Below the pieces are notes generated by a model. The model worked only from the letters and a program-made list of their open reading frames with translations, did no database searches and was not told where the DNA came from. From IMG/VR virus record IMGVR_UViG_3300005471_000022, positions 1 to 51,947 of that record: 51,947 nt of DNA; one strand, written 5' to 3'. The stretch's first letter is position 1; each line of letters begins with the position of its first letter. The translations under genes were made by a program, and so were the position numbers. Positions 1-51,947 of the stretch are shown in pieces. This stretch comes from a virus.

Positions 1-527
1 TACCGCTTGAAGTGCAGCACATCGAGCGGATCGATGCGCATGCGCTCGTTCTCAAATTGAAAGTCCCAGGCGAGCAGCTCGCCGGTGCCGCGGTCGATGA
101 CCTCGCGTACTGCGAGCGGGTGATACGGCCAGAGCGCCGAGACTGGTCCCTTGCCGCCGCTGTTCTTCTGGCCGCCACGTTGCAGGAACCAGAAGCACTC
201 GCCGAAAATCTCGCGGATAGCGACCGTCTGCGCCTTGATGTCGTAGCCAGAGAGGCGCAGCACCTTGTTCGGCGACTTCATCAGGTCGAGGAGCCAATGG
301 CTCTTGACCTCATCGCGGTCGCGGTAGATTTTGAACGGTCGCGACGCCACAGCGTGCGAGTTCGCCTCGACGCACGCGCGAACGTGCGGATTCTTCCACG
401 CCTCGGTCGTGGTGACGATTGACGATCCGACGACGACGTCGCCGAAGGCAATCGCGAGCTGCTGCCACGTGAGCGCGCGACCAGTGATCGCCGCCCAAAG
501 GCGCGAATACAGAGACGGACGGCTCAT
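1..527 (-). CDS. Phage portal protein, HK97-type, C-terminus cut by window edge
   Basis: The minus frame is open from an ATG at 527 to the left edge, giving 175 residues with no stop. The translation has typical N-terminal portal features: W-K-N-P-H-V near residue 47, a PF-K-IY stretch, HWLLDLM followed by SPN, then I-F-GE-C-FWFL, LWPYHP and DVLHFKR at the edge. Portals form the dodecameric ring at the capsid vertex through which DNA enters and leaves. It lies 8 bp after a small gene in the terminase operon, the usual TerL-portal order. About 250-300 residues should lie outside the window. The family call is from motifs and context. Confidence 0.9.
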   Translation of the reverse strand, partial: MSRPSLYSRLWAAITGRALTWQQLAIAFGDVVVGSSIVTTTEAWKNPHVRACVEANSHAVASRPFKIYRDRDEVKSHWLLDLMKSPNKVLRLSGYDIKAQTVAIREIFGECFWFLQRGGQKNSGGKGPVSALWPYHPLAVREVIDRGTGELLAWDFQFENERMRIDPLDVLHFKR

Positions 528-535
528 CTATCCGT

Positions 536-862
536 CTATCGAACGAGTTCGATGACTCGGAAGCCGCGCTCCTTCAGCGCCGCGGAAATCTCGGGGCCGG
601 CGAGGACGTCCTGCCACACCCGGACGATGTTCGCGTCATACTTCGTCGCGGCTTTATCGACGAGATCGAGAACGTCGTCGAGGTTGTACTTCACGACGGT
701 CTTGATCTCTCCGCCCTCATCCTCGAGCTGCTCCTCCTCTCGCCTCATGCGCGCATAGCGGCTCTTCACGATGTTCGGGCCGTCCTCGGCCGTCACTTCG
801 ATCCGGTCGCCCTTCTGATCGATGACGAGTTCGTAGTAGTCGTTTCCGTTAGGCGTCGTCAT
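536..862 (-). CDS. Small acidic hypothetical phage protein between TerL and portal
   Basis: This ORF gives 108 residues and ends in TAG 8 bp before the portal start. A purine-rich AGGGAG lies just upstream of the ATG. The sequence is charged and probably soluble, with an acidic central helix (REEEQLEDEGGE) and no membrane segment or cysteine pattern. The position suggests a small head or packaging accessory. I do not recognise the family. Confidence 0.75.
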   Translation of the reverse strand: MTTPNGNDYYELVIDQKGDRIEVTAEDGPNIVKSRYARMRREEEQLEDEGGEIKTVVKYNLDDVLDLVDKAATKYDANIVRVWQDVLAGPEISAALKERGFRVIELVR

Positions 863-923
863 GTCTCCCTCTCATGTTTTCGTCGCTGAGCAAGCGAGCG
901 AGTTTTCGCGCTTCGAACCACAT
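849..923 (-). CDS. 24-residue micro-ORF coupled to the terminase stop
   Basis: The TerL stop and an ATG form a TGATG overlap. The ATG opens a 24-codon frame whose end overlaps the start of the next gene (862) by 14 nt. Overlaps of this sort are the rule in this genome, so it may be translated. It may equally serve only to carry ribosomes to the 536-862 gene. No motif is visible. Confidence 0.3.
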   Translation of the reverse strand: MWFEARKLARLLSDENMRGRHDDA

Positions 924-2488
924 CAGAAAATATGCGCCATGCGTGGCCGCACGACGGAGAGACAGAGCGCGTCGGCATGATCGGGCGATGTGCCGGTCAG
1001 CTTTCGGAACTCGTCCTTCGACACGAGCGCGCGCTGATCTTTCGTCTTGCCGGTATGTACCCACTGGCGTGTGATGAGTTGGTGCATCAGCTCGTCGGAT
1101 TCCTCGCCGGCTTCGTCGCCTGGAAGTTGCAGGCCGGGCAGATACTGTGGGCACGGTTCACATGCGAAGCAGCGCCGTTTCTCATCCTCGTCGGTGTGAT
1201 GCGGGTCATCGAAGTGCGCCTCGAACGTCCGTCCGCAGTTGACGCAGTCGAAATACTCCTTCAGATCCTCGAGCCACATCTCGGCCGCGAGGTTCGCGAA
1301 TTCTTTGTGGTTCCGCGGATCGCCGCCGAATTGAACGCCGCGCACGTTGCGGTATCCCGTCTTTCGAATCCAGGCTTCGAGGTCGGCCATGCCGCCCTCG
1401 TCCGGGACGATCAGCGGCTGATAGTCATACTTCTCCGCCGTGGGGTCCGGCTCGCTCTCCGCGATCTCCAGAGCCTTGTCGACCGTGTGATGGATCGACT
1501 GCGGACGCTCGACGATCATCCGAAACTTGCGGCCGCGCCGGATGAAGTACACCGTGCGGTCGCTTCGCAGGCCGACGTCGATGCCGATCTGCACCGAGTC
1601 GGTGTCGCTCGGCTTGATGCGCCGTGCGCGCGCCGCCATGATCTCCTCGAAGGCGTACGCGACGCGCTCCGTGCTCGCCGTCGGGTGTATGCCGTACACC
1701 TTCGACTGCACGATCGGATGGTTGTCGCCCCACTTCGCGCGGAGGTAATCGTGGTTGCCGCTCTGATTGCCGCGATTTGAGACGTGAAGTTCGTCGCCGC
1801 TTGCGAGCGTGCGGACTCGTGGATTCTCGCGGCCGGCGATCGTGAATCGCTTCCAGAAGCCGGCGACCTTGGACTTGTACCAGATCTCGTAGAACGAACC
1901 GGACAGCCGGTTCGGGTTCCCGAGCGCGATCATTTTGTTGTTCGGGCCGGTCATCGTCGGCTCGTACGCCTGCCAGAACACCTCGTCGATGCCCGGCGCC
2001 TCGTCGAGCAGAATGAGCATGTTGTCGGCGTGATGGCCGGACGATCCTTCTGCGTGACTCTCGCCGCTTGTCGAGATCTTCTTCGCGCTCGTTTTCGCGA
2101 ACGCGAACCACTCCGCTGGATAGCCGCGATGTCGGATCGATGTCGCGAACCACTGAAAGACGACCTCGAAACCGTTCGAGCCGTCGATCAACTCGGCGAA
2201 TTGCTTCCAGAGCACCGTGGAGAGCTGTCCCTCGGTGTTTGCCGAGCATGGGCAATATGCTTTTTCGAAGCTGCCGAGGAACCACAGCACTGCCGCCGCG
2301 GCGATGAAGTCTTTACCCTGACCCGTCGAGGAGCGGACCGCGACGCGCTGATGCTCGCGCACCGCCTCGAGGAATCGGCTCTGCCAGGCGTCGAGCTTGA
2401 GGTTGAGGACGTCGACGCCGAAGCCGATGGGATCGTCCTGGTATCCCGCGAGCTGTTCGGCCAGCTCGACGAGCGATTCCTTTTCCAC
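923..2488 (-). CDS. terL: Terminase large subunit (packaging ATPase-nuclease)
   Basis: TerL pumps DNA into the prohead and cuts the concatemer. The 521 residues show a Walker A-type loop RSSTGQGKD (about 52-60), a Walker B NMLILLDEA (about 156-164), the coupling-type segment ALGNPNRLSGSFYEIW (about 188-203), and a RNase H-like nuclease beginning IGIDVG (D304). A late acidic pair lies in HADALCLS near the C-terminus. Between these nuclease parts is a Cys-rich insert (C-x2-C then C-x2-C-x-C, about residues 403-440) that looks metal binding and is unusual. The start is GTG at 2488, with GAGGAA about 12 nt upstream. Confidence 0.96.
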   Translation of the reverse strand: MEKESLVELAEQLAGYQDDPIGFGVDVLNLKLDAWQSRFLEAVREHQRVAVRSSTGQGKDFIAAAAVLWFLGSFEKAYCPCSANTEGQLSTVLWKQFAELIDGSNGFEVVFQWFATSIRHRGYPAEWFAFAKTSAKKISTSGESHAEGSSGHHADNMLILLDEAPGIDEVFWQAYEPTMTGPNNKMIALGNPNRLSGSFYEIWYKSKVAGFWKRFTIAGRENPRVRTLASGDELHVSNRGNQSGNHDYLRAKWGDNHPIVQSKVYGIHPTASTERVAYAFEEIMAARARRIKPSDTDSVQIGIDVGLRSDRTVYFIRRGRKFRMIVERPQSIHHTVDKALEIAESEPDPTAEKYDYQPLIVPDEGGMADLEAWIRKTGYRNVRGVQFGGDPRNHKEFANLAAEMWLEDLKEYFDCVNCGRTFEAHFDDPHHTDEDEKRRCFACEPCPQYLPGLQLPGDEAGEESDELMHQLITRQWVHTGKTKDQRALVSKDEFRKLTGTSPDHADALCLSVVRPRMAHIF

Positions 2489-2497
2489 GCGACCCGG

Positions 2498-2731
2498 CTA
2501 TTCCTCGGCGTCTGGATAGAAGCCGATAACGGTTCGGACGGTTCGATCACCTTCCGGCGCGCCCATGTCAATGCCGACGATGTAGTCACCCGCTCGTCGC
2601 TGAGCGATGAGCGCCTGCATCGCGATCTCGAGATGCGCCGTGGCGAGGTCCTCGTTGTAGACGCGGTCGCATGCGAGCGCGCGATTCAGCAGCGAGTCGA
2701 TGAAGCAGTTACGCTTGGGTGAGGTATCCAT
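2498..2731 (-). CDS. Small hypothetical protein upstream of TerL
   Basis: The ORF encodes 77 residues, overlaps the end of the upstream gene by 23 nt, and ends 9 bp before TerL. It has an N-terminal helical half and a C-terminal half containing GDYIVGIDMGAPEGDRTVRT, reminiscent of a beta-hairpin nuclease start but too short to be an enzyme. The function is unknown. Confidence 0.65.
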   Translation of the reverse strand: MDTSPKRNCFIDSLLNRALACDRVYNEDLATAHLEIAMQALIAQRRAGDYIVGIDMGAPEGDRTVRTVIGFYPDAEE

Positions 2732-3341
2732 CGCGAAGAAATCCGTGGTAGCTATCGCATTGAATCGAGCCTGCGCCTGCGGCGCAGGTCTGTCCGTTCT
2801 TGTCGACTGTCACGTTAGGCGGAACGCCATGCGCGATCCAGCAGTGGTGGCGGTCCTGGTTGAAGTCGTCCGGCAGCGTGCAGTTCGAGGCGCGCTGGTC
2901 GATGATCCACTGGCCGCCCGGCGTCTCGACGCAGAGCGGGAATGCGCCGAGCTGCGGATTGAACCACGGCCGTCCGTCTTCTCGTTTCAGCCATGTGCAA
3001 AACCACATCGCGCCGACCGGCGGATGGTGAAGGCTGACGATCTCGCCGTTGTCCTCGCGGCGCATGAGCGTCTCGATGAAGCATTGCCACTGATCCGACG
3101 GCTTGAACACGTAGCCACATGAGCACGTCCGCGGCCACAGCGGATTTCCGCAATCGTATTCGGCGAGGAACTCGCCATCGTCGTGCGCATCGCGCTCGAC
3201 GTCGTCAATTACCGCGCTCTCGGCCGTGTGATAGCTGAACGGGCCGGGACACTTCGAAGCGTCGCGGCTCCAGACGAAGCGGCGCAGCCGCCGGCTGATT
3301 CGCCCGGTGTCGGTGATCATAAAGCAGCGGATTCCGCTCAC
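2709..3341 (-). CDS. Conserved phage protein with metal-binding Cys pattern, unknown function
   Basis: About 210 residues. I prefer the GTG at 3341 because AGGAGG lies 5 nt upstream; the upstream GTG at 3347 overlaps this Shine-Dalgarno. Visible features are RTCSCGYVF followed by a tryptophan-rich centre (DQWQCF, MWFCTW, WIIDQR) and a conserved-looking C-terminus (CTLPDDF, HHCWIAHG, TVDKNGQTC, AGAGSI). Proteins with this C-terminal pattern occur near terminase genes in other phages (from memory), where they are unannotated. The role is probably structural or packaging-related, but this is inferred from position only. Confidence 0.75.
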   Translation of the reverse strand: MSGIRCFMITDTGRISRRLRRFVWSRDASKCPGPFSYHTAESAVIDDVERDAHDDGEFLAEYDCGNPLWPRTCSCGYVFKPSDQWQCFIETLMRREDNGEIVSLHHPPVGAMWFCTWLKREDGRPWFNPQLGAFPLCVETPGGQWIIDQRASNCTLPDDFNQDRHHCWIAHGVPPNVTVDKNGQTCAAGAGSIQCDSYHGFLRDGYLTQA

Positions 3342-3356
3342 GATCACCTCCTGGGG

Positions 3357-3548
3357 CTATCGGCGCTTGCGCCTCTTCGGCTTCTTCGGTGCCTCGACGT
3401 ATTTGCCCGGCTCGATCTGGACGACGCGCCGCACGCCATGCCCGTCGTTCACGTACTCCTGGCCGCGCGAGTCTTTCGTGAAGCGCGCGCCGCGAACCTC
3501 TTTCGTGCGCGGGCTGATCTATGGAGCGTAGATGATGCCGTCGCTCAT
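3357..3548 (-). pseudogene. Small basic phage protein interrupted by an in-frame TAG
   Basis: The ATG at 3548 overlaps the stop of the upstream gene as ATGA, the normal coupling here. The frame reads nine residues (MSDGIIYAP), meets TAG at 3519-3521, then stays open for 53 codons to a second TAG at 3357. The downstream part (RGARFTKDSRGQEYV, GVRRVVQIEPGKYVEAP, then a Lys/Arg tail) looks like real coding, and lies in the same frame with no ATG of its own. Either this is a nonsense mutation or sequencing error, or the amber codon is read through or suppressed. TAG ends other genes here, so wholesale recoding is unlikely. Confidence 0.55.
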
Positions 3549-3808
3549 CGCCGGCTTCGCCGCTTCTTCTCGCGCACGCCGATCTTCACCCCGCCGGGCG
3601 TCAGCTTTGTCTCGAGCCGGCGCATCGTTCCGGTCTGTGGATCGCGCACGTATAGATTGCCCGCGTCGTCACGGCGAACGTACGACCAGGCCTTCCTCTT
3701 TCGCAGCCAGCGCTTGAACATCACGCCCGCCGCCGCGACCGAGCACGCCACGCTCATCGAGAGCGGGAGGACGAACGAGAGCGCCGCGGCCGTCAGGAGC
3801 TTGTCCAT
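3545..3808 (-). CDS. Small membrane protein with basic cytoplasmic tail
   Basis: An 87-residue protein starting at an ATG that shares its A with the TGA of the terminase small subunit gene (TGATG). Residues 3-30 form one hydrophobic segment (LLTAAALSFVLPLSMSVACS...). The rest is basic and ends KKRRSRR. The middle (RRDDAGNLYVRDPQTGTMRRLETKLTPGG) resembles a short beta-rich domain. A single-pass inner-membrane protein in the packaging operon is unusual; the function is unknown. Confidence 0.75.
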   Translation of the reverse strand: MDKLLTAAALSFVLPLSMSVACSVAAAGVMFKRWLRKRKAWSYVRRDDAGNLYVRDPQTGTMRRLETKLTPGGVKIGVREKKRRSRR

Positions 3809-4221
3809 CAATTGGGAACCTCTCGCGTGGCCTGCTTCTTCTCGGCCTCGGCGATCGACGCCATGCGATTCTCGCGATTCTTTTTGATGGCCGCCGCGTG
3901 CGCTGCGGCAGCGGCCGAGCCGTCGTCGATCATGATCCTGTCGGACTGACCGAGGTAGTTCTTCCCGAGGAAGATCGCCATGGCCGCGCTTTTCGCGGCG
4001 AGCTTGAACTGGATCGCGCGGAGGTTGGCATTGCGCGCGCGCCGACCATCGCGCATCTCCTCCATGAAGCGACGCTCGATCGTGTCCGAGGAGCACTCGA
4101 AGAACGCCGCTATCTCCTCGGTTTTGCAGCCATATGAGGCGAGCGTGCGGACCTTCCGCCCGTCAATCTCCATCGGCTTTCGGCCCGCGTTGTTTTTCGG
4201 TGTGTCGTTCGTGTCGGTCAT
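3808..4221 (-). CDS. terS: Terminase small subunit-like DNA-binding protein
   Basis: About 137 residues from the ATG at 4221, which has GGAG upstream; a start 7 codons earlier lacks one. The N-terminal half is an HTH (GRKVRTLASYGCKTEEIAAFFECSSDTIERRF, residues about 20-52, given in two parts: helix one to GCKTEE, recognition helix SSDTIERRF). It is followed by AMAIFLGKNYLGQSD, a motif I know from phage terminase small subunits. The C-terminus is a long Ala/Lys-rich helix suited to oligomerisation. The expected role is pac/cos recognition and handing DNA to TerL. TerL follows four genes downstream. Confidence 0.8.
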   Translation of the reverse strand: MTDTNDTPKNNAGRKPMEIDGRKVRTLASYGCKTEEIAAFFECSSDTIERRFMEEMRDGRRARNANLRAIQFKLAAKSAAMAIFLGKNYLGQSDRIMIDDGSAAAAAHAAAIKKNRENRMASIAEAEKKQATREVPN

Positions 4222-4360
4222 CGGATTTCCAGCTCCAGCCATTCATCGGCTGGAATGATTCGCAGTTGCAGAATGAAATCGGGCAGCGCCCTACGTGCGC
4301 GCGGTCGCCGCAGCGGCACCATTCGCGAGGATCGCAGTCTTGCCGGTGAGTTGTTGCCAT
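4163..4360 (-). CDS. Possible small Cys-rich (zinc-binding) protein
   Basis: This frame lies between the methyltransferase and terminase small subunit genes and overlaps both (70 and 59 nt). Its middle reads WCRCGDRAHVGRCPISFCNC, a dense C-x-C / C-x4-C-x-C pattern like the small zinc proteins common in phages. The C-terminal third looks like a shadow of terS. The start is uncertain and the Shine-Dalgarno is weak. The cysteine pattern is the only support. Confidence 0.35.
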   Translation of the reverse strand: MATTHRQDCDPREWCRCGDRAHVGRCPISFCNCESFQPMNGWSWKSDDRHERHTEKQRGPKADGD

Positions 4361-5598
4361 CGCTCGACGATCACGTCGATGTACTTCGGCTCGATCTCCA
4401 TCGCGTAGCAACGGCGGCCGGTCTGTTCGGCCGCGATGATCTGCGAGCCGCTGCCGGCGAAGGGTTCGTAGACGATCTCGCCGCTCTTCGTGTGGTTGTG
4501 GATCGGCGGCGCGAAGAGCGCGACAGGCTTCTGCGTCGGATGCGCGTTGCCGTCATCGCGGCCGAGTTCCCACACGCTCGTTTGATTTTTCTCGCCGTAC
4601 CACGGAGGCTGATTGCCGCGGCGCCATCCGAAGAAGCACAGCTCGTGCTTCCAGTGGTACATGCCGGATCGGGTCAGGACAAAGTTGGGTTTAACCCAAA
4701 TGATCTGGCGGTGAATCAGAATATCCGCCGCCGCCGCCGCCGCCGCCGCCGCAAAAAACGTGCCTTGCGTCAGCATCGGGTGCCATAGATAAAAGGCGCA
4801 GTCATCGGCGAGATGAGGAACCGCTGTGCGGATTGCCGCTTCAAGAAACTCCTGCAGCGCAGCGCCGGTCGTCTTGTCGTCGTTCTCGATGTCCGCATTC
4901 GCGACTTTGTTCGAGAACTTGAAGCCCGGCATTCCCTTCTTCAACGCGACATAATCAATTCCGTACGGCGGGTCGGTGTTCATCAGCACGCCGCGCTCGC
5001 CGTTCATCAGACGCGCGACGTCCTCGGCACTCGTCGAGTCGCCGCACAACAGCCGATGCTCGCCGAGTAGATACAACTCGCCGCGCTTTGCTTTCGGAAC
5101 CTCGATCGACGCGAGATGCTTTTCGGCATCGAAGTCGTCTTCCTCGGCCTCACCTTCGCCGAGGATGTCGGCCAGCTCGTCCTCATTGAAGATGCCCTCG
5201 AGGTCCCCCGGCTCCAGCCCAGCGATTACCTCCGGCTCCCACTCCGCGAGCGTTGCGGTTTGATTGTCGAAGAGCGCGAGGCGTTTCTTCTGCCGCTCTG
5301 TCAGATTGCTCCGACGGAGGAACACCGGCCGCTTGCCGTCGACGTCGATGATAATCGCGTCTTCGAGTCCGACGTTTCCGGCGGCTTCCGCCGAGGCGTT
5401 GCCGGCCAGGATGACGTTGTTCTCATCGATAACGCCGGAGCGCGCCCAGCCGACTTCTTGGATGGCGTCCTCGATCGTGCCGACATTCCGCGGAGTGTGT
5501 CGGCGCGCGTTCTTCGGGTCCGGCTTCAGCTCGCCGAGCGAGACGGATTCGATCGGCAGCTCTGCGGCGGCCGGCTCTCCCTTTTTATGTTGCCGCAG
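4291..5598 (-). CDS. ParB-like domain fused to DNA adenine/cytosine-N4 methyltransferase
   Basis: The protein should be about 435 residues. The usual start codons only give 344 residues from a GTG at 5325, but the frame stays open upstream and encodes a clear ParB/Srx-like domain (LPIESVSLGELKPDPKNARRH, split here only for naming: LPIESV, ELKPDP, NARRH). The best start is CTG at 5598, with GGAGGAGG 6 nt upstream. The methyltransferase part has DPPYG (about 209-213), a WHP segment, and a late SAM loop EPFAGSGS (about 378-385), the permuted beta-class order. A run of nine CCG repeats (4725-4752) encodes polyalanine in the centre. Likely roles are protection from restriction, or regulation. Confidence 0.9.
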   Translation of the reverse strand: MRQHKKGEPAAAELPIESVSLGELKPDPKNARRHTPRNVGTIEDAIQEVGWARSGVIDENNVILAGNASAEAAGNVGLEDAIIIDVDGKRPVFLRRSNLTERQKKRLALFDNQTATLAEWEPEVIAGLEPGDLEGIFNEDELADILGEGEAEEDDFDAEKHLASIEVPKAKRGELYLLGEHRLLCGDSTSAEDVARLMNGERGVLMNTDPPYGIDYVALKKGMPGFKFSNKVANADIENDDKTTGAALQEFLEAAIRTAVPHLADDCAFYLWHPMLTQGTFFAAAAAAAAADILIHRQIIWVKPNFVLTRSGMYHWKHELCFFGWRRGNQPPWYGEKNQTSVWELGRDDGNAHPTQKPVALFAPPIHNHTKSGEIVYEPFAGSGSQIIAAEQTGRRCYAMEIEPKYIDVIVERWQQLTGKTAILANGAAAATART

Positions 5599-6007
5599 AA
5601 TTCGCCTCCTCCGGCGACCGATCGATGATTGCGCTGATGAGCTTCCACAGCTCCGCGACCATAGCCGGCGTGACGTCGGAAGCCTTCTTTACCATCGCGG
5701 TCGCGCGCCGGATCACCACCTCGGGCTTCGAGAAGTAAGTCGCGAGCTGGTCAGCCTGCGCACGGAAAATGTTCACGCGGTTCATTTCGAGAAAGAACGT
5801 GAACGCGCTCTTCGAACCCAGGTCATGCCAGAGGCGATGGCAGTCGAAGCATTGCGAGCACGCCGAGTAGTCAGAGCCGCGCGCGCCCACGGTATGAAGG
5901 TGACTCGGTTGACTCCGTGGCGCTGCGCCGCACGTGATGCAGCGCTGCTCGCGGAGATACTCGAGGAAGTCCAGATCTTCGAAGCGCGCCGGCTTCGGAA
6001 TGTTCAC
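5585..6007 (-). CDS. HNH-like zinc nuclease-fold protein
   Basis: About 140 residues from a GTG at 6007 that overlaps the previous stop as GTGA. An upstream ATG at 6052 would cause a 49-nt overlap and is less likely. The N-terminus (IPKPARFEDLDFLEYL, EQRCITCG) and core (C-x2-C, SHLHTVGARGSD, C-x2-C-x2-C-H-x3-WH) match the zinc-bound HNH-like proteins that phages carry near recombination or packaging genes. HNH proteins beside terminases can be required for packaging cleavage; the distance of several genes makes that only possible here. Confidence 0.75.
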   Translation of the reverse strand: MNIPKPARFEDLDFLEYLREQRCITCGAAPRSQPSHLHTVGARGSDYSACSQCFDCHRLWHDLGSKSAFTFFLEMNRVNIFRAQADQLATYFSKPEVVIRRATAMVKKASDVTPAMVAELWKLISAIIDRSPEEANSAAT

Positions 6008-6234
6008 GTCGCTGTCGCTCGGTACGAGTCCGCTGCACGCCCGGTCATCCATCGAGCGCGATTTCGCTTCCACTCCTCCGCGAACTCTCGGTTGTAAGTC
6101 GGATGATCCGGGCACGTCGTCAGGTGCGCGCCGTCGATTCCGATGCCCTTCTCGTCGATCTGCTCGTGGTGGGCGTGCTCGCACATTCGGAGCTGCGCAA
6201 GATCGGCGGCGGATGGCATGACTGGCTTCGTCAA
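6004..6234 (-). CDS. Small hypothetical protein
   Basis: The ORF encodes 76 residues. It starts with an ATGA overlap on the SPFH gene and ends in a GTGA overlap with the HNH gene. It is rich in His and Cys (CEHAHHEQ, HLTTCPDHPTYN), possibly metal binding, and has a charged C-terminal helix. No family is recognised. Confidence 0.65.
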   Translation of the reverse strand: MTKPVMPSAADLAQLRMCEHAHHEQIDEKGIGIDGAHLTTCPDHPTYNREFAEEWKRNRARWMTGRAADSYRATAT

Positions 6235-6767
6235 ATGTGGACCTCGACATTGGTGGCTGGCCGCCAGCTCTCCTGCAGCAGCCGGATCGTCTTGACGGCG
6301 GCAAAGTCGACGATCCGGACGAAATCGAAAACGATTCCCGAGGTGACGGCTGTGAGTCGTGCGAGCGCTGCAGCCTCGATGCCCTCGATTCTCACGTTAG
6401 CGAGATCGCGTGATGCGATGTATTCGGCTATAGCGGATTGCGCGAAGGCGGCGCAACTCATCTCCGGTTGCGCGATCTTCAGCATCGCTGCGAGGGGATC
6501 GGCCACCCTGAATCCGACGACGCCAGCAACGGTCAGCGTCTGCCCATCCCTCGTCGTGACGGTCTGACACGGAAACGGATAAACGCGCATCCGGTTGTTG
6601 ACGATCTTCACCGAATCGATCAACGGAACGCGGAAGTAGATACCAGGCTCCCACAGTACCGCGTGCTTGCCGATCCGAACGCGAACGGCGCGCTCCCACG
6701 GCTGCACGACGGACCAGCACTGCAGTTCCTTGATCAGGTTGACGAGCCAGGTGAAAAACTCAGTCAA
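6231..6767 (-). CDS. SPFH/band-7 (stomatin-like) domain protein
   Basis: A 178-residue protein. It begins with an amphipathic stretch (FFTWLVNLIKEL), then the band-7 pattern: WERAVRVRIGKHAVLWEPGI, FRVPLIDSV, a hydrophobic strand, and TTRDGQTLTVAGVVGFRVADP (about residues 25-95). A helical part follows (AIAEYIASRDLANVR, EIIRLLQESW-like end). SPFH proteins oligomerise on membranes, as in stomatin, HflK/C and prohibitin. It is shorter than HflK/C and lacks a long coiled coil. The genes on both sides overlap by ATGA, so it is co-translated with early/packaging genes. The role in the phage is unknown; possible targets are FtsH-HflKC control or lysogeny decisions. Confidence 0.8.
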   Translation of the reverse strand: MTEFFTWLVNLIKELQCWSVVQPWERAVRVRIGKHAVLWEPGIYFRVPLIDSVKIVNNRMRVYPFPCQTVTTRDGQTLTVAGVVGFRVADPLAAMLKIAQPEMSCAAFAQSAIAEYIASRDLANVRIEGIEAAALARLTAVTSGIVFDFVRIVDFAAVKTIRLLQESWRPATNVEVHI

Positions 6768-6961
6768 TGCGAGACCTCATCCGCCGGTTCGAACCACCAC
6801 TCGGCGTCGGGAGGCGGCTCCTTCCCTCCGATCGTGATGTCGTCGAAGTCGACCTCGATACCGGGCGGAATCCGGTAGTCGTGGACTTTGCCGTGCAATT
6901 TTAGGTGCACGATGCCGTCGCCGTATGCCGGCTTTTCAGGGAACCCGCAGACGATGATCAT
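6764..6961 (-). CDS. Small hypothetical protein, beta-rich
   Basis: The ORF encodes 65 residues, overlapping by ATGA with both neighbours. It looks beta-rich and acidic (GIVHLKLHGKVHDYRIPPGIEVDFDD). It sits directly upstream of the SPFH gene, suggesting a shared function. No family is recognised. Confidence 0.65.
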   Translation of the reverse strand: MIIVCGFPEKPAYGDGIVHLKLHGKVHDYRIPPGIEVDFDDITIGGKEPPPDAEWWFEPADEVSH

Positions 6962-7740
6962 GGCTGCTCGCGGTAGATGTACGCGCGCGTCGCCGATCCG
7001 AACCGAGATGCCTCGTGGTCGAACCGCACGATCGCATCGCGGTTGAGACGGCTGCGCGTGATGGCGACTCGCTGCTCTCGATAGATCGATGCGACCGCGC
7101 GGATGAGTTCCAGGCGCGTTTGCATCTCAGCCCGTTTTTTCTGGCCGAGCCGCTTCCGGCTGGACGGACTGCCGAGCGTCTGGTTGAGCTGACGTTCTGT
7201 GCGATTCATCGCCTTGAGCGCCATCCAACACTCGACGCCATCCGTCAGGCTTGCTTCGCACTCCTCGCCGATACGGTGGAGGATGCGGAGAATGTCGGAC
7301 TTCCAGATGCGAAGCGGCGAATCGGTCGGCACGCTGGCGCGCCGCGTCTGTTTGCCTCTCACGACCTGGGCGTATGCGGCTCGAGGCGCAGCGTACGCGA
7401 GCGGCTGATTCTTCTGTAGGCCGTCAGTGCCGAGGATGACCGGAACGGCCGGCTTCAGCGTGAGGCGCAGCTCCTCGGCCTGCTCCTCGTACATCTCGAC
7501 GAGTTCGAGCCGGCTTTCGTGGATCGGATTCTGTGTGGAGATACAGCGGATCGGAAAGTAGTCGATGGAAAGATGGAGGGCGATGACCGCCTCGACCTCG
7601 GGCCGCACATCCTTTGCGTCGGTCATTTCCGTTGGGTCAACGATGCAGAGGACCGAGGGCAACTGTTCGAAGCTACGCGAATCGTGCGGATTTCCGAGGT
7701 CTCGCGCAAGGGCTGGTGTGCTACCGGCTGAACATTCCAT
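6958..7740 (-). CDS. Hypothetical protein with basic C-terminal half
   Basis: About 260 residues from the ATG at 7740, 23 bp after a zinc-ribbon gene, with AAAGGA upstream; a shorter start at 7626 is possible. The N-terminal half is mixed alpha/beta (EVEAVIALHLSIDYFPIRC, then two helices). The C-terminal half is strongly basic (SSRKRLGQKKRAEMQTRLELI, about residues 195-215) with a helical end containing many Arg, suggesting nucleic-acid binding. I do not recognise a family. Confidence 0.65.
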   Translation of the reverse strand: MECSAGSTPALARDLGNPHDSRSFEQLPSVLCIVDPTEMTDAKDVRPEVEAVIALHLSIDYFPIRCISTQNPIHESRLELVEMYEEQAEELRLTLKPAVPVILGTDGLQKNQPLAYAAPRAAYAQVVRGKQTRRASVPTDSPLRIWKSDILRILHRIGEECEASLTDGVECWMALKAMNRTERQLNQTLGSPSSRKRLGQKKRAEMQTRLELIRAVASIYREQRVAITRSRLNRDAIVRFDHEASRFGSATRAYIYREQP

Positions 7741-7763
7741 CCGAGCCGCGTCCTTTCTCGCTT

Positions 7764-7979
7764 CTATGCTTTTGCTGGCAGGTAGGAGGAGGCCGAGTTC
7801 GGATTCGTGATCTCCTCGCGCGTCACGACCATCCGGCCGCACTTCTTGCAGCGGTGAATCCGCTTGGTCATCCGCCTCTCCGGATAGTAGCGAGCGCGGA
7901 TGACGACGATCTCAGTCGAATCGCATTTCGGGTCCGTGCATGTCTTCAACATGCCGCGGGACTGTGCCAGCGGTGGCAT
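7764..7979 (-). CDS. Small zinc-ribbon protein
   Basis: A 71-residue protein with two Cys knuckles, C-x4-C near residue 14 (CTDPKC) and C-x2-C near residue 45 (CKKCGR), separated by a basic beta stretch. This is a zinc-ribbon arrangement. An internal ATG at 7952 could also be the start. It may bind DNA or RNA; the partner is unknown. Confidence 0.7.
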   Translation of the reverse strand: MPPLAQSRGMLKTCTDPKCDSTEIVVIRARYYPERRMTKRIHRCKKCGRMVVTREEITNPNSASSYLPAKA

Positions 7980-8063
7980 GTCCGATGTGACGGCGATGGC
8001 CGATGAGGCGGCGGCGCCGAGAAAGTCACGCCTGACGTATCTGACGAGATTGTCGCGGCTTGG

Positions 8064-8354
8064 TCAGTCCAGCTCGCCCTGCTGGCGCATGAAAAAGTGG
8101 AAGATTTCTATATATGGAATTCGGTACGTTCCGCGTCGGAGTTCCAGCGCGCGGAGAATCCCGTCGTCGATCATGCGGATGATGCTCTTCGCGTCGACGT
8201 TGAGATAGCGCGCGAGCTGCGTCGGCGTGAACGGTCGCTTCTGCGCCGGGATGCCGAAGTCTGCAGGCGTGAGGAGGACACCGGCGGCCACCGGTTCGAA
8301 CTCGATCACGTTCTCCGGCTCCACTCGTGCGGCGGGCTGTCCGCGCGGCGACAT
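8064..8354 (-). CDS. Excisionase-like helix-turn-helix protein
   Basis: About 96 residues from the ATG at 8354. The C-terminal half reads FTPTQLARYLNVDAKSIIRMIDDG followed by YRIPYIEIFHFF: an MerR/AlpA-type winged HTH of excisionase style, where the wing is followed by a helix. The N-terminal 35 residues are Pro/Glu-rich. It is the first gene of the leftward operon and faces a divergent promoter region, so it may autoregulate or act as a late or excision switch. Confidence 0.7.
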   Translation of the reverse strand: MSPRGQPAARVEPENVIEFEPVAAGVLLTPADFGIPAQKRPFTPTQLARYLNVDAKSIIRMIDDGILRALELRRGTYRIPYIEIFHFFMRQQGELD

Positions 8355-8524
8355 TGCGAAAGGACCGCTCGGGAGCCAGGACCGAACCGGCCTCGGCGGT
8401 AATGGTAAACGAGTTGACCACTGCCGTCTATCCGCATCCGCAAATAACCACAACCGCCGTCCTACCGCCCTTTATTTATGAGATTTCTATTGCTTTTCTC
8501 ATAGAACGGCATAAGTTGAAGGGT
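8355..8524. promoter_or_regulatory. Divergent promoter region with 7-bp inverted repeat
   Basis: This 170-bp gap separates the leftward (8354) and rightward (8525) genes and is clearly AT-richer at 8440-8520. It contains a perfect inverted repeat TATGAGA (8477-8483) / TCTCATA (8497-8503), a plausible operator. A GAAGGG Shine-Dalgarno precedes the 8525 start. I cannot assign -35/-10 boxes with confidence. The candidate regulator is the excisionase-like HTH protein next to it. Confidence 0.5.
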
Positions 8525-8794
8525 ATGAACAATCGCACGGTCCTAGCCTGCTACGCCAACTGCATCACATATGCGGCTGACGTCCGCCGATGCGCCGCAG
8601 CGAACAATGCCAGCCCTTTCCGGCGCGACACGATCGGCGAGGCATACAAATGGCTCCGCATCGCTCGGTCGTATCGCACGCGCGTCGCGCTCCTCGGAAT
8701 CGGGATCAACGCGACCGACACACGGAACGACTCCAGTCTGGACTCCGGCGATACCGAACCTGTCGAGACATGCGCCATCTGTCGTGGCTGGTGA
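8525..8794 (+). CDS. Small early protein, unknown
   Basis: An 89-residue protein and first gene of the rightward operon, with GAAGGG upstream of its ATG. It is mainly helical with scattered Cys (CYANCITY, VRRCAAAN, CAICRGW at the end). The central GEAYKWLRIARSYRTRVALLGIG could be HTH-like, but this is not clear. The function is unknown. Confidence 0.65.
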   Translation: MNNRTVLACYANCITYAADVRRCAAANNASPFRRDTIGEAYKWLRIARSYRTRVALLGIGINATDTRNDSSLDSGDTEPVETCAICRGW

Positions 8795-8881
8795 GCTGCG
8801 CCGGCGCCGCGGTGCGAACGGCGCCGAGCGGAGCACATTACGCTCCAGAAGAAGGAGGAAAGCGCCAAGCGGTCTCTCCCC

Positions 8882-8905
8882 GGCCGCCGGTTCTCGCCGG
8901 CGGCC
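8882..8905 (+). other. GC-rich hairpin, 9-bp stem
   Basis: GGCCGCCGG and CCGGCGGCC form a perfect stem around the loop TTCTCG, ending 23 bp before the 8929 start codon. There is no T-run after it, so it is not a classic intrinsic terminator. It may pause transcription or shape translation of the next gene. Confidence 0.5.
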
Positions 8906-8928
8906 AATATCGCGAGGGCGCAGAGCAA

Positions 8929-9117
8929 ATGTTTAAGGTCATGGTGTTCCACGAGGTTCGACCGGACGGCAGCGATGGAATGCCGATCGTTGAGGTCCGG
9001 ACGGCGGAGAACGAGAGCGCGATCATCCTATGGACGCCGGATGCGATCGACGATCTCGTCGCGCTGCTTCAGAAGGCACGGATTCAGGCGTTCGGAAAGG
9101 TCGATGCACGGCCATGA
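8929..9117 (+). CDS. Small early protein, unknown
   Basis: A 62-residue protein. It starts with beta-strand-like segments (FKVMVFHEVRPDG, PIVEVRTAENESAIILW) and ends in a helix, giving a compact alpha/beta look. A GAGGG lies about 10 nt upstream. Its stop overlaps the next ATG (ATGA). The frame is open further upstream to a GTG at about 8811, but that part has shadow-like composition. Confidence 0.6.
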   Translation: MFKVMVFHEVRPDGSDGMPIVEVRTAENESAIILWTPDAIDDLVALLQKARIQAFGKVDARP

Positions 9118-9407
9118 TTCTCAATTGGAACGTTTCAAAATCCGACCACGATCTGATCGAGAGAATTGTCGAGCGCGCGATCGCCGGCCACAAGTTTCCG
9201 GCGAGCGAAGAGCTGACGCTCATGATGGATTTGACCGCGCTGCAAGCCAACGGTACGCCCCTGCGCCTGCGCGATCTGCTCGATTTCCCCGCGTTCGACT
9301 TCACGCATGACATCTACGGCATCGTCCGCCACATTGACCGCAACACCGGCCAGCTCGGCGGATGCTTCGTGCCGCGCTGCGCGATACAAGAAAGGAAACG
9401 AGCATGA
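9114..9407 (+). CDS. Small early protein, unknown
   Basis: A 97-residue protein with ATGA coupling at both ends. A helical N-terminus (DHDLIERIVERAI, SEELTLMMDLTALQANG) precedes LRLRDLLDFPAFDFTHDIYGI and a small C-terminus. There are no metal or membrane motifs. The family is not recognised. Confidence 0.65.
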   Translation: MILNWNVSKSDHDLIERIVERAIAGHKFPASEELTLMMDLTALQANGTPLRLRDLLDFPAFDFTHDIYGIVRHIDRNTGQLGGCFVPRCAIQERKRA

Positions 9408-9808
9408 ACGACAATGAACGCTCAGCCCTGGGAGACGCATACGATCAGATGTCGCGGAAGCTCACCGATCGGCCCGATACGGTGAAGTCGACGGCGAGCA
9501 TCAAGACAACATCGCCGCTCGGCGTGGTCGAACGATGGACGATTGAAACCTATCGGCACCCGTTGCCGCCGAAAAAGAATCAGAAGCCGGGCGTTGAAGT
9601 GCGCGGCGACACGATCCTGCTGGAGCACGGTTCCGGCGAGCGTTACTTGCGGCTCATCATCCCGCCCGAGGTCACCGAGGCAATCGCGCGCATGCGCGAC
9701 GCCGTGGCGACGAAGAACCGCAAGCGCGGCGCGAAGAAGGCCGTCCAGACGCGCGCCGAGCTGGGCATCGAGCCAGGATTCCTGAAGAAGAAACGAGGCG
9801 GCAAGTGA
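9404..9808 (+). CDS. Hypothetical early protein with basic C-terminus
   Basis: A 134-residue protein whose ATGA start has AAGGAAA upstream. The middle is beta-rich (VVERWTIETYRHPLP, VRGDTILLEHGSGERYLRLIIPPEV). The C-terminus is Lys/Arg-rich (KKNRKRGAKKAV, FLKKKRGGK), consistent with nucleic-acid binding. The family is unknown. Confidence 0.65.
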   Translation: MNDNERSALGDAYDQMSRKLTDRPDTVKSTASIKTTSPLGVVERWTIETYRHPLPPKKNQKPGVEVRGDTILLEHGSGERYLRLIIPPEVTEAIARMRDAVATKNRKRGAKKAVQTRAELGIEPGFLKKKRGGK

Positions 9809-10077
9809 GAGGCGGAAAGACGTTCAACGAATACGCGGCAACGCTCGGCGCGATGTATGCCGATACACCGAAAGCCGTCTTCGCCGCGATTGCAGTCTCG
9901 GCTCTGACGAGCGGCGGCGATCAGCTCAAGCAAGGGAAGTACAGAATCGCGCAGGAGTGGCGGACGCTCCATGACAACGGGATCGTTCCGCAGCCTTTGC
10001 CGCATGCGTTCGAAGAGCTGGCCGATTTCGCCGACGTCGCCGACGGACTCACGAGGGCTAGCGGGGGTGGCAAGTGA
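9805..10077 (+). CDS. Small helical early protein
   Basis: A 90-residue protein with a GTGA start overlapping the previous stop. It is mostly helical (AVFAAIAVSALTSGGDQLKQG, FEELADFADVADGL). There is no recognised motif. Confidence 0.65.
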   Translation: MRGGKTFNEYAATLGAMYADTPKAVFAAIAVSALTSGGDQLKQGKYRIAQEWRTLHDNGIVPQPLPHAFEELADFADVADGLTRASGGGK

Positions 10078-10703
10078 GCGGGCGACCGAACAAGCACGTC
10101 ACTTTCGCAGACAAGGCGCCGATGACTTCGAAGCCGTGTCCTGGATGCGCCGGCGTCGTCGAGCGATCGTGGTTCGACGGATCGAAACGGCCTGACCAGT
10201 TCCGACGCGCCGACCAGGTCTGTGATGATTGCAAGGACTTGATGGAGGAGGCGCGCGCCACACGCGAGCGCGTTGCGAAGGAATCTCTCCGTGAGATCCG
10301 CGATGTGACATCGCCCTCGTACGGCGAGCGATTCGTCGGGCATGACGAGCGCGACATCCGCCGAATATTTCAGGACCTCATCTTCGCCGTGTCCGAGGAC
10401 GTGGCCGCAAATCGCGACCGATATGGCGCGAAGGAAGTCGGCGAGTCGAAGGGCTTGCTGTTCTCTCGCGAAAAAAAGAGGAAGGGGAGCTTGGACGCTC
10501 CGCGCGCTGCGGGGCGCGTACTGATTCATCCGCTGGTCGCGCAGCTCCTCGACGAGCTGGACGCGCGAATCGCGGCCGCAATGCAGGCGAAGTACACCGA
10601 AGGTGCATGCGATGGCTCGCGCATCCTGAAGCAGCTCGCCGAGGGCGAGACCACACCGGATCAGTTCGAGAAGGCGCTGCAACGCGTAGGAGTAAAATCA
10701 TGA
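10074..10703 (+). CDS. Early protein with N-terminal zinc knuckle
   Basis: A 209-residue protein with a GTGA start. The N-terminus has PCPGCAGVV and, some 35 residues later, CDDCKDL, together a plausible zinc-binding site (about residues 22-60). The rest is charged and helical (EEARATRERVAKE, LLDELDARIAAAMQAK). No catalytic motif is visible. It may be a nucleic-acid or protein adaptor. Confidence 0.65.
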   Translation: MSGRPNKHVTFADKAPMTSKPCPGCAGVVERSWFDGSKRPDQFRRADQVCDDCKDLMEEARATRERVAKESLREIRDVTSPSYGERFVGHDERDIRRIFQDLIFAVSEDVAANRDRYGAKEVGESKGLLFSREKKRKGSLDAPRAAGRVLIHPLVAQLLDELDARIAAAMQAKYTEGACDGSRILKQLAEGETTPDQFEKALQRVGVKS

Positions 10704-11095
10704 CGACTTCAATGGCAGCAACGCGGAGCTTCTATCTCTCCCAGGACGCGGAGGAGATCATCGCTGCGCGCTCCGGCGGCGGGGAAGGCCGGCGCGGCGA
10801 CCGCAGCGGTGTCGTCGACGCGATGATCCGACGATATTCAGAAATCATGAGGCGAGAGCTGCCGAGGCTCTCACCGGCCGAATGGAAGCAGCTCACGAGC
10901 GCGATCAACACACAGACGCCGATCACGGCGTGGGAGATCACGATGCTCGAAGCCGTCGTGCGCGATTCCAACGCGCGCCGCGGCGTGAAGCCATCACACA
11001 CGGCTCTGGTCACGATGATCTCGAAGATGAGCTATGCGCAGAAGGTCGCGCTCGTCGACGAGGTCGAGCGTCGGCTCCTCAAGGCGGCGAAATGA
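10700..11095 (+). CDS. Possible ribbon-helix-helix-type regulator
   Basis: A 131-residue protein with ATGA coupling and GGAG upstream. The N-terminus (TRSFYLSQDAEEIIAAR, then RSGVVDAMIRRYSEIM) fits the strand-helix-helix layout of RHH DNA-binding domains, interrupted by a Gly/Arg-rich insert (SGGGEGRRGD). The C-terminal part is helical. The RHH call rests on pattern only. Confidence 0.55.
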   Translation: MTTSMAATRSFYLSQDAEEIIAARSGGGEGRRGDRSGVVDAMIRRYSEIMRRELPRLSPAEWKQLTSAINTQTPITAWEITMLEAVVRDSNARRGVKPSHTALVTMISKMSYAQKVALVDEVERRLLKAAK

Positions 11096-11277
11096 CGCGC
11101 ACTTTTGTCGACGAGCTAATGGCGCTCGATTTGTATTCTGAGTTCGCAGTCGGCGCGACGATCATCTTCGGCGAACACGTGATTGAGAAGACTGAGGATG
11201 GCGCTTTGCTCGACGGCCGGCCGATCTCGCGTGAGGATCTTGTTCAGTTCTTTATCGCCAGCGCGCAAAAGCCCTGA
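11092..11277 (+). CDS. Small protein ending the 8525 operon
   Basis: A 61-residue protein with an ATGA start. It is short, acidic and alpha/beta (FAVGATIIFGEHVIEKTEDG). Its last 26 nt overlap the end of the convergent gene 11252-11482, with no obvious terminator between them. Confidence 0.6.
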   Translation: MTRTFVDELMALDLYSEFAVGATIIFGEHVIEKTEDGALLDGRPISREDLVQFFIASAQKP

Positions 11278-11482
11278 CGCCCACCGACTGCAGCTCGTCC
11301 TCGCGCATTCCGTCGGCCGGGATCAGGTCGTATCCATGATCGCGCGAGAACTCCGCGACATCGAGCGGCCGGTCGGTCTCGATTCCAATCCACAACTCCT
11401 GACGGCATAGCGCGGCGCCGCCAACGGAGAGTGTGACCTTGCCGGCCTTGAAGATGTAGCGGGCCACGCTGCGAATGTACAT
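11252..11482 (-). CDS. Small protein of the lysogeny cassette
   Basis: About 76 residues from the ATG at 11482; the frame is open further upstream, but only into the lipoprotein gene. The N-terminus is basic and beta-like (YIRSVARYIFKAGKVTLSVGG), followed by ELWIGIETDRPLDVAEF. It is the last gene of the repressor operon, so it should be made in lysogens. The function is unknown. Confidence 0.55.
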   Translation of the reverse strand: MYIRSVARYIFKAGKVTLSVGGAALCRQELWIGIETDRPLDVAEFSRDHGYDLIPADGMREDELQSVGVRAFARWR

Positions 11483-11528
11483 TTCGGCACATTTCGCGCG
11501 GTTCTCCGATGTTAGGCCGGAATCGTAG

Positions 11529-11936
11529 TCAGCCGCACATCTTCCGCGCCAGCATGTCGTCGATGCTGCCCGGCTCATCCCCGCCGTACATCTTCACGAC
11601 CGAGCCATTGCGGATCACGAAGTGATGGGGCCGTGCGCCGACGTATCCGCCCATCCGGTTCTTCGCGTTGATCGTGACGCAGAGGCGATAGCCGAACTCG
11701 AATCCTGTTAGGCGGTCGCCCGCGTATCCGGGCGTGGGCGTCGTCCAGTCGGAGTAGACCGCGCTGTACGGATCGAGGAGACGCGCGCCCATGTACTTCT
11801 TCACGATCTCCTGGTAGTCGGTGGGGAACGGGCCGTAGTCGGTCGCGTTAGTTTGCTCCTGGGTCGGCATCGTGGCGCAACTCGTAAATGCGAGCGCGGC
11901 CACGAGAGACAAGGTGCGGATCATCCGTCGCGGCAT
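11529..11936 (-). CDS. Putative outer-membrane lipoprotein of the lysogeny cassette
   Basis: A 135-residue protein with GGAG 10 nt upstream of its ATG. The N-terminus is Arg-rich, then LSLVAALAFTSC, a lipoprotein signal with a relaxed lipobox (FTSC). The mature part is beta-rich (DWTTPTPGYAGDRLTGFEFGY, RLCVTINAKNRMGGYVGARPHHFVIRNG). A short Cys near the end (KMCG) could form a disulphide. It is the third gene of the repressor operon. Lipoproteins made from prophage repressor operons often cause superinfection exclusion; that role is inferred here. Confidence 0.7.
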   Translation of the reverse strand: MPRRMIRTLSLVAALAFTSCATMPTQEQTNATDYGPFPTDYQEIVKKYMGARLLDPYSAVYSDWTTPTPGYAGDRLTGFEFGYRLCVTINAKNRMGGYVGARPHHFVIRNGSVVKMYGGDEPGSIDDMLARKMCG

Positions 11937-11953
11937 GGCGGACTATCTCCATC

Positions 11954-12301
11954 TCATCGCCCCTTCCTGAGCCGTTGAAAGAGCAACGTCGCCAGGCAGC
12001 CGAAAAGCGCGCCCATGATCGCTTCTTCCCAGGGCGGATTGATCGACTGTTGCTGGAGCAAGACCAGCAACGTGATCCCGAGCGCCGCGGCGATGAGCGC
12101 CAACACGGCGGTAAGAAGAGTGCGCTGCAGTTCCTCCCACCCACCTATCTCCCCGATTGGTTCGCGTCGCGCTGGGCCGAGCGCGTCCAGCTCCGATGCG
12201 ATTGTATAGTTCCATGGTTTCTCCCCTGCAATCGTGCGCGGGCATTCCGCTTCACCTTCGGTGCTTCTCGTCCTCCCTGAGCGGTTCGTATCCGGAATCA
12301 T
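11954..12301 (-). CDS. Two-helix inner-membrane protein of the lysogeny cassette
   Basis: About 115 residues if started at 12301, which overlaps the repressor gene by 50 nt. Residues about 60-85 (LLTAVLALIAAALGITLLVLL) and 93-108 (AIMGALFGCLATLLF) are membrane segments. Oddly, the best start signal (GGGGAG then ATG at 12215) lies in another frame, so either the true start is upstream or there is a frame error near 12200. Possible roles are superinfection exclusion or a membrane partner of the lipoprotein gene that follows. Confidence 0.6.
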   Translation of the reverse strand: MIPDTNRSGRTRSTEGEAECPRTIAGEKPWNYTIASELDALGPARREPIGEIGGWEELQRTLLTAVLALIAAALGITLLVLLQQQSINPPWEEAIMGALFGCLATLLFQRLRKGR

Positions 12302-12677
12302 CGGGCGCCGCGGGCTGCGGTCTCGGAGTAGTGACCGGCGCGGCCGATTTGCTACCCACTTCCGTCAAAAATCTTTTTTGCAACCAGTCCACGAACTCGG
12401 CGATCCGCATTCGGTCGGCTTCGGTGATCTCGGAGAGCTTGGCGTCGAAATCTACGCCTAGCTTCTCGAGGAGTTTCCGAGCGGTTGCCATGTTCGGATC
12501 GGCGCCCGCCTCGACCTTTTGAATCGTCCGCAGAGAGACGTGCGCCTCGCCAGCGAGCTTCCGCTGGGTCATCTTTTTCGCCAGCCGGGCGGCCCGGATT
12601 CGCTCACCGACGCGCACAAGTGCAGGATATTGCGCACTTCCGGCGCCCGCAAGTGGCGTGTTTTCAAAGAGACGCAT
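12252..12677 (-). CDS. XRE-family prophage repressor (CI-like)
   Basis: A 141-residue protein starting at 12677, directly beside the operator region. Residues about 22-75 form an HTH_3 domain: VGERIRAARLAKKMTQRKLA, HVSLRTIQKVEAG, ATARKLLEKLGV. The C-terminus is a helix (ITEADRMRIAEFVDWLQKRF) and a Pro-rich tail. There is no S24/LexA-type autoprotease, so induction cannot use the usual RecA cleavage. It is divergent from the Cro-like gene and heads the lysogeny cassette. Confidence 0.85.
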   Translation of the reverse strand: MRLFENTPLAGAGSAQYPALVRVGERIRAARLAKKMTQRKLAGEAHVSLRTIQKVEAGADPNMATARKLLEKLGVDFDAKLSEITEADRMRIAEFVDWLQKRFLTEVGSKSAAPVTTPRPQPAAPDDSGYEPLREDEKHRR

Positions 12678-12741
12678 AAATATACGCCTTAGCGCAAAAA
12701 ACTGCTTGCGCCGGGCGATTTCGGAGCGTATATTTCTGCAC
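12678..12741. promoter_or_regulatory. CI/Cro operator with nested inverted repeats and early promoter
   Basis: This 64-bp gap holds an outer perfect inverted repeat AAATATACGC (12678-12687) / GCGTATATTT (12726-12735) and an inner one GCGCAA (12692-12697) / TTGCGC (12706-12711). On the plus strand TTGCGC (12706-12711), a 17-bp spacer and TATATT (12729-12734) make a good sigma-70-like promoter. Its expected start site is at about 12741, immediately before the ATG at 12742, so the Cro-like mRNA would be leaderless or nearly so. The inner repeat covers the -35 box, as expected of a repressor site. Confidence 0.75.
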
Positions 12742-12984
12742 ATGCAACGCACGAAATTGCGCCGGTTCATGGAGGCGAACGACATCACGAACAGGGCGCT
12801 CTCCGAGGCGAGCGGCGTTTCGCTCCGGAACGTTGTCTACCTCAAGGCCGGAGTCACCGATCCGACGCGAGGAAAGATGGCGGCGATTCTCATGGCCTGC
12901 CGGCAACTCTCCGGTCGGCGCCGCGTCGCGATCACGGACCTCTTTAATTTTTCGCATGACGCCAAGAAGGTGGCCGCGCGATGA
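12742..12984 (+). CDS. Cro-like HTH protein
   Basis: An 80-residue protein that is the first gene of the long early operon, divergent from the repressor. The N-terminus is an XRE/Cro HTH: LRRFMEANDITNRALSEASG, SLRNVVYLKAGVTDPT. There is no Shine-Dalgarno at a normal distance, and the promoter places the start site next to the ATG. The likely role is repressing the lysogeny promoter during lytic growth. Confidence 0.75.
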   Translation: MQRTKLRRFMEANDITNRALSEASGVSLRNVVYLKAGVTDPTRGKMAAILMACRQLSGRRRVAITDLFNFSHDAKKVAAR

Positions 12985-13145
12985 TCGCGCCGATCTCGGT
13001 CGCCGCCGGTCTGCGGAAGCACGCGGGATTCGTAGTCGGCCTGCTCGTCCTCAATCCGCGCAATCGCCCCGTCACGCGTGAGCTGGTGCTCGCCTCCATT
13101 CTTCTCGACGCGAGCCTGTCGCTTCTGTGGAGCGTGCTCCGATGA
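12981..13145 (+). CDS. 54-residue protein with hydrophobic C-terminus
   Basis: A short frame with ATGA overlaps on both sides. The middle is PVTRELVLASILLDASLSLLWSVL, which could be a membrane-associated helix or the core of a small helical protein. Its position between a Cro-like and a CII-like gene suggests regulation. The family is not recognised. Confidence 0.55.
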   Translation: MIAPISVAAGLRKHAGFVVGLLVLNPRNRPVTRELVLASILLDASLSLLWSVLR

Positions 13146-13681
13146 TGCCGTGGGAAGCGAACGACGAGGCGATGCGCGGCCATCGAAAGGCCGTCGCCGA
13201 TGCGCTCGGAATCTCGCTCTCGCTGGTCGATCAATATTGCCGACCTCCGAAGTCCTTTGACGGTGAAGGCTCGGCCTCGCCGACGCAACGATTCATCGAA
13301 CAAGTAAAGGCACTCCGCGCGGCGGGCGCTCCTAACGCGGATCTGCCGTTGGAGTACGCCCTCGCGGAGTTAGGAATGATGCCGCCCATCCGCGCGGAGC
13401 TTTCGTCGCACGAGTTCTCACTCGTCGACATCGCGCAGGCGACGCATTCCTTCGCCGATTTCCTGACCTGCGCCTCGACCGACATGAAGGACGGGGTCCT
13501 CACGCCGGCCGAAATGCAAGGGCTTGCGACTCGTCTCCGCGCGCACGTCCGCGTGATGAGCGGCCAGCTCTGCGAGCTGCAATCGGCGATTGATCAGAAC
13601 GAACTCGCGGAAGTGAAGACGCGGCGCGGCCCGCATCGCGCGCTGCCGAGGTATCTGAGGTTGAGACAGGCAACGGCCTGA
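13142..13681 (+). CDS. CII/CP76-like phage regulatory protein (candidate)
   Basis: A 179-residue protein from ATG at 13142. The N-terminal third (RGHRKAVADALGISLSLVDQYCRPP) looks like an HTH that reads a bound site. The C-terminal half is a long helical region (LVDIAQATHSFADFL, RLRAHVRVMSGQLCELQSAID). Length and layout fit the phage CII/CP76-type activators that follow cro in some temperate phages. The call is by pattern and position only. Confidence 0.55.
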   Translation: MMPWEANDEAMRGHRKAVADALGISLSLVDQYCRPPKSFDGEGSASPTQRFIEQVKALRAAGAPNADLPLEYALAELGMMPPIRAELSSHEFSLVDIAQATHSFADFLTCASTDMKDGVLTPAEMQGLATRLRAHVRVMSGQLCELQSAIDQNELAEVKTRRGPHRALPRYLRLRQATA

Positions 13682-13689
13682 AAAACGAA

Positions 13690-13716
13690 GCCCGTTCGTG
13701 GCTCAAACGAACGGGC
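13690..13716 (+). other. Intergenic hairpin, 9-bp stem
   Basis: GCCCGTTCG and CGAACGGGC pair perfectly around a 9-nt loop, in one of the few gaps of the early operon (13682-13736). GGAGGAG follows directly, then AGGAAATCAGG before the 13737 start. There is no T-run. It could be an attenuator or antitermination signal controlling passage into the rest of the operon. Confidence 0.55.
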
Positions 13717-13736
13717 GGAGGAGCGAGGAAATCAGG

Positions 13737-14078
13737 ATGACCGACTTCGAAAATACAGGAAACCGCGAAGACGATCAAGCCAGCGTCGACGCGCAGTCTG
13801 CGCCCGTTCATGCCGGGCCTCCTACACACGGTTCGGAAGAGTCCCAGCTCTCGCAGGCGGCTGGGACCGATTCGCTCGAAAAGACGCTCGCCGATGGATT
13901 CGCCTCAATCGCTGAGGCGTGGCGCCACAGCGGATACATCCAGGCGATCACCGACGTCATGTACCTGCTCAATCAGCGCGTTCCGATTACCCACAGCACT
14001 TTGATCGCGATGAACGCCGCCGAGGTTAAAGGCGGCGACCGCGAAGCGCGCGTCAAGGCCGCATGGGAGGCAGCGTGA
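13737..14078 (+). CDS. Hypothetical early protein
   Basis: A 113-residue protein with CAGG/AGGA upstream of its ATG. The N-terminal 45 residues are low-complexity (Asp, Ser, Gln, Pro). The rest is helical (TDSLEKTLADGFASIAEAW, YIQAITDVMYLLNQRV). The function is unknown. Confidence 0.65.
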   Translation: MTDFENTGNREDDQASVDAQSAPVHAGPPTHGSEESQLSQAAGTDSLEKTLADGFASIAEAWRHSGYIQAITDVMYLLNQRVPITHSTLIAMNAAEVKGGDREARVKAAWEAA

Positions 14079-14449
14079 GTCTCGGCACGTACGAAACAAC
14101 TCTAGCCGAGCGGCGCCTCCTCGAACAGGCACGCCGTATCCGCGAACTCGAAGGCCAGCTCGCGACGGCGACCGAGGCCGCGAAGCTCAACGCCGAGACG
14201 ATCGATCGACAAGGGCGCGCTTGGCGCGAGTCGACGAGCGAGTTGCACGCAAAGCTCGGTCACGCGGAGAAAGAGAACCGCGAGCTGTGGGAGAAGCTCT
14301 GCAGCATGGTCGTCGAGTTCGCGCCGGAGAAATACGCGACGGTCGAGATGATCCTCGCCTGGCCGGAGCAGCACGGCGCGCACGTCCGATGCTCCGCGGA
14401 CGGCTGCCGTGAACTCGCGCCGCACATTCATGAGCGGAGGAGGATCTGA
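14075..14449 (+). CDS. Coiled-coil early protein
   Basis: About 124 residues from GTG at 14075, which overlaps the previous stop as GTGA and has GGGAGG 4 nt upstream. Residues about 8-85 are a long heptad-like coiled coil (AERRLLEQARRIRELEGQL, HAEKENRELWEKL). The C-terminus has HVRCSADGCRELAPHIH, a small Cys/His knuckle. Such proteins are common in phage early regions without assigned function. Confidence 0.65.
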   Translation: MSLGTYETTLAERRLLEQARRIRELEGQLATATEAAKLNAETIDRQGRAWRESTSELHAKLGHAEKENRELWEKLCSMVVEFAPEKYATVEMILAWPEQHGAHVRCSADGCRELAPHIHERRRI

Positions 14450-14661
14450 TGGCGACGCCGAGCACCGAATACGACAACGTCATCCGCGAACTCGCTGCCG
14501 GAGCGGTCGAGGCCGCGAAGAAGGCCGGCTATCGCGTCGGCACCTACGGCTTCGGCAATTACATCGCAGGCCAGTGGAAGGTGATCCTCGGCGAGCGACC
14601 ACATCTCGCTCACGAGAAGATCGCATTCCTCGCGCTCGCGGGAGAGAAGGTCGGCGAATGA
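14449..14661 (+). CDS. Small hypothetical early protein
   Basis: A 70-residue protein with a TGATG coupled start. It is helical, then Gly/aromatic-rich (YRVGTYGFGNYIAGQWKVILG), then helical. No family is recognised. Confidence 0.65.
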   Translation: MATPSTEYDNVIRELAAGAVEAAKKAGYRVGTYGFGNYIAGQWKVILGERPHLAHEKIAFLALAGEKVGE

Positions 14662-14837
14662 ACGTTCATCGAATTCTCTCGACGATCTTCGGTCGCGAGG
14701 CGAAGCGTCCGATCGAGCCGCCGCAGCGGACCTCTGAGATCACGCCGCCCACGGCATTCATCACGCCACGTAAGCGCCGCGAGATCCGGCAAACGCTCGA
14801 GGACCTCCGCCGACGCAAGGAAGGAAACCGCCCATGA
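14658..14837 (+). CDS. Small basic early protein
   Basis: A 59-residue protein with ATGA coupling at both ends. It is basic, with a helical C-terminus (TPRKRREIRQTLEDLRRRKEG). It may bind nucleic acid. The function is unknown. Confidence 0.6.
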   Translation: MNVHRILSTIFGREAKRPIEPPQRTSEITPPTAFITPRKRREIRQTLEDLRRRKEGNRP

Positions 14838-15874
14838 CCGCAGCCGCACCCGCACGCACTCCGCTCGGCGCCGAGCGCCGGCGCTTTGAATCCATCCCCG
14901 GCTTCTCCGATCAGAAGTCGATGCCACGCGTGGCGAAGCTCCGCCTCGGCATCCGCGTCAACGAGCCGGGCAAGAAGGAGCATCCGCGCGAGACGGATCA
15001 TTTCGTCCTCGACGTCGAGGACCACGTACCGGCCGAGCACGCGAAGGCGATCCGCGAGAAGTTCGTCGAGCTGTACGGCGAGCACGCGCAGACCATCTCG
15101 AACGTCATCTTCATCTCGCCGCGGCGCGAGGATGCGTTCACGTCCGGCTACGAATGGTGGAGGGCATCAAAGCTCTTCTGTCACGGCGACGGCAACGAAG
15201 CACTACGCAAGATCGAGGGGCGATGGCAGGAGTGGAAGCCATGCGCGAATGCCGGGTGTCCGGATTTCGATACGGCGAAGAAGCAATGCGCTCCGCAGCA
15301 TCGACTCCGCTTCATGTTGCCGGATGTCACGATGATGGGTTACTTCCAGATCGACACCGGCTCGGTCTACAGCGCCGCGAACATCCGCGACGCGTTCACA
15401 CTGGTCGAGTCGCTGACGCAAGCGATCTTCGGCGCGCCGCAGATCCACAACATCCCGTTCGTCCTTTCGCGCGTGCCGGAGGACATCGAATACCAGGGCG
15501 CGCTTCAGAAGCACTACATCGTCCACCTGATGCCGAGCGTCCTCTCGGTCGAGGCACTCAAGGAACGGCTCAGCCGCCGCCTCGGCGCCGCCGAACCGAT
15601 TCCGGTCGATCGACAGATTCCCGCGATGGAGATTCCGCCGACCGAGGAGGACCTTCCGGTCGAGCAGATTCCAGTGAGCGAGCAGAAGGAGCCGGAGCCA
15701 TTCGACAAGGAACTGGAAGGGCGGATTGAAGCCGGCTTCGCAATGCTCTCGATCAACACCGGAACGCAGGCCGCGCTGCGTTCGCAATTCCCTCGTCAGG
15801 CCGACCTCGTCACGGAGCTGGAGCGGCAATACAAGGAAGCGCAGGCGAGGAAGCGAAACGGAGGGAAGAACTAA
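14834..15874 (+). CDS. Gp3-like recombination directionality factor family protein
   Basis: A 346-residue protein. The family pattern I recall is present in order: AKLRLGI near residue 33, an ETDHFVLD strand, FCHGDG (about 115), a Cys set CANAGCPDF...C (about 137-152), RLRFMLPDV, and YFQIDTGSVYSAANI (about 170-184), then LPF-type and YIVHLMP strands. Relatives include phiC31 Gp3, the directionality factor of a serine integrase. Here the phage integrase is a tyrosine recombinase, so a role in integration control is doubtful and a DNA-metabolism role is equally possible. It precedes a RecB-like nuclease. Confidence 0.75.
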   Translation: MTAAAPARTPLGAERRRFESIPGFSDQKSMPRVAKLRLGIRVNEPGKKEHPRETDHFVLDVEDHVPAEHAKAIREKFVELYGEHAQTISNVIFISPRREDAFTSGYEWWRASKLFCHGDGNEALRKIEGRWQEWKPCANAGCPDFDTAKKQCAPQHRLRFMLPDVTMMGYFQIDTGSVYSAANIRDAFTLVESLTQAIFGAPQIHNIPFVLSRVPEDIEYQGALQKHYIVHLMPSVLSVEALKERLSRRLGAAEPIPVDRQIPAMEIPPTEEDLPVEQIPVSEQKEPEPFDKELEGRIEAGFAMLSINTGTQAALRSQFPRQADLVTELERQYKEAQARKRNGGKN

Positions 15875-16120
15875 ATGCTCGAATTCGGCGATCCCGACAA
15901 AGCCCGCGGCCTATATGAGAAGTTCCGCGTCGAGCGTGTCGATCGAGAAGCCCAGGCTCGGCACGCTGAATGTGATTTCTTCGTCCTCGATCTACAGCAC
16001 GATCCTCTCGCTCTCCAGGCCCTAGAGACGTACGCCTATGCCGCGCACGCAGCCGGTTATGGACCGCTCGCCGATGACCTGATCGAGAAGATCAAATCTT
16101 TACGGAAGGCGCACGCCTGA
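15875..16120 (+). CDS. Small helical protein upstream of the nuclease gene
   Basis: An 81-residue protein whose ATG directly follows the preceding TAA. It is all-helical (LYEKFRVERVDREAQARHAE, ALETYAYAAHAAGYG). Its stop overlaps the nuclease start (TGATG). It may be an accessory to the nuclease. Confidence 0.6.
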   Translation: MLEFGDPDKARGLYEKFRVERVDREAQARHAECDFFVLDLQHDPLALQALETYAYAAHAAGYGPLADDLIEKIKSLRKAHA

Positions 16121-17391
16121 TGCGCTTCCTCCATTCGCATTCTCTCCACGAGGCGTTCGACAACTGCCCAGCGCGGTTCGAGCTACTCGAGCGTCGCGCG
16201 CCGCGCGAGAACGAAGCGACGAACTTCGCGTTCGGTCGGACGTTCCATGCTTTTGCTGACCGCTACAAATCGCACTGCATCGAAACGCACCGATGGAGCG
16301 ACATCGAAATCATCGGCGAGCTGGTCGACCAAGCCATCCGCGAGACCGGCCTTGCGATGCGCTTCTACGAGGAGATGCACTTGCTTTGCCGGCGCTTCGC
16401 GGAGAACGAGCCGATCGACATCGAGCGGTCACTCATGCGAGAGGGCGGCATCGCGCTCGACGACGAGCTGCGGCTGATTCCGTGGGACGAGAGCTTCGAC
16501 TACGACTCGCCGAACTTCAAAGCCGCCGGAAGTAGGGCCGCCGTCCGGATGCGGATGGACGAGGTCCTCATCGACGCGCCGCTCCAGCTCCTCCTGGTCG
16601 ACGACTACAAGACCGACATGCACGTGCCATCGGTCTCGGATGTCGCCGATCCGTCGAGCCGCTGGTGGAAGCAGGGAATGCTCTACGCCTGGGGCGCGGC
16701 GACGTATCTCTATCCCGACGCCATCTCCGTTGAGGTCCGCTTCAAGTTCGTCCGCTGGAACATCGTCCGCAGGTTGACTATCGCGCGCGAGGACATCGAA
16801 GCGTTCGGCTCGCTGTTCATACGCCGCGTTCGCTTCATCGAGGACTGCAAGGAGTTCCCAGCGGTTCCGTCCGATCAATGCCGCACCTGCCCATTCCTCG
16901 AGGGCGCGTGCCCGATTCCAGCCGAGACCGCGCGCTACGCCGAGGAGGCGCAGACGCTCGCAGCGGAGTTCGTCTACGACGAAGCGATCCGTGAGCTGCG
17001 GAAGGATGAGCTGCAGGCCGTCATCGAGGAGCGGGGCGGCCCGGTGATGATCGGCGGCCTACCGGTCGGCGTGTTCGAGAAGAACGAGCGCCGCATCCTG
17101 GACGTGCAGAAAACCATCGAGGCGCTGCGCGCCGAGGGCATCGAAGGCGCCGAGTATCTGCTCGACATCTCGCCCTCGAAGCTGAAGGACAAGCTCGACG
17201 CCGATCAATTCGAGCGCGTGATGAAGGCCGCCTCGTCGGAAGGCGAGACCGGAGTTCGCTTCAACGTGCATCAAAGCAAGGCGGAGTTGGTCGCGCTGGC
17301 CGACCGCCTCGGAATTCCGAATCCACAAAAAATGAAAGTTGCCGCGCTGGCTCAGGCGATTGCCAAGGCGACCGCTCAACGCGCGGCATAG
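16120..17391 (+). CDS. PD-(D/E)XK nuclease of RecB/Cas4 type, possible Fe-S cluster
   Basis: A 423-residue protein. Visible motifs are DNCPARF (C16), GRTFH (39-43), a metal-binding Asp region ending MDEVLID, VDDYKTD (about 160-166, the D...D/E-x-K core), and C-x2-C-x5-C (about 255-264). One N-terminal and three C-terminal Cys around the nuclease core is the 4Fe-4S layout of AddB and Cas4. The C-terminal 100 residues are helical, ending in a SAP-like segment (VALADRLGIPNP). It likely resects DNA ends for recombination or replication. Confidence 0.88.
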   Translation: MRFLHSHSLHEAFDNCPARFELLERRAPRENEATNFAFGRTFHAFADRYKSHCIETHRWSDIEIIGELVDQAIRETGLAMRFYEEMHLLCRRFAENEPIDIERSLMREGGIALDDELRLIPWDESFDYDSPNFKAAGSRAAVRMRMDEVLIDAPLQLLLVDDYKTDMHVPSVSDVADPSSRWWKQGMLYAWGAATYLYPDAISVEVRFKFVRWNIVRRLTIAREDIEAFGSLFIRRVRFIEDCKEFPAVPSDQCRTCPFLEGACPIPAETARYAEEAQTLAAEFVYDEAIRELRKDELQAVIEERGGPVMIGGLPVGVFEKNERRILDVQKTIEALRAEGIEGAEYLLDISPSKLKDKLDADQFERVMKAASSEGETGVRFNVHQSKAELVALADRLGIPNPQKMKVAALAQAIAKATAQRAA

Positions 17392-17399
17392 GAGGAACG

Positions 17400-17759
17400 A
17401 TGGCGAAGAAGTTCTACATTTTCGAGAAGATCGATCGAATGGCTGAAGTACCGGACTCGAAAGATCAGCTCATCTTTCATCGCACATTCGATGGCACGGT
17501 CGTCGATGCGCGCGAGGCCATCGGCGACGATGCATTCGCCGATGGAACCTATCTGATCCTTGAGGACACGTCCGGCGAGATCGTGAAGGGCACCGACACG
17601 ATTGTGAAGCGGACGGTCAAATTCGATCCGCCGCGCAAGCTCGGCCCGCGAAAGAAGAAGACGGAGGCTGTAGCTCCGCCGGCCGACGAAGCAGCCCCGC
17701 CCGATGAAATCACGAAATCGAACGCGCGGCGTGCCGCGCGCGGAGGATCGCGGGCGTGA
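17400..17759 (+). CDS. Hypothetical early protein
   Basis: A 119-residue protein with GGAGGAACG before its ATG, a strong site. It has a beta-rich N-terminal domain (KKFYIFEKIDRM, LIFHRTFDGTVVDAREAIGDD) and a low-complexity Pro/Ala/Arg tail (APPADEAAPPDE). The family is unknown. Confidence 0.7.
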   Translation: MAKKFYIFEKIDRMAEVPDSKDQLIFHRTFDGTVVDAREAIGDDAFADGTYLILEDTSGEIVKGTDTIVKRTVKFDPPRKLGPRKKKTEAVAPPADEAAPPDEITKSNARRAARGGSRA

Positions 17760-18268
17760 GCGAATTCCTCAATGATGCCGGCGAGCCGCAGATCATCCGG
17801 CGCGCGCTCGAAATGATCGACGCGACGCGAAAGGTCGTAGTCGATTGGACTCCGACGGCTCACGCTGCGATCCGCGCCATCGAGGCATCGCGCGCGGAGG
17901 GGATCGACTGGCGCCTTCAGTGCGGATATTCGAGCGGATCTCTCAACGGCGTCCTGATCATCGCGGACGACGTAACCGATCTTAAGCTCGTCCTTCCGCT
18001 CCTCCGCGCCCTTCGCCGCGAAGGGTATCGCGTGAATCGCTATGAAGACTGGCAGGAGCTTCCGAGCCGCACGTATTACTTCGACGCGCTGAACGAGAGC
18101 GAGCCGAAGGGACCGATCATCGTCCGCGCTTTCTTTCCGTGGGATGCCGAGAAAGCCGCCGAGGCGACCTGCAAATTCGTCCAGACCGGAACGAAGGAAG
18201 TTCCGGTCATGGAGGTCGTCTGCGGCGGAGAGAAGACGCCGGAACTCACGCAGGAGGTCACTGCCTGA
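17756..18268 (+). CDS. Hypothetical early protein
   Basis: A 170-residue protein with a GTGA start. The sequence is alpha/beta with YSSGSLNGVLIIADDVTDL and LRREGYRVNRYEDW, resembling a small nucleotide-fold-like domain but without a defining motif. The function is unknown. Confidence 0.65.
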   Translation: MSEFLNDAGEPQIIRRALEMIDATRKVVVDWTPTAHAAIRAIEASRAEGIDWRLQCGYSSGSLNGVLIIADDVTDLKLVLPLLRALRREGYRVNRYEDWQELPSRTYYFDALNESEPKGPIIVRAFFPWDAEKAAEATCKFVQTGTKEVPVMEVVCGGEKTPELTQEVTA

Positions 18269-18501
18269 TGGCGAGCACCTGCGAGAGCTGCGGAGCTGGC
18301 GTCCTGGTCGCGCCGACCGTCTACGGCCGCACGATGATGCTCGATGCAGCTCCGTCGCCTCGCGGAACGATCCGCCTTGAGCAGGATGGCCGCGCGCGCG
18401 TGCTCGGCGACGGCCAGGCAGAGCAGGCGCGCGGTCTCGGCGAATCCCTCTACATGATCCACACCAGGTCATGCCGGCATTCGACGGAGGGGAGGAGCTG
18501 A
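18268..18501 (+). CDS. Small zinc-knuckle protein
   Basis: A 77-residue protein with a TGATG start. CESCGAGVLVAPTVYGRTMM with MLDAAPSPRGTI, and later YMIHTRSC, match a frequent phage protein type with an N-terminal C-x2-C and a conserved HxxxC end. The function is unknown. Confidence 0.65.
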   Translation: MASTCESCGAGVLVAPTVYGRTMMLDAAPSPRGTIRLEQDGRARVLGDGQAEQARGLGESLYMIHTRSCRHSTEGRS

Positions 18502-19115
18502 TGATCGCGCGACTTATCGATCGATACGACGTCCGCAACTTTCTCGATCGCCTCGATTCCGCTCTGCATCCGCGCGAGCGCGTCGGAATTCAGTGGGTTA
18601 TATGGCATCTCGTCAACGTCGCCTCGTCATTCCTTCAATTCTGGCGATGCTGCTACGGCTGCGGCCTCCGAGACAGTTGTAAGTGCGAGGCCGGAGAGCC
18701 CGGCGCCTTCGTCATCGATGCGCGAACGGCGTGGTCTGTGTCGTGGGGAATATGGCGCCCGACGTGGGATGGACGGCGGCACATCCCGCGGCCGATTCCA
18801 CTGGAGATCGTTCCGTCATCGACGCTCGACCAGATCGCATCACGGCTGCATTACATCTCGCAGCGAGCGACCAGCGGTCCCTGGAAGGCCGTCGGCGATA
18901 GGAAATACGAAGGCGAGGATTGGCTTGTCGGGAGCTTCGGCGTGGACTCGCAGACGGATCTGAATGTTGTCCTGACGACGGATCACGTCCACGCGAGCGA
19001 GTGCGGAGGCGAGGGCGCGTTGGCTGATGCGCAGTTCTGCGCTGAGGTCCGAAACCTCGCGCCGCAGATCGTCGCGGCGCTGCGATCAAAGGCCACATTC
19101 GAGGTCGCGCGATGA
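18501..19115 (+). CDS. Hypothetical early protein
   Basis: About 204 residues from ATG at 18501 (TGATGA overlap), with GGGGAGGAG upstream. The N-terminal half contains [16 protein letters not shown], a Cys-rich stretch, and Trp-rich [18 protein letters not shown]. The C-terminal half has [18 protein letters not shown] and a helix, similar to small phage domains of unknown role (WxAxGD-type). The function is unknown. Confidence 0.65.
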
Positions 19116-19528
19116 AGATGTTCCACTACGTCAGCACTCCGCACTTCCGCACCGTCTCCGAGGAGGCGATCCGGAATCGCGCAGCTCTGACGCTGAGCGC
19201 GAAGGAGAAGGAGAACGCCGAGAAGATCCTCGCGCTCGAAGTCGGCGAGTCGCACATTCTCGACAGCGGCGCCGAGTTCACGCGGATCGAGGACGACGCG
19301 GAGCCATTCTCAGCGATTGTCTGCACGCGCGGCAATAGCCCACGGAAGTGCGAGTTCTGCGGCGTGAAGCTCTACAAGGGCGGACGCGAATGCGACGGGC
19401 CGGGCAAAAAGCCGGGCAAGACCTGCGACGCCTTCATGTGCCAGAAGTGCGCGAAGCGCGTCGGGCCGAATCGTGACCTCTGCCCGCGCTGCGTCGCGAA
19501 GCAAACGACGGAGGCGCAGGCGCGATGA
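19112..19528 (+). CDS. Hypothetical zinc-ribbon protein
   Basis: A 138-residue protein with an ATGA start. The C-terminal half has eight Cys in pairs: CEFCG, CDG...CDAF, CQKCAKR, CPRC (about residues 84-131), consistent with two zinc sites. The N-terminal half is helical. It could be a nucleic-acid binding adaptor. Confidence 0.65.
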
Positions 19529-19869
19529 CGCAGCAGCGGGATCTATTCAACGAGCCGCGCGAGATACCGGAGCCGCGCTATGCGCCGCACGTTCGCGGCT
19601 CGGAGACATCGAAGGCCGCCGCGGCATCGCAGACAGCCCAGCGACTCGCCGGCGACGAGGAGCGCATCTACAATCTCATCGCCGCCGCCGGCACGCACGG
19701 AGTGACGTGCGACGAGGTCGAGGAGCGCACCGGCCTCTCTCATCAGACGGCGAGCGCGCGCGTCCGCGGCCTCAAGCTGAAGAACAGGATTGAGCCGAGC
19801 GGGAAGAAGCGCGAGACGCGGCGAGGATGCAAGGCCGACGTCCTGGTCGCGAAGCGAGGCGCTCAATGA
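19525..19869 (+). CDS. Winged-helix DNA-binding protein
   Basis: A 114-residue protein with an ATGA start. The centre is a winged helix: [40 protein letters not shown], then a wing [16 protein letters not shown]. Phage proteins of this type often lie next to DnaQ-like exonucleases. It may regulate or guide DNA replication. Confidence 0.7.
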
Positions 19870-20561
19870 TCCGGCGATGCTTGGTCGTCGATACTGAGAC
19901 AACCGGCCTCGATCCGGCGAATGACAGCGTGATCGAGATCGGCGCGCTGCTCTACTCGGTCGAGAACCGCACAATCCTCTCCGAGTTCGCGACGCTGATT
20001 CCTGGCGACGAGAATGCGGCCGAGAAGATCAACCGCATTCCGGCCGTGGCGCTCGTAGAGATGGCCTCGCTCGATGAGCTTGTCACGCCGCTGAAGGGCA
20101 TCTTTCGCAGCCTCCGCTCGACGGCCGACGTCATCGTGTGCCACAACGTCGAGTTCGACCAGCAGTGGTTCCCGGCGGAGTGGCGCGAGCTGCCGTGGGT
20201 TTGTACGGCGTTCGACTTCGACTGGCCGATGGCGTCACGCGAGGCGGGGAGCCTGATCCATCTCGCGCTCGAACACGGCATCGGCGTGTCCTCAGCCCAT
20301 CGCGCGCTGAGCGACTGCCATCTCATCGCGGCGCTGTTCGACCGCATGCCGCTCTACGGCCGCGACCTGCAGGCGATGTTCGCGCGCGCATTGCGCCCGA
20401 AGGCGATCTTCCAAGGCCTGCAGCGATTCGAGGAGAACGACGTCGCGAAAAAGGCCGGCTTCAAGTGGAACGGCGAGACGAAGAAATGGACGCGCCGCAT
20501 GGCGATCGAGGATGCGACGCTCCTCCCGTTCAAGACGGTGAAGCTCGAGGAGGTCGCGTGA
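19866..20561 (+). CDS. DnaQ-like 3'-5' exonuclease (DEDDh)
   Basis: A 231-residue protein with an ATGA start. ExoI is VVDTETTGLD (D9, E11), ExoII is VCHNVEFDQQW (about 90-100), and ExoIII is AHRALSDC (H about 145, D about 150), a complete DEDDh set. The C-terminal 50 residues (ENDVAKKAGFKWNGETKKW) are a short extra domain that I have seen in other phage exonucleases. It probably degrades DNA ends or proofreads with the host polymerase. Confidence 0.92.
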   Translation: MIRRCLVVDTETTGLDPANDSVIEIGALLYSVENRTILSEFATLIPGDENAAEKINRIPAVALVEMASLDELVTPLKGIFRSLRSTADVIVCHNVEFDQQWFPAEWRELPWVCTAFDFDWPMASREAGSLIHLALEHGIGVSSAHRALSDCHLIAALFDRMPLYGRDLQAMFARALRPKAIFQGLQRFEENDVAKKAGFKWNGETKKWTRRMAIEDATLLPFKTVKLEEVA

Positions 20562-20776
20562 GGCGTCTCTGCTATCAGCGCGTCGACTCACAAATCCTTG
20601 AGCGTGCCGTCGAGCAGGTGAGCCGCGCCGTCTCCGCGCATGACCGCGAGTGCCAGGCGCACGCGCCGGAGTGCGCGGCGGCCGTCCGTCTCCGCAACGT
20701 TCTTTTTGCAAACCACGCCATCATCCTCAGCGCGCTGCGCGACCTCCTCGACGTCAGGAAGGAGCTTGCGCTGTGA
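20558..20776 (+). CDS. Small helical early protein
   Basis: A 72-residue protein with a GTGA start. It is helical throughout (SQILERAVEQVSRAVSAHD, RLRNVLFANHAIILSALRD) with a C-x9-C pair. The function is unknown. Confidence 0.6.
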   Translation: MRRLCYQRVDSQILERAVEQVSRAVSAHDRECQAHAPECAAAVRLRNVLFANHAIILSALRDLLDVRKELAL

Positions 20777-21171
20777 CACTCCTACGTTTCAAATCCGCAG
20801 CGTCCGGTTCTCCGATTCAGCCTGCCGATTCCCCTGCTGAATCCTCAAACGTTGTGGCGCTGAGCGAGGGCACCGGGCGCTCCCTTGCTCAGCGCATCCT
20901 CTCCGTCCTGATCGCGCTCGCGACTTGGCCGCAAGACTTCGTCGTCCGATTGTTTGGCATCGAGATCGGGGACGGTGTGATCGGCGAGGACGTCGAATTC
21001 TGCGAGGACTGTCGAGACGTCCATAAACGCGACGGCTGTCCGCGCGCAATGCGCGGCCTCTGTGATGTCTGCGGGTTCGTCGACCTCGATCGCTTCGGCA
21101 ATTGCCCGGCGCCGCGCTGGCGCTTCCACAAGATCACGCGGCGCTGGCCGAGGTTCGGAGGCGCCGCCTGA
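20773..21171 (+). CDS. Hypothetical Cys-rich early protein
   Basis: A 132-residue protein with a GTGA start. The C-terminal half carries C-x2-C, C, C-x2-C and another C (FCEDCRDVHKRDGC, GLCDVCGFVD, GNCPAPRW), a likely zinc domain. The middle has a hydrophobic helix (LSVLIALATWPQDFVVRLFG) that might be membrane-peripheral. The family is unknown. Confidence 0.6.
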   Translation: MTLLRFKSAASGSPIQPADSPAESSNVVALSEGTGRSLAQRILSVLIALATWPQDFVVRLFGIEIGDGVIGEDVEFCEDCRDVHKRDGCPRAMRGLCDVCGFVDLDRFGNCPAPRWRFHKITRRWPRFGGAA

Positions 21172-21173
21172 GC

Positions 21174-21446
21174 GTGTACGTGGACGACATGCGCGCGCCG
21201 TATCGCCGGATGGTCATGTGCCACATGGTCGCCGACTCGCTCGACGAGTTGCACGCGATGGCCGACAAGATCGGCGTGGCGCGCCGCTGGTTTCAAGACC
21301 GGGACGGCATGCCGCATTACGACGTCTGCCTCGCAAAGCGCGCTCTCGCCGTCCGCGCCGGCGCAATTGAGATTCGCTATCGAGAGCTTCCGGCACTTCT
21401 GCGGAAGCTTCGATCTAACCGGGGAGGCGATGCCATGAAGAGATGA
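21174..21446 (+). CDS. DUF4031 family protein
   Basis: A 90-residue protein from GTG at 21174, with GGAGGCG upstream. The pattern YVDDMRAPYRRMVMCHM, SLDELHAMADKIGVARRWFQ, HYDVCLAKRALAVRAGA is characteristic of DUF4031, a small family found in phages and bacteria. Its biochemical function is unknown. Confidence 0.85.
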   Translation: MYVDDMRAPYRRMVMCHMVADSLDELHAMADKIGVARRWFQDRDGMPHYDVCLAKRALAVRAGAIEIRYRELPALLRKLRSNRGGDAMKR

Positions 21447-21540
21447 ACGACGAGTCCTTTGCGCCGAGCCTCACGGAAAACGGAACGGCATCGCGCAAAG
21501 GCCTGATCGGTCAATCCGACAAAAAAGAAGGAGGAACGAA

Positions 21541-21912
21541 ATGCCACAACAGACCGCCGCGGCGGAGGTCATCAATTTCGAATTGCTGGAGCAGATGATC
21601 CAGACCAGCATCGAGGGAAAGAAGGACACGCTCCGGCAAACAATCGACGGCGCGATCAGCATGACCGTCGCCGCCGTTCACCGTCACGGCAAGGCCGGGA
21701 CCATCACGATCAAGCTCGACTTCGTGCCGGCGGAGGAGAACGGGCAGATCGACATCTTCGCCGACGTCGACGCGAAGATTCCGAAGCCGAAGCCGCTGCC
21801 GGTCCGGCTGTTCGGAACGAAGCGCGGCGAGCTATTCGCCGATGATCCGGAGTTCGTCGGCACGCTCCCATTCACGCCCACAAAGCCGCAGCCCGCGGAC
21901 AAGAAGGAGTAA
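21541..21912 (+). CDS. Hypothetical early protein next to DUF2303
   Basis: A 123-residue protein with AAGGAGG before its ATG. It has a helical N-terminus (FELLEQMIQTSIEGKKDTL), then strand-rich SMTVAAVHRHGKAGTITIKLDFV and IDIFADVDAKIPKP. Proteins of this shape occur directly upstream of DUF2303 genes in other phages (from memory). The 94-bp gap before it holds no convincing gene. Confidence 0.7.
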   Translation: MPQQTAAAEVINFELLEQMIQTSIEGKKDTLRQTIDGAISMTVAAVHRHGKAGTITIKLDFVPAEENGQIDIFADVDAKIPKPKPLPVRLFGTKRGELFADDPEFVGTLPFTPTKPQPADKKE

Positions 21913-21915
21913 GCG

Positions 21916-22740
21916 ATGCAGGATCTCACTGAAGCAATCCAACACATCCAGGAGACCGCCACGGCGCACGAGCGCGAGGCGATTCTCAATCTCGAGGATG
22001 GGCGAAAGTTCATCTATGACGACGCCGAACAGCGGTACGAGGCGATCGAGCGGTTCGTGAAATTCGAAGGCTCCGTCTCTACGGTCGAATCCTTCGGCGA
22101 GTTGGTCGTCGAATATGCGCAGCGATTCGAGCAGAAGGCCGCTGGCGATCCAGACGTGAAACCGACCGGCAGAAATCAGACCGTCACATTCACGTCCGAC
22201 GGCGCGTGGTATTCGCCCGACGATGATGACCGCCGCCACAAGTTCACATACAAGCGCGTCCCGTCGCAGCAGTGGAACGCGCTGAAGGCCGCGCTCAATC
22301 GTCCAATGAGCCACAAGGACCTCATCCGGACGCTGCAGACGCTCTCGCCGTCGATCGAGAACTATGCGCTGGTCATCACGGCGTTCCGGCGCCTGATTGT
22401 TTCGAAGGACGTGAAGCTCGCCTCCGAGCCGATCCTCAACGCCGAGGGCCAGAGTGGCAACGCTTACTCGATCCTCCTTTCGGTGAAGGGCGGAACCACC
22501 GAGACGACGCTGCCCTCGACACTCGACGTGAAGCTCCAGTTCGCGCGCGGGAGCGAGGCGACCTACATCGTTCCGGTCGAGGTCGACCTCACCGAGAAGG
22601 ACGACATTCCGGTCATTACGCTTTTTGCGCCGACGCTCGACGCCATCGCCGACAAAGCTGTCCTCGATGAGATGAGATTCTTCGACGAGAGGATGGACCG
22701 GAGCGGCCTCACCGATCTTCTGATGGTCGTGAACTTCTGA
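21916..22740 (+). CDS. DUF2303 family phage protein
   Basis: A 274-residue protein. The features are YDDAEQRYEAIERFVKFEGS, FTSDGAWYSPDD with HKFTYKRVPSQQW, and the C-terminal block VPVEVDLTEKDDIPVITLFAP followed by a helix. This is the DUF2303 pattern, a common phage early protein of unknown function, often beside recombination genes, as here. Confidence 0.8.
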   Translation: MQDLTEAIQHIQETATAHEREAILNLEDGRKFIYDDAEQRYEAIERFVKFEGSVSTVESFGELVVEYAQRFEQKAAGDPDVKPTGRNQTVTFTSDGAWYSPDDDDRRHKFTYKRVPSQQWNALKAALNRPMSHKDLIRTLQTLSPSIENYALVITAFRRLIVSKDVKLASEPILNAEGQSGNAYSILLSVKGGTTETTLPSTLDVKLQFARGSEATYIVPVEVDLTEKDDIPVITLFAPTLDAIADKAVLDEMRFFDERMDRSGLTDLLMVVNF

Positions 22741-22756
22741 GGAATCGCCGCCGACC

Positions 22757-23995
22757 TTGAACGGGACCTTTCGATTGATCTGCGCCGACGTCACGGACGG
22801 CCTCCGCTGTCTGCCCGACGTGTCAGTCGACGCGATAGTTACCGACCCGCCCTATGAACTCGGATTCATGGGGAAGAAGTGGGACGCGAGCGGAATCGCC
22901 GCAAGCGTCGAACTTTGGCGCGAGGCGTTGCGCGTGCTCAAACCAGGCGCGCATCTCCTCGCGTTCGGCGGGACGCGTACGTATCACCGGATGACGTGCG
23001 CCATCGAGGACGCCGGCTTCGAGATTCGCGATTGCATTCAGTGGATTTACGGGAGCGGATTTCCGAAGTCGCTCGACGTTTCGAAGGCGATCGACAAGGC
23101 AGCGGGAGCTACGCGGACCGAGGTCGTCGGCACGAAGCTCGGCCGCCCAGGCATGGCGAAGGATGGCGCGAATCAGTCGTTCGACTCGAGCGTCAACACG
23201 TACGGCCGCGGCGGAGTCCTTAGCTCCGATATCACGGCGCCGGCGACGGATGAAGCCCGGCAGTGGAACGGCTGGGGAACCGCGCTGAAGCCGGCGTGCG
23301 AGCCGATCGTCGTCGCGCGTAAACCGCTGATCGGAACGGTCGCGGAGAACGTGCTCGAGCACGGAACCGGCGCGCTGAATATCGACGCGTGCAGGATTGA
23401 GGGGACGAAGCCGATCGTCCGACCGATCGACAGCGACAGCCGCTGGCCGGCGAACGTGGCCCTCGACGAAGAAGCCGCTGCGATGCTCGACGAGCAGAGC
23501 GGAGAGTTGACCAGTGGAAACAATCCAGCGGTGCGCCACACTCCGAAGACCGGAGACATCTACGGCCTCGGGTTCGGCGATCAATGCGGCGTCCGTCGAG
23601 CCACAGACTCCGGCGGGGCATCGCGCTTCTTTTACACGGCGAAAGCGGACCGCACCGAACGGAACGACGGCCTCGAGGAGTTCGACGCGAGGACGACCGA
23701 CGACGGCCGCGAGACCTCCATCGACAACCCCTTCCTCCGCGGCGAGACGAAGCGCCGCAATCATCATCCGACCGTAAAGCCGATCGCGCTGATGCGCTGG
23801 CTCGTTCGGCTCATCACTCCGCCTAACGGCGTCGTTCTCGATCCGTTCGTCGGCTCCGGCTCGACCGGCTGCGCGGCCATCGGCGAGGGCTTCAATTTCA
23901 TCGGCATCGACCGCGAAGTCGAATACATCGAAATCGCGCGGGCGCGGATCAGGAACATCGCGCCGCTGTTCGCGCGAGAGGAGGCGAGCGCGTGA
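22757..23995 (+). CDS. DNA methyltransferase (N6-adenine or N4-cytosine)
   Basis: A 412-residue protein from a TTG at 22757. DPPYE at 30-34 is the catalytic motif IV. DPFVGSGSTG at about 362-371 is the SAM-binding motif I, so this is a beta-class (permuted) enzyme. LKPGAHLLAFGG and a large insert between the halves carry the likely target recognition region. No restriction enzyme is next to it, so it should be an orphan methylase that protects the phage or sets epigenetic marks. It differs from the ParB-fused methylase at 4291-5598. Confidence 0.92.
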   Translation: MNGTFRLICADVTDGLRCLPDVSVDAIVTDPPYELGFMGKKWDASGIAASVELWREALRVLKPGAHLLAFGGTRTYHRMTCAIEDAGFEIRDCIQWIYGSGFPKSLDVSKAIDKAAGATRTEVVGTKLGRPGMAKDGANQSFDSSVNTYGRGGVLSSDITAPATDEARQWNGWGTALKPACEPIVVARKPLIGTVAENVLEHGTGALNIDACRIEGTKPIVRPIDSDSRWPANVALDEEAAAMLDEQSGELTSGNNPAVRHTPKTGDIYGLGFGDQCGVRRATDSGGASRFFYTAKADRTERNDGLEEFDARTTDDGRETSIDNPFLRGETKRRNHHPTVKPIALMRWLVRLITPPNGVVLDPFVGSGSTGCAAIGEGFNFIGIDREVEYIEIARARIRNIAPLFAREEASA

Positions 23996-24861
23996 AATCA
24001 CGGCTCGAGTTCTACGCGTGGTACGCCGGCGACTTCCGCCGCGACACGCAGCACCTGACGCGCGACGAGCGCGCGGCGTACCGCGAGATCCTGGACGAGA
24101 TCTTCATCACCGACCAGGAGGAGTGCTCGTTGCCTGATAACGACGAATACCTCGCGCGCATCGTGCAGCGACCGCTCGATGAGTGGAAGATGATGCGCTT
24201 CGCGCTCCTCGACGGCCCGAAGCCGCTCATCGGAAAGCGACTGGACGGCCGGATCTTTTCGGCTCGACTGCAGGAAGAGATCCGAATCGCGCAGCAGAAG
24301 TCCGACATTCAATCCAAGCGCAGCCGGGACTATTGGGACTCTCGTAAGAAACCCACGGATAACCCACCGGATACTGATGGGAAACAGAGCGCGTCTATAT
24401 CTAAGTCTCTATCTGGTTCTCCTACTGTAACCAAGAACGAGGATGTAACTACGGGTCCGGTCGCAGAGGCAATCGCGGCGTATCGCGAGCTTGCGACTGA
24501 GTGGCATTCGCCTGGCCTGACCAACCGCAAGGCGGACCAGCTCGCCGTACGCATCGAGCGGGTCACAGAAGAACTTCTCACCGAATGCGAGGGCTTCAAC
24601 TGGCGCGAGCTGATGAAGCGCGCCCGCTCGCAGAAGTACATCCACGAAACCATCCGGAGCTTCGACTTCGAGTGGTTTCTGAAGCGCGAATATCAGGGGA
24701 CGCGGCTCAACGCGAGGAAGGTGTGGTATGGACAATTCGGCAGCGGCAACGGCGGCCGGGGTCAGCGCCGAGACGAACCAGGAGGCGCAACAGGAGGGAC
24801 CAGACGCCAGGCGTTCCGACCCAGCGTCGGGGCCGGCCGAACAGAAAAGCCGAGAGGTTGA
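23992..24861 (+). CDS. DUF1376 replication-initiator-like protein
   Basis: A 289-residue protein with a GTGA start. The N-terminus LEFYAWYAGDFRRDTQHLTR, DERAAYREILDEIF is the DUF1376 pattern. The centre is a Thr/Ser/Asp-rich linker (about 115-150), followed by a helical domain (EEFNWRELM-like, IRSFDFEWFLKREYQG). DUF1376 proteins usually precede DnaC-like loaders, as here, and resemble phage replication initiators. The last 134 nt overlap the next gene in another frame, so the Gly/Arg-rich tail may be just a by-product. Confidence 0.8.
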   Translation: MKSRLEFYAWYAGDFRRDTQHLTRDERAAYREILDEIFITDQEECSLPDNDEYLARIVQRPLDEWKMMRFALLDGPKPLIGKRLDGRIFSARLQEEIRIAQQKSDIQSKRSRDYWDSRKKPTDNPPDTDGKQSASISKSLSGSPTVTKNEDVTTGPVAEAIAAYRELATEWHSPGLTNRKADQLAVRIERVTEELLTECEGFNWRELMKRARSQKYIHETIRSFDFEWFLKREYQGTRLNARKVWYGQFGSGNGGRGQRRDEPGGATGGTRRQAFRPSVGAGRTEKPRG

Positions 24862-25654
24862 CTGCCCGACGTGCCAATGGCGCCGCCTCAGCTCTCCTCC
24901 GAACCGCATCGAGCAGCGGCGGCTCGAGTATCTCGGTATTTGGTTTCCGCTGATCTGCTCTGATTGCTGCACGATCGCCGAGGCGCAGCAGAAGGAACGT
25001 GAGGAGCGCGACGCGCGCGAGGACCTCGAGCGTCGGCTATCGCGCAGTGGACTCTCGAAGGCGTACATCAGCGGCAAGCGTGACGACTCGGTGCTCGTGA
25101 AGATGCCGGATACCGACGGCGCGCGGACGGCCCGTTATTTCTGCGCGCAACTCCAAGCCGGCGTTGCGCCGATGCCGTGGGTCTACCTCTACGACGAGCC
25201 GGGCGGCACATACAAGTCGACGCTCCTCGCGCTCACGTTGCGCCACTGGATCGTAAACGGAGGCGGAGGACTGATCGTAGGTTGGAAGGATTTCCTCCGC
25301 GACATCCGATCCACGTACGACCATGACGCGATGGAGAGCGAAGCGGCAATGCTCGAGCAGATCATCGAGGCGCCGGCGCTCGTGCTTGATGATGTTGGCG
25401 TCGGCGACCTCACGCAATTCGACGCCGAGATGTTCTACGCCGTCCTCCAGCGCCGCCTCGAGAGAGACCTCGAAGCCGGCGGAAAGCGTTGGATGGGCAT
25501 GACGTCGAATTACTCCGTTGCGGAGCTAGTCCAGCGTTACGCGGCTGCGCCGGAGGACAAACGCTCGAACGGTCGACTCCGCGATCCTCGAATGCGAACA
25601 CGAATCGAACGGCGGCTGGTCGACGCGACGGCCGAAGTTCACATGCTGGGGTGA
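24728..25654 (+). CDS. DnaC-like AAA+ helicase loader
   Basis: A 308-residue protein from ATG at 24728, with GAGGAAGG 6 nt upstream, inside the DUF1376 gene. The order is an Ala/Gln-rich linker, a zinc-type CPTC...CSDC (about 46-80), a helix, Walker A DEPGGTYKST (about 155-164; the first Gly/Lys spacing is kept), Walker B ALVLDDVG (about 218-225), and the sensor region WMGMTSNYSVAEL with an arginine-rich end. It probably loads the host DnaB helicase at the phage origin with the DUF1376 protein. Confidence 0.88.
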   Translation: MDNSAAATAAGVSAETNQEAQQEGPDARRSDPASGPAEQKSREVDCPTCQWRRLSSPPNRIEQRRLEYLGIWFPLICSDCCTIAEAQQKEREERDAREDLERRLSRSGLSKAYISGKRDDSVLVKMPDTDGARTARYFCAQLQAGVAPMPWVYLYDEPGGTYKSTLLALTLRHWIVNGGGGLIVGWKDFLRDIRSTYDHDAMESEAAMLEQIIEAPALVLDDVGVGDLTQFDAEMFYAVLQRRLERDLEAGGKRWMGMTSNYSVAELVQRYAAAPEDKRSNGRLRDPRMRTRIERRLVDATAEVHMLG

Positions 25655-25659
25655 GGCCG

Positions 25660-25902
25660 ATGAAAGTGATCGAAGCGCAGTGGGAGAAGTTCCGGCAATG
25701 GGTAATACCGGTGAATGCGTCCGCGACTCAGTTGATCGAAATGCGCCGCGCGTTTTATGCCGGCGCCGAAGCCGTTCTCGATGGGACCGCCGGCTTGATG
25801 TCCGAATCGGAGACGGCGACCGAGAAGGACATCGAAGTCTGCCGCAGCATCGTCGCGGAGCTTAAAGAGTTCGCGCGGCGTGTTGCCGAAGGAGTCGCGT
25901 GA
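25660..25902 (+). CDS. Small helical phage protein
   Basis: An 80-residue protein with GTGAGG before its ATG. It matches a common small phage type (WEKFRQWVIPVNASATQLIEMRRAFYAGAEA split: WEKFRQWVIP and EMRRAFYAGAEAVL), all-helical, found near replication genes. The function is unknown. Confidence 0.7.
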   Translation: MKVIEAQWEKFRQWVIPVNASATQLIEMRRAFYAGAEAVLDGTAGLMSESETATEKDIEVCRSIVAELKEFARRVAEGVA

Positions 25903-26120
25903 TGTGCCAATGCGGACAGCCCGACAATCGACCCGATCTGATCGCGCACGGCCAGGAGGCCTGCACGTACAAAAATGCTGCGGTCCCGCCGGCGCCATCG
26001 CGCAATGCGGACAACTGCCAGTGCCAGTGCGGATGTCCGGACGAGGCGGAAGTGGACTCGCCATATTGCGAGGCGTGCCAGCACGGCAACCACGTGCCGG
26101 TCGTGGAGGCGAAGAGATGA
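25902..26120 (+). CDS. Small Cys-rich protein
   Basis: A 72-residue protein starting at a TGATG overlap, or one codon earlier at GTG 25899. It has Cys in CQCGQP, CTY, NCQCQCGCP and YCEACQHG, and probably binds one or two zinc ions. The function is unknown. Confidence 0.6.
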   Translation: MCQCGQPDNRPDLIAHGQEACTYKNAAVPPAPSRNADNCQCQCGCPDEAEVDSPYCEACQHGNHVPVVEAKR

Positions 26121-26872
26121 GCGACCGTCCATCCATCGAAGAAGTACGCCACGAGGCGCAGATCGAAAAGGAGCATGGGGAGACGTTGCAAGTAGTCGCC
26201 GCGAACATCGTCGGCGCGGTCATGAAAGACAATTCACGATGGTCGCCGTCAGGAACGTATGTGCAATTCACCACGGCGGAAGTCAGCGTGATCGAGCGTG
26301 CGCTGAATCGTCCTGCACAGCCGGAGGGTGAATCGCGATGCGCCGATTGCGAAGTGATCGACGGTCTCGATGAATGGCTGACCGACATCGTCGCGGAGGG
26401 ACGCGGCCCTATTGTTCTGGCGATGACCGAGAATGCGAATGTCGGCGTGATCCTTCGCGACCGCAACGACGAGAATCAGAAGTGCGACGGTAGCGGCGAC
26501 ACGGTTATCGACGCGCTGCTGCGAGCCATGGAATCGCCATCCTCTATGTTCACACCCAACCAGCAGAAAGGTGGTGATGCCCATGAAAAGACAAGCGCCG
26601 GATTACCGTCCGCGGAATCCACAGGAAGTGTAAGTGGCGGGACTGCACATCCCGCTGCTCGATCCGAGGAATTGCAAGACGTGGCGAGGGAGATTGTGAT
26701 GACGCGCGAGTTGCAAAATGGCGTGTACGGCTATTCGTTCGCATGTCCGTACTGCCGCGAGGAAATGATTCTGCACCATGAAGGCGGCGGCAAATCGCAG
26801 CATCGCCGCGTGAACGTTTATCACCGATGGACGGCGAGCGCCGACTGCCGAGCATCGAAGGAGGACGAATGA
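26117..26872 (+). CDS. Hypothetical protein, possibly two or more genes in one frame
   Basis: A 251-residue ORF with an ATGA start. Residues 1-150 look like one domain (VVAANIVGAVMKDN, YVQFTTAEVSVIERAL, DCEVIDGLDEW, VGVILRDRND). The stretch 155-193 is Ser/Gly/Thr-rich like a shadow frame; in other frames it holds a small ORF with AAAGGTGGTG before its ATG (26577-26633). The last 57 codons have their own ATG (26699) with GGGAG, and encode CPYCREEMILHH, a zinc-type domain. The true gene division is uncertain. Confidence 0.5.
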   Translation: MSDRPSIEEVRHEAQIEKEHGETLQVVAANIVGAVMKDNSRWSPSGTYVQFTTAEVSVIERALNRPAQPEGESRCADCEVIDGLDEWLTDIVAEGRGPIVLAMTENANVGVILRDRNDENQKCDGSGDTVIDALLRAMESPSSMFTPNQQKGGDAHEKTSAGLPSAESTGSVSGGTAHPAARSEELQDVAREIVMTRELQNGVYGYSFACPYCREEMILHHEGGGKSQHRRVNVYHRWTASADCRASKEDE

Positions 26873-27411
26873 AGCGCATCACGCTTGCTATCGCCACGCT
26901 CCTTGTCGCGGCATCTGTGTGGGCACAATGTGGCCACGAGAGATGGCCGATCAAGGTCGGCACCGATCCGGAGGCGTCGTCTATCGACATCGCGAATCCG
27001 ATCGATACAACGATCGGCGAACTCCGCGCGCTCGTTCCGCCGGCCGACATTCGGCATTTCAACGGCCGCGCGCCGGCGGAGCTGCAGGTCTATACGCTCC
27101 TCATCACAATGACGCTCTTCAAATCAGAGGGCGACTCCGATCTCCATCTCGTGATCCGCGACCGCGGCGAGACCATGATCGCGGAGAGCGTCGATCCGAA
27201 GTGCGCGGTCGGCTCGCCATGGCTCGACGACATGAAAGCCGTCCGACAGGCATTCCGTGATCGCTTCGGCGGCGCGAAGGCGAAGAGGAACCTTCACGTC
27301 CGCGTGCGAATCACCGGGCCGGCGTTCTTCGATTTCATTCATGGCCAAACGGGCCACGCCGCGAACGGAATCGAGATACACCCGATCCTCGGAATCGAGT
27401 TTTTGAACTAA
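26869..27411 (+). CDS. Secreted protein of a bacterial uncharacterised family
   Basis: A 180-residue protein with an ATGA start. Residues 1-19 are a Sec signal peptide (LAIATLLVAASVWA, cut before QCGHE). The mature protein has the pattern VGTDPEASSIDIANPI, TTIGELRALV, YTLLITMTLFKSEGDSDLHLV split here, then GETMIAESVDPKC, and RITGPAFFDFIHGQTG with ANGIEIHPILGIEF. I have seen this arrangement in exported bacterial proteins of unknown role, not in phages. It sits in the early operon between replication and nuclease genes, and looks like a host-derived cargo gene. Confidence 0.75.
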   Translation: MKRITLAIATLLVAASVWAQCGHERWPIKVGTDPEASSIDIANPIDTTIGELRALVPPADIRHFNGRAPAELQVYTLLITMTLFKSEGDSDLHLVIRDRGETMIAESVDPKCAVGSPWLDDMKAVRQAFRDRFGGAKAKRNLHVRVRITGPAFFDFIHGQTGHAANGIEIHPILGIEFLN

Positions 27412-27803
27412 TGGTCACCTGGACGGAGGATGACCTGAAGGCGCTGGAGGCGCGGCGCGCACGGCGGCGCGGAGCATCAACGCCGGTGCCGAGGAAGCAA
27501 CCACGCCTCAAGGATCGCCGCGTCGAGCAGGATGGAATCGTCTTTCACTCGAAGAAGGAAGCTGAACGGTTTCGCGAGTTGCTACTCCTCCAGCGCGCCG
27601 GCCAGATCGAGAAGCTCGAGCGGCAGGTCTCGTTCGCCATCGTGGTCGATCACACGCTGATCTGTCAGTACATCGCGGATGCGGTCTATATCCGCGGCGG
27701 CAAGCGCGTCGTCGAGGATTCGAAAGGATTCAGGACAGAGATGTACCGGATCAAGAAGAGGCTGATGAAGGCCGTTCTCGGCATTGAGATTCTGGAGACT
27801 TAA
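27411..27803 (+). CDS. DUF1064 nuclease-like protein
   Basis: A 130-residue protein sharing one base with the previous TAA. The pattern FHSKKEAERFRELLLLQRAG, QISFAIVVDHT-like strand, CQYIADAVYI and VEDSKGFRTEMYRIKKRLM is typical of DUF1064, a phage family related to small PD-(D/E)XK nucleases. The E (KKEAERF), D (IADAV) and E-x-K (VEDSKG) would be the active site. Its stop overlaps the start of the HerA-like ATPase gene by one base. Confidence 0.85.
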   Translation: MVTWTEDDLKALEARRARRRGASTPVPRKQPRLKDRRVEQDGIVFHSKKEAERFRELLLLQRAGQIEKLERQVSFAIVVDHTLICQYIADAVYIRGGKRVVEDSKGFRTEMYRIKKRLMKAVLGIEILET

Positions 27804-29641
27804 TGAAGAAGCTACACATCAGCGACGATCTCGCGCTCCCGCCCGATGCGGTAACGCGCACGTTCGTCGTCTACGGCGGGAAGGGCAAGGGCAAGACGAA
27901 CTTCGGGTCGGTGCTCTGCGAGGAGTTGTCGAAGGCGCATCTCCGCTTCTGCGTTACCGATCCGCTCGACGTGTGGTGGGGATTGCAGCATGGCAGGACG
28001 AAAGAGGAGAGCGGTATCGACGTCGTTATCCTCGGCGGCGCGCACGGCGACATTCCGATCGAGCCGGCGGCCGGCGCCGTGATTGCGGACTTCGTCGCCG
28101 ACGAGGACGTGAATACCGTCGTCGTCATGCGCCGGGCCGACGGAACGATGTGGTCGAACGGTGAGCGGATTCGCTTCATGCGCGACTTCACGCGCCGCTT
28201 GTTCCAGCGCCAGGGCGAGCAGCGCCGACCGCTGATGCTGGTCATCGACGAGGCCGGGCGGTTCGTGCCGCAGCAGATGGCGAAGGGATCGCCGGATATC
28301 GCGGAGTGCGTCGGCGCGATCGAGGAGCTGGTGGAGTGGGGCCGCAACGTCGGCATCGGCGTCACGCTCATCACGCAGCGATCGGCGCGGATGGCGAAGA
28401 ACGTTTCCGAGCTGGCCGAGTGCATGGTCGCGTTTCAGACGGCCGGCCCGAACTCTGTCGCAGCGATCGTGGAATGGTTCGGCGAGCACGTTCCGAAGGA
28501 ACGGCAACACGAACTCGTGGCCGCGCTGCGTAAGTTGCCTGTCGGGCGGGCGCTGATCGTCTCGCCGGAATGGCTCGACTTCGAGCGCGAGGCGCAGATT
28601 CGGCTGCGCGAGACGTTCGATAGCTCCGCGACGCCGAAGGCGGGCGGATCGCTGCGCGCACCTGGTCAAGCCAGAAAGCCGGACCTTGAAAAGTACCAGG
28701 CGCGGATGGCCGAGACTATCGAGCGCGCAAAGGAAGCCGATCCGCGCGAGTGGAAGAAGCGCGAGGCGGAGCTGAAGAAGAAGATCGCGGAGCTTGAACG
28801 CCAGGCCGCGAAGCCGGTGCCGGCGGCGAAAGAGAAGGCCATCGATCCGGAGAAGTTGAGAACGACCGCGCAGAAGATGGCGGATCGCGCGCTCGCGAAG
28901 GCGCTTCGACCGTACTTCATTGCGGGGCGTCGATTCGTCGAAACGCTCGCGAAGGGCGCAGCGCAACTGGTAGCAGGAAAGGAAGAGTTAGTCGCGCTGC
29001 TGGCGCAGGCAGAGGAGATCGAGAAGGCGGGAGCCCCGATCGAGGTCGAGCCGGAGCGACAGAGCGGTGGCTATCTATTTCCAGGCGGCACTCCGAAGAA
29101 AGTCATCGCAGAGGTCGCGAGGAATGTGCAGCGTGCGCCACGGACGACCACCCCGCCATCCGACGGCATGCTCTCGAAGATGGGCCGCGCAATCCTGACC
29201 GCGTTCGCGCAGCATCCGGAAGGGCTGACGAAAGGACAGGCACTCGTCTTCGCCGATTACCGATCGAGCGGCCCGGTCTCAATGTTCTTCGGCGCCGCGA
29301 ACGCGAACGGATGGCTTGAATCAAATGGCGCCGGCCGATTGTGCATCACCGAGCCTGGCCTCGCCGTCCTCGGCGACTTTGATCCGCTGCCGACCGGTAC
29401 CGCGCTTCGGGAGTACGTTCTCGATTCGCCGAAGCTATCGACGATGGAGAAAGCGATCATGCGCGTCGCGTTCGAGGTTTATCCGAATGCGATCGGCAAG
29501 GGCGCGCTGCTCGAGAAAGCCAATTACAAATCGAGCGGACCTGTCTCCACGGCATTCGGAAAGTTCAACGCGATGGGCTGGCTGACGCAGCCGCAAACCG
29601 GCCACGTCCGCGCGAGCGATACGTTCTTCGAGGAGCAATGA
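27803..29641 (+). CDS. HerA/FtsK-like P-loop ATPase with two C-terminal winged helices
   Basis: A 612-residue protein. Walker A is YGGKGKGKTNF (about 24-34) and Walker B LMLVIDEAG (about 144-152). An NVGIGVTLITQR block follows, as in HerA/DUF87 ATPases. Residues about 290-440 are charged and helical. The end holds two repeats of a winged helix (from about residues 459 and 547), each with SSGPVS followed by NGWLE or MGWLT. It likely moves or tethers DNA as a ring. It is coupled to the DUF1064 nuclease upstream, like HerA-NurA or HerA-nuclease pairs. Confidence 0.82.
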   Translation: MKKLHISDDLALPPDAVTRTFVVYGGKGKGKTNFGSVLCEELSKAHLRFCVTDPLDVWWGLQHGRTKEESGIDVVILGGAHGDIPIEPAAGAVIADFVADEDVNTVVVMRRADGTMWSNGERIRFMRDFTRRLFQRQGEQRRPLMLVIDEAGRFVPQQMAKGSPDIAECVGAIEELVEWGRNVGIGVTLITQRSARMAKNVSELAECMVAFQTAGPNSVAAIVEWFGEHVPKERQHELVAALRKLPVGRALIVSPEWLDFEREAQIRLRETFDSSATPKAGGSLRAPGQARKPDLEKYQARMAETIERAKEADPREWKKREAELKKKIAELERQAAKPVPAAKEKAIDPEKLRTTAQKMADRALAKALRPYFIAGRRFVETLAKGAAQLVAGKEELVALLAQAEEIEKAGAPIEVEPERQSGGYLFPGGTPKKVIAEVARNVQRAPRTTTPPSDGMLSKMGRAILTAFAQHPEGLTKGQALVFADYRSSGPVSMFFGAANANGWLESNGAGRLCITEPGLAVLGDFDPLPTGTALREYVLDSPKLSTMEKAIMRVAFEVYPNAIGKGALLEKANYKSSGPVSTAFGKFNAMGWLTQPQTGHVRASDTFFEEQ

Positions 29642-29976
29642 ACGAACTGACCGTCGAGGAGCTGCGCGATCGGATGGCGGCCATCGAGCGCCAGCTCGCG
29701 GCGTCGACTCGCCAGCAGGCGGAAATGAACGCTATCGTTATCCTGCTGATGCGGCGCTGGGGCGATCCCACGCATTTCAGTATCGAGGACACGGCCAGGA
29801 TAACGAACGTCTCGACCAAAACGGTCAGGCGTAAGATTCGGAGTGGGGAATATCGGCTGGAGCTGAAGCCGGGAACGCGATTCAAGGGCATCCCGGTCGA
29901 ACAGGTGTTCGGCGGATGGCTCAGCGTGACGGCCGCCAGGACGGCGGTCGACAAGGCGGGCGAGAAGAATGGATGA
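29638..29976 (+). CDS. Excisionase/AlpA-like HTH protein
   Basis: A 112-residue protein with an ATGA start. After a coiled-coil N-terminus (VEELRDRMAAIERQLAAS) comes a MerR-type HTH: FSIEDTARITNVSTKTVRRK, IRSGEYRLELKPGTRFKGI, then a helix. It lies two genes before the integrase, so it is a good excisionase candidate. The one at 8064-8354 is the other candidate. Confidence 0.65.
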   Translation: MNELTVEELRDRMAAIERQLAASTRQQAEMNAIVILLMRRWGDPTHFSIEDTARITNVSTKTVRRKIRSGEYRLELKPGTRFKGIPVEQVFGGWLSVTAARTAVDKAGEKNG

Positions 29977-30145
29977 AGACCTTTTTCACGTCGCCAGTAC
30001 GGACGGCGAACTCTTCGTCATTGATAATGGCGATACGCTAACAATCAACGGCTACAGTGGCGGTGATGTTGGCGGTGCAGATCTGACGCGCGATCAGGTT
30101 CGGCAACTCCGCGACGCGCTTACAAAGTGGATCGGCAGTAGATAG
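29969..30145 (+). CDS. 58-residue protein before integrase
   Basis: ATG at 29969 lies inside the end of the previous gene; TAG at 30143-30145 abuts the integrase ATG. It is acidic and beta-rich with a helical end (DELFVIDNGDTLTINGYS-like core, LTRDQVRQLRDALTKWIG). The tight packing supports coding. The function is unknown. Confidence 0.6.
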   Translation: MDEDLFHVASTDGELFVIDNGDTLTINGYSGGDVGGADLTRDQVRQLRDALTKWIGSR

Positions 30146-31396
30146 ATGGCAGGGACCAGCGATCCGGACTACGTCTCAGGTCAGCGCGGGCGCTACGACA
30201 TTCACCCGCCGATCGTTCACCCGCCGCACTGCGTCTGCACAATCTGTCCGCGGCATCGGAAGGACGCCGACTCGTGGAACTCTCCGCTGATCATCCGGCT
30301 CCGCCGGCGGTCGATCTATCCGAGGGACCGGCTGAGATCCGCGGTCTACGCGGCGCAGGTGAAGCGCGAAGAAGAGGAGAGACTCCGGCTCGCGGTGATG
30401 GAGGCGGAGGAGCGGCGCTCAGCGATTGCCAACGCGGTGCGGTTCGGGAAGGTGTGCGATGCGTACCGCGATTATCTGCGCTCGACCGGCAAGCGGTATG
30501 ACCGGGCATCCTCGAGGATCGACGCGATCGAGGCGCTGTTAGGCCGGGAGCGTGACGCCGCTGCGGTCGGATGGCGGGAGTATCAGGAGGTGCTTTCGGA
30601 GGTTGCGCTGCTCGCGCCGCAAACGAGACGACACTACGGCGCGACGCTTCTCGCGATGCTCAACTTCGCAACGAAGCATCGCGTTCTGCCGGGTGCTCAC
30701 GGTCTCGGCAAGGTGCCGCTGCCATCGGTCCGGAAAACAGATCGGCCGGTGACTTGGACGAAGAAGGAGTTGGCCGTCATCCTCGGCCCGGCCATGGCGC
30801 GGTTCGAGCGCGAGCAGGCACTACGAAAAAAGTCCGTGATCCCACTCCGCGGGCTGTGCTTCGTGGCCTACTTTACGCTCATGCGCCCGAAGAACAATTT
30901 TGCCTTCGCATGGGAGGAGATCGATTCCGAGCGCGGAACGTTCGCGCTCGACCAGCATAAGAACGTGAACCGCGGAATCCGTGCCGAGGGACCGCTCGCC
31001 GCGCAGCTCGCGAAGTATCTCGAGTCAGTTCGACCGGCGAATGCGTCGGGCTTCGTGCATGCGAATCCGGAGACCGGCTCGCCGTACGTTGACATCCGGA
31101 AGCCGTGGTCCTTGCTCATCGAAATCGCGAACGAGATCCTGGGCTACGACCTCACCGGACGGAAGGCCGACTTCTTCACGTTCCGCCACACCGGTGCGTC
31201 GCACCTGGCGGAGAAGACGAACAACCCGATCCTCATCGTGAAGATGATGGGCGACACGAACGTCCAGACGGTGATGCGGCACTACTTCAACCTGGACCTA
31301 GCGTTCATGGCGGAGATGGTTGCCGGCTGGGATGTGCCGACGATGGAGGAGGGCGATGGGAGGCGGGAGTCCGGTAGCGAGGAGCTGCCGAACTGA
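30146..31396 (+). CDS. int: Tyrosine recombinase (phage integrase)
   Basis: A 416-residue protein. Residues 28-38 hold CVCTICPRH, then a helical arm/core-binding part (about 100-190). The catalytic domain has ARM-like LMRPKNN (R about 247), FTFRHTGASHL (R about 347, H about 348), MMGDTN (about 368-373) and the HYFN Tyr near residue 380. Two family positions are altered: the first His of H-x-x-R is Phe, and the later His of LGH is Asp. Integration targets the tRNA-Asp 3' end next to it. Confidence 0.85.
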   Translation: MAGTSDPDYVSGQRGRYDIHPPIVHPPHCVCTICPRHRKDADSWNSPLIIRLRRRSIYPRDRLRSAVYAAQVKREEEERLRLAVMEAEERRSAIANAVRFGKVCDAYRDYLRSTGKRYDRASSRIDAIEALLGRERDAAAVGWREYQEVLSEVALLAPQTRRHYGATLLAMLNFATKHRVLPGAHGLGKVPLPSVRKTDRPVTWTKKELAVILGPAMARFEREQALRKKSVIPLRGLCFVAYFTLMRPKNNFAFAWEEIDSERGTFALDQHKNVNRGIRAEGPLAAQLAKYLESVRPANASGFVHANPETGSPYVDIRKPWSLLIEIANEILGYDLTGRKADFFTFRHTGASHLAEKTNNPILIVKMMGDTNVQTVMRHYFNLDLAFMAEMVAGWDVPTMEEGDGRRESGSEELPN

Positions 31397-31480
31397 TTAT
31401 TGTGAGGCGGATGCGAGAGACGATGCGAGTCAGGAAGTTATCCGGAGAATCCCCAAACCGCGTAAGTATTTGGAACTACG

Positions 31481-31530
31481 TGGCGGGGCCGACGGGGCTC
31501 GAACCCGCGACCTCCGGCGTGACAGGCCGG
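31481..31530 (-). other. attP core: 3' half of tRNA-Asp (GUC)
   Basis: On the minus strand the anticodon stem-loop CCGGC-CTGTCAC-GCCGG (anticodon GUC, 31521-31523) is followed by a good T-arm (GCGGG TTCGAGC CCCGT), acceptor strand CGGCCCC, discriminator G and CCA. The 5' half (acceptor, D-arm) is absent, so this is not a complete tRNA gene. A tRNA 3' end beside an integrase gene is the classic att site: integration restores the host tRNA. It is flanked by phage genes on both sides, which indicates attP. Confidence 0.85.
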
Positions 31531-31579
31531 CGCAGAATCGCTCCCGCTCTCACGAGATTCCGTTCTAAGCCGCTTTCAG

Positions 31580-31619
31580 TGTCCACGGTAAATCGCGGCC
31601 TAAACCCGCACCGTGGACA
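31580..31619. repeat. Inverted repeat beside att site
   Basis: TGTCCACGGT (31580-31589) and ACCGTGGACA (31610-31619) are a perfect 10-bp inverted repeat with a 20-bp spacer that itself holds GCGG/CCGC. It is about 50 bp from the tRNA-derived core. It could be an integrase or excisionase arm site, or a hairpin ending the int transcript; no T-run follows. Confidence 0.5.
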
Positions 31620-31635
31620 TCCGATGCGAGTGAAA

Positions 31636-31670
31636 TTGCGAGTAACAATTCGGCGGGGGGGGGGTATCAA
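31636..31670 (+). promoter_or_regulatory. Possible promoter with a 10-G tract
   Basis: TTGCGA (31636-31641) could be a -35 and TATCAA (31665-31670) a -10, but they are 23 nt apart and separated by a run of ten G (31655-31664). Direct repeats of CAATTCG flank the G-run. The tract could vary in length by slippage, changing promoter spacing for the secreted protein gene at 31708. It may equally be non-functional or an assembly artefact. Confidence 0.3.
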
Positions 31671-31707
31671 TTCGCCGCTCCCGGTCACTACTACACAAGG
31701 GGGAAAC

Positions 31708-32268
31708 ATGAAAACTTTCCAGGGGGAAGTTGTATCCACAGGCCGCAGGATTTTCGCCGTGTTGGCCGCTGTCGCGATTTCTTTCTCGGTGGCGGCCCAG
31801 ACCTCGCCGCCGACGAAGGCCGTCAACGGGCGCGCCCAGGCGGCGCGACCCGCGTCCGTCGCGCAATCGTCGGTCCCGGTGTATTGGCGCCGCACGGCGC
31901 CGGACGGCGCCGCGACAATATTTCTAGTGCGGGCACCCTCGGCGACGTGCGCGCCCGATCCGAAGACGCAGCCCGACCAGTTCGCGTATTTCCACTCCAG
32001 CTCGCGCTTCTCTTCCGATCCTGAAGCGCTGCCGCCGACCTCGATCATTCAGTACCAATGGGAACTCCTCGCGAACTGTCGAAGGGTTACCGTCGATGGC
32101 TCCCCGACTCCGCGCACCGTATGCAGCGGCCCGGTGATCCTCGCCGGTCCGATCGGTACGGTGAACGCTACAACGACGCCGAAGTGGAACGTGCCCTCGT
32201 GGGGCGTGCCGAAATGCGCGATCATCTCAAATTCGGCCGTGCACTTGACGCTCACGCGGGTTCAGTGA
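31708..32268 (+). CDS. Secreted cargo protein next to att site
   Basis: A 186-residue protein with AGGGGGAAAC before its ATG. The N-terminus (MKTFQGEVVSTGRRIFAV, then LAAVAISFSVAAQ) is a signal peptide cut near residue 32. The mature part has TSPPTKAVNGRAQ, a strand-rich centre and four to five Cys (ATCAPD, NCRRVTV, TVCSGP, PKCAII), suggesting disulphides. Its place between attP and the convergent late genes is typical of lysogenic-conversion genes. The function is unknown. Confidence 0.65.
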   Translation: MKTFQGEVVSTGRRIFAVLAAVAISFSVAAQTSPPTKAVNGRAQAARPASVAQSSVPVYWRRTAPDGAATIFLVRAPSATCAPDPKTQPDQFAYFHSSSRFSSDPEALPPTSIIQYQWELLANCRRVTVDGSPTPRTVCSGPVILAGPIGTVNATTTPKWNVPSWGVPKCAIISNSAVHLTLTRVQ

Positions 32269-32272
32269 GCCG

Positions 32273-32914
32273 TTAGGCCGGCAGATTCATGTCGGCGCGC
32301 ATTGTCGCGAACGTGATGTTTCGATGCTCGGTGGCGAAGTAGTCGCCGTGTCCGTAGCCGCAGTACATCCGCGTACGGACGCGCAGCTCCTCGTAAGGTT
32401 CGCCATCGAGCATCCAGCCGCGCCGGCCGAGATCCTTATACGGCCATTTGAATGGGAGCCGGAGCGGAAGATCCCGATCGCCACAATAGGCGTAAGCGCG
32501 ACCGAGCGCGCCGGACTTGACGAGCTTCAGCACGCCCGACTTCTTCACATCGGGGTCGGTCACCGAGCCGGTCAGGATGACCGTGTCGACGTAGCGACCG
32601 CGCTTCGCGAGAAGCTGGATCGTCTTCAGTGCGATGTCGCAGCCGTTCGAGTGCGCGACGAAATGCAGCGGGAAGACCGACGGCAGGAACGCGATCTGAT
32701 CCGCGAGGACGCGGGATCGCATCCGGTTCCACACGAAGGTCTCGAAGATCGGAAAAGGTCCGGCGAAGTAATGGCGGCGCTCGACCTTGCAATCGAGTAG
32801 AAACGCATCGAGCTGGTCGGGCCAGCTCGGCGACGTCGTGCGCGTGAGAATGCCATGAATGGCGACGACCACGGCGCGGACGCCGGCATTCGGTCGCGGC
32901 ATCGGCGATTTCAT
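32273..32914 (-). CDS. Alpha/beta hydrolase-fold protein
   Basis: A 213-residue protein. The features are VVVAIHGILT (oxyanion region, HG at 20-21), VAHSNG (nucleophile Ser89 in A-H-S-N-G, a variant GxSxG), VDTVILTGSV, and a C-terminal GYGHGDYF (His189). No signal peptide is visible. It closes the late operon, beside a lipoprotein and membrane genes. It may be an esterase acting on envelope lipids during lysis, loosely like LysB of mycobacteriophages, or a host-modifying enzyme. Confidence 0.75.
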   Translation of the reverse strand: MKSPMPRPNAGVRAVVVAIHGILTRTTSPSWPDQLDAFLLDCKVERRHYFAGPFPIFETFVWNRMRSRVLADQIAFLPSVFPLHFVAHSNGCDIALKTIQLLAKRGRYVDTVILTGSVTDPDVKKSGVLKLVKSGALGRAYAYCGDRDLPLRLPFKWPYKDLGRRGWMLDGEPYEELRVRTRMYCGYGHGDYFATEHRNITFATMRADMNLPA

Positions 32915-33234
32915 TTCGCGACCTCAAACCAGAGCCGCTCGTCGGCGTCTGTGTTGCCTTCGTTCGTCCATCCGCGCTCGAACGCGCGACCTTTCCAAAC
33001 GATGAGGTTCGGGAGCGTTCTTGCGTCGTCGAAGTACGGCGTCGGATCGAGACGAGTGACAATGTCCCCATCGGCGGTCACGAGGGTGATCGGACGCGTA
33101 ACCGGCACATCTCGATACCACACCACGCCGTAATGCTTTTCGACGAAGGGATCGCCGCCCTTGCGCACGTCCGAGGCGCAGGCCGAAATGAGCATCGCGA
33201 GGACGAGAATGATTGTTCCGCGCATCGTCTTCAT
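32911..33234 (-). CDS. Putative lipoprotein in the late cluster
   Basis: A 107-residue protein. LVLAMLISACAS is a standard lipoprotein signal with lipobox (ISAC, Cys about 19). The mature part is small and beta-rich (GVVWYRDVPVTRPITLVTADG, DIVTRLDPTPYF). Overlapping ATGA links it to the hydrolase gene. Candidate roles are an outer-membrane spanin-like component or a cell-surface modifier. It lacks the Pro-rich feature of Rz1. Confidence 0.75.
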   Translation of the reverse strand: MKTMRGTIILVLAMLISACASDVRKGGDPFVEKHYGVVWYRDVPVTRPITLVTADGDIVTRLDPTPYFDDARTLPNLIVWKGRAFERGWTNEGNTDADERLWFEVAK

Positions 33235-33425
33235 GAACTACCTTTCTTCGCGAGGCGCGCATGAACACGCACGGCGCCGCCGTCGATTAGTGCTGCGATG
33301 ATGTGAAAGAAGAGCCAACGGAATCGGCCGAGCACGAAGAGCGTGATGGCCGCGATGAGATGAAGAAGCGTTAGAACGATATGGAAGTCGCGCGCGATCC
33401 GATGAAAGCGGCGACCGACGCGCAT
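33231..33425 (-). CDS. Small membrane protein of the late cluster
   Basis: A 64-residue protein with a TMH of about 30 residues (IVLTLLHLIAAITLFVLGRFRWLFFHIIAALI), perhaps two short segments with a basic turn, and basic ends. It overlaps the lipoprotein gene by ATGA and lies 1 bp after the large secreted protein gene. The size is holin-compatible, but this is uncertain. Confidence 0.65.
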   Translation of the reverse strand: MRVGRRFHRIARDFHIVLTLLHLIAAITLFVLGRFRWLFFHIIAALIDGGAVRVHARLAKKGSS

Positions 33426-33426
33426 C

Positions 33427-35589
33427 TCAATGAACGGCTCGCCGGCGTCCGCTCGCCCCGACCTCGACGCGCTGACGAATCTGCGCCTGCTGGCCGTTCA
33501 CGCCGACGACCAGTACGACGTCATAGGAGCCTGGCGACTTGAACTCGTGGACGGCGACCTGACCGACATCCTCTCCGCCATCGTTGAAGAACCAGCGGAA
33601 CGTGTGCGCTGCGCACGAGAAGTCGTAATTGAATCCTCGCGCGGCAAAGGTGACCGCCTCACGCTGCGCGCACTTCGTGGTGGAGTATTCGCTGCAACCT
33701 GACGGCGCGTGGAAGTCGATAAAGACGTTCTTCCCTGGCTGGATCGGTGGGCATCCCGCCGGCGGCGGAGGAGGCGGGGGCGGCGGCGGAGGCGGAGGCG
33801 GAGGTGGCGGCGGGCACGTAATGATGCCAGTCGCTGGGTCGCATGAGCATCCGATCGGAACGCTCTCGCACTTCTGCGGCGGAGGTCCGCCACCATCGAC
33901 GATCTCGTACACGTCACCGAGCGTCCACGTCGTGGCGATCAGGTACGTGTGTCCGTCTCTCCGAATGACGGTGCTGTCGAAGAAGTTCGTCGTGTTCGGA
34001 TGCGTGTAGTTCGGCCCCGCGTCGATCGAGTAGTAGCGCCGGAAGTAGTCCTGAAAATCGACCTCGGATGCCGGCAGGCCGTCCATCATCGCGAAGAGTC
34101 GGATCGTCTGCTGCACAGCGAGGATCAGATAGCCGTCGCCGTACTTCATCGCGGCGCCGCCGCGCGTGGAGGTCTGGAAGTCGGCAACACGCGCGAAGGT
34201 GTTGCCGGCTGGTACGTAAGTGGAGATCACGAATCCGGTTGCATTGTCATGGCCGACGAAGAAGCGCATTCCGTCCGATGCGATTGCCTTGTACAGCCCA
34301 TCCGTGGAGAACTGCGCGAGCGGAGGCGCGCCGGCGATGAAGGCATCGTTGCTATAAATTTCTAGCTCGCCCTCGTTCGTCAGGATCGCGATGTGATTCG
34401 CGCTCTTCGCCCAATTCGCCATCGAGCGAGGGAGGTCTGCGCGTCGGAAGGCGTGAGGCGGATCGGTCACGTCCCACACGTTCACAGCCGTCGCGCCGTT
34501 GGAGATCAGCGCATAGTAATGACCGTCGCTCGTTCTTAGCGATGCCATCGCCGACGGAAAGAACTCCCCCTCCTGGTAATCGTCGGGAGCGCGGTGAAAG
34601 AGCGGCGAGGCGTTCGCGTCGAGAATGCCCCATCCGAAGTTCGCGTTCGGATCATAGATGTATCCGCGATCGTCGAAGTCGAGCCAGAAGAGGCGCTCCT
34701 GCCCGTCATCACGCGAAGGACCCCACCCGCCCCACTCGGCATAGAACATACGATCTGCCGGGAGGAAGACGTCGGGATAGCAGCGTGGCGGCGCGCACTG
34801 ATTGCGGGAAACCGGCGCGGTGAGCTGCTCGCGAGCCACGAGACGCTGAAAGAACGTTCCGGCCTCGTATACCGTCGCCGCGCTGCCGGTGATCATATAG
34901 ATCCGGCCGTGCAGCGGATCGGAGTAGACATGGAAGGCGCGCGCGGTTCGGAACGGCTGCTGAAAGTCCTCTGTCGCCTGTGAGTCGAGGAACCGACCGA
35001 CGAAGCGCAGATTCGGCGGCATTGCGGGCGTGAGCTTGCCCTGATGCGATTCGATGCAGCCTACGCATGGCACGTCGACCGATGATGGATACGGCCAGTA
35101 GCCGGTCGGCAGGCTGTTCGCGATGACTTCGGCATGAAGTGCCGCGATCCGTGCACCGAGTGGGTCTGCCCGCTGCTTTCGCGGCGTGATCTCTTCCTTC
35201 GAGTAGTCGCCAACCAGAGCGGTCGGCGGACAGCTCAGACCCATCGTCTGGCATCGCCACTCTGCGATCCGATTCTCCAACCGCTTCCGAAACTGTCGTT
35301 GGCGCCGCCTACCTGCCGCCGTGAGAGGTTTCCATGTGTCGCCTGTGCCGTTCTCGTGAATGACGCGGCGGAAGCCGCGCCGATGTTCGAACCTATCGAC
35401 CTCCTGTTTCGTGGCGTAGCCGCACCACTCGCAGTAGCCGCCAGCTTGGTCGGGCGGGAAGACGCGGAGACATTCGGCGGCCGTCATCTCGACGCGCGGA
35501 CAGCTCGGGAGTCCATCCATCGTCGTCGAGACGCACGGCGCATCTGAAAAAGAAAAGGCCGCCACGAGGGCGGCCAGAATTGGGAACAT
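33427..35589 (-). CDS. Large secreted propeller-like protein with polyproline and PKD domain
   Basis: A 720-residue protein with GGAGG 4 nt before its ATG. Residues 1-20 are a signal peptide. The middle (about 200-560) shows repeated YALISNGATAVNVWDVTDPP, NHIAILTNEGELEIYS and YLILAVQQTIRLF strands, as in beta-propellers. Then comes CSCDPATGIITCPP, about 18 consecutive Pro, and a C-terminal PKD-like domain (FRWFFNDGGEDVGQVAVHEFKSPGSYDVVLVV split: FRWFFNDGGED, HEFKSPGSYDVVLVV). No phage structural motif is seen. It looks like a host extracellular protein carried in a late operon. Confidence 0.75.
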   Translation of the reverse strand: MFPILAALVAAFSFSDAPCVSTTMDGLPSCPRVEMTAAECLRVFPPDQAGGYCEWCGYATKQEVDRFEHRRGFRRVIHENGTGDTWKPLTAAGRRRQRQFRKRLENRIAEWRCQTMGLSCPPTALVGDYSKEEITPRKQRADPLGARIAALHAEVIANSLPTGYWPYPSSVDVPCVGCIESHQGKLTPAMPPNLRFVGRFLDSQATEDFQQPFRTARAFHVYSDPLHGRIYMITGSAATVYEAGTFFQRLVAREQLTAPVSRNQCAPPRCYPDVFLPADRMFYAEWGGWGPSRDDGQERLFWLDFDDRGYIYDPNANFGWGILDANASPLFHRAPDDYQEGEFFPSAMASLRTSDGHYYALISNGATAVNVWDVTDPPHAFRRADLPRSMANWAKSANHIAILTNEGELEIYSNDAFIAGAPPLAQFSTDGLYKAIASDGMRFFVGHDNATGFVISTYVPAGNTFARVADFQTSTRGGAAMKYGDGYLILAVQQTIRLFAMMDGLPASEVDFQDYFRRYYSIDAGPNYTHPNTTNFFDSTVIRRDGHTYLIATTWTLGDVYEIVDGGGPPPQKCESVPIGCSCDPATGIITCPPPPPPPPPPPPPPPPPPAGCPPIQPGKNVFIDFHAPSGCSEYSTTKCAQREAVTFAARGFNYDFSCAAHTFRWFFNDGGEDVGQVAVHEFKSPGSYDVVLVVGVNGQQAQIRQRVEVGASGRRRAVH

Positions 35590-35600
35590 CGAACCTCCGG

Positions 35601-35882
35601 TTACGGCTTTGTCGCGGGCGGGACGCTTCCATGAACCGCGTTGAGGATTTGCACGATGATCGAAATCAGAGCGGGCGCCCCGTTCACGAATTCATCCGCG
35701 AGCCTCTGCGGGATCAGCTTGGCGGAAGCGGCCGCCTGAACGACCTCCGAGAATTGCCCGATGACGGCCGCGAGCTTGGTCGCGCCATCGCCGGGAGTCT
35801 TGAACGTCGCCTCGGCCGAGCGGATGAATCCGATGAGCTTGACGAGAAGCGGGAGAAACTGAAGGTACGCGAGATATTGCAT
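35601..35882 (-). CDS. Small membrane-associated phage protein
   Basis: A 93-residue protein with AAAGGA before its ATG. The N-terminus (YLAYLQFLPLLVKLIGFI) is hydrophobic, and the C-terminal helix (ALISIIVQILNAVHG) is amphipathic. Its place beside the lysis genes makes a holin-type or pilot role possible; nothing specific is visible. Confidence 0.65.
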   Translation of the reverse strand: MQYLAYLQFLPLLVKLIGFIRSAEATFKTPGDGATKLAAVIGQFSEVVQAAASAKLIPQRLADEFVNGAPALISIIVQILNAVHGSVPPATKP

Positions 35883-36105
35883 GTTTGTTGTCCTTTCTTT
35901 CGGAGCCGGAATTGGCTCGGAGAATTGATTTCAGCGACAGCGATGCGGCCAACGAATTGAGCGAGACGGCTTCCACAGGAGGCGCGAAGCACATCGCGGC
36001 GACCATGAACAGAACGAGCCCGGTGATAATCAAAATGAAGGCACTGAATTCATCGACACGTCGACCGGGGGGAATGTGAATACGTCCCGTGGGGCTCTCC
36101 CTTTG
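35883..36105. other. Intergenic stretch, no convincing gene
   Basis: A minus-strand ORF (TTG 36033 down to 35692) starts with a clear membrane segment (IITGLVLFMVAAMCFAPPV) but then runs 190 nt into the 35601-35882 gene in another frame, with shadow-like composition. It has no normal start; AAGGGAG lies upstream of an ACG. It may be the remnant of a small membrane protein gene. Nothing else is visible. Confidence 0.35.
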
Positions 36106-36684
36106 TTAGCGATTAGGTGGAACTTCGATCTTGGTGATGACGATGAGGAAGCGGCCGGCGACGTCGGACTTCACGTCGACGAATGACTGGCCGTCAGGAA
36201 GTTGGCGTCCCGTGAACTGCGTGACAGGAACTATGAAGCGGTCGAGTCGAAGCGGATTCCGCCAGCCCATTCTGGTGGCGGCGCCGGCGCCCAGGTTGAC
36301 CGTGCTGACCTCGTGATACTCGAGCGTGACGCGCGATCCGTCGCGAAATCCCTCGCCGGTCATTAGCGCCCACTGATAGCGATAATCGGGATCGATCGTG
36401 ATCTGGAACGCGCCGACATGGTTCTGAAAGATGACCGCGACGAGATGCTTTCCGTCGAGCAGTTCCCATCGCGCCGGCTGTCCGACCATCTCCGACACGC
36501 GCGGCGGTCCACTCTCTGAGGATTTGTCGTCCGCGCTGCATGCCGGGGGCGGGGTCTCCCCATCGGCTGCTTTGACTGAATCTTCCGGTTGCGAGGACGG
36601 CCTCGGGACGAGCTTCTGTTGACTGAGGCAGATCGTGGAGAACGAGAACGACAATATCAGGACGAGCAGGAGTCTGGATTTCAT
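36106..36684 (-). CDS. Secreted hypothetical protein
   Basis: A 192-residue protein from ATG at 36684 with GAGGG upstream. Residues 1-22 (RLLLVLILSFSFSTICLSQ) are a signal peptide. The mature part has a Pro/Ser-rich linker, then WELLDGKHLVAVIFQNHVGAF, FQITIDPDYRYQW, VTLEYHEVSTVN and FLIVITKIEVPP strands. The fold is unknown. A second ORF with its own signal-like start (36778, GGAG upstream) overlaps it in another frame. Confidence 0.65.
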   Translation of the reverse strand: MKSRLLLVLILSFSFSTICLSQQKLVPRPSSQPEDSVKAADGETPPPACSADDKSSESGPPRVSEMVGQPARWELLDGKHLVAVIFQNHVGAFQITIDPDYRYQWALMTGEGFRDGSRVTLEYHEVSTVNLGAGAATRMGWRNPLRLDRFIVPVTQFTGRQLPDGQSFVDVKSDVAGRFLIVITKIEVPPNR

Positions 36685-36786
36685 CACGGCCCTCGGATGG
36701 AAGCGCGCACAGATCAACGGGCAAGAGACAGGAAATGAAAAGCGCCGCCAGAAGCGGCGCGAGAAGGCGCGAGCGCATGCGTTCTC

Positions 36787-37053
36787 CTAGATCGTTCCGA
36801 GTTCTTTCGTCAGACGGCGCATCTCCGCGCGCCATTCAGCGCGAGGAACCTCGATGACAATTCCGCCGCACTTCGGGCAGAGGTCCTGCCTCGTCGGGAT
36901 TACGCGGCCATGGTCGCCGCAGAGCTTCCGAACACGCGGCAGCGGATGAACGTGAAGGTCGATCTTCGTTCCGCCATCGACCGGGCGCTCGGAGTGAATA
37001 CGCTCGGCAAATTCCGCGAATGATCGCGCGACACGATCAGGTGGTTGCCACAC
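36787..37053 (-). CDS. Small zinc-ribbon protein in the lysis region
   Basis: An 88-residue protein from GTG at 37053, overlapping the endolysin end by 17 nt. LCGDHGRVIPTRQDLCPKCG (about residues 44-63) is a Cys/His zinc-ribbon pattern. The ends are helical and charged. The function is unknown. Confidence 0.6.
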   Translation of the reverse strand: MWQPPDRVARSFAEFAERIHSERPVDGGTKIDLHVHPLPRVRKLCGDHGRVIPTRQDLCPKCGGIVIEVPRAEWRAEMRRLTKELGTI

Positions 37054-37570
37054 TTACTGGCCTCGGCTGCGGTTGCGGAATTTCACAATGAAACGCGGGG
37101 TCTGAGTTCGACGGATCGAGGAACTTCGCGATGCGATGCTCGGCGCGCGCCGCCTTCGCGAATTGTTCCTGCCGGCCGTCCGGTCTCATCGTGCGCGGAC
37201 CGATATCGAAGACATTAAGCGTCAGTGGATCGGCCGCATGGTGCGAGACATTCTGCGGCCCGACCGCGATGATCTTCTTGGCCATCAGGGCGACGATCTG
37301 GTCCGGTGTGCGCTTTGAGGCCTTTCCGACCTCGTAGATTCTGATCACCTTCTGGCCAGGCTTGCGATAGAGCGCGAGCTGCTGCTCGACGCCGTGCGCC
37401 TCGCAGTTTTCATACATCGCCTTCGCCTGGCGCTGAGGATCGCGCTGCGTCGAAGTGATGATCAGGAACTCGACGCGAGCCGCACGCATCACATCGAGGA
37501 GCACGCCCTTCGAATAGTCCGAGATCTTGCCGATCGCGCTCGGCGCGTAGGAAAAGAAGGGTTCGGGCAT
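37037..37570 (-). CDS. Endolysin, peptidase M15-like
   Basis: A 177-residue protein. The Zn ligands are visible: SHH (H110), FDIG (D122) and FHCEI (H161), with IITSTQRDPQRQ near residue 37-48 and SDPAFHCEIPQP near the end. This is the M15/VanY-type arrangement of phage peptidoglycan endopeptidases that cleave the cross-link peptide. There is no signal peptide, so it needs a holin. It follows a membrane/coiled-coil protein. Confidence 0.8.
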   Translation of the reverse strand: MPEPFFSYAPSAIGKISDYSKGVLLDVMRAARVEFLIITSTQRDPQRQAKAMYENCEAHGVEQQLALYRKPGQKVIRIYEVGKASKRTPDQIVALMAKKIIAVGPQNVSHHAADPLTLNVFDIGPRTMRPDGRQEQFAKAARAEHRIAKFLDPSNSDPAFHCEIPQPQPRPVSVATT

Positions 37571-37573
37571 CGA

Positions 37574-37909
37574 CTACGGCCTGCGCGTTCGATGTGCCCA
37601 AACGTCGATGAGCTGCTGCTGTTGGTCCTCGATCCGGCGCAATCGCTCCTTGAGATCGTCGAGCTTCGAGTTGAGGTTGTCCTGGTCTGCCTTCGCCGCG
37701 TCCTTCGTCTGTGACGTTGCCTTGAGCGCGGCGATCTCTTCGCCGTGCGTCTGCACCTTGAAGTACATTCCGGTGAGCGTGATGAGGATCGTGCCGAGCG
37801 CAATCAACTGTGTAAGCGGGACGCGGAACAGCGAATACCAGGGCAATTCCCCATTGAGCGTCTTTCGGCGGTCCGGTACTGTCGGGTACGATCGCGGATC
37901 GTCAGCCAT
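37574..37909 (-). CDS. Membrane protein with coiled-coil tail (spanin- or holin-like)
   Basis: A 111-residue protein. Residues 27-47 (RVPLTQLIALGTILITLTGMY) are a single TMH, followed by a coiled coil (KADQDNLNSKLDDLKERLRRIEDQQQQLI, about 70-100; heptads DNLNSKL, DLKERLRRI). This N-in, C-periplasm layout fits an i-spanin or an XhlA-type helper for the endolysin, directly downstream. Confidence 0.7.
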   Translation of the reverse strand: MADDPRSYPTVPDRRKTLNGELPWYSLFRVPLTQLIALGTILITLTGMYFKVQTHGEEIAALKATSQTKDAAKADQDNLNSKLDDLKERLRRIEDQQQQLIDVWAHRTRRP

Positions 37910-37932
37910 GCGGCACTCTCCTCAAATCGGAT

Positions 37933-38367
37933 TTATTTTTTCGGCGGCTTCGGCTGGAGCTTCTTGCCCTGAATCCGAGCGTTCAGGTTTTTCTTCGTAT
38001 CGTCCGGCACGATCGCGTTGCCGATGAGCTTCTGACGCTCTATGGGAGGCAGCGAGTTCCACACGGCGTCATGGTCGACGGCGGCGGTAATCTCGGCTTC
38101 CGCTGTAGATAGCTCGGCGATGAGATCGTTGACGTCGGCCTGGTGTTCGGCCGATGCGGTCGCGAAGGACGCATCCGATGCAATCGCGTTCGCGGCCTTC
38201 AGAATCGCCTGCATATTGCGTAGCTTGATATCGCGCAAATCGCGAACCGTTACTGGTCCGAGGAGGTCGAGCGGCCCATCGTGAACGTCGGCCCCCGAGA
38301 AGGATTGCCACGCGGCGAACAGATTAGCGACCCTCTGCTCGATTGCGTTGAATGTTCGGAATGTCAC
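37933..38367 (-). CDS. Helical protein between tail tip and lysis genes
   Basis: A 144-residue protein. It has long helical segments (AILKAANAIASDASFATASAEH, LIAELSTAEAEITAAVDHDA) and a basic C-terminus. It lies 10 bp after gpJ. It may be a small tail-tip or fiber-assembly partner. The family is not recognised. Confidence 0.6.
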   Translation of the reverse strand: MTFRTFNAIEQRVANLFAAWQSFSGADVHDGPLDLLGPVTVRDLRDIKLRNMQAILKAANAIASDASFATASAEHQADVNDLIAELSTAEAEITAAVDHDAVWNSLPPIERQKLIGNAIVPDDTKKNLNARIQGKKLQPKPPKK

Positions 38368-38377
38368 GTCTCGCTCC

Positions 38378-41300
38378 TCAGTGTTCGTTGTAGGTCACAT
38401 ACGTGAAGCGGTTGCCCTCGGTGACTATGACCGCCGGCGTGTTGGCGCCATTCTTTTTAAAGAAGTCCATTTCGATCTTCGCGATCTCCACGACAGGGAC
38501 GATCGTGCTCGGCGCCCCTGGCTCGCGGCGCAAGCCCACCCATCGGACGATGTAGCACTGATCCTTGTATTGATCCGGCGTGAAGAGAGTGGCTCCCTGT
38601 CCGATCCGATGCGTGCTGCCGGCTTCGTTTGAGAGCGGAACCGGAAGAACATGCGTCGCGCCATCGCAAGGAATCCGGAACATTGGCCCGACGAAGCCGC
38701 CGCTATATCCGCCCTTTCCGTTCTGCTCGCCGACGTTGCTGAAAAGATTCATCCAGTTGTTGCCGGCGTCTTGAGTGCCCTCAGCGCGCCATGTGACAAA
38801 GGAGAGGTCCACGAAATAGGGCGATCCATCCGCTCGCGTCGCGAGCGGAACCGCAATGCTGATCCAGATCGTGGTTCTGAAATAGATTGAGTTTGCATCC
38901 GTATCTGCGACCAGGCCCTTGCCGTGATACCACGCGTCGGTTGCGGGATCGGGCGTCAGGTGGTTCGCGCCGTCGTACGTCAGATCGTTGACGTTGTCCT
39001 TTAGCGCGAGCGCACTTTTCTTCGATTGACTACGCGCCCAGGGTCCCGAGTCGATGTAGCGATCGTCAAGACCGCCGGTGATGACAAAGTAATTGAGCAG
39101 TCCCCACATCGCCCATGGGTGGCCGCGATCAATGTCGTGGGAGAAGTCCGTCACCTCGAGCCATTCGCGGACCGGATAGTTCGCCGGCGCTGCGACAATA
39201 AAGTTCGTTCCCTTCTTCGAAACCGTGATCGCGAATTTGTTGACGGCCGCTGGGCTGAGGATGGGAGGCTTGACCCGCTCGGCATTGCCGGAAGTCTGCT
39301 CCTTGTCATCCGAATATCCATAAGAGGTCGTATCGTTCGGCTCGTGACATCGGAACCAGACGACGCCGTTGGTCGGCCCAAGCTCGCCACGCTGCCCCTC
39401 GCGATATCCCGGCGACATCAATGGATCGTTCTGTCGGCTGAAAAAGATTCCGTTGCTGCCGAAGAACACGCGCGATCCGTCGAGCGCAACCTGGGAGACT
39501 GGCGCCGTCATTTGCATTCCGCCGTCGCCGGTCTTTTTGAACTGGTCGCGCGCTTTCAGCGCGCGGCTCACGTCGGCGTCGAGGGCAGCTCCATAACCCG
39601 CAATGCCGAGTGAGATCGCATCGAGCTTTACGACCGCGCCGACGTTGGCGTTGCCGATGAGGAGGCGGAATTTCGCGATCGACGAACCGACAAAAGTAAA
39701 ATTGTTCTGGAAGCTGAGCCAGCCAGTGTGGAAGTTGCCGTCGTCGACCCATCGATCGATCGACTTCGTGACCACGACCCCCATCCCGTTGTCGAAGGAG
39801 GCCTGAATGTTGAGCACTCCCTGGCCGGCGGGGATCTGAAGGCGGAAGCTGAGAATGATGCCGATGCTTCCGGAATAGGTCCGGAGCAGATCGAGATATG
39901 TGCTCCCCCACTCAAAGAGCCGCCACTCGAGATATGCGTTCGAGCCGCCACCGTTCGTTATCGAGACGACGCCGCTGCCGCTTGGATCGACGGACGAAGC
40001 CGAGATACCTGCGCCCACAGACATGCCGGTCGGCAGCGATGCGGCCCGCACGAAGTTCTCGATGTACGGCCACGTCAGGTTGGAATCGACGGTGGGAATA
40101 TCGGGATGCGGAGCGACCGGATCGAGCAGGACGGACCCGTTCGAGGAAATGAGCGCGCTCTGGATGCCGTCCGTGTAGATCGCGCGAACGGCCGCCTTGA
40201 TAGTGACCGGAACAGTTCCATCGCTGAATGAGTCGGCGGGGAAGCCGACGGACCGCCGCGCCGGATCGGACACCATCGTTTCGAATAATGGAGTGCCGAT
40301 GCCGAGGCCGGTGTCATAGACGATGACCTGGAAACCTGTAAGCGACAGCGGCGGATTGTTGACGTTGTCGGCGTGCGTCCACGTCACCGTGAGCGCATAG
40401 AGTGCGATGACCTGCGCAGTTGCTCCGCCGAATGCGCCGTCTCCGCCGCCAGAGGCTTTGCTTACTGCGCGCCGGCGAAGCGGGACGGCGATGGGATCGT
40501 TGACGACCGGATTTACCGGCGTGATGGAGTAGATCGAGGAGCTGTATTCGGCCGAGAACGAATAGTCGAGGCGCCGGTCGCTGATCGCATCGGCGACCGC
40601 AAAGCGGAAGTACCACGGCAGCGCGTTCGTGGTCTTGAAGATGAAGTCGCCGCCGCCAGGCGGAACGACCTGACCGACGAGCGTCGATGGCGATGGTGTG
40701 AAGCCCTGCGTCTGCGAGGCCCACATGTAAATGCCGCGCGCATCCTGATCGGTCGCGGCTCCGACCGGGAGCTTGATCATCTCCTTCGAACGAATGAAAT
40801 TCGAGGGAGTGATCGGCGGCGGACTCGGAACCGCCTTCGTAGCGGCGGCGTTCGCTGAGGCCGAGGAGTAATTCGCAAAAGCATCGAAGGCGCGGATATA
40901 GAGCGTCTTCGTGCGGAAGTTCGGCGCGTTGATCTTGAATTCTGTGGCGCGCGCTTTCAGGAGCGGCGGGAATGAATCGTTGCCCCAATTGGCATCGACG
41001 TCGCGGACCTCGTACTGATACTCGCGGCCGAGGTCGGCCCACGTCCACACGGCCGAGTCGCCAGAAAACGCGCCCGCGAATCCGGTGACCGGCGCGGCCG
41101 GCGTGTTGTACCACGGCACGAAGATGCTGGTTGTCGCGGCGCCAGCGAAGTTGTATCGACCGCCCACTCCGTAGGGCGTGACGCGGAAGTAGAGCGTCAC
41201 TCCGTGCGGGGCGTTACGCCAGCGGAAATCGTTCGAGTCCGAGGAGGGGAGCTGCGACCAGGGACCGCTCGCGTTGAACGCATACTCGATCCGCGCGCCT

Positions 41301-44230
41301 TTGTAGAAGCCATATTTTTTCTGCGGCTTCGGTCGCGCCCATTGCAGAATCACATCGGTCTGCTTTGACCTATCGTTCTGCGTGACGATTTCATATGTCG
41401 CTGTCAGGTCGGTGATCGGCGCCGGCGGCTGCGAGAAATCCGGGAGGTCCGAGTAGTTCGTGATCGTGATCGGTCCATCGGTCACGAAGATCGAGGCGTC
41501 GTATTCGACCAATGAAATCTCGCGCTGCATGTTCGCATCGCGTGTGATTTCTAGAATCCGGAACGGCTTGACTTTCGTGGCGACGGGACCGTAGGCCCAC
41601 ACGTCGCCTTCCTGCGGAACCCTAGTAAATGGGACGGTAACAGTGACGCCGAAATAGCTCGAGCCATCGGAGGGCGCGGCCACGTCGGCCACGACGCGCT
41701 CCTCGATCAGCTCGTGCCCGCCCGCATCGCCCGCGGCGTAGCGGATGATCACGCCGTACTGAGTGACGCCATCGAACGGAATCAGCCGATCGAACATCAC
41801 CATCGATTGAATGATGTTCGCTGGCGCATTGTCGTTCGGCTCTACGCGACCGCTGTATCCCCACTGCGTGAGATCATGCGAAACGTTGATGACGTCGAAG
41901 GTCTCGGCCATCATCGAATCGGTCGCGGCGCCCAGGCTCCCGATCGTGCGGATCGCATAATGCTGTTTGAGTCGGTAGCGGCCTTCCCGAACGACCTCAG
42001 TGAGTCTCGTCGTTCCGATGAGCTGCAGCGACCGACGACGTACGACCTCGCCAGCGGCCTGCAGGTCGCTCTCATCACAGAACGTACCGTCACGTCTGAT
42101 GCAGACGGTGACCGTGTCGGTGTCGAAATTCGCGGCGCGATTCTCGAACGTGACGTCGTAGGTATTGATCTGCCCGCGCTCGCTGCGATAGCTCAGCTTG
42201 AACGAGTCCTCGAGGGTGTTCCCCATCCCGAAGAGCTGCGTGGGCGTCGTCGGCCCGTCGAAGCCGGCGGAAATCTTCGTCCCGCTCCAATACGCAGCGC
42301 CGCGCGCGCTCCCGAGAAGCTGCTGGATCAGATCAATCGCGTTCTGCTGCTGATTGATATAAAGGTCGAGTTGTGAACGCACCTCGGTGTACGGAGAGCC
42401 GACCTTCGGCGTGACCGTTTCAAGCTCGTCGCATTTTTCCGCGTACGTCTTCCAGGCGTTCAGGTTGATGTCGGAGTCGGGGAGTTCTTCGCCACAACCG
42501 AGTTCGTGATTCCGAAGAATCCAGAGCGTCAGCCAGCCGCGATTTCGGCCCGCGGGCGTTGCGGACCCGACGCCCCAATCCGGCGCGAGGAATTGTGTGC
42601 CGTCCCATTTTTGCGGAATCGCGCCGCGCCACATGGCCGTGACGGTAGGCATCGCGCCGTTGAGTTGCTCGGTCGCGATGCCCTCGATGGCGAGGATCGT
42701 CTTACCGTCATAGCTGACCGACTGCTGCGTCTCCTCGGTGACTCCGGAGAGGATGACGTGCCACTGGTCAAATGCGACATCCTTGAACTGCGCGTCGAGC
42801 CAGGTGATGCGGATGTCGTACTTCGCGCGCGGGAGCTTCTCGACACGGCGCGTCTCAGGCTTCAGTGCGTGGGTGTGGTCCTTGAGTTCCCGGTATCCTG
42901 GAGTCGAGCCGTCGACGTTCGTCCAGGGATCGCCGGTCCCATTGCGCCGATACTCGAGCCTGTAGCGCGTCCAATTGTCCTGTGCGCCGCTGTTGGTGTT
43001 GTGCGAAAGGCCGGCGATGTTGAGCAGCGCTTCGAACGCGTCGACCTGATTGCTGATCGTCGTGTAGGTGTAGGAAACGTTCGCGCCGAGCGCGGTCACG
43101 TCGACGTTGACGTCGTAGGTGTTCGCGACAACGTCGAAGCCGGGAATGACGCTCTGCGGCGTCGCGCCGTTGCGCCAGGAGACCTTGACGCCTGGGAAAT
43201 TCGAATAGTGCTGGTTGTTGATCCGGACGTCCGGCGGGTTGGTGACGACGTCGGCTGGCAAGTTCGGATCGATCGTTCCGACGGGTCCCCACGTCTGATG
43301 GCCCGCCATCCGTATCAATAGATATAGCTTCTCGTTCGGCGTGTAGGCCGCCTGATCGACTGGCGCTGTCGGGCCGTCCTGTGTCGGCGTCTCCGGCGCC
43401 GGCGGCGGGTCGGGTACGTCGCGATTTGGCGGGATGTAGAACCCGCGGCGCCGGAAGGCCGAGATGCGGCCGCCCGCTACGAGCCGTTCGCCGAGGAGGA
43501 TCTCCTCCGGCACGCCGGCGCGATCATCATTCGTGATTCCATTCCAAATGAAGCTGCTCGGTCCGTCGGTGCCGCGATTGATAACAGGCGATGGCGTAAG
43601 GAGCGCACCGACCGTCGAGCCGATGGCGTAACCTTCCAGCGCCCCTTTGACTGCGCCCATCGGGCCGCCGATGTAGAAGCCGGCAACCGCGCCGATGATG
43701 CCGCCGACGACGCCGAGGATGACGGACGCGTTCTTTCCGTCGACGGTCGGGATGACACTGATGACCTGACCGGCGCGCGGGATGACCGCGTCGAAAACCG
43801 GCATCTCAATCGCCGGAGCCTCGCGTCGGAGAATCTTTCGACCGATGCGCGCGATCCGCGTCTCCGGAAGCAGGACTCGGACGATGTCCGCGCGACGGAA
43901 GATTCGGCCATCCGAAATGACGTGGAGGATTTGCTCATGCCCGAGACCGAGTTCGCTGAGGTAGCCAGAGAGGGTCCGGCCGCGCGAATACGGGACATCA
44001 TGCTCGGTCCAGTCGACGCGCCCGTCATCATCCGGTAGCCCCGGCACGCGGATCGTGACGACGCCGCGCTTTCCCGGCTCGGCGTCCCTCCAGCCCTCGT
44101 CCGCCGGCGGAGCGGCTTCGCGCGCCTTCTCCTGCAGCTCGCGCAGCCAGTCATCAGGTGATGGAAATTTCTCCCGCTTCGGCCGACACTTCAAGCCGAA
44201 GGCCGCGCAAAACAGGTGAGCCGGAATCAT
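38378..44230 (-). CDS. gpJ-like tail tip/host specificity protein
   Basis: A 1950-residue protein starting in an ATGA overlap with the NlpC gene. The N-terminus has a ubiquitin-like segment and a glycine-zipper helix (about 170-207, VGGIIGAVAGFYIGG and GALEGYAIGSTVG). VINRG, GEILLGERLVAGGRI-type and DVNVDVTALGANVSY motifs follow, like the gpJ core, then several FN3-type repeats (PITDLTATYEIV, PAPVTGFAGAF) and a C-terminal receptor part. It forms the tail spike/tip that recognises the host. No catalytic motif is seen. Confidence 0.85.
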   Translation of the reverse strand: MIPAHLFCAAFGLKCRPKREKFPSPDDWLRELQEKAREAAPPADEGWRDAEPGKRGVVTIRVPGLPDDDGRVDWTEHDVPYSRGRTLSGYLSELGLGHEQILHVISDGRIFRRADIVRVLLPETRIARIGRKILRREAPAIEMPVFDAVIPRAGQVISVIPTVDGKNASVILGVVGGIIGAVAGFYIGGPMGAVKGALEGYAIGSTVGALLTPSPVINRGTDGPSSFIWNGITNDDRAGVPEEILLGERLVAGGRISAFRRRGFYIPPNRDVPDPPPAPETPTQDGPTAPVDQAAYTPNEKLYLLIRMAGHQTWGPVGTIDPNLPADVVTNPPDVRINNQHYSNFPGVKVSWRNGATPQSVIPGFDVVANTYDVNVDVTALGANVSYTYTTISNQVDAFEALLNIAGLSHNTNSGAQDNWTRYRLEYRRNGTGDPWTNVDGSTPGYRELKDHTHALKPETRRVEKLPRAKYDIRITWLDAQFKDVAFDQWHVILSGVTEETQQSVSYDGKTILAIEGIATEQLNGAMPTVTAMWRGAIPQKWDGTQFLAPDWGVGSATPAGRNRGWLTLWILRNHELGCGEELPDSDINLNAWKTYAEKCDELETVTPKVGSPYTEVRSQLDLYINQQQNAIDLIQQLLGSARGAAYWSGTKISAGFDGPTTPTQLFGMGNTLEDSFKLSYRSERGQINTYDVTFENRAANFDTDTVTVCIRRDGTFCDESDLQAAGEVVRRRSLQLIGTTRLTEVVREGRYRLKQHYAIRTIGSLGAATDSMMAETFDVINVSHDLTQWGYSGRVEPNDNAPANIIQSMVMFDRLIPFDGVTQYGVIIRYAAGDAGGHELIEERVVADVAAPSDGSSYFGVTVTVPFTRVPQEGDVWAYGPVATKVKPFRILEITRDANMQREISLVEYDASIFVTDGPITITNYSDLPDFSQPPAPITDLTATYEIVTQNDRSKQTDVILQWARPKPQKKYGFYKGARIEYAFNASGPWSQLPSSDSNDFRWRNAPHGVTLYFRVTPYGVGGRYNFAGAATTSIFVPWYNTPAAPVTGFAGAFSGDSAVWTWADLGREYQYEVRDVDANWGNDSFPPLLKARATEFKINAPNFRTKTLYIRAFDAFANYSSASANAAATKAVPSPPPITPSNFIRSKEMIKLPVGAATDQDARGIYMWASQTQGFTPSPSTLVGQVVPPGGGDFIFKTTNALPWYFRFAVADAISDRRLDYSFSAEYSSSIYSITPVNPVVNDPIAVPLRRRAVSKASGGGDGAFGGATAQVIALYALTVTWTHADNVNNPPLSLTGFQVIVYDTGLGIGTPLFETMVSDPARRSVGFPADSFSDGTVPVTIKAAVRAIYTDGIQSALISSNGSVLLDPVAPHPDIPTVDSNLTWPYIENFVRAASLPTGMSVGAGISASSVDPSGSGVVSITNGGGSNAYLEWRLFEWGSTYLDLLRTYSGSIGIILSFRLQIPAGQGVLNIQASFDNGMGVVVTKSIDRWVDDGNFHTGWLSFQNNFTFVGSSIAKFRLLIGNANVGAVVKLDAISLGIAGYGAALDADVSRALKARDQFKKTGDGGMQMTAPVSQVALDGSRVFFGSNGIFFSRQNDPLMSPGYREGQRGELGPTNGVVWFRCHEPNDTTSYGYSDDKEQTSGNAERVKPPILSPAAVNKFAITVSKKGTNFIVAAPANYPVREWLEVTDFSHDIDRGHPWAMWGLLNYFVITGGLDDRYIDSGPWARSQSKKSALALKDNVNDLTYDGANHLTPDPATDAWYHGKGLVADTDANSIYFRTTIWISIAVPLATRADGSPYFVDLSFVTWRAEGTQDAGNNWMNLFSNVGEQNGKGGYSGGFVGPMFRIPCDGATHVLPVPLSNEAGSTHRIGQGATLFTPDQYKDQCYIVRWVGLRREPGAPSTIVPVVEIAKIEMDFFKKNGANTPAVIVTEGNRFTYVTYNEH

Positions 44231-44586
44231 CGAAGGCGGAGGAAGCCCTTTCGGCCGTCGCGCGCTCGCGCGATGCGCTCATAGAACGGCTCGCGTGTCA
44301 GCGGATGAATGACGACGCCGGCGCCCTCGATCGAGTGAATGTATTCACCGTCGCCGAGGAAGAGACCGACGTGGTTGACGATGCCGAGTTGATGGTTCGC
44401 GACCGGCACCACGTCCCACGGCTCCGGCTCGAACACCGTACGGAATCGCGGAAGCGCGGCGAAGTAATCGCCTTCGAGCTTGATGTCGCGCAGGGCGAAC
44501 GCCTCGACGATGAGGTCCCAGCAGCGGAGATTCGCGTAGCTCCGCCCGACCCACGAGCGGATCGTGGTGAGATGGCGCGTGTTCAT
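44227..44586 (-). CDS. NlpC/P60 tail-tip peptidase (gpK-like)
   Basis: About 119 residues from ATG at 44586. RCWDLIVEAF gives the catalytic Cys (C22), VNHVGLFLG the His (H72), and GEYIHSIEG the third polar residue. The length is shorter than lambda gpK, as it lacks the Mov34 half. It probably cuts peptidoglycan during DNA entry and helps form the tail tip. It lies between gpL- and gpJ-like genes, as in lambda-type tails. Confidence 0.8.
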   Translation of the reverse strand: MNTRHLTTIRSWVGRSYANLRCWDLIVEAFALRDIKLEGDYFAALPRFRTVFEPEPWDVVPVANHQLGIVNHVGLFLGDGEYIHSIEGAGVVIHPLTREPFYERIARARDGRKGFLRLR

Positions 44587-44591
44587 TGTTT

Positions 44592-45413
44592 TTAGAGGTA
44601 CTTCGACCGCGAGCCGAGAACGCCGGGATAGTTCGCCCGCGTCACAACCTTTCGCGGAATCTGCGCGCGCAGCCAATTGAAGCGGACCGATGCGCATGTG
44701 AGCGCGGCGACAGGAGTGGTCGTGTCGGCGGTGATGACGGTGAACGGCTCCTCGGACTTCGCGTTCGGATCAGATAGATAGTCCTTGTGCACAGTAATGA
44801 GCCGCCCTGGCCGCCATTCGAGAATGTAGTTCTCGAGGATCGACTGAACGAAGCGCCCAACGTTCGTGAGCTGCAGGTCGAAGGTCGGGATCTGGCCGTG
44901 CGGGTTCTGCGAGCGCACCGGGTTGCCGATGCCGAATGAGGTCCAGGTCTGACCCTCGAACGAGACGGTTCCCGAACCGCTCGGAAGCCGGCACCATCGC
45001 GTGTACTGATCACCGGCGAGGGCAGTGAAGGCCATCGCGCCGACGACGCCGGTCCCATCGCTCCCAGATGCGAGCATGACCGTGATGAGCGCCGTCGCGG
45101 TGTATGACGCCTTCACGGCGGCCATCACCTGCGATGCGGTCGATGTCGCGGCTCCGGCTCCATTGGTCGCGAGGTTGATCGTGAGGTCTCCGCCCGAGAC
45201 GGTGACCGAGAGCGGCGTGTTCGTGCCAGCGACGACGTATCGGACGCGAACCGTCTGATTCCGCATCGGCTGGACGCCGGTGAAGACCAGATCCTTGTTG
45301 CTGCCCTGGGCGGTCGTAAGCGTGGCGTCGACATAACAAAGCTCGATGAGGAGGATGAACGCCTTCCCCCACAGCTTGTTCTTCTCGGCGACGAAACCGA
45401 CGATGTCCTGCAC
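44592..45413 (-). CDS. Minor tail protein L-like, with an inserted domain
   Basis: A 273-residue protein. Tail features are the N-terminal VGFVAEKNKLWGKAF, IELCYVDATLT and the C-terminal FNWLRAQIPRKVVTRANYP, as in gpL. The middle (about 36-130, AGTNTPLSVTVSGGDLTINLA, STASQVMAAVKASYTATAL) looks like a beta-strand domain found inserted in many phage tail proteins. It should connect the tail tube end to the tip. Confidence 0.7.
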   Translation of the reverse strand: MQDIVGFVAEKNKLWGKAFILLIELCYVDATLTTAQGSNKDLVFTGVQPMRNQTVRVRYVVAGTNTPLSVTVSGGDLTINLATNGAGAATSTASQVMAAVKASYTATALITVMLASGSDGTGVVGAMAFTALAGDQYTRWCRLPSGSGTVSFEGQTWTSFGIGNPVRSQNPHGQIPTFDLQLTNVGRFVQSILENYILEWRPGRLITVHKDYLSDPNAKSEEPFTVITADTTTPVAALTCASVRFNWLRAQIPRKVVTRANYPGVLGSRSKYL

Positions 45414-45414
45414 G

Positions 45415-45783
45415 TTAGAACTGGCCTTCCATTGGTACGTCGAATTCGAACCACGCGGGATTGCCGCCGACGATCTTCTTCAGCGGTAGCTTCGTGGAGG
45501 CGTAGTTAACCGTGCCGGTGCCGTAGTCCGGGTGGACGAGCGTGAACGGCGTGGCGAACAGATCCTGCGCTTTGAGGAAGTCCATGATGATGTTCATGTC
45601 GAACTGATCGACACGGCAGTGCGCGATGAACTGCTCAAACCGTCCGCTATCGCCGAAGACGCGACGCTCCGTCCACTTGTTTTCAAAACGGAAGATGATG
45701 CCGGGACGCTCATACGTAGCATCGATGAAGAGGATGCTCGCGCCGTTCGATAGCTCGACGCCCTTTCGCGGAAATGTCGGCAT
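45415..45783 (-). CDS. Minor tail protein M-like
   Basis: A 122-residue protein. FPRKGVELSNGASILFIDAT, WTERRVFGDSGRFEQFIAHC split: ERRVFGD, and FTLVHPDYGTGTVNYAST give a small strand-rich protein of gpM/DUF2460-type between tape measure and gpL-like genes. The position and size match a distal tail protein. Confidence 0.7.
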   Translation of the reverse strand: MPTFPRKGVELSNGASILFIDATYERPGIIFRFENKWTERRVFGDSGRFEQFIAHCRVDQFDMNIIMDFLKAQDLFATPFTLVHPDYGTGTVNYASTKLPLKKIVGGNPAWFEFDVPMEGQF

Positions 45784-45786
45784 CGG

Positions 45787-47877
45787 TTAAACGACCGAGC
45801 GGAGCGTCCGCCGGATCGGCCCGTTGGTGAGAAGGTCAGCGTTGATCATCACGGCCAGCTCTCCCTGGGTCGGCAGCATCGCCGGCCGCATGCCGGCGAA
45901 GAAGTCGCTCGCGAGCGTCACAGTCAGATGCTGCGTGAGTTCGGTCGATCGACCGCCTCCGCCGACGGACGGAGCCGAGGGCGCGGCCATCCTGCCGCCG
46001 ATCACTGAGAGCGAGCCGGCCATGAGGCCGACACTCGGCGCCGCCAACGCGCCTGTTCCTCCGTACGAGGGCGTCGTCGTAACCGTGCCGCCCGCCGCCG
46101 CCGTGCCGTATCCGCTGAGAAATTTCTCGATGAACATTTGGACAAGGCGCTGCGCCATCAGATGCGTGATCGTTCTGAGAATGTCCTCGGCGAGCGATCG
46201 AATGGCGGATTTGATGCCCTCGATGTGGCCGGTGAAAGCGTTGAAGAAAGCGTCGCCTAGTTGCGTCTCGAACGCGCTCTGTATCTGGTCGATAGAGGAG
46301 ATGACCGATTCGCCCCAAGTCTTCTGTTTGAGGATGAGCTGATCGATGATCGAGGCATAGTCGGAGCCAAACTTACGCCGCAGCTCGATGAGCTTCGCAT
46401 TCTTTACCTGCTCGTTATCGACCTCGAGCTGGTCGAACTTCATCGAGATGTCGAACCACGCGCGCGCTAGTTCTTCATCCGTCTGTGCCGTCGAGGCCGC
46501 GGCTTGAATCTCCGCGATGCGCCGGTTGTGAAGCTGCAGCTTCCGGACTTCGAACGTATCCTCGATCGCCTGACGCTCGGAGTCCTCCGCGCGGAGCGTG
46601 ATCTTCAGAATCTCGCCGCGCATCGAGGCTTCTTCGTTCGCGAAGTGCTCGGCGAGAGAGCGGCGCTGCTGTTCAGCCGCCTGGAGCGCCGTCGTGAGGC
46701 GCAACTGCTCGCGGAGTGACGCTGCTTCGCGCGCGCGACCGGGATCGATCCGCTGCCTGATCATCTCGGCCGTGGCCATGCGCTCGTGCGAATGCGCCAG
46801 TTCCGCGGCGAGCGGCCCTGCATGCTGCGCGAGCGCGATCTGCTCCCGAAGTTGCGCGTTCTGAATGTCCAGCATCCGATTTGCCTGCTGGATCGCCTCG
46901 ATGATCGGATTCAGCGGCTTCTTGTCGCCGGCGCCATCTCCGCCACCCATGCCCTGGAGCTGCTGGTCGACGCCTTTGATCTGATCGATGGTCGCGCGAG
47001 TGAGTTTCTCTAGCTCCTTCGAGCCGTCCTTGTAGTCCTCGATCGACCGCTTCAGCCGTCCGCTGAAGAGGCCCATGAGAGAGGCGTTCGCGAGGACAAT
47101 CGTGCCGAGAATCGCGCGGTCGATGGTGTAGGCAGCGATCTCGGCGCCGATGGCCACGGCTTTGAGAACCGAGAGAAGCGGCGGAGCAACTTGCCCGACG
47201 ACCGTATCCTTGAGGCGGGTCATCGAGGTCCGGAAGTGCTCCATGTCCTCGGCGGTCTTCGTCGAGATCGTGGCGCCCATCCGATCGGCCTCATCGCCGA
47301 ACTGCTTTATCGCAGCCGATCCCTTGTTCAGCGTCGGGATGAGATGCACGCCAGTGCGGGAGCCGAAAAGATCAGAGGCAACGGTCACCTTCCCGGCGCC
47401 GTCGGCCGTGTGCGCGAACGCATCGGCGACGCGCATCAAGATCTCGTATGGCGATTTCGTTTTCAGATCGGCGAGCGAGATGCCCACGGACTGGAATGTG
47501 GCCTGCGCCTGGCCGCCGTGTTGAATCGCCTCGGTGATCCGCTGGTTGAATGTCCGGATGCCGGTCGAGAACTCCTCGACGCCTCGACCGCTGACGTACT
47601 GCAGGCGAGAGAGCTGCTCAACGGTGAAGCCGGTCTCCTGAGCGAGTTCGCTCATGTTGGCCGCCGTCTCGATGGCGGCCTTTCCCAGCTCGATGACGGT
47701 CGCGGCGAGGCTTGCGCCGATGACCAGACTCTGAAGCTCGCTACCCAGCTCGTGCGCGAATGCCTTCGCGCTCTTCGAAAAAGTCTCGACCTCGCGGCGT
47801 GCTTCGCCGAGACCCTTCTTCAGCTCGCCCTTGTCGAAGATGACGCGGACGATCGCTTTAGCGAGTTCAAATGCCAT
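45787..47877 (-). CDS. Tape measure protein
   Basis: A 696-residue protein. The N-terminus (ELAKAIVRVIFDKGELKKGL, EARREVETFSKSAKAF) and long helices are typical, followed by VIGASLAATVIELGKAAIETAANMSEL split here, QETGFTVEQLSRLQYVS and LTRATIDQIKGVDQQ-type segments. There is a hydrophobic stretch around 220-265 and a glycine-rich C-terminus. Length scales with tail length: about 700 residues suggest a tail near 100 nm, an estimate from the known proportionality. It follows the tail chaperones directly. Confidence 0.9.
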   Translation of the reverse strand: MAFELAKAIVRVIFDKGELKKGLGEARREVETFSKSAKAFAHELGSELQSLVIGASLAATVIELGKAAIETAANMSELAQETGFTVEQLSRLQYVSGRGVEEFSTGIRTFNQRITEAIQHGGQAQATFQSVGISLADLKTKSPYEILMRVADAFAHTADGAGKVTVASDLFGSRTGVHLIPTLNKGSAAIKQFGDEADRMGATISTKTAEDMEHFRTSMTRLKDTVVGQVAPPLLSVLKAVAIGAEIAAYTIDRAILGTIVLANASLMGLFSGRLKRSIEDYKDGSKELEKLTRATIDQIKGVDQQLQGMGGGDGAGDKKPLNPIIEAIQQANRMLDIQNAQLREQIALAQHAGPLAAELAHSHERMATAEMIRQRIDPGRAREAASLREQLRLTTALQAAEQQRRSLAEHFANEEASMRGEILKITLRAEDSERQAIEDTFEVRKLQLHNRRIAEIQAAASTAQTDEELARAWFDISMKFDQLEVDNEQVKNAKLIELRRKFGSDYASIIDQLILKQKTWGESVISSIDQIQSAFETQLGDAFFNAFTGHIEGIKSAIRSLAEDILRTITHLMAQRLVQMFIEKFLSGYGTAAAGGTVTTTPSYGGTGALAAPSVGLMAGSLSVIGGRMAAPSAPSVGGGGRSTELTQHLTVTLASDFFAGMRPAMLPTQGELAVMINADLLTNGPIRRTLRSVV

Positions 47878-48527
47878 CTATTTCAGTGCTCCTCGCAGGA
47901 GTGCATCGATGTCTTCGTTTGTGGCTAGGGTGATGGTCGGCTCGGGCTCGCCGGCGCCACGGTTCAACATGGCGTTGCGGGCGTCCTTGAACTCCGAGTT
48001 GTCGCCGTGGAATGCGACGCGGATTGCGTCGAGGAGATCGACCTGTCGGAGGGCGCGGATCTTTTCGAGCTGGCGGTGATACGCGCGAATCTTCCGCGCG
48101 CTCATCGCCATGATCTCGTCATCCGACCAGCCGAACGCATCGGCGAGCTGCGCGCAGCCCGCCGCGATCTCTACGCGCTCGGCTCTTGCGGCAAAGGGTC
48201 GGCTTTTTCTCCGAAGGTATTCATGACCGAGGCGACCAGGATGCCGACCTTGGTGAGCGACATGGATTCGAGATCGTCGCGTGAGATGGTCGGGACCACT
48301 TTCGTGAGGACGTCCGAGAGGATCTCGAACTCGGCCCCGTGGTCGCTGCCGCAGTCCTTCAGCCGCTGCTCGAGCGAGACGGCCTTCAGATAGTCTTTAT
48401 ACGAGAGGTCGAACAGCTCGACGACGGCGTGCTCTCTGCCGTCCACCTTGATCTTCCGGCGCGTGCGCGGAACAAAGGCGTCGATGTCGATGATGGTCTG
48501 CTCGGGCGGTTTTGTCTCTTCGGACAT
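47878..48527 (-). CDS. Tail assembly chaperone, frameshifted form (gpGT-like)
   Basis: The downstream frame (47878 to about 48190) has no own start near the first gene and continues from the 48171-48527 frame by a -1 slip at 48192-48198. The fused product would be about 216 residues. The downstream part is helical (CAQLADAFGWSDDEIMAMSARK split: CAQLADAFGW, MAMSARKIRAYHRQL, EKIRALRQVDLLDAI). An internal ATG also exists (48111). In lambda the G and GT proteins are chaperones for the tape measure, which follows immediately. Confidence 0.75.
48171..48527 (-). CDS. Tail assembly chaperone (gpG-like)
   Basis: A 118-residue protein with AAAAAGGAATC before its ATG. RRKIKVDGREHAVVELFDLSY, then a helical body with VSLEQRLKDCG and a C-terminal FGEKADPLPQEP. 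It is the upstream partner of the frameshifted chaperone, lying between the tail tube and tape measure genes. The slippery site is 7-8 codons before its TAG. Confidence 0.8.
   Translation of the reverse strand: MSEETKPPEQTIIDIDAFVPRTRRKIKVDGREHAVVELFDLSYKDYLKAVSLEQRLKDCGSDHGAEFEILSDVLTKVVPTISRDDLESMSLTKVGILVASVMNTFGEKADPLPQEPSA
48192..48198 (-). promoter_or_regulatory. -1 programmed frameshift slippery site CCCTTTG
   Basis: The heptamer reads C CCT TTG in the gpG frame, a canonical X-XXY-YYZ site; slippage to CCC TTT re-pairs both tRNAs. It leads into the -1 frame that stays open to 47878, joining the two chaperone frames. No other good slippery site lies in the overlap. Programmed frameshifting at this locus is conserved in long-tailed phages. 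Confidence 0.8.
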
Positions 48528-48546
48528 GATTCCTTTTTCTATGTGT

Positions 48547-48577
48547 TTTCAATCCTATGGATTGAAACCAATGGTTT
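48547..48577. repeat. Two overlapping palindromes upstream of the chaperone gene
   Basis: TTTCAATCC-TAT-GGATTGAAA (48547-48567) is a perfect 21-bp palindrome, and AAACCA-A-TGGTTT (48565-48577) is another one sharing three bases with it. They lie about 20 bp before the gpG-like ATG (48527), in a 152-bp gap between the tail tube and chaperone genes. They could be a regulatory hairpin or operator. Confidence 0.6.
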
Positions 48578-48602
48578 GAATGTAGGCGCGACCGACGGCC
48601 GC

Positions 48603-48625
48603 CGCGCTTCTTCTGGCGAAGCGCG
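48603..48625 (-). terminator. Hairpin after the tail tube gene (weak terminator candidate)
   Basis: CGCGCTTC (48603-48610) and GAAGCGCG (48618-48625) form a perfect 8-bp stem with a 7-nt loop, about 55 bp after the tail tube stop. There is no T-run. It may lower expression of the chaperones relative to the tube protein, a usual need in tail operons. Confidence 0.4.
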
Positions 48626-48679
48626 CGGCACTCGCATCCGCACGGCCACGGAACCGCCGGTCGCGCAACTGGCGAACGA

Positions 48680-49486
48680 TTAGAAGCCCGACTCGTTGGC
48701 ATCGACCACGGTCGAATCACCGAAGAACAGGAGCCGGTTTTTGTTGGTGTCGGTGTCGGGGAAGCATTTGAAGCTCACGTCGAGAATGCGCTGGTTCTCC
48801 GCCGCGTAGTCGATCGTGATGTTCGATTCGTCTGGCGCCGCAAGCGGGATCGTGACCCAGAGATCCTTATTCGTCGTCTCGACGCCGGTGTTTGGGTCGA
48901 TCGGCTTCAGCGTCATCGTTTTCGCGATGGCGAGGAGCGACTTGCCGGAAAGCGGGCGAATCTCGACGCGCTTCTTCGAGCCGGTCGTGTCGTCCTGCAG
49001 CGGGACCGCGTTCGAGAACGCGCGAGCGAACGTGAGCAAGGTGATCTCGGCGAACGGGACGTGAACCTTCGCGCTCACGCCTGTGATGATCGTGTTCGCC
49101 TCGGTCGAGCCGAGCTGGTCGGCCAGGAGGTTCAGCACATGCGGAACCACGTCGACCTTGACGCCGCCCTTTGTGAAGCCGATCTCGGTATCGACGAGCG
49201 TCAGGATGCCGACGACGTTGGCGCCAGAACCACCGGCCGCCGTGATTACCGGCGGAACGCGGTAGCCGGAACCTGGATTCGTGATTGTCACGCCAGTGAT
49301 CGCGCCGGTCGTGACAACGATCGTTCCAACAGCCTGGGTTCCGCCTGGCGCCGGCGGATCGATGATCGCCGCGGCGCCGTTCGTATAACCAGTGCCGCCG
49401 GCAGTGATCGTCGCGCCGGTGAGCGTGCCGCTATCCTTGATGTAGACCTTCGTGGGACCGCTCGTGAGATTGGCAGTCGTGCCCAT
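48680..49486 (-). CDS. Major tail tube protein with inserted repeat-like domain
   Basis: A 268-residue protein. The core (VDTEIGFTKGGVKVDVVPHV, PFAEITLLTFARAF, WVTIPLAAPDES, ILDVSFKCFPDTD) fits tail tube proteins. Residues about 22-92 are a Gly/Thr-rich insert with two copies of a GGTGY/GSGY pattern (ITAGGTGYTNGAAAII, ITNPGSGYRVPPVITAAGG). This insert could be a surface domain on the tube. It comes directly before the chaperones. Confidence 0.8.
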   Translation of the reverse strand: MGTTANLTSGPTKVYIKDSGTLTGATITAGGTGYTNGAAAIIDPPAPGGTQAVGTIVVTTGAITGVTITNPGSGYRVPPVITAAGGSGANVVGILTLVDTEIGFTKGGVKVDVVPHVLNLLADQLGSTEANTIITGVSAKVHVPFAEITLLTFARAFSNAVPLQDDTTGSKKRVEIRPLSGKSLLAIAKTMTLKPIDPNTGVETTNKDLWVTIPLAAPDESNITIDYAAENQRILDVSFKCFPDTDTNKNRLLFFGDSTVVDANESGF

Positions 49487-49550
49487 CGTGAACTCCTTTT
49501 TTGTTGTGTGTTGGGATCAGCCGCGAGCGGACGCCCGCGAAAATTGAGGA

Positions 49551-50213
49551 CTACTCTTCGGTGTAGATGCCCTGCGCGGTGAGCGTCGGCGCGTTGGTCG
49601 TAGTAGTTCCGAACGACGCCTCGATGCACTGCGCGATACCGCGGAGAACGGGCGCCTCGGACTCCTGCCGGTTCGTCCAGTCGAAGATCACCTGCGCCTG
49701 CTGCGCGGCGACCGTGCCGGTGATTGGAAAGACTGCGCCCTGCGATCCAATCATTCCGACGTTCGTGCCCGTCGTCGCGAGCGCGGTATAGAAGTTCAGA
49801 AGGTTGACTGTCGATGCCGCGGAGGCCGAATCGTGCGGAACCTTCGTGAGCGATGTCGCCGTGCCAGCCGACGTCGCAGTTGACGTCTTACGCAGCTCCA
49901 CATCGCCGTAGACTGCCGCTGTCGCGACCGTGCCGCCGATGATGAGCTGCTGGAGGCGTACGGTCTTCGTCGCCGAGCCGCAGATCGAGAAGAACGGTCC
50001 GGTTCCGGCGGCCGTCGCTGTCTTCGCTGTGGTCGCAAAGGCGTACGTTGCCTTTTGCGCGATGAAAACGCGCTGTGTGTTCGCGTTCGGAGCGCCTTGT
50101 CCCGCGGCGGCGCGCTGATCGCCGATGCGTGTGTGCGATTCGCTTTCGTACGTCTGGCCGTAGCCGACGATGGCAACCGAGAGCAGAAGCGCGAGGACTG
50201 TGAGTCTCTTCAT
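49551..50213 (-). CDS. Secreted-type protein in the virion module
   Basis: A 220-residue protein. The N-terminus is a clear signal peptide (MKRLTVLALLLSVAIVGYG, cut before QTYES). The rest is Ala/Thr-rich strands (VRLQQLIIGGTVATAAVYGDV, VIFDWTNRQESEAP, two Cys) like phage surface beta domains. It lies between tail completion and tail tube genes. A signal peptide on a protein here is unexpected; it may be a decoration protein whose N-terminus only looks like a signal, or a cargo gene. Confidence 0.65.
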   Translation of the reverse strand: MKRLTVLALLLSVAIVGYGQTYESESHTRIGDQRAAAGQGAPNANTQRVFIAQKATYAFATTAKTATAAGTGPFFSICGSATKTVRLQQLIIGGTVATAAVYGDVELRKTSTATSAGTATSLTKVPHDSASAASTVNLLNFYTALATTGTNVGMIGSQGAVFPITGTVAAQQAQVIFDWTNRQESEAPVLRGIAQCIEASFGTTTTNAPTLTAQGIYTEE

Positions 50214-50223
50214 GTGCGGCCTC

Positions 50224-50634
50224 CTATAGGTCGATTGGTCCGTAGATGCGGACGCGGAAGTCCATTGCTCGGTGATGAAGGAGCGTGTCCTCCTCGTAGA
50301 ACTCCTGCTCGCTGTCGAGGTAGATGGAGTCGAGCCGGCCGCTGTTCGGGATGGTGAGCTGTCCCTGGTGGAGAAGTGCCTTCACGCGTGCGCCGATGAT
50401 GTCGGCCTGGTCGGCCGACTTCGCGAAGACGCTCACCTGAATGCGCGTGGTCCAGAGCGGAATCTCCGGCTCGAAGATCGATGAGACCTCGAGATAGGTG
50501 ACGAGTGGAAGCGTCGGCTCCGGTGCCGTCGTCGGTCGCGCGTATGTGATCGATCCGGCGCCGTTCGGCAGTAGCGCGAGGAGCGTCGCATCGCCGGAGA
50601 GCTTCGAGTAGACGGCCTGCTTAGCGGCTTGCAC
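50224..50634 (-). CDS. Tail completion protein, DUF3168-like
   Basis: A 136-residue protein. AAKQAVYSKLSGDATLLAL, the strand TLPLVTYLEVSS, WTTRIQVSVFAKSADQADII and the C-terminal HHRAMDFRVRIYG are the DUF3168/gpU-like pattern. It caps the tail tube end that joins the head. It overlaps the gp10-like gene by 14 nt. Confidence 0.85.
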   Translation of the reverse strand: MQAAKQAVYSKLSGDATLLALLPNGAGSITYARPTTAPEPTLPLVTYLEVSSIFEPEIPLWTTRIQVSVFAKSADQADIIGARVKALLHQGQLTIPNSGRLDSIYLDSEQEFYEEDTLLHHRAMDFRVRIYGPIDL

Positions 50635-51052
50635 CGGTCGCCTCCTCCTTCATCGCTTTCTCGGCCTCGTTCGCGAGTCGGTCGAGCGCCGGTCGCCACG
50701 CTGGGCGCGGCTTGATCCTCGATGTGCCGAACTCCAACCATTCCGCGATCTCAGCGCGCCCCGATTCCTTCGATGGTCCGAGGTCGAGCGCCCATTCATC
50801 CTCGCTCAGCTTGTAGATTTGCTTCCCAGGGCTATGCATCAGGAAGCCGGTATCGTTTGCGGGCGGCTCGCCGGGGGCCGACGCGCGATGCGTCACGCTC
50901 CGGCGCCTGTAGAGGAGCCCATGTTTCGCTGCGCGAATCAGCTCGACGAAGATCCGCTCATATTTTCGGAAGAGAGCGACCAGCTTCCCGCGGATGATGT
51001 TGTCGACTTCCTTCTGAAACTCATCGCCATTCCACTGGACGTCTTCACTCAT
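50621..51052 (-). CDS. HK97 gp10-like neck protein
   Basis: A 143-residue protein. RRSVTHRASAPGEPPANDTG and AEWLEFGTSRIKPRPAWRPAL are typical of the HK97 gp10 family. It is a tail completion protein at the head-tail joint, placed in standard order between head closure and DUF3168 genes. Confidence 0.85.
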   Translation of the reverse strand: MSEDVQWNGDEFQKEVDNIIRGKLVALFRKYERIFVELIRAAKHGLLYRRRSVTHRASAPGEPPANDTGFLMHSPGKQIYKLSEDEWALDLGPSKESGRAEIAEWLEFGTSRIKPRPAWRPALDRLANEAEKAMKEEATGASR

Positions 51053-51378
51053 GGCGTTACGAGCTGCGAGAGATCGACCTCCAGGTGGTGACCGCTGTAC
51101 TGATTCGCCACGAACGTGACGAGGTAGCGGATGCCGGTCGTGATGACGAGCACGCGATCACCGACGCGGACGTCCACGCCAGCGTTGAAGAACGCGAGGT
51201 AATTCGATTGCTGCTCGCGTCCAGCCTCGCGCTGCCGGAAGCTCCCGCTTCGTGGTTGAACCGATGCGGGAATGTTTGACGCGACGGCCGGCCACGAGGT
51301 CTGTGATACCTCGCCGGAGGCGGATTTCGACGTGGTGGCCCGTTCGATGGTCACGCGGTCGCGGAGAAGCGAAATCAT
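51049..51378 (-). CDS. Head closure protein (head-tail adaptor)
   Basis: A 109-residue protein. LLRDRVTIERATTSKSASGE, SWPAVASNIPASVQPRSG and VRVGDRVLVITTGIRYLVTFV fit the SPP1 gp16/HK97 gp9-type adaptors: small beta-barrels that plug the connector. It has ATGA coupling with its neighbours. Confidence 0.85.
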   Translation of the reverse strand: MISLLRDRVTIERATTSKSASGEVSQTSWPAVASNIPASVQPRSGSFRQREAGREQQSNYLAFFNAGVDVRVGDRVLVITTGIRYLVTFVANQYSGHHLEVDLSQLVTP

Positions 51379-51947
51379 TTCTTGTAGCGGCGGAGGACCG
51401 CCTTCGCGACCGGATCAACGCCGGCGTCGAACGCGGTGTAGGAATAAGCTCCGATGCTCTCGCTTTTTAGGCCGCTCGAATCGCGCGTGGTGTAGCGCCG
51501 GATGGCCTCGCGGATCAGCTCCTCGCGGATATCCTCCGGGACCTTTATGTCGTGGCCTGATGTCCCGTCGTCGAATTGATAGTAGCCGGCGTCGAACGTC
51601 ACATATGACGTGCGATTGCCTTCAGGAAACCAGCCGATGAGGTAGTGCAGCCGGTCGTCGTCCTCCTCGACAATTGGGTTGAACCAGAATTGCGTGAGGT
51701 CGGCGATGGCGCTTGAGGGATCGAGCACGCCGAACGGATCGATGCGGACTTCCGTGATGCCGAAGATCGGCGCCTCGCGAAGCCAGAGCGTGTCGTTGCC
51801 CCAGCCGCGGACGTAGATCGAGCGCGACTTCCGTTCGAACGTGCGACCGCAATAGTCCTTTGCCCACCTGTCGACCGCGCCGACGATGCGCGTGAGCGTC
51901 GCGTCGACGGCGATGCCGAGCGTCGTCGCGACCTCGGTGTCCTTGAT
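51375..51947 (-). CDS. Head-tail connector (gp6-like), N-terminus at window edge
   Basis: The minus frame is open from the right edge to the stop at 51375, giving 190 residues. The first visible residues are IKDTEVATTLGI, AVDATLTRIVGAVDRWAKDY, CGRTFE, then a beta part (WLREAPIFGITEVRID, DAGYYQF) and a helical end (PEDIREELIREAIRRY, AVLRRYKK). This is the gp6/DUF3199-like connector pattern. Only a few N-terminal residues should be missing. It binds the portal. Confidence 0.85.
   Translation of the reverse strand: MKDTEVATTLGIAVDATLTRIVGAVDRWAKDYCGRTFERKSRSIYVRGWGNDTLWLREAPIFGITEVRIDPFGVLDPSSAIADLTQFWFNPIVEEDDDRLHYLIGWFPEGNRTSYVTFDAGYYQFDDGTSGHDIKVPEDIREELIREAIRRYTTRDSSGLKSESIGAYSYTAFDAGVDPVAKAVLRRYKK

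Follow-up and report, generated by a model that had tools for sequence, protein, structure and literature searches.

The minus-strand open reading frame at 33427-35589 of the window, by which we mean the whole 51,947-base IMG/VR record analysed here, codes for a protein, named T720 in the following, that we tentatively regard as an exported accessory protein with a binding function, encoded by a temperate siphophage. The protein would be made late, exported by the Sec system, disulfide-bonded, released at lysis and active as an adhesin or cross-linker, with its expression gated by a terminator; our confidence in this combination of properties stays somewhat below the halfway mark. An earlier note, drawn up from the sequence, had likewise proposed an exported, non-virion, adhesin-like protein encoded in a late operon, and the place of the gene after that of the tail tip protein, the high cysteine content, the hydrophobic N-terminus and the exported neighbours agree with the proposal. 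Exported proteins are predicted on both sides of T720 (a 192-aa protein and a 107-aa lipoprotein), which supports its export, and gated late cargo of lambdoid phages provides a precedent (PMC8065619). Weighing against this reading, no homologue of T720 was found in the collections searched, a basic n-region is lacking, genes located after J can encode virion adhesins, and PKD domains occur on virions, too.

The 720-residue frame had been delimited exactly (Table 1); it is uninterrupted and preceded by a strong ribosome-binding site. Since GC content is highest at the third codon position in 16 of the 17 windows placed along the gene, the exception being the polyproline stretch, there is no sign of a frameshift. 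T720 contains 19 cysteines (2.6%), as compared to 0.5% for J, 0% for the tape measure protein and 0.4% for a tail-region protein with an Ig domain, which suits export and an oxidising compartment. The proposed signal peptide, MFPILAALVAAFSFSDA, is plausible but atypical: it has a hydrophobic core (11-residue mean hydropathy up to 2.6) and contains no basic residue, hence none in the n-region. Judged from these features, T720 is probably exported.

Table 1. Location of T720, its segments and other features in the window
Feature	Residues of T720	Position	Strand	Remarks
T720		33427..35589	-	720 codons; ATG, GGAGG just upstream
Hydrophobic export-type signal, N-terminal	1-15			
N-terminal region, Cys-rich, basic	16-185			
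Probable beta-propeller	about 186-572			
Cys-rich linker including 18 Pro	573-635			
18-proline rod	593-610	33760..33813	-	
PKD domain	about 638-707	33469..33678	-	PF18911 (PKD_4), 38.4 bits
Terminator-like hairpin		35557..35575	-	GGCCGCC-CTCGT-GGCGGCC then TTTTCTTTTT; hairpin and T tract lie within T720 codons 5-15
Second strong terminator-like hairpin		36760-36742	-	about 27 nt past stop of 88-aa ORF, upstream of 192-aa gene
Hydrolase (alpha/beta), 213 aa		32273..32914	-	nucleophile motif AHSNGC
Lipoprotein, 107 aa		32911..33234	-	lipobox LISAC by eye
Membrane protein, 64 aa		33231..33425	-	holin-like by size; PHROG matches weak only
Hydrophobic/amphipathic protein, 93 aa		35601..35882	-	just upstream of T720; possibly holin-like by eye; no family match
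Exported protein, 192 aa		36106..36684	-	signal peptide MKSRLLLVLILSFSFSTICLSQQ clear by eye; no family
Putative endolysin, 177 aa		37037..37570	-	resembles peptidase M15 by eye only; unsupported by Pfam or PDB
TM and coiled-coil protein, 111 aa		37574..37909	-	spanin-like PHROG matches, weak
Tail tip/host specificity protein J		38378-44230	-	phrog_31, E 3e-83; upstream of T720, same late segment
Tape measure protein		45787-47877	-	late segment
Terminase		923-2488	-	
DNA methyltransferase		4291-5325	-	ParB-like families matched too
DNA methyltransferase		22757-23995	+	
Integrase		30146-31396	+	

Two elements of the C-terminal part, the run of 18 consecutive prolines and the PKD domain, had been recognised correctly. 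The proline codons are a mixture of CCG, CCT, CCC and CCA, so the run is not a simple DNA repeat. The PKD domain is genuine, as Pfam PKD_4 scored 34.4-38.5 bits against a curated cut-off of 27, with E values of 2e-8 for the whole of T720 and 1.2e-9 for the C-terminal piece. The best, albeit weak, PDB matches of T720 covered residues 661-696 and corresponded to collagenase PKD domains.

For the central region (residues ~180-575), a beta-propeller fold is fairly probable from the sequence. A motif search found five to seven repeats with a score that beat 40 of 40 shuffles; ungapped repeats of 16-20 residues, e.g. at 349, 390, 424 and 539, are spaced by roughly 30-45 residues, with DG-hydrophobic at the strand start. 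Pfam searches with residues 180-575, extended up to E 5, returned just two families, both of them beta-propellers. The propeller-like repeats of the earlier note are thus made probable by the motif search and by these propeller-only matches, but not by gapped self-alignment, which was not significant (41 vs. 36 +/- 6 for 20 shuffles), and both families remained under the cut-off (E 0.005-0.01 and 0.1-0.2; best HMM score 16.4 bits, cut-off 27). The single weak match in G002, a Verrucomicrobiota MAG, lies inside a WD40 protein (E 0.06). Two AlphaFold2 models, calculated without homologues, had pLDDT values of 40 and 37.

By the look of its genes, the phage is a temperate siphophage. The late segment on the minus strand proceeds from neck and tail genes via the tape measure gene to J, and T720 is located downstream of J in a compact part of this segment, tightly packed with the adjoining genes, in line with the late operon postulated before. 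The record has no end repeats and is most likely a phage fragment rather than a complete genome; portal and capsid genes were not recognised within the window and may lie off the record ends. Terminase is located at the left end (1-2488) and a head-tail adaptor at the right end (51049-51947), on the same strand, an arrangement that looks permuted and from which the intervening portal and capsid genes are apparently missing. The best listed terminase matches among sequenced phages show 25-28% identity, and for J the value is about 23%; relationships as distant as these do not point to a host. Phage kin, integrase relatives and a tRNA-like attachment site yielded no host assignment, and searches of IMG/VR with J gave either no matches or short glycine-rich ones only. 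Two plus-strand ORFs, 25880-26872 (z -7.5) and 31402-32268 (z -5.4), deviate far from the rest of the window in codon usage and are either acquired genes or not real genes.

That T720 shares its late segment with J would also fit an adhesin or receptor-binding accessory that is attached to the tail tip or the head and uses its PKD domain and propeller to bind host or environmental glycans, in the manner of T4 Hoc. Phage particles commonly display Ig-like domains, PKD among them, T4 Hoc having two PKD domains (PMC13370021), and the statement that the architecture is not typical of virion parts was therefore too strong. Nevertheless, we regard a virion protein as unlikely, if still of appreciable weight: an export-type hydrophobic N-terminus combined with 19 cysteines fits the periplasm rather than cytoplasmic assembly, lysis-like genes separate J from T720, and T720 did not match any of the virion families in PHROGs.

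On the basis of size, topology and weak matches, the neighbours of T720 are putative lysis genes. The gene order is compact, with 11 nt between the stop codon of the 93-aa ORF and the ATG of T720, 1 nt between the T720 stop codon and the start of the 64-aa gene, and ATGA overlaps between the 64-aa and lipoprotein genes as well as between the lipoprotein and hydrolase genes. The hydrolase has no match in PHROGs, and its relatives were found in other phage contigs and in two Verrucomicrobiota MAGs; L002, L003, L004, L008 and L009 are loci of this family. The alignment shows HSNG in all six members and, in the five that are complete, also GH..YF, and the family may comprise lysis esterases of phages that infect little-studied hosts. 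A lipoprotein gene is located upstream of the hydrolase gene in L003, L004 and L009, immediately so in L003 and L004. In L004, the product of 5185-5841, directly before the lipoprotein and hydrolase genes, has a hydrophobic stretch at its N-terminus and contains a PAS domain (Pfam E 2e-7).

From the close packing of these genes and the recurrence of the lipoprotein-hydrolase pair in L003, L004 and L009, T720 might be thought to act in lysis itself, weakening or removing an unusual outer envelope or capsule late in infection jointly with the products of the three genes downstream of it. We consider this unlikely, as T720 is missing from these three loci, and from L002 as well, contains no recognised catalytic motif and is many times larger than spanins. 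In L002, the hydrolase gene is immediately preceded by a gene (9135-9956) for an exported 273-aa protein, which is unrelated to T720, weakly matches DUF5719 and for which no phage homologue was found. The two cases, T720 and L002, suggest that the slot near the hydrolase holds exported accessory proteins.

The first codons of T720 coincide with a hairpin that has the structure of an intrinsic terminator, i.e. seven GC pairs, a loop of 5 nt and the T tract TTTTCTTTTT, and that ranks among the strongest terminator-like hairpins in the window. When residues 1-30 were recoded synonymously 20,000 times according to phage codon usage, a fraction of only 0.0001 scored as high; with about one in 10,000 recodings equalling it, the hairpin exceeds what is expected from peptide and codon usage. 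Its T tract makes use of codons that are rare within their families (TTT 0.15, TCT 0.05, TCA 0.07). Since the folding energy of the 66-nt hairpin region is ordinary in comparison with dinucleotide shuffles (z -0.78), the case for a terminator rests on stem and T tract. For the second hairpin, a fraction of 0.005 of the recodings scored as high. A minus-strand frame from 36778, considered as an overlapping lipoprotein gene, was set aside because its codon positions do not resemble those of a coding frame.

The hairpin lies about 26 nt past the stop codon of the upstream ORF, which is a normal place for a terminator. The supposed signal codons might consequently be nothing else than the terminator of the 93-aa gene, with T720 starting at Met24 or elsewhere and residing in the cytoplasm. 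The second hairpin, too, reads as a signal-like peptide in one frame, and as this frame does not look coding, a plain terminator apparently can mimic a signal peptide. Yet such a misplaced start appears quite unlikely. GGAGG precedes Met1 at good spacing, whereas Met24 is without a ribosome-binding site and the gap of 36 nt from the hairpin to Met24 leaves little if any room for a promoter plus such a site, so that Met1 is the favoured start; besides, the Cys-richness of T720 fits export. If the export signal and a transcriptional gate were indeed one sequence, in a previously unseen class of two-headed exported phage adhesins, the similar hairpin before the neighbouring exported-protein gene would suggest a recurring device; we rate this rather doubtful.

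No homologues of T720 were detected by tblastn in phage and plasmid collections, nor in IMG/VR and GTDB contigs by exact 8-residue matches, which show close relatives only. In 288 genomes from the phylum of G002, matches comprised PKD and polyproline regions plus two short ones, taken as chance since their frames contain stop codons. T720 is thus an orphan in the collections searched. A recently acquired host gene, present as a moron that is expressed autonomously from a promoter of its own, is highly improbable: large proteins of bacterial genomes do have PKD domains and polyproline linkers of this kind, but neither the GTDB contigs, scanned for exact 8-residue matches, nor the 288 genomes yielded a host homologue, and the transferred host gene of the earlier note, in the recent sense, is disfavoured by GC content and codon usage that match the phage's own (codon usage z -1.5), by tight packing with the neighbours and by a promoter search, covering the sigma-70-like type, that found no site before T720. 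Neither an own promoter nor atypical composition, which would mark a moron (an autonomous accessory gene as defined in PMC8065619), was thus found.

As an exported accessory protein, T720 would be produced late from the tail/lysis transcript, pass through the Sec system, acquire its disulfide bonds in the periplasm and be freed at cell lysis. The polyproline rod, roughly 5-6 nm long, would keep the propeller head and the PKD tip apart; both might bind an envelope or extracellular polysaccharide or a protein, which is a guess, and the protein would work as an adhesin or cross-linker outside the host or at its surface. The terminator formed by the signal-peptide codons would hold T720 and the three downstream genes low until overcome in late, antiterminated or well-translated transcription. 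If this is true, phages of little-studied bacteria free large multi-domain binding proteins at lysis, and released proteins of the T720 type could alter the surface or the environment of cells that survive. A terminator overlapping the signal-peptide codons would then amount to a compact way of silencing late exported proteins in the lysogen.

Lambdoid phages co-transcribe cargo with late genes, gate it by antitermination and free it at lysis (PMC8065619). The T720 phage likewise has an integrase, a late, lysis-like setting and a terminator-like hairpin at the front of the gene, but here the hairpin is located inside the coding start instead of upstream, the protein is unrelated, and no antiterminator was identified. 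With phage lysis esterases such as LysB, the neighbouring hydrolase shares the serine hydrolase signature and the vicinity of putative lysis genes, whereas it has no counterpart in PHROGs and is paired with a lipoprotein, its lysis role being putative. WD40-type beta-propellers resemble T720 in repeat spacing, in DG-hydrophobic strand starts and in the weak matches confined to propeller families; T720 differs in having no match above cut-off and no array of WD dipeptides, its fold being suggested by sequence hints. Like other PKD proteins (PF18911/PF00801, the collagenase PKD domains, T4 Hoc), T720 carries PKD at the C-terminus. It differs from them in that no peptidase domain is recognised, in its export-type N-terminus, and in having a single PKD domain, preceded by a probable propeller and a polyproline rod.
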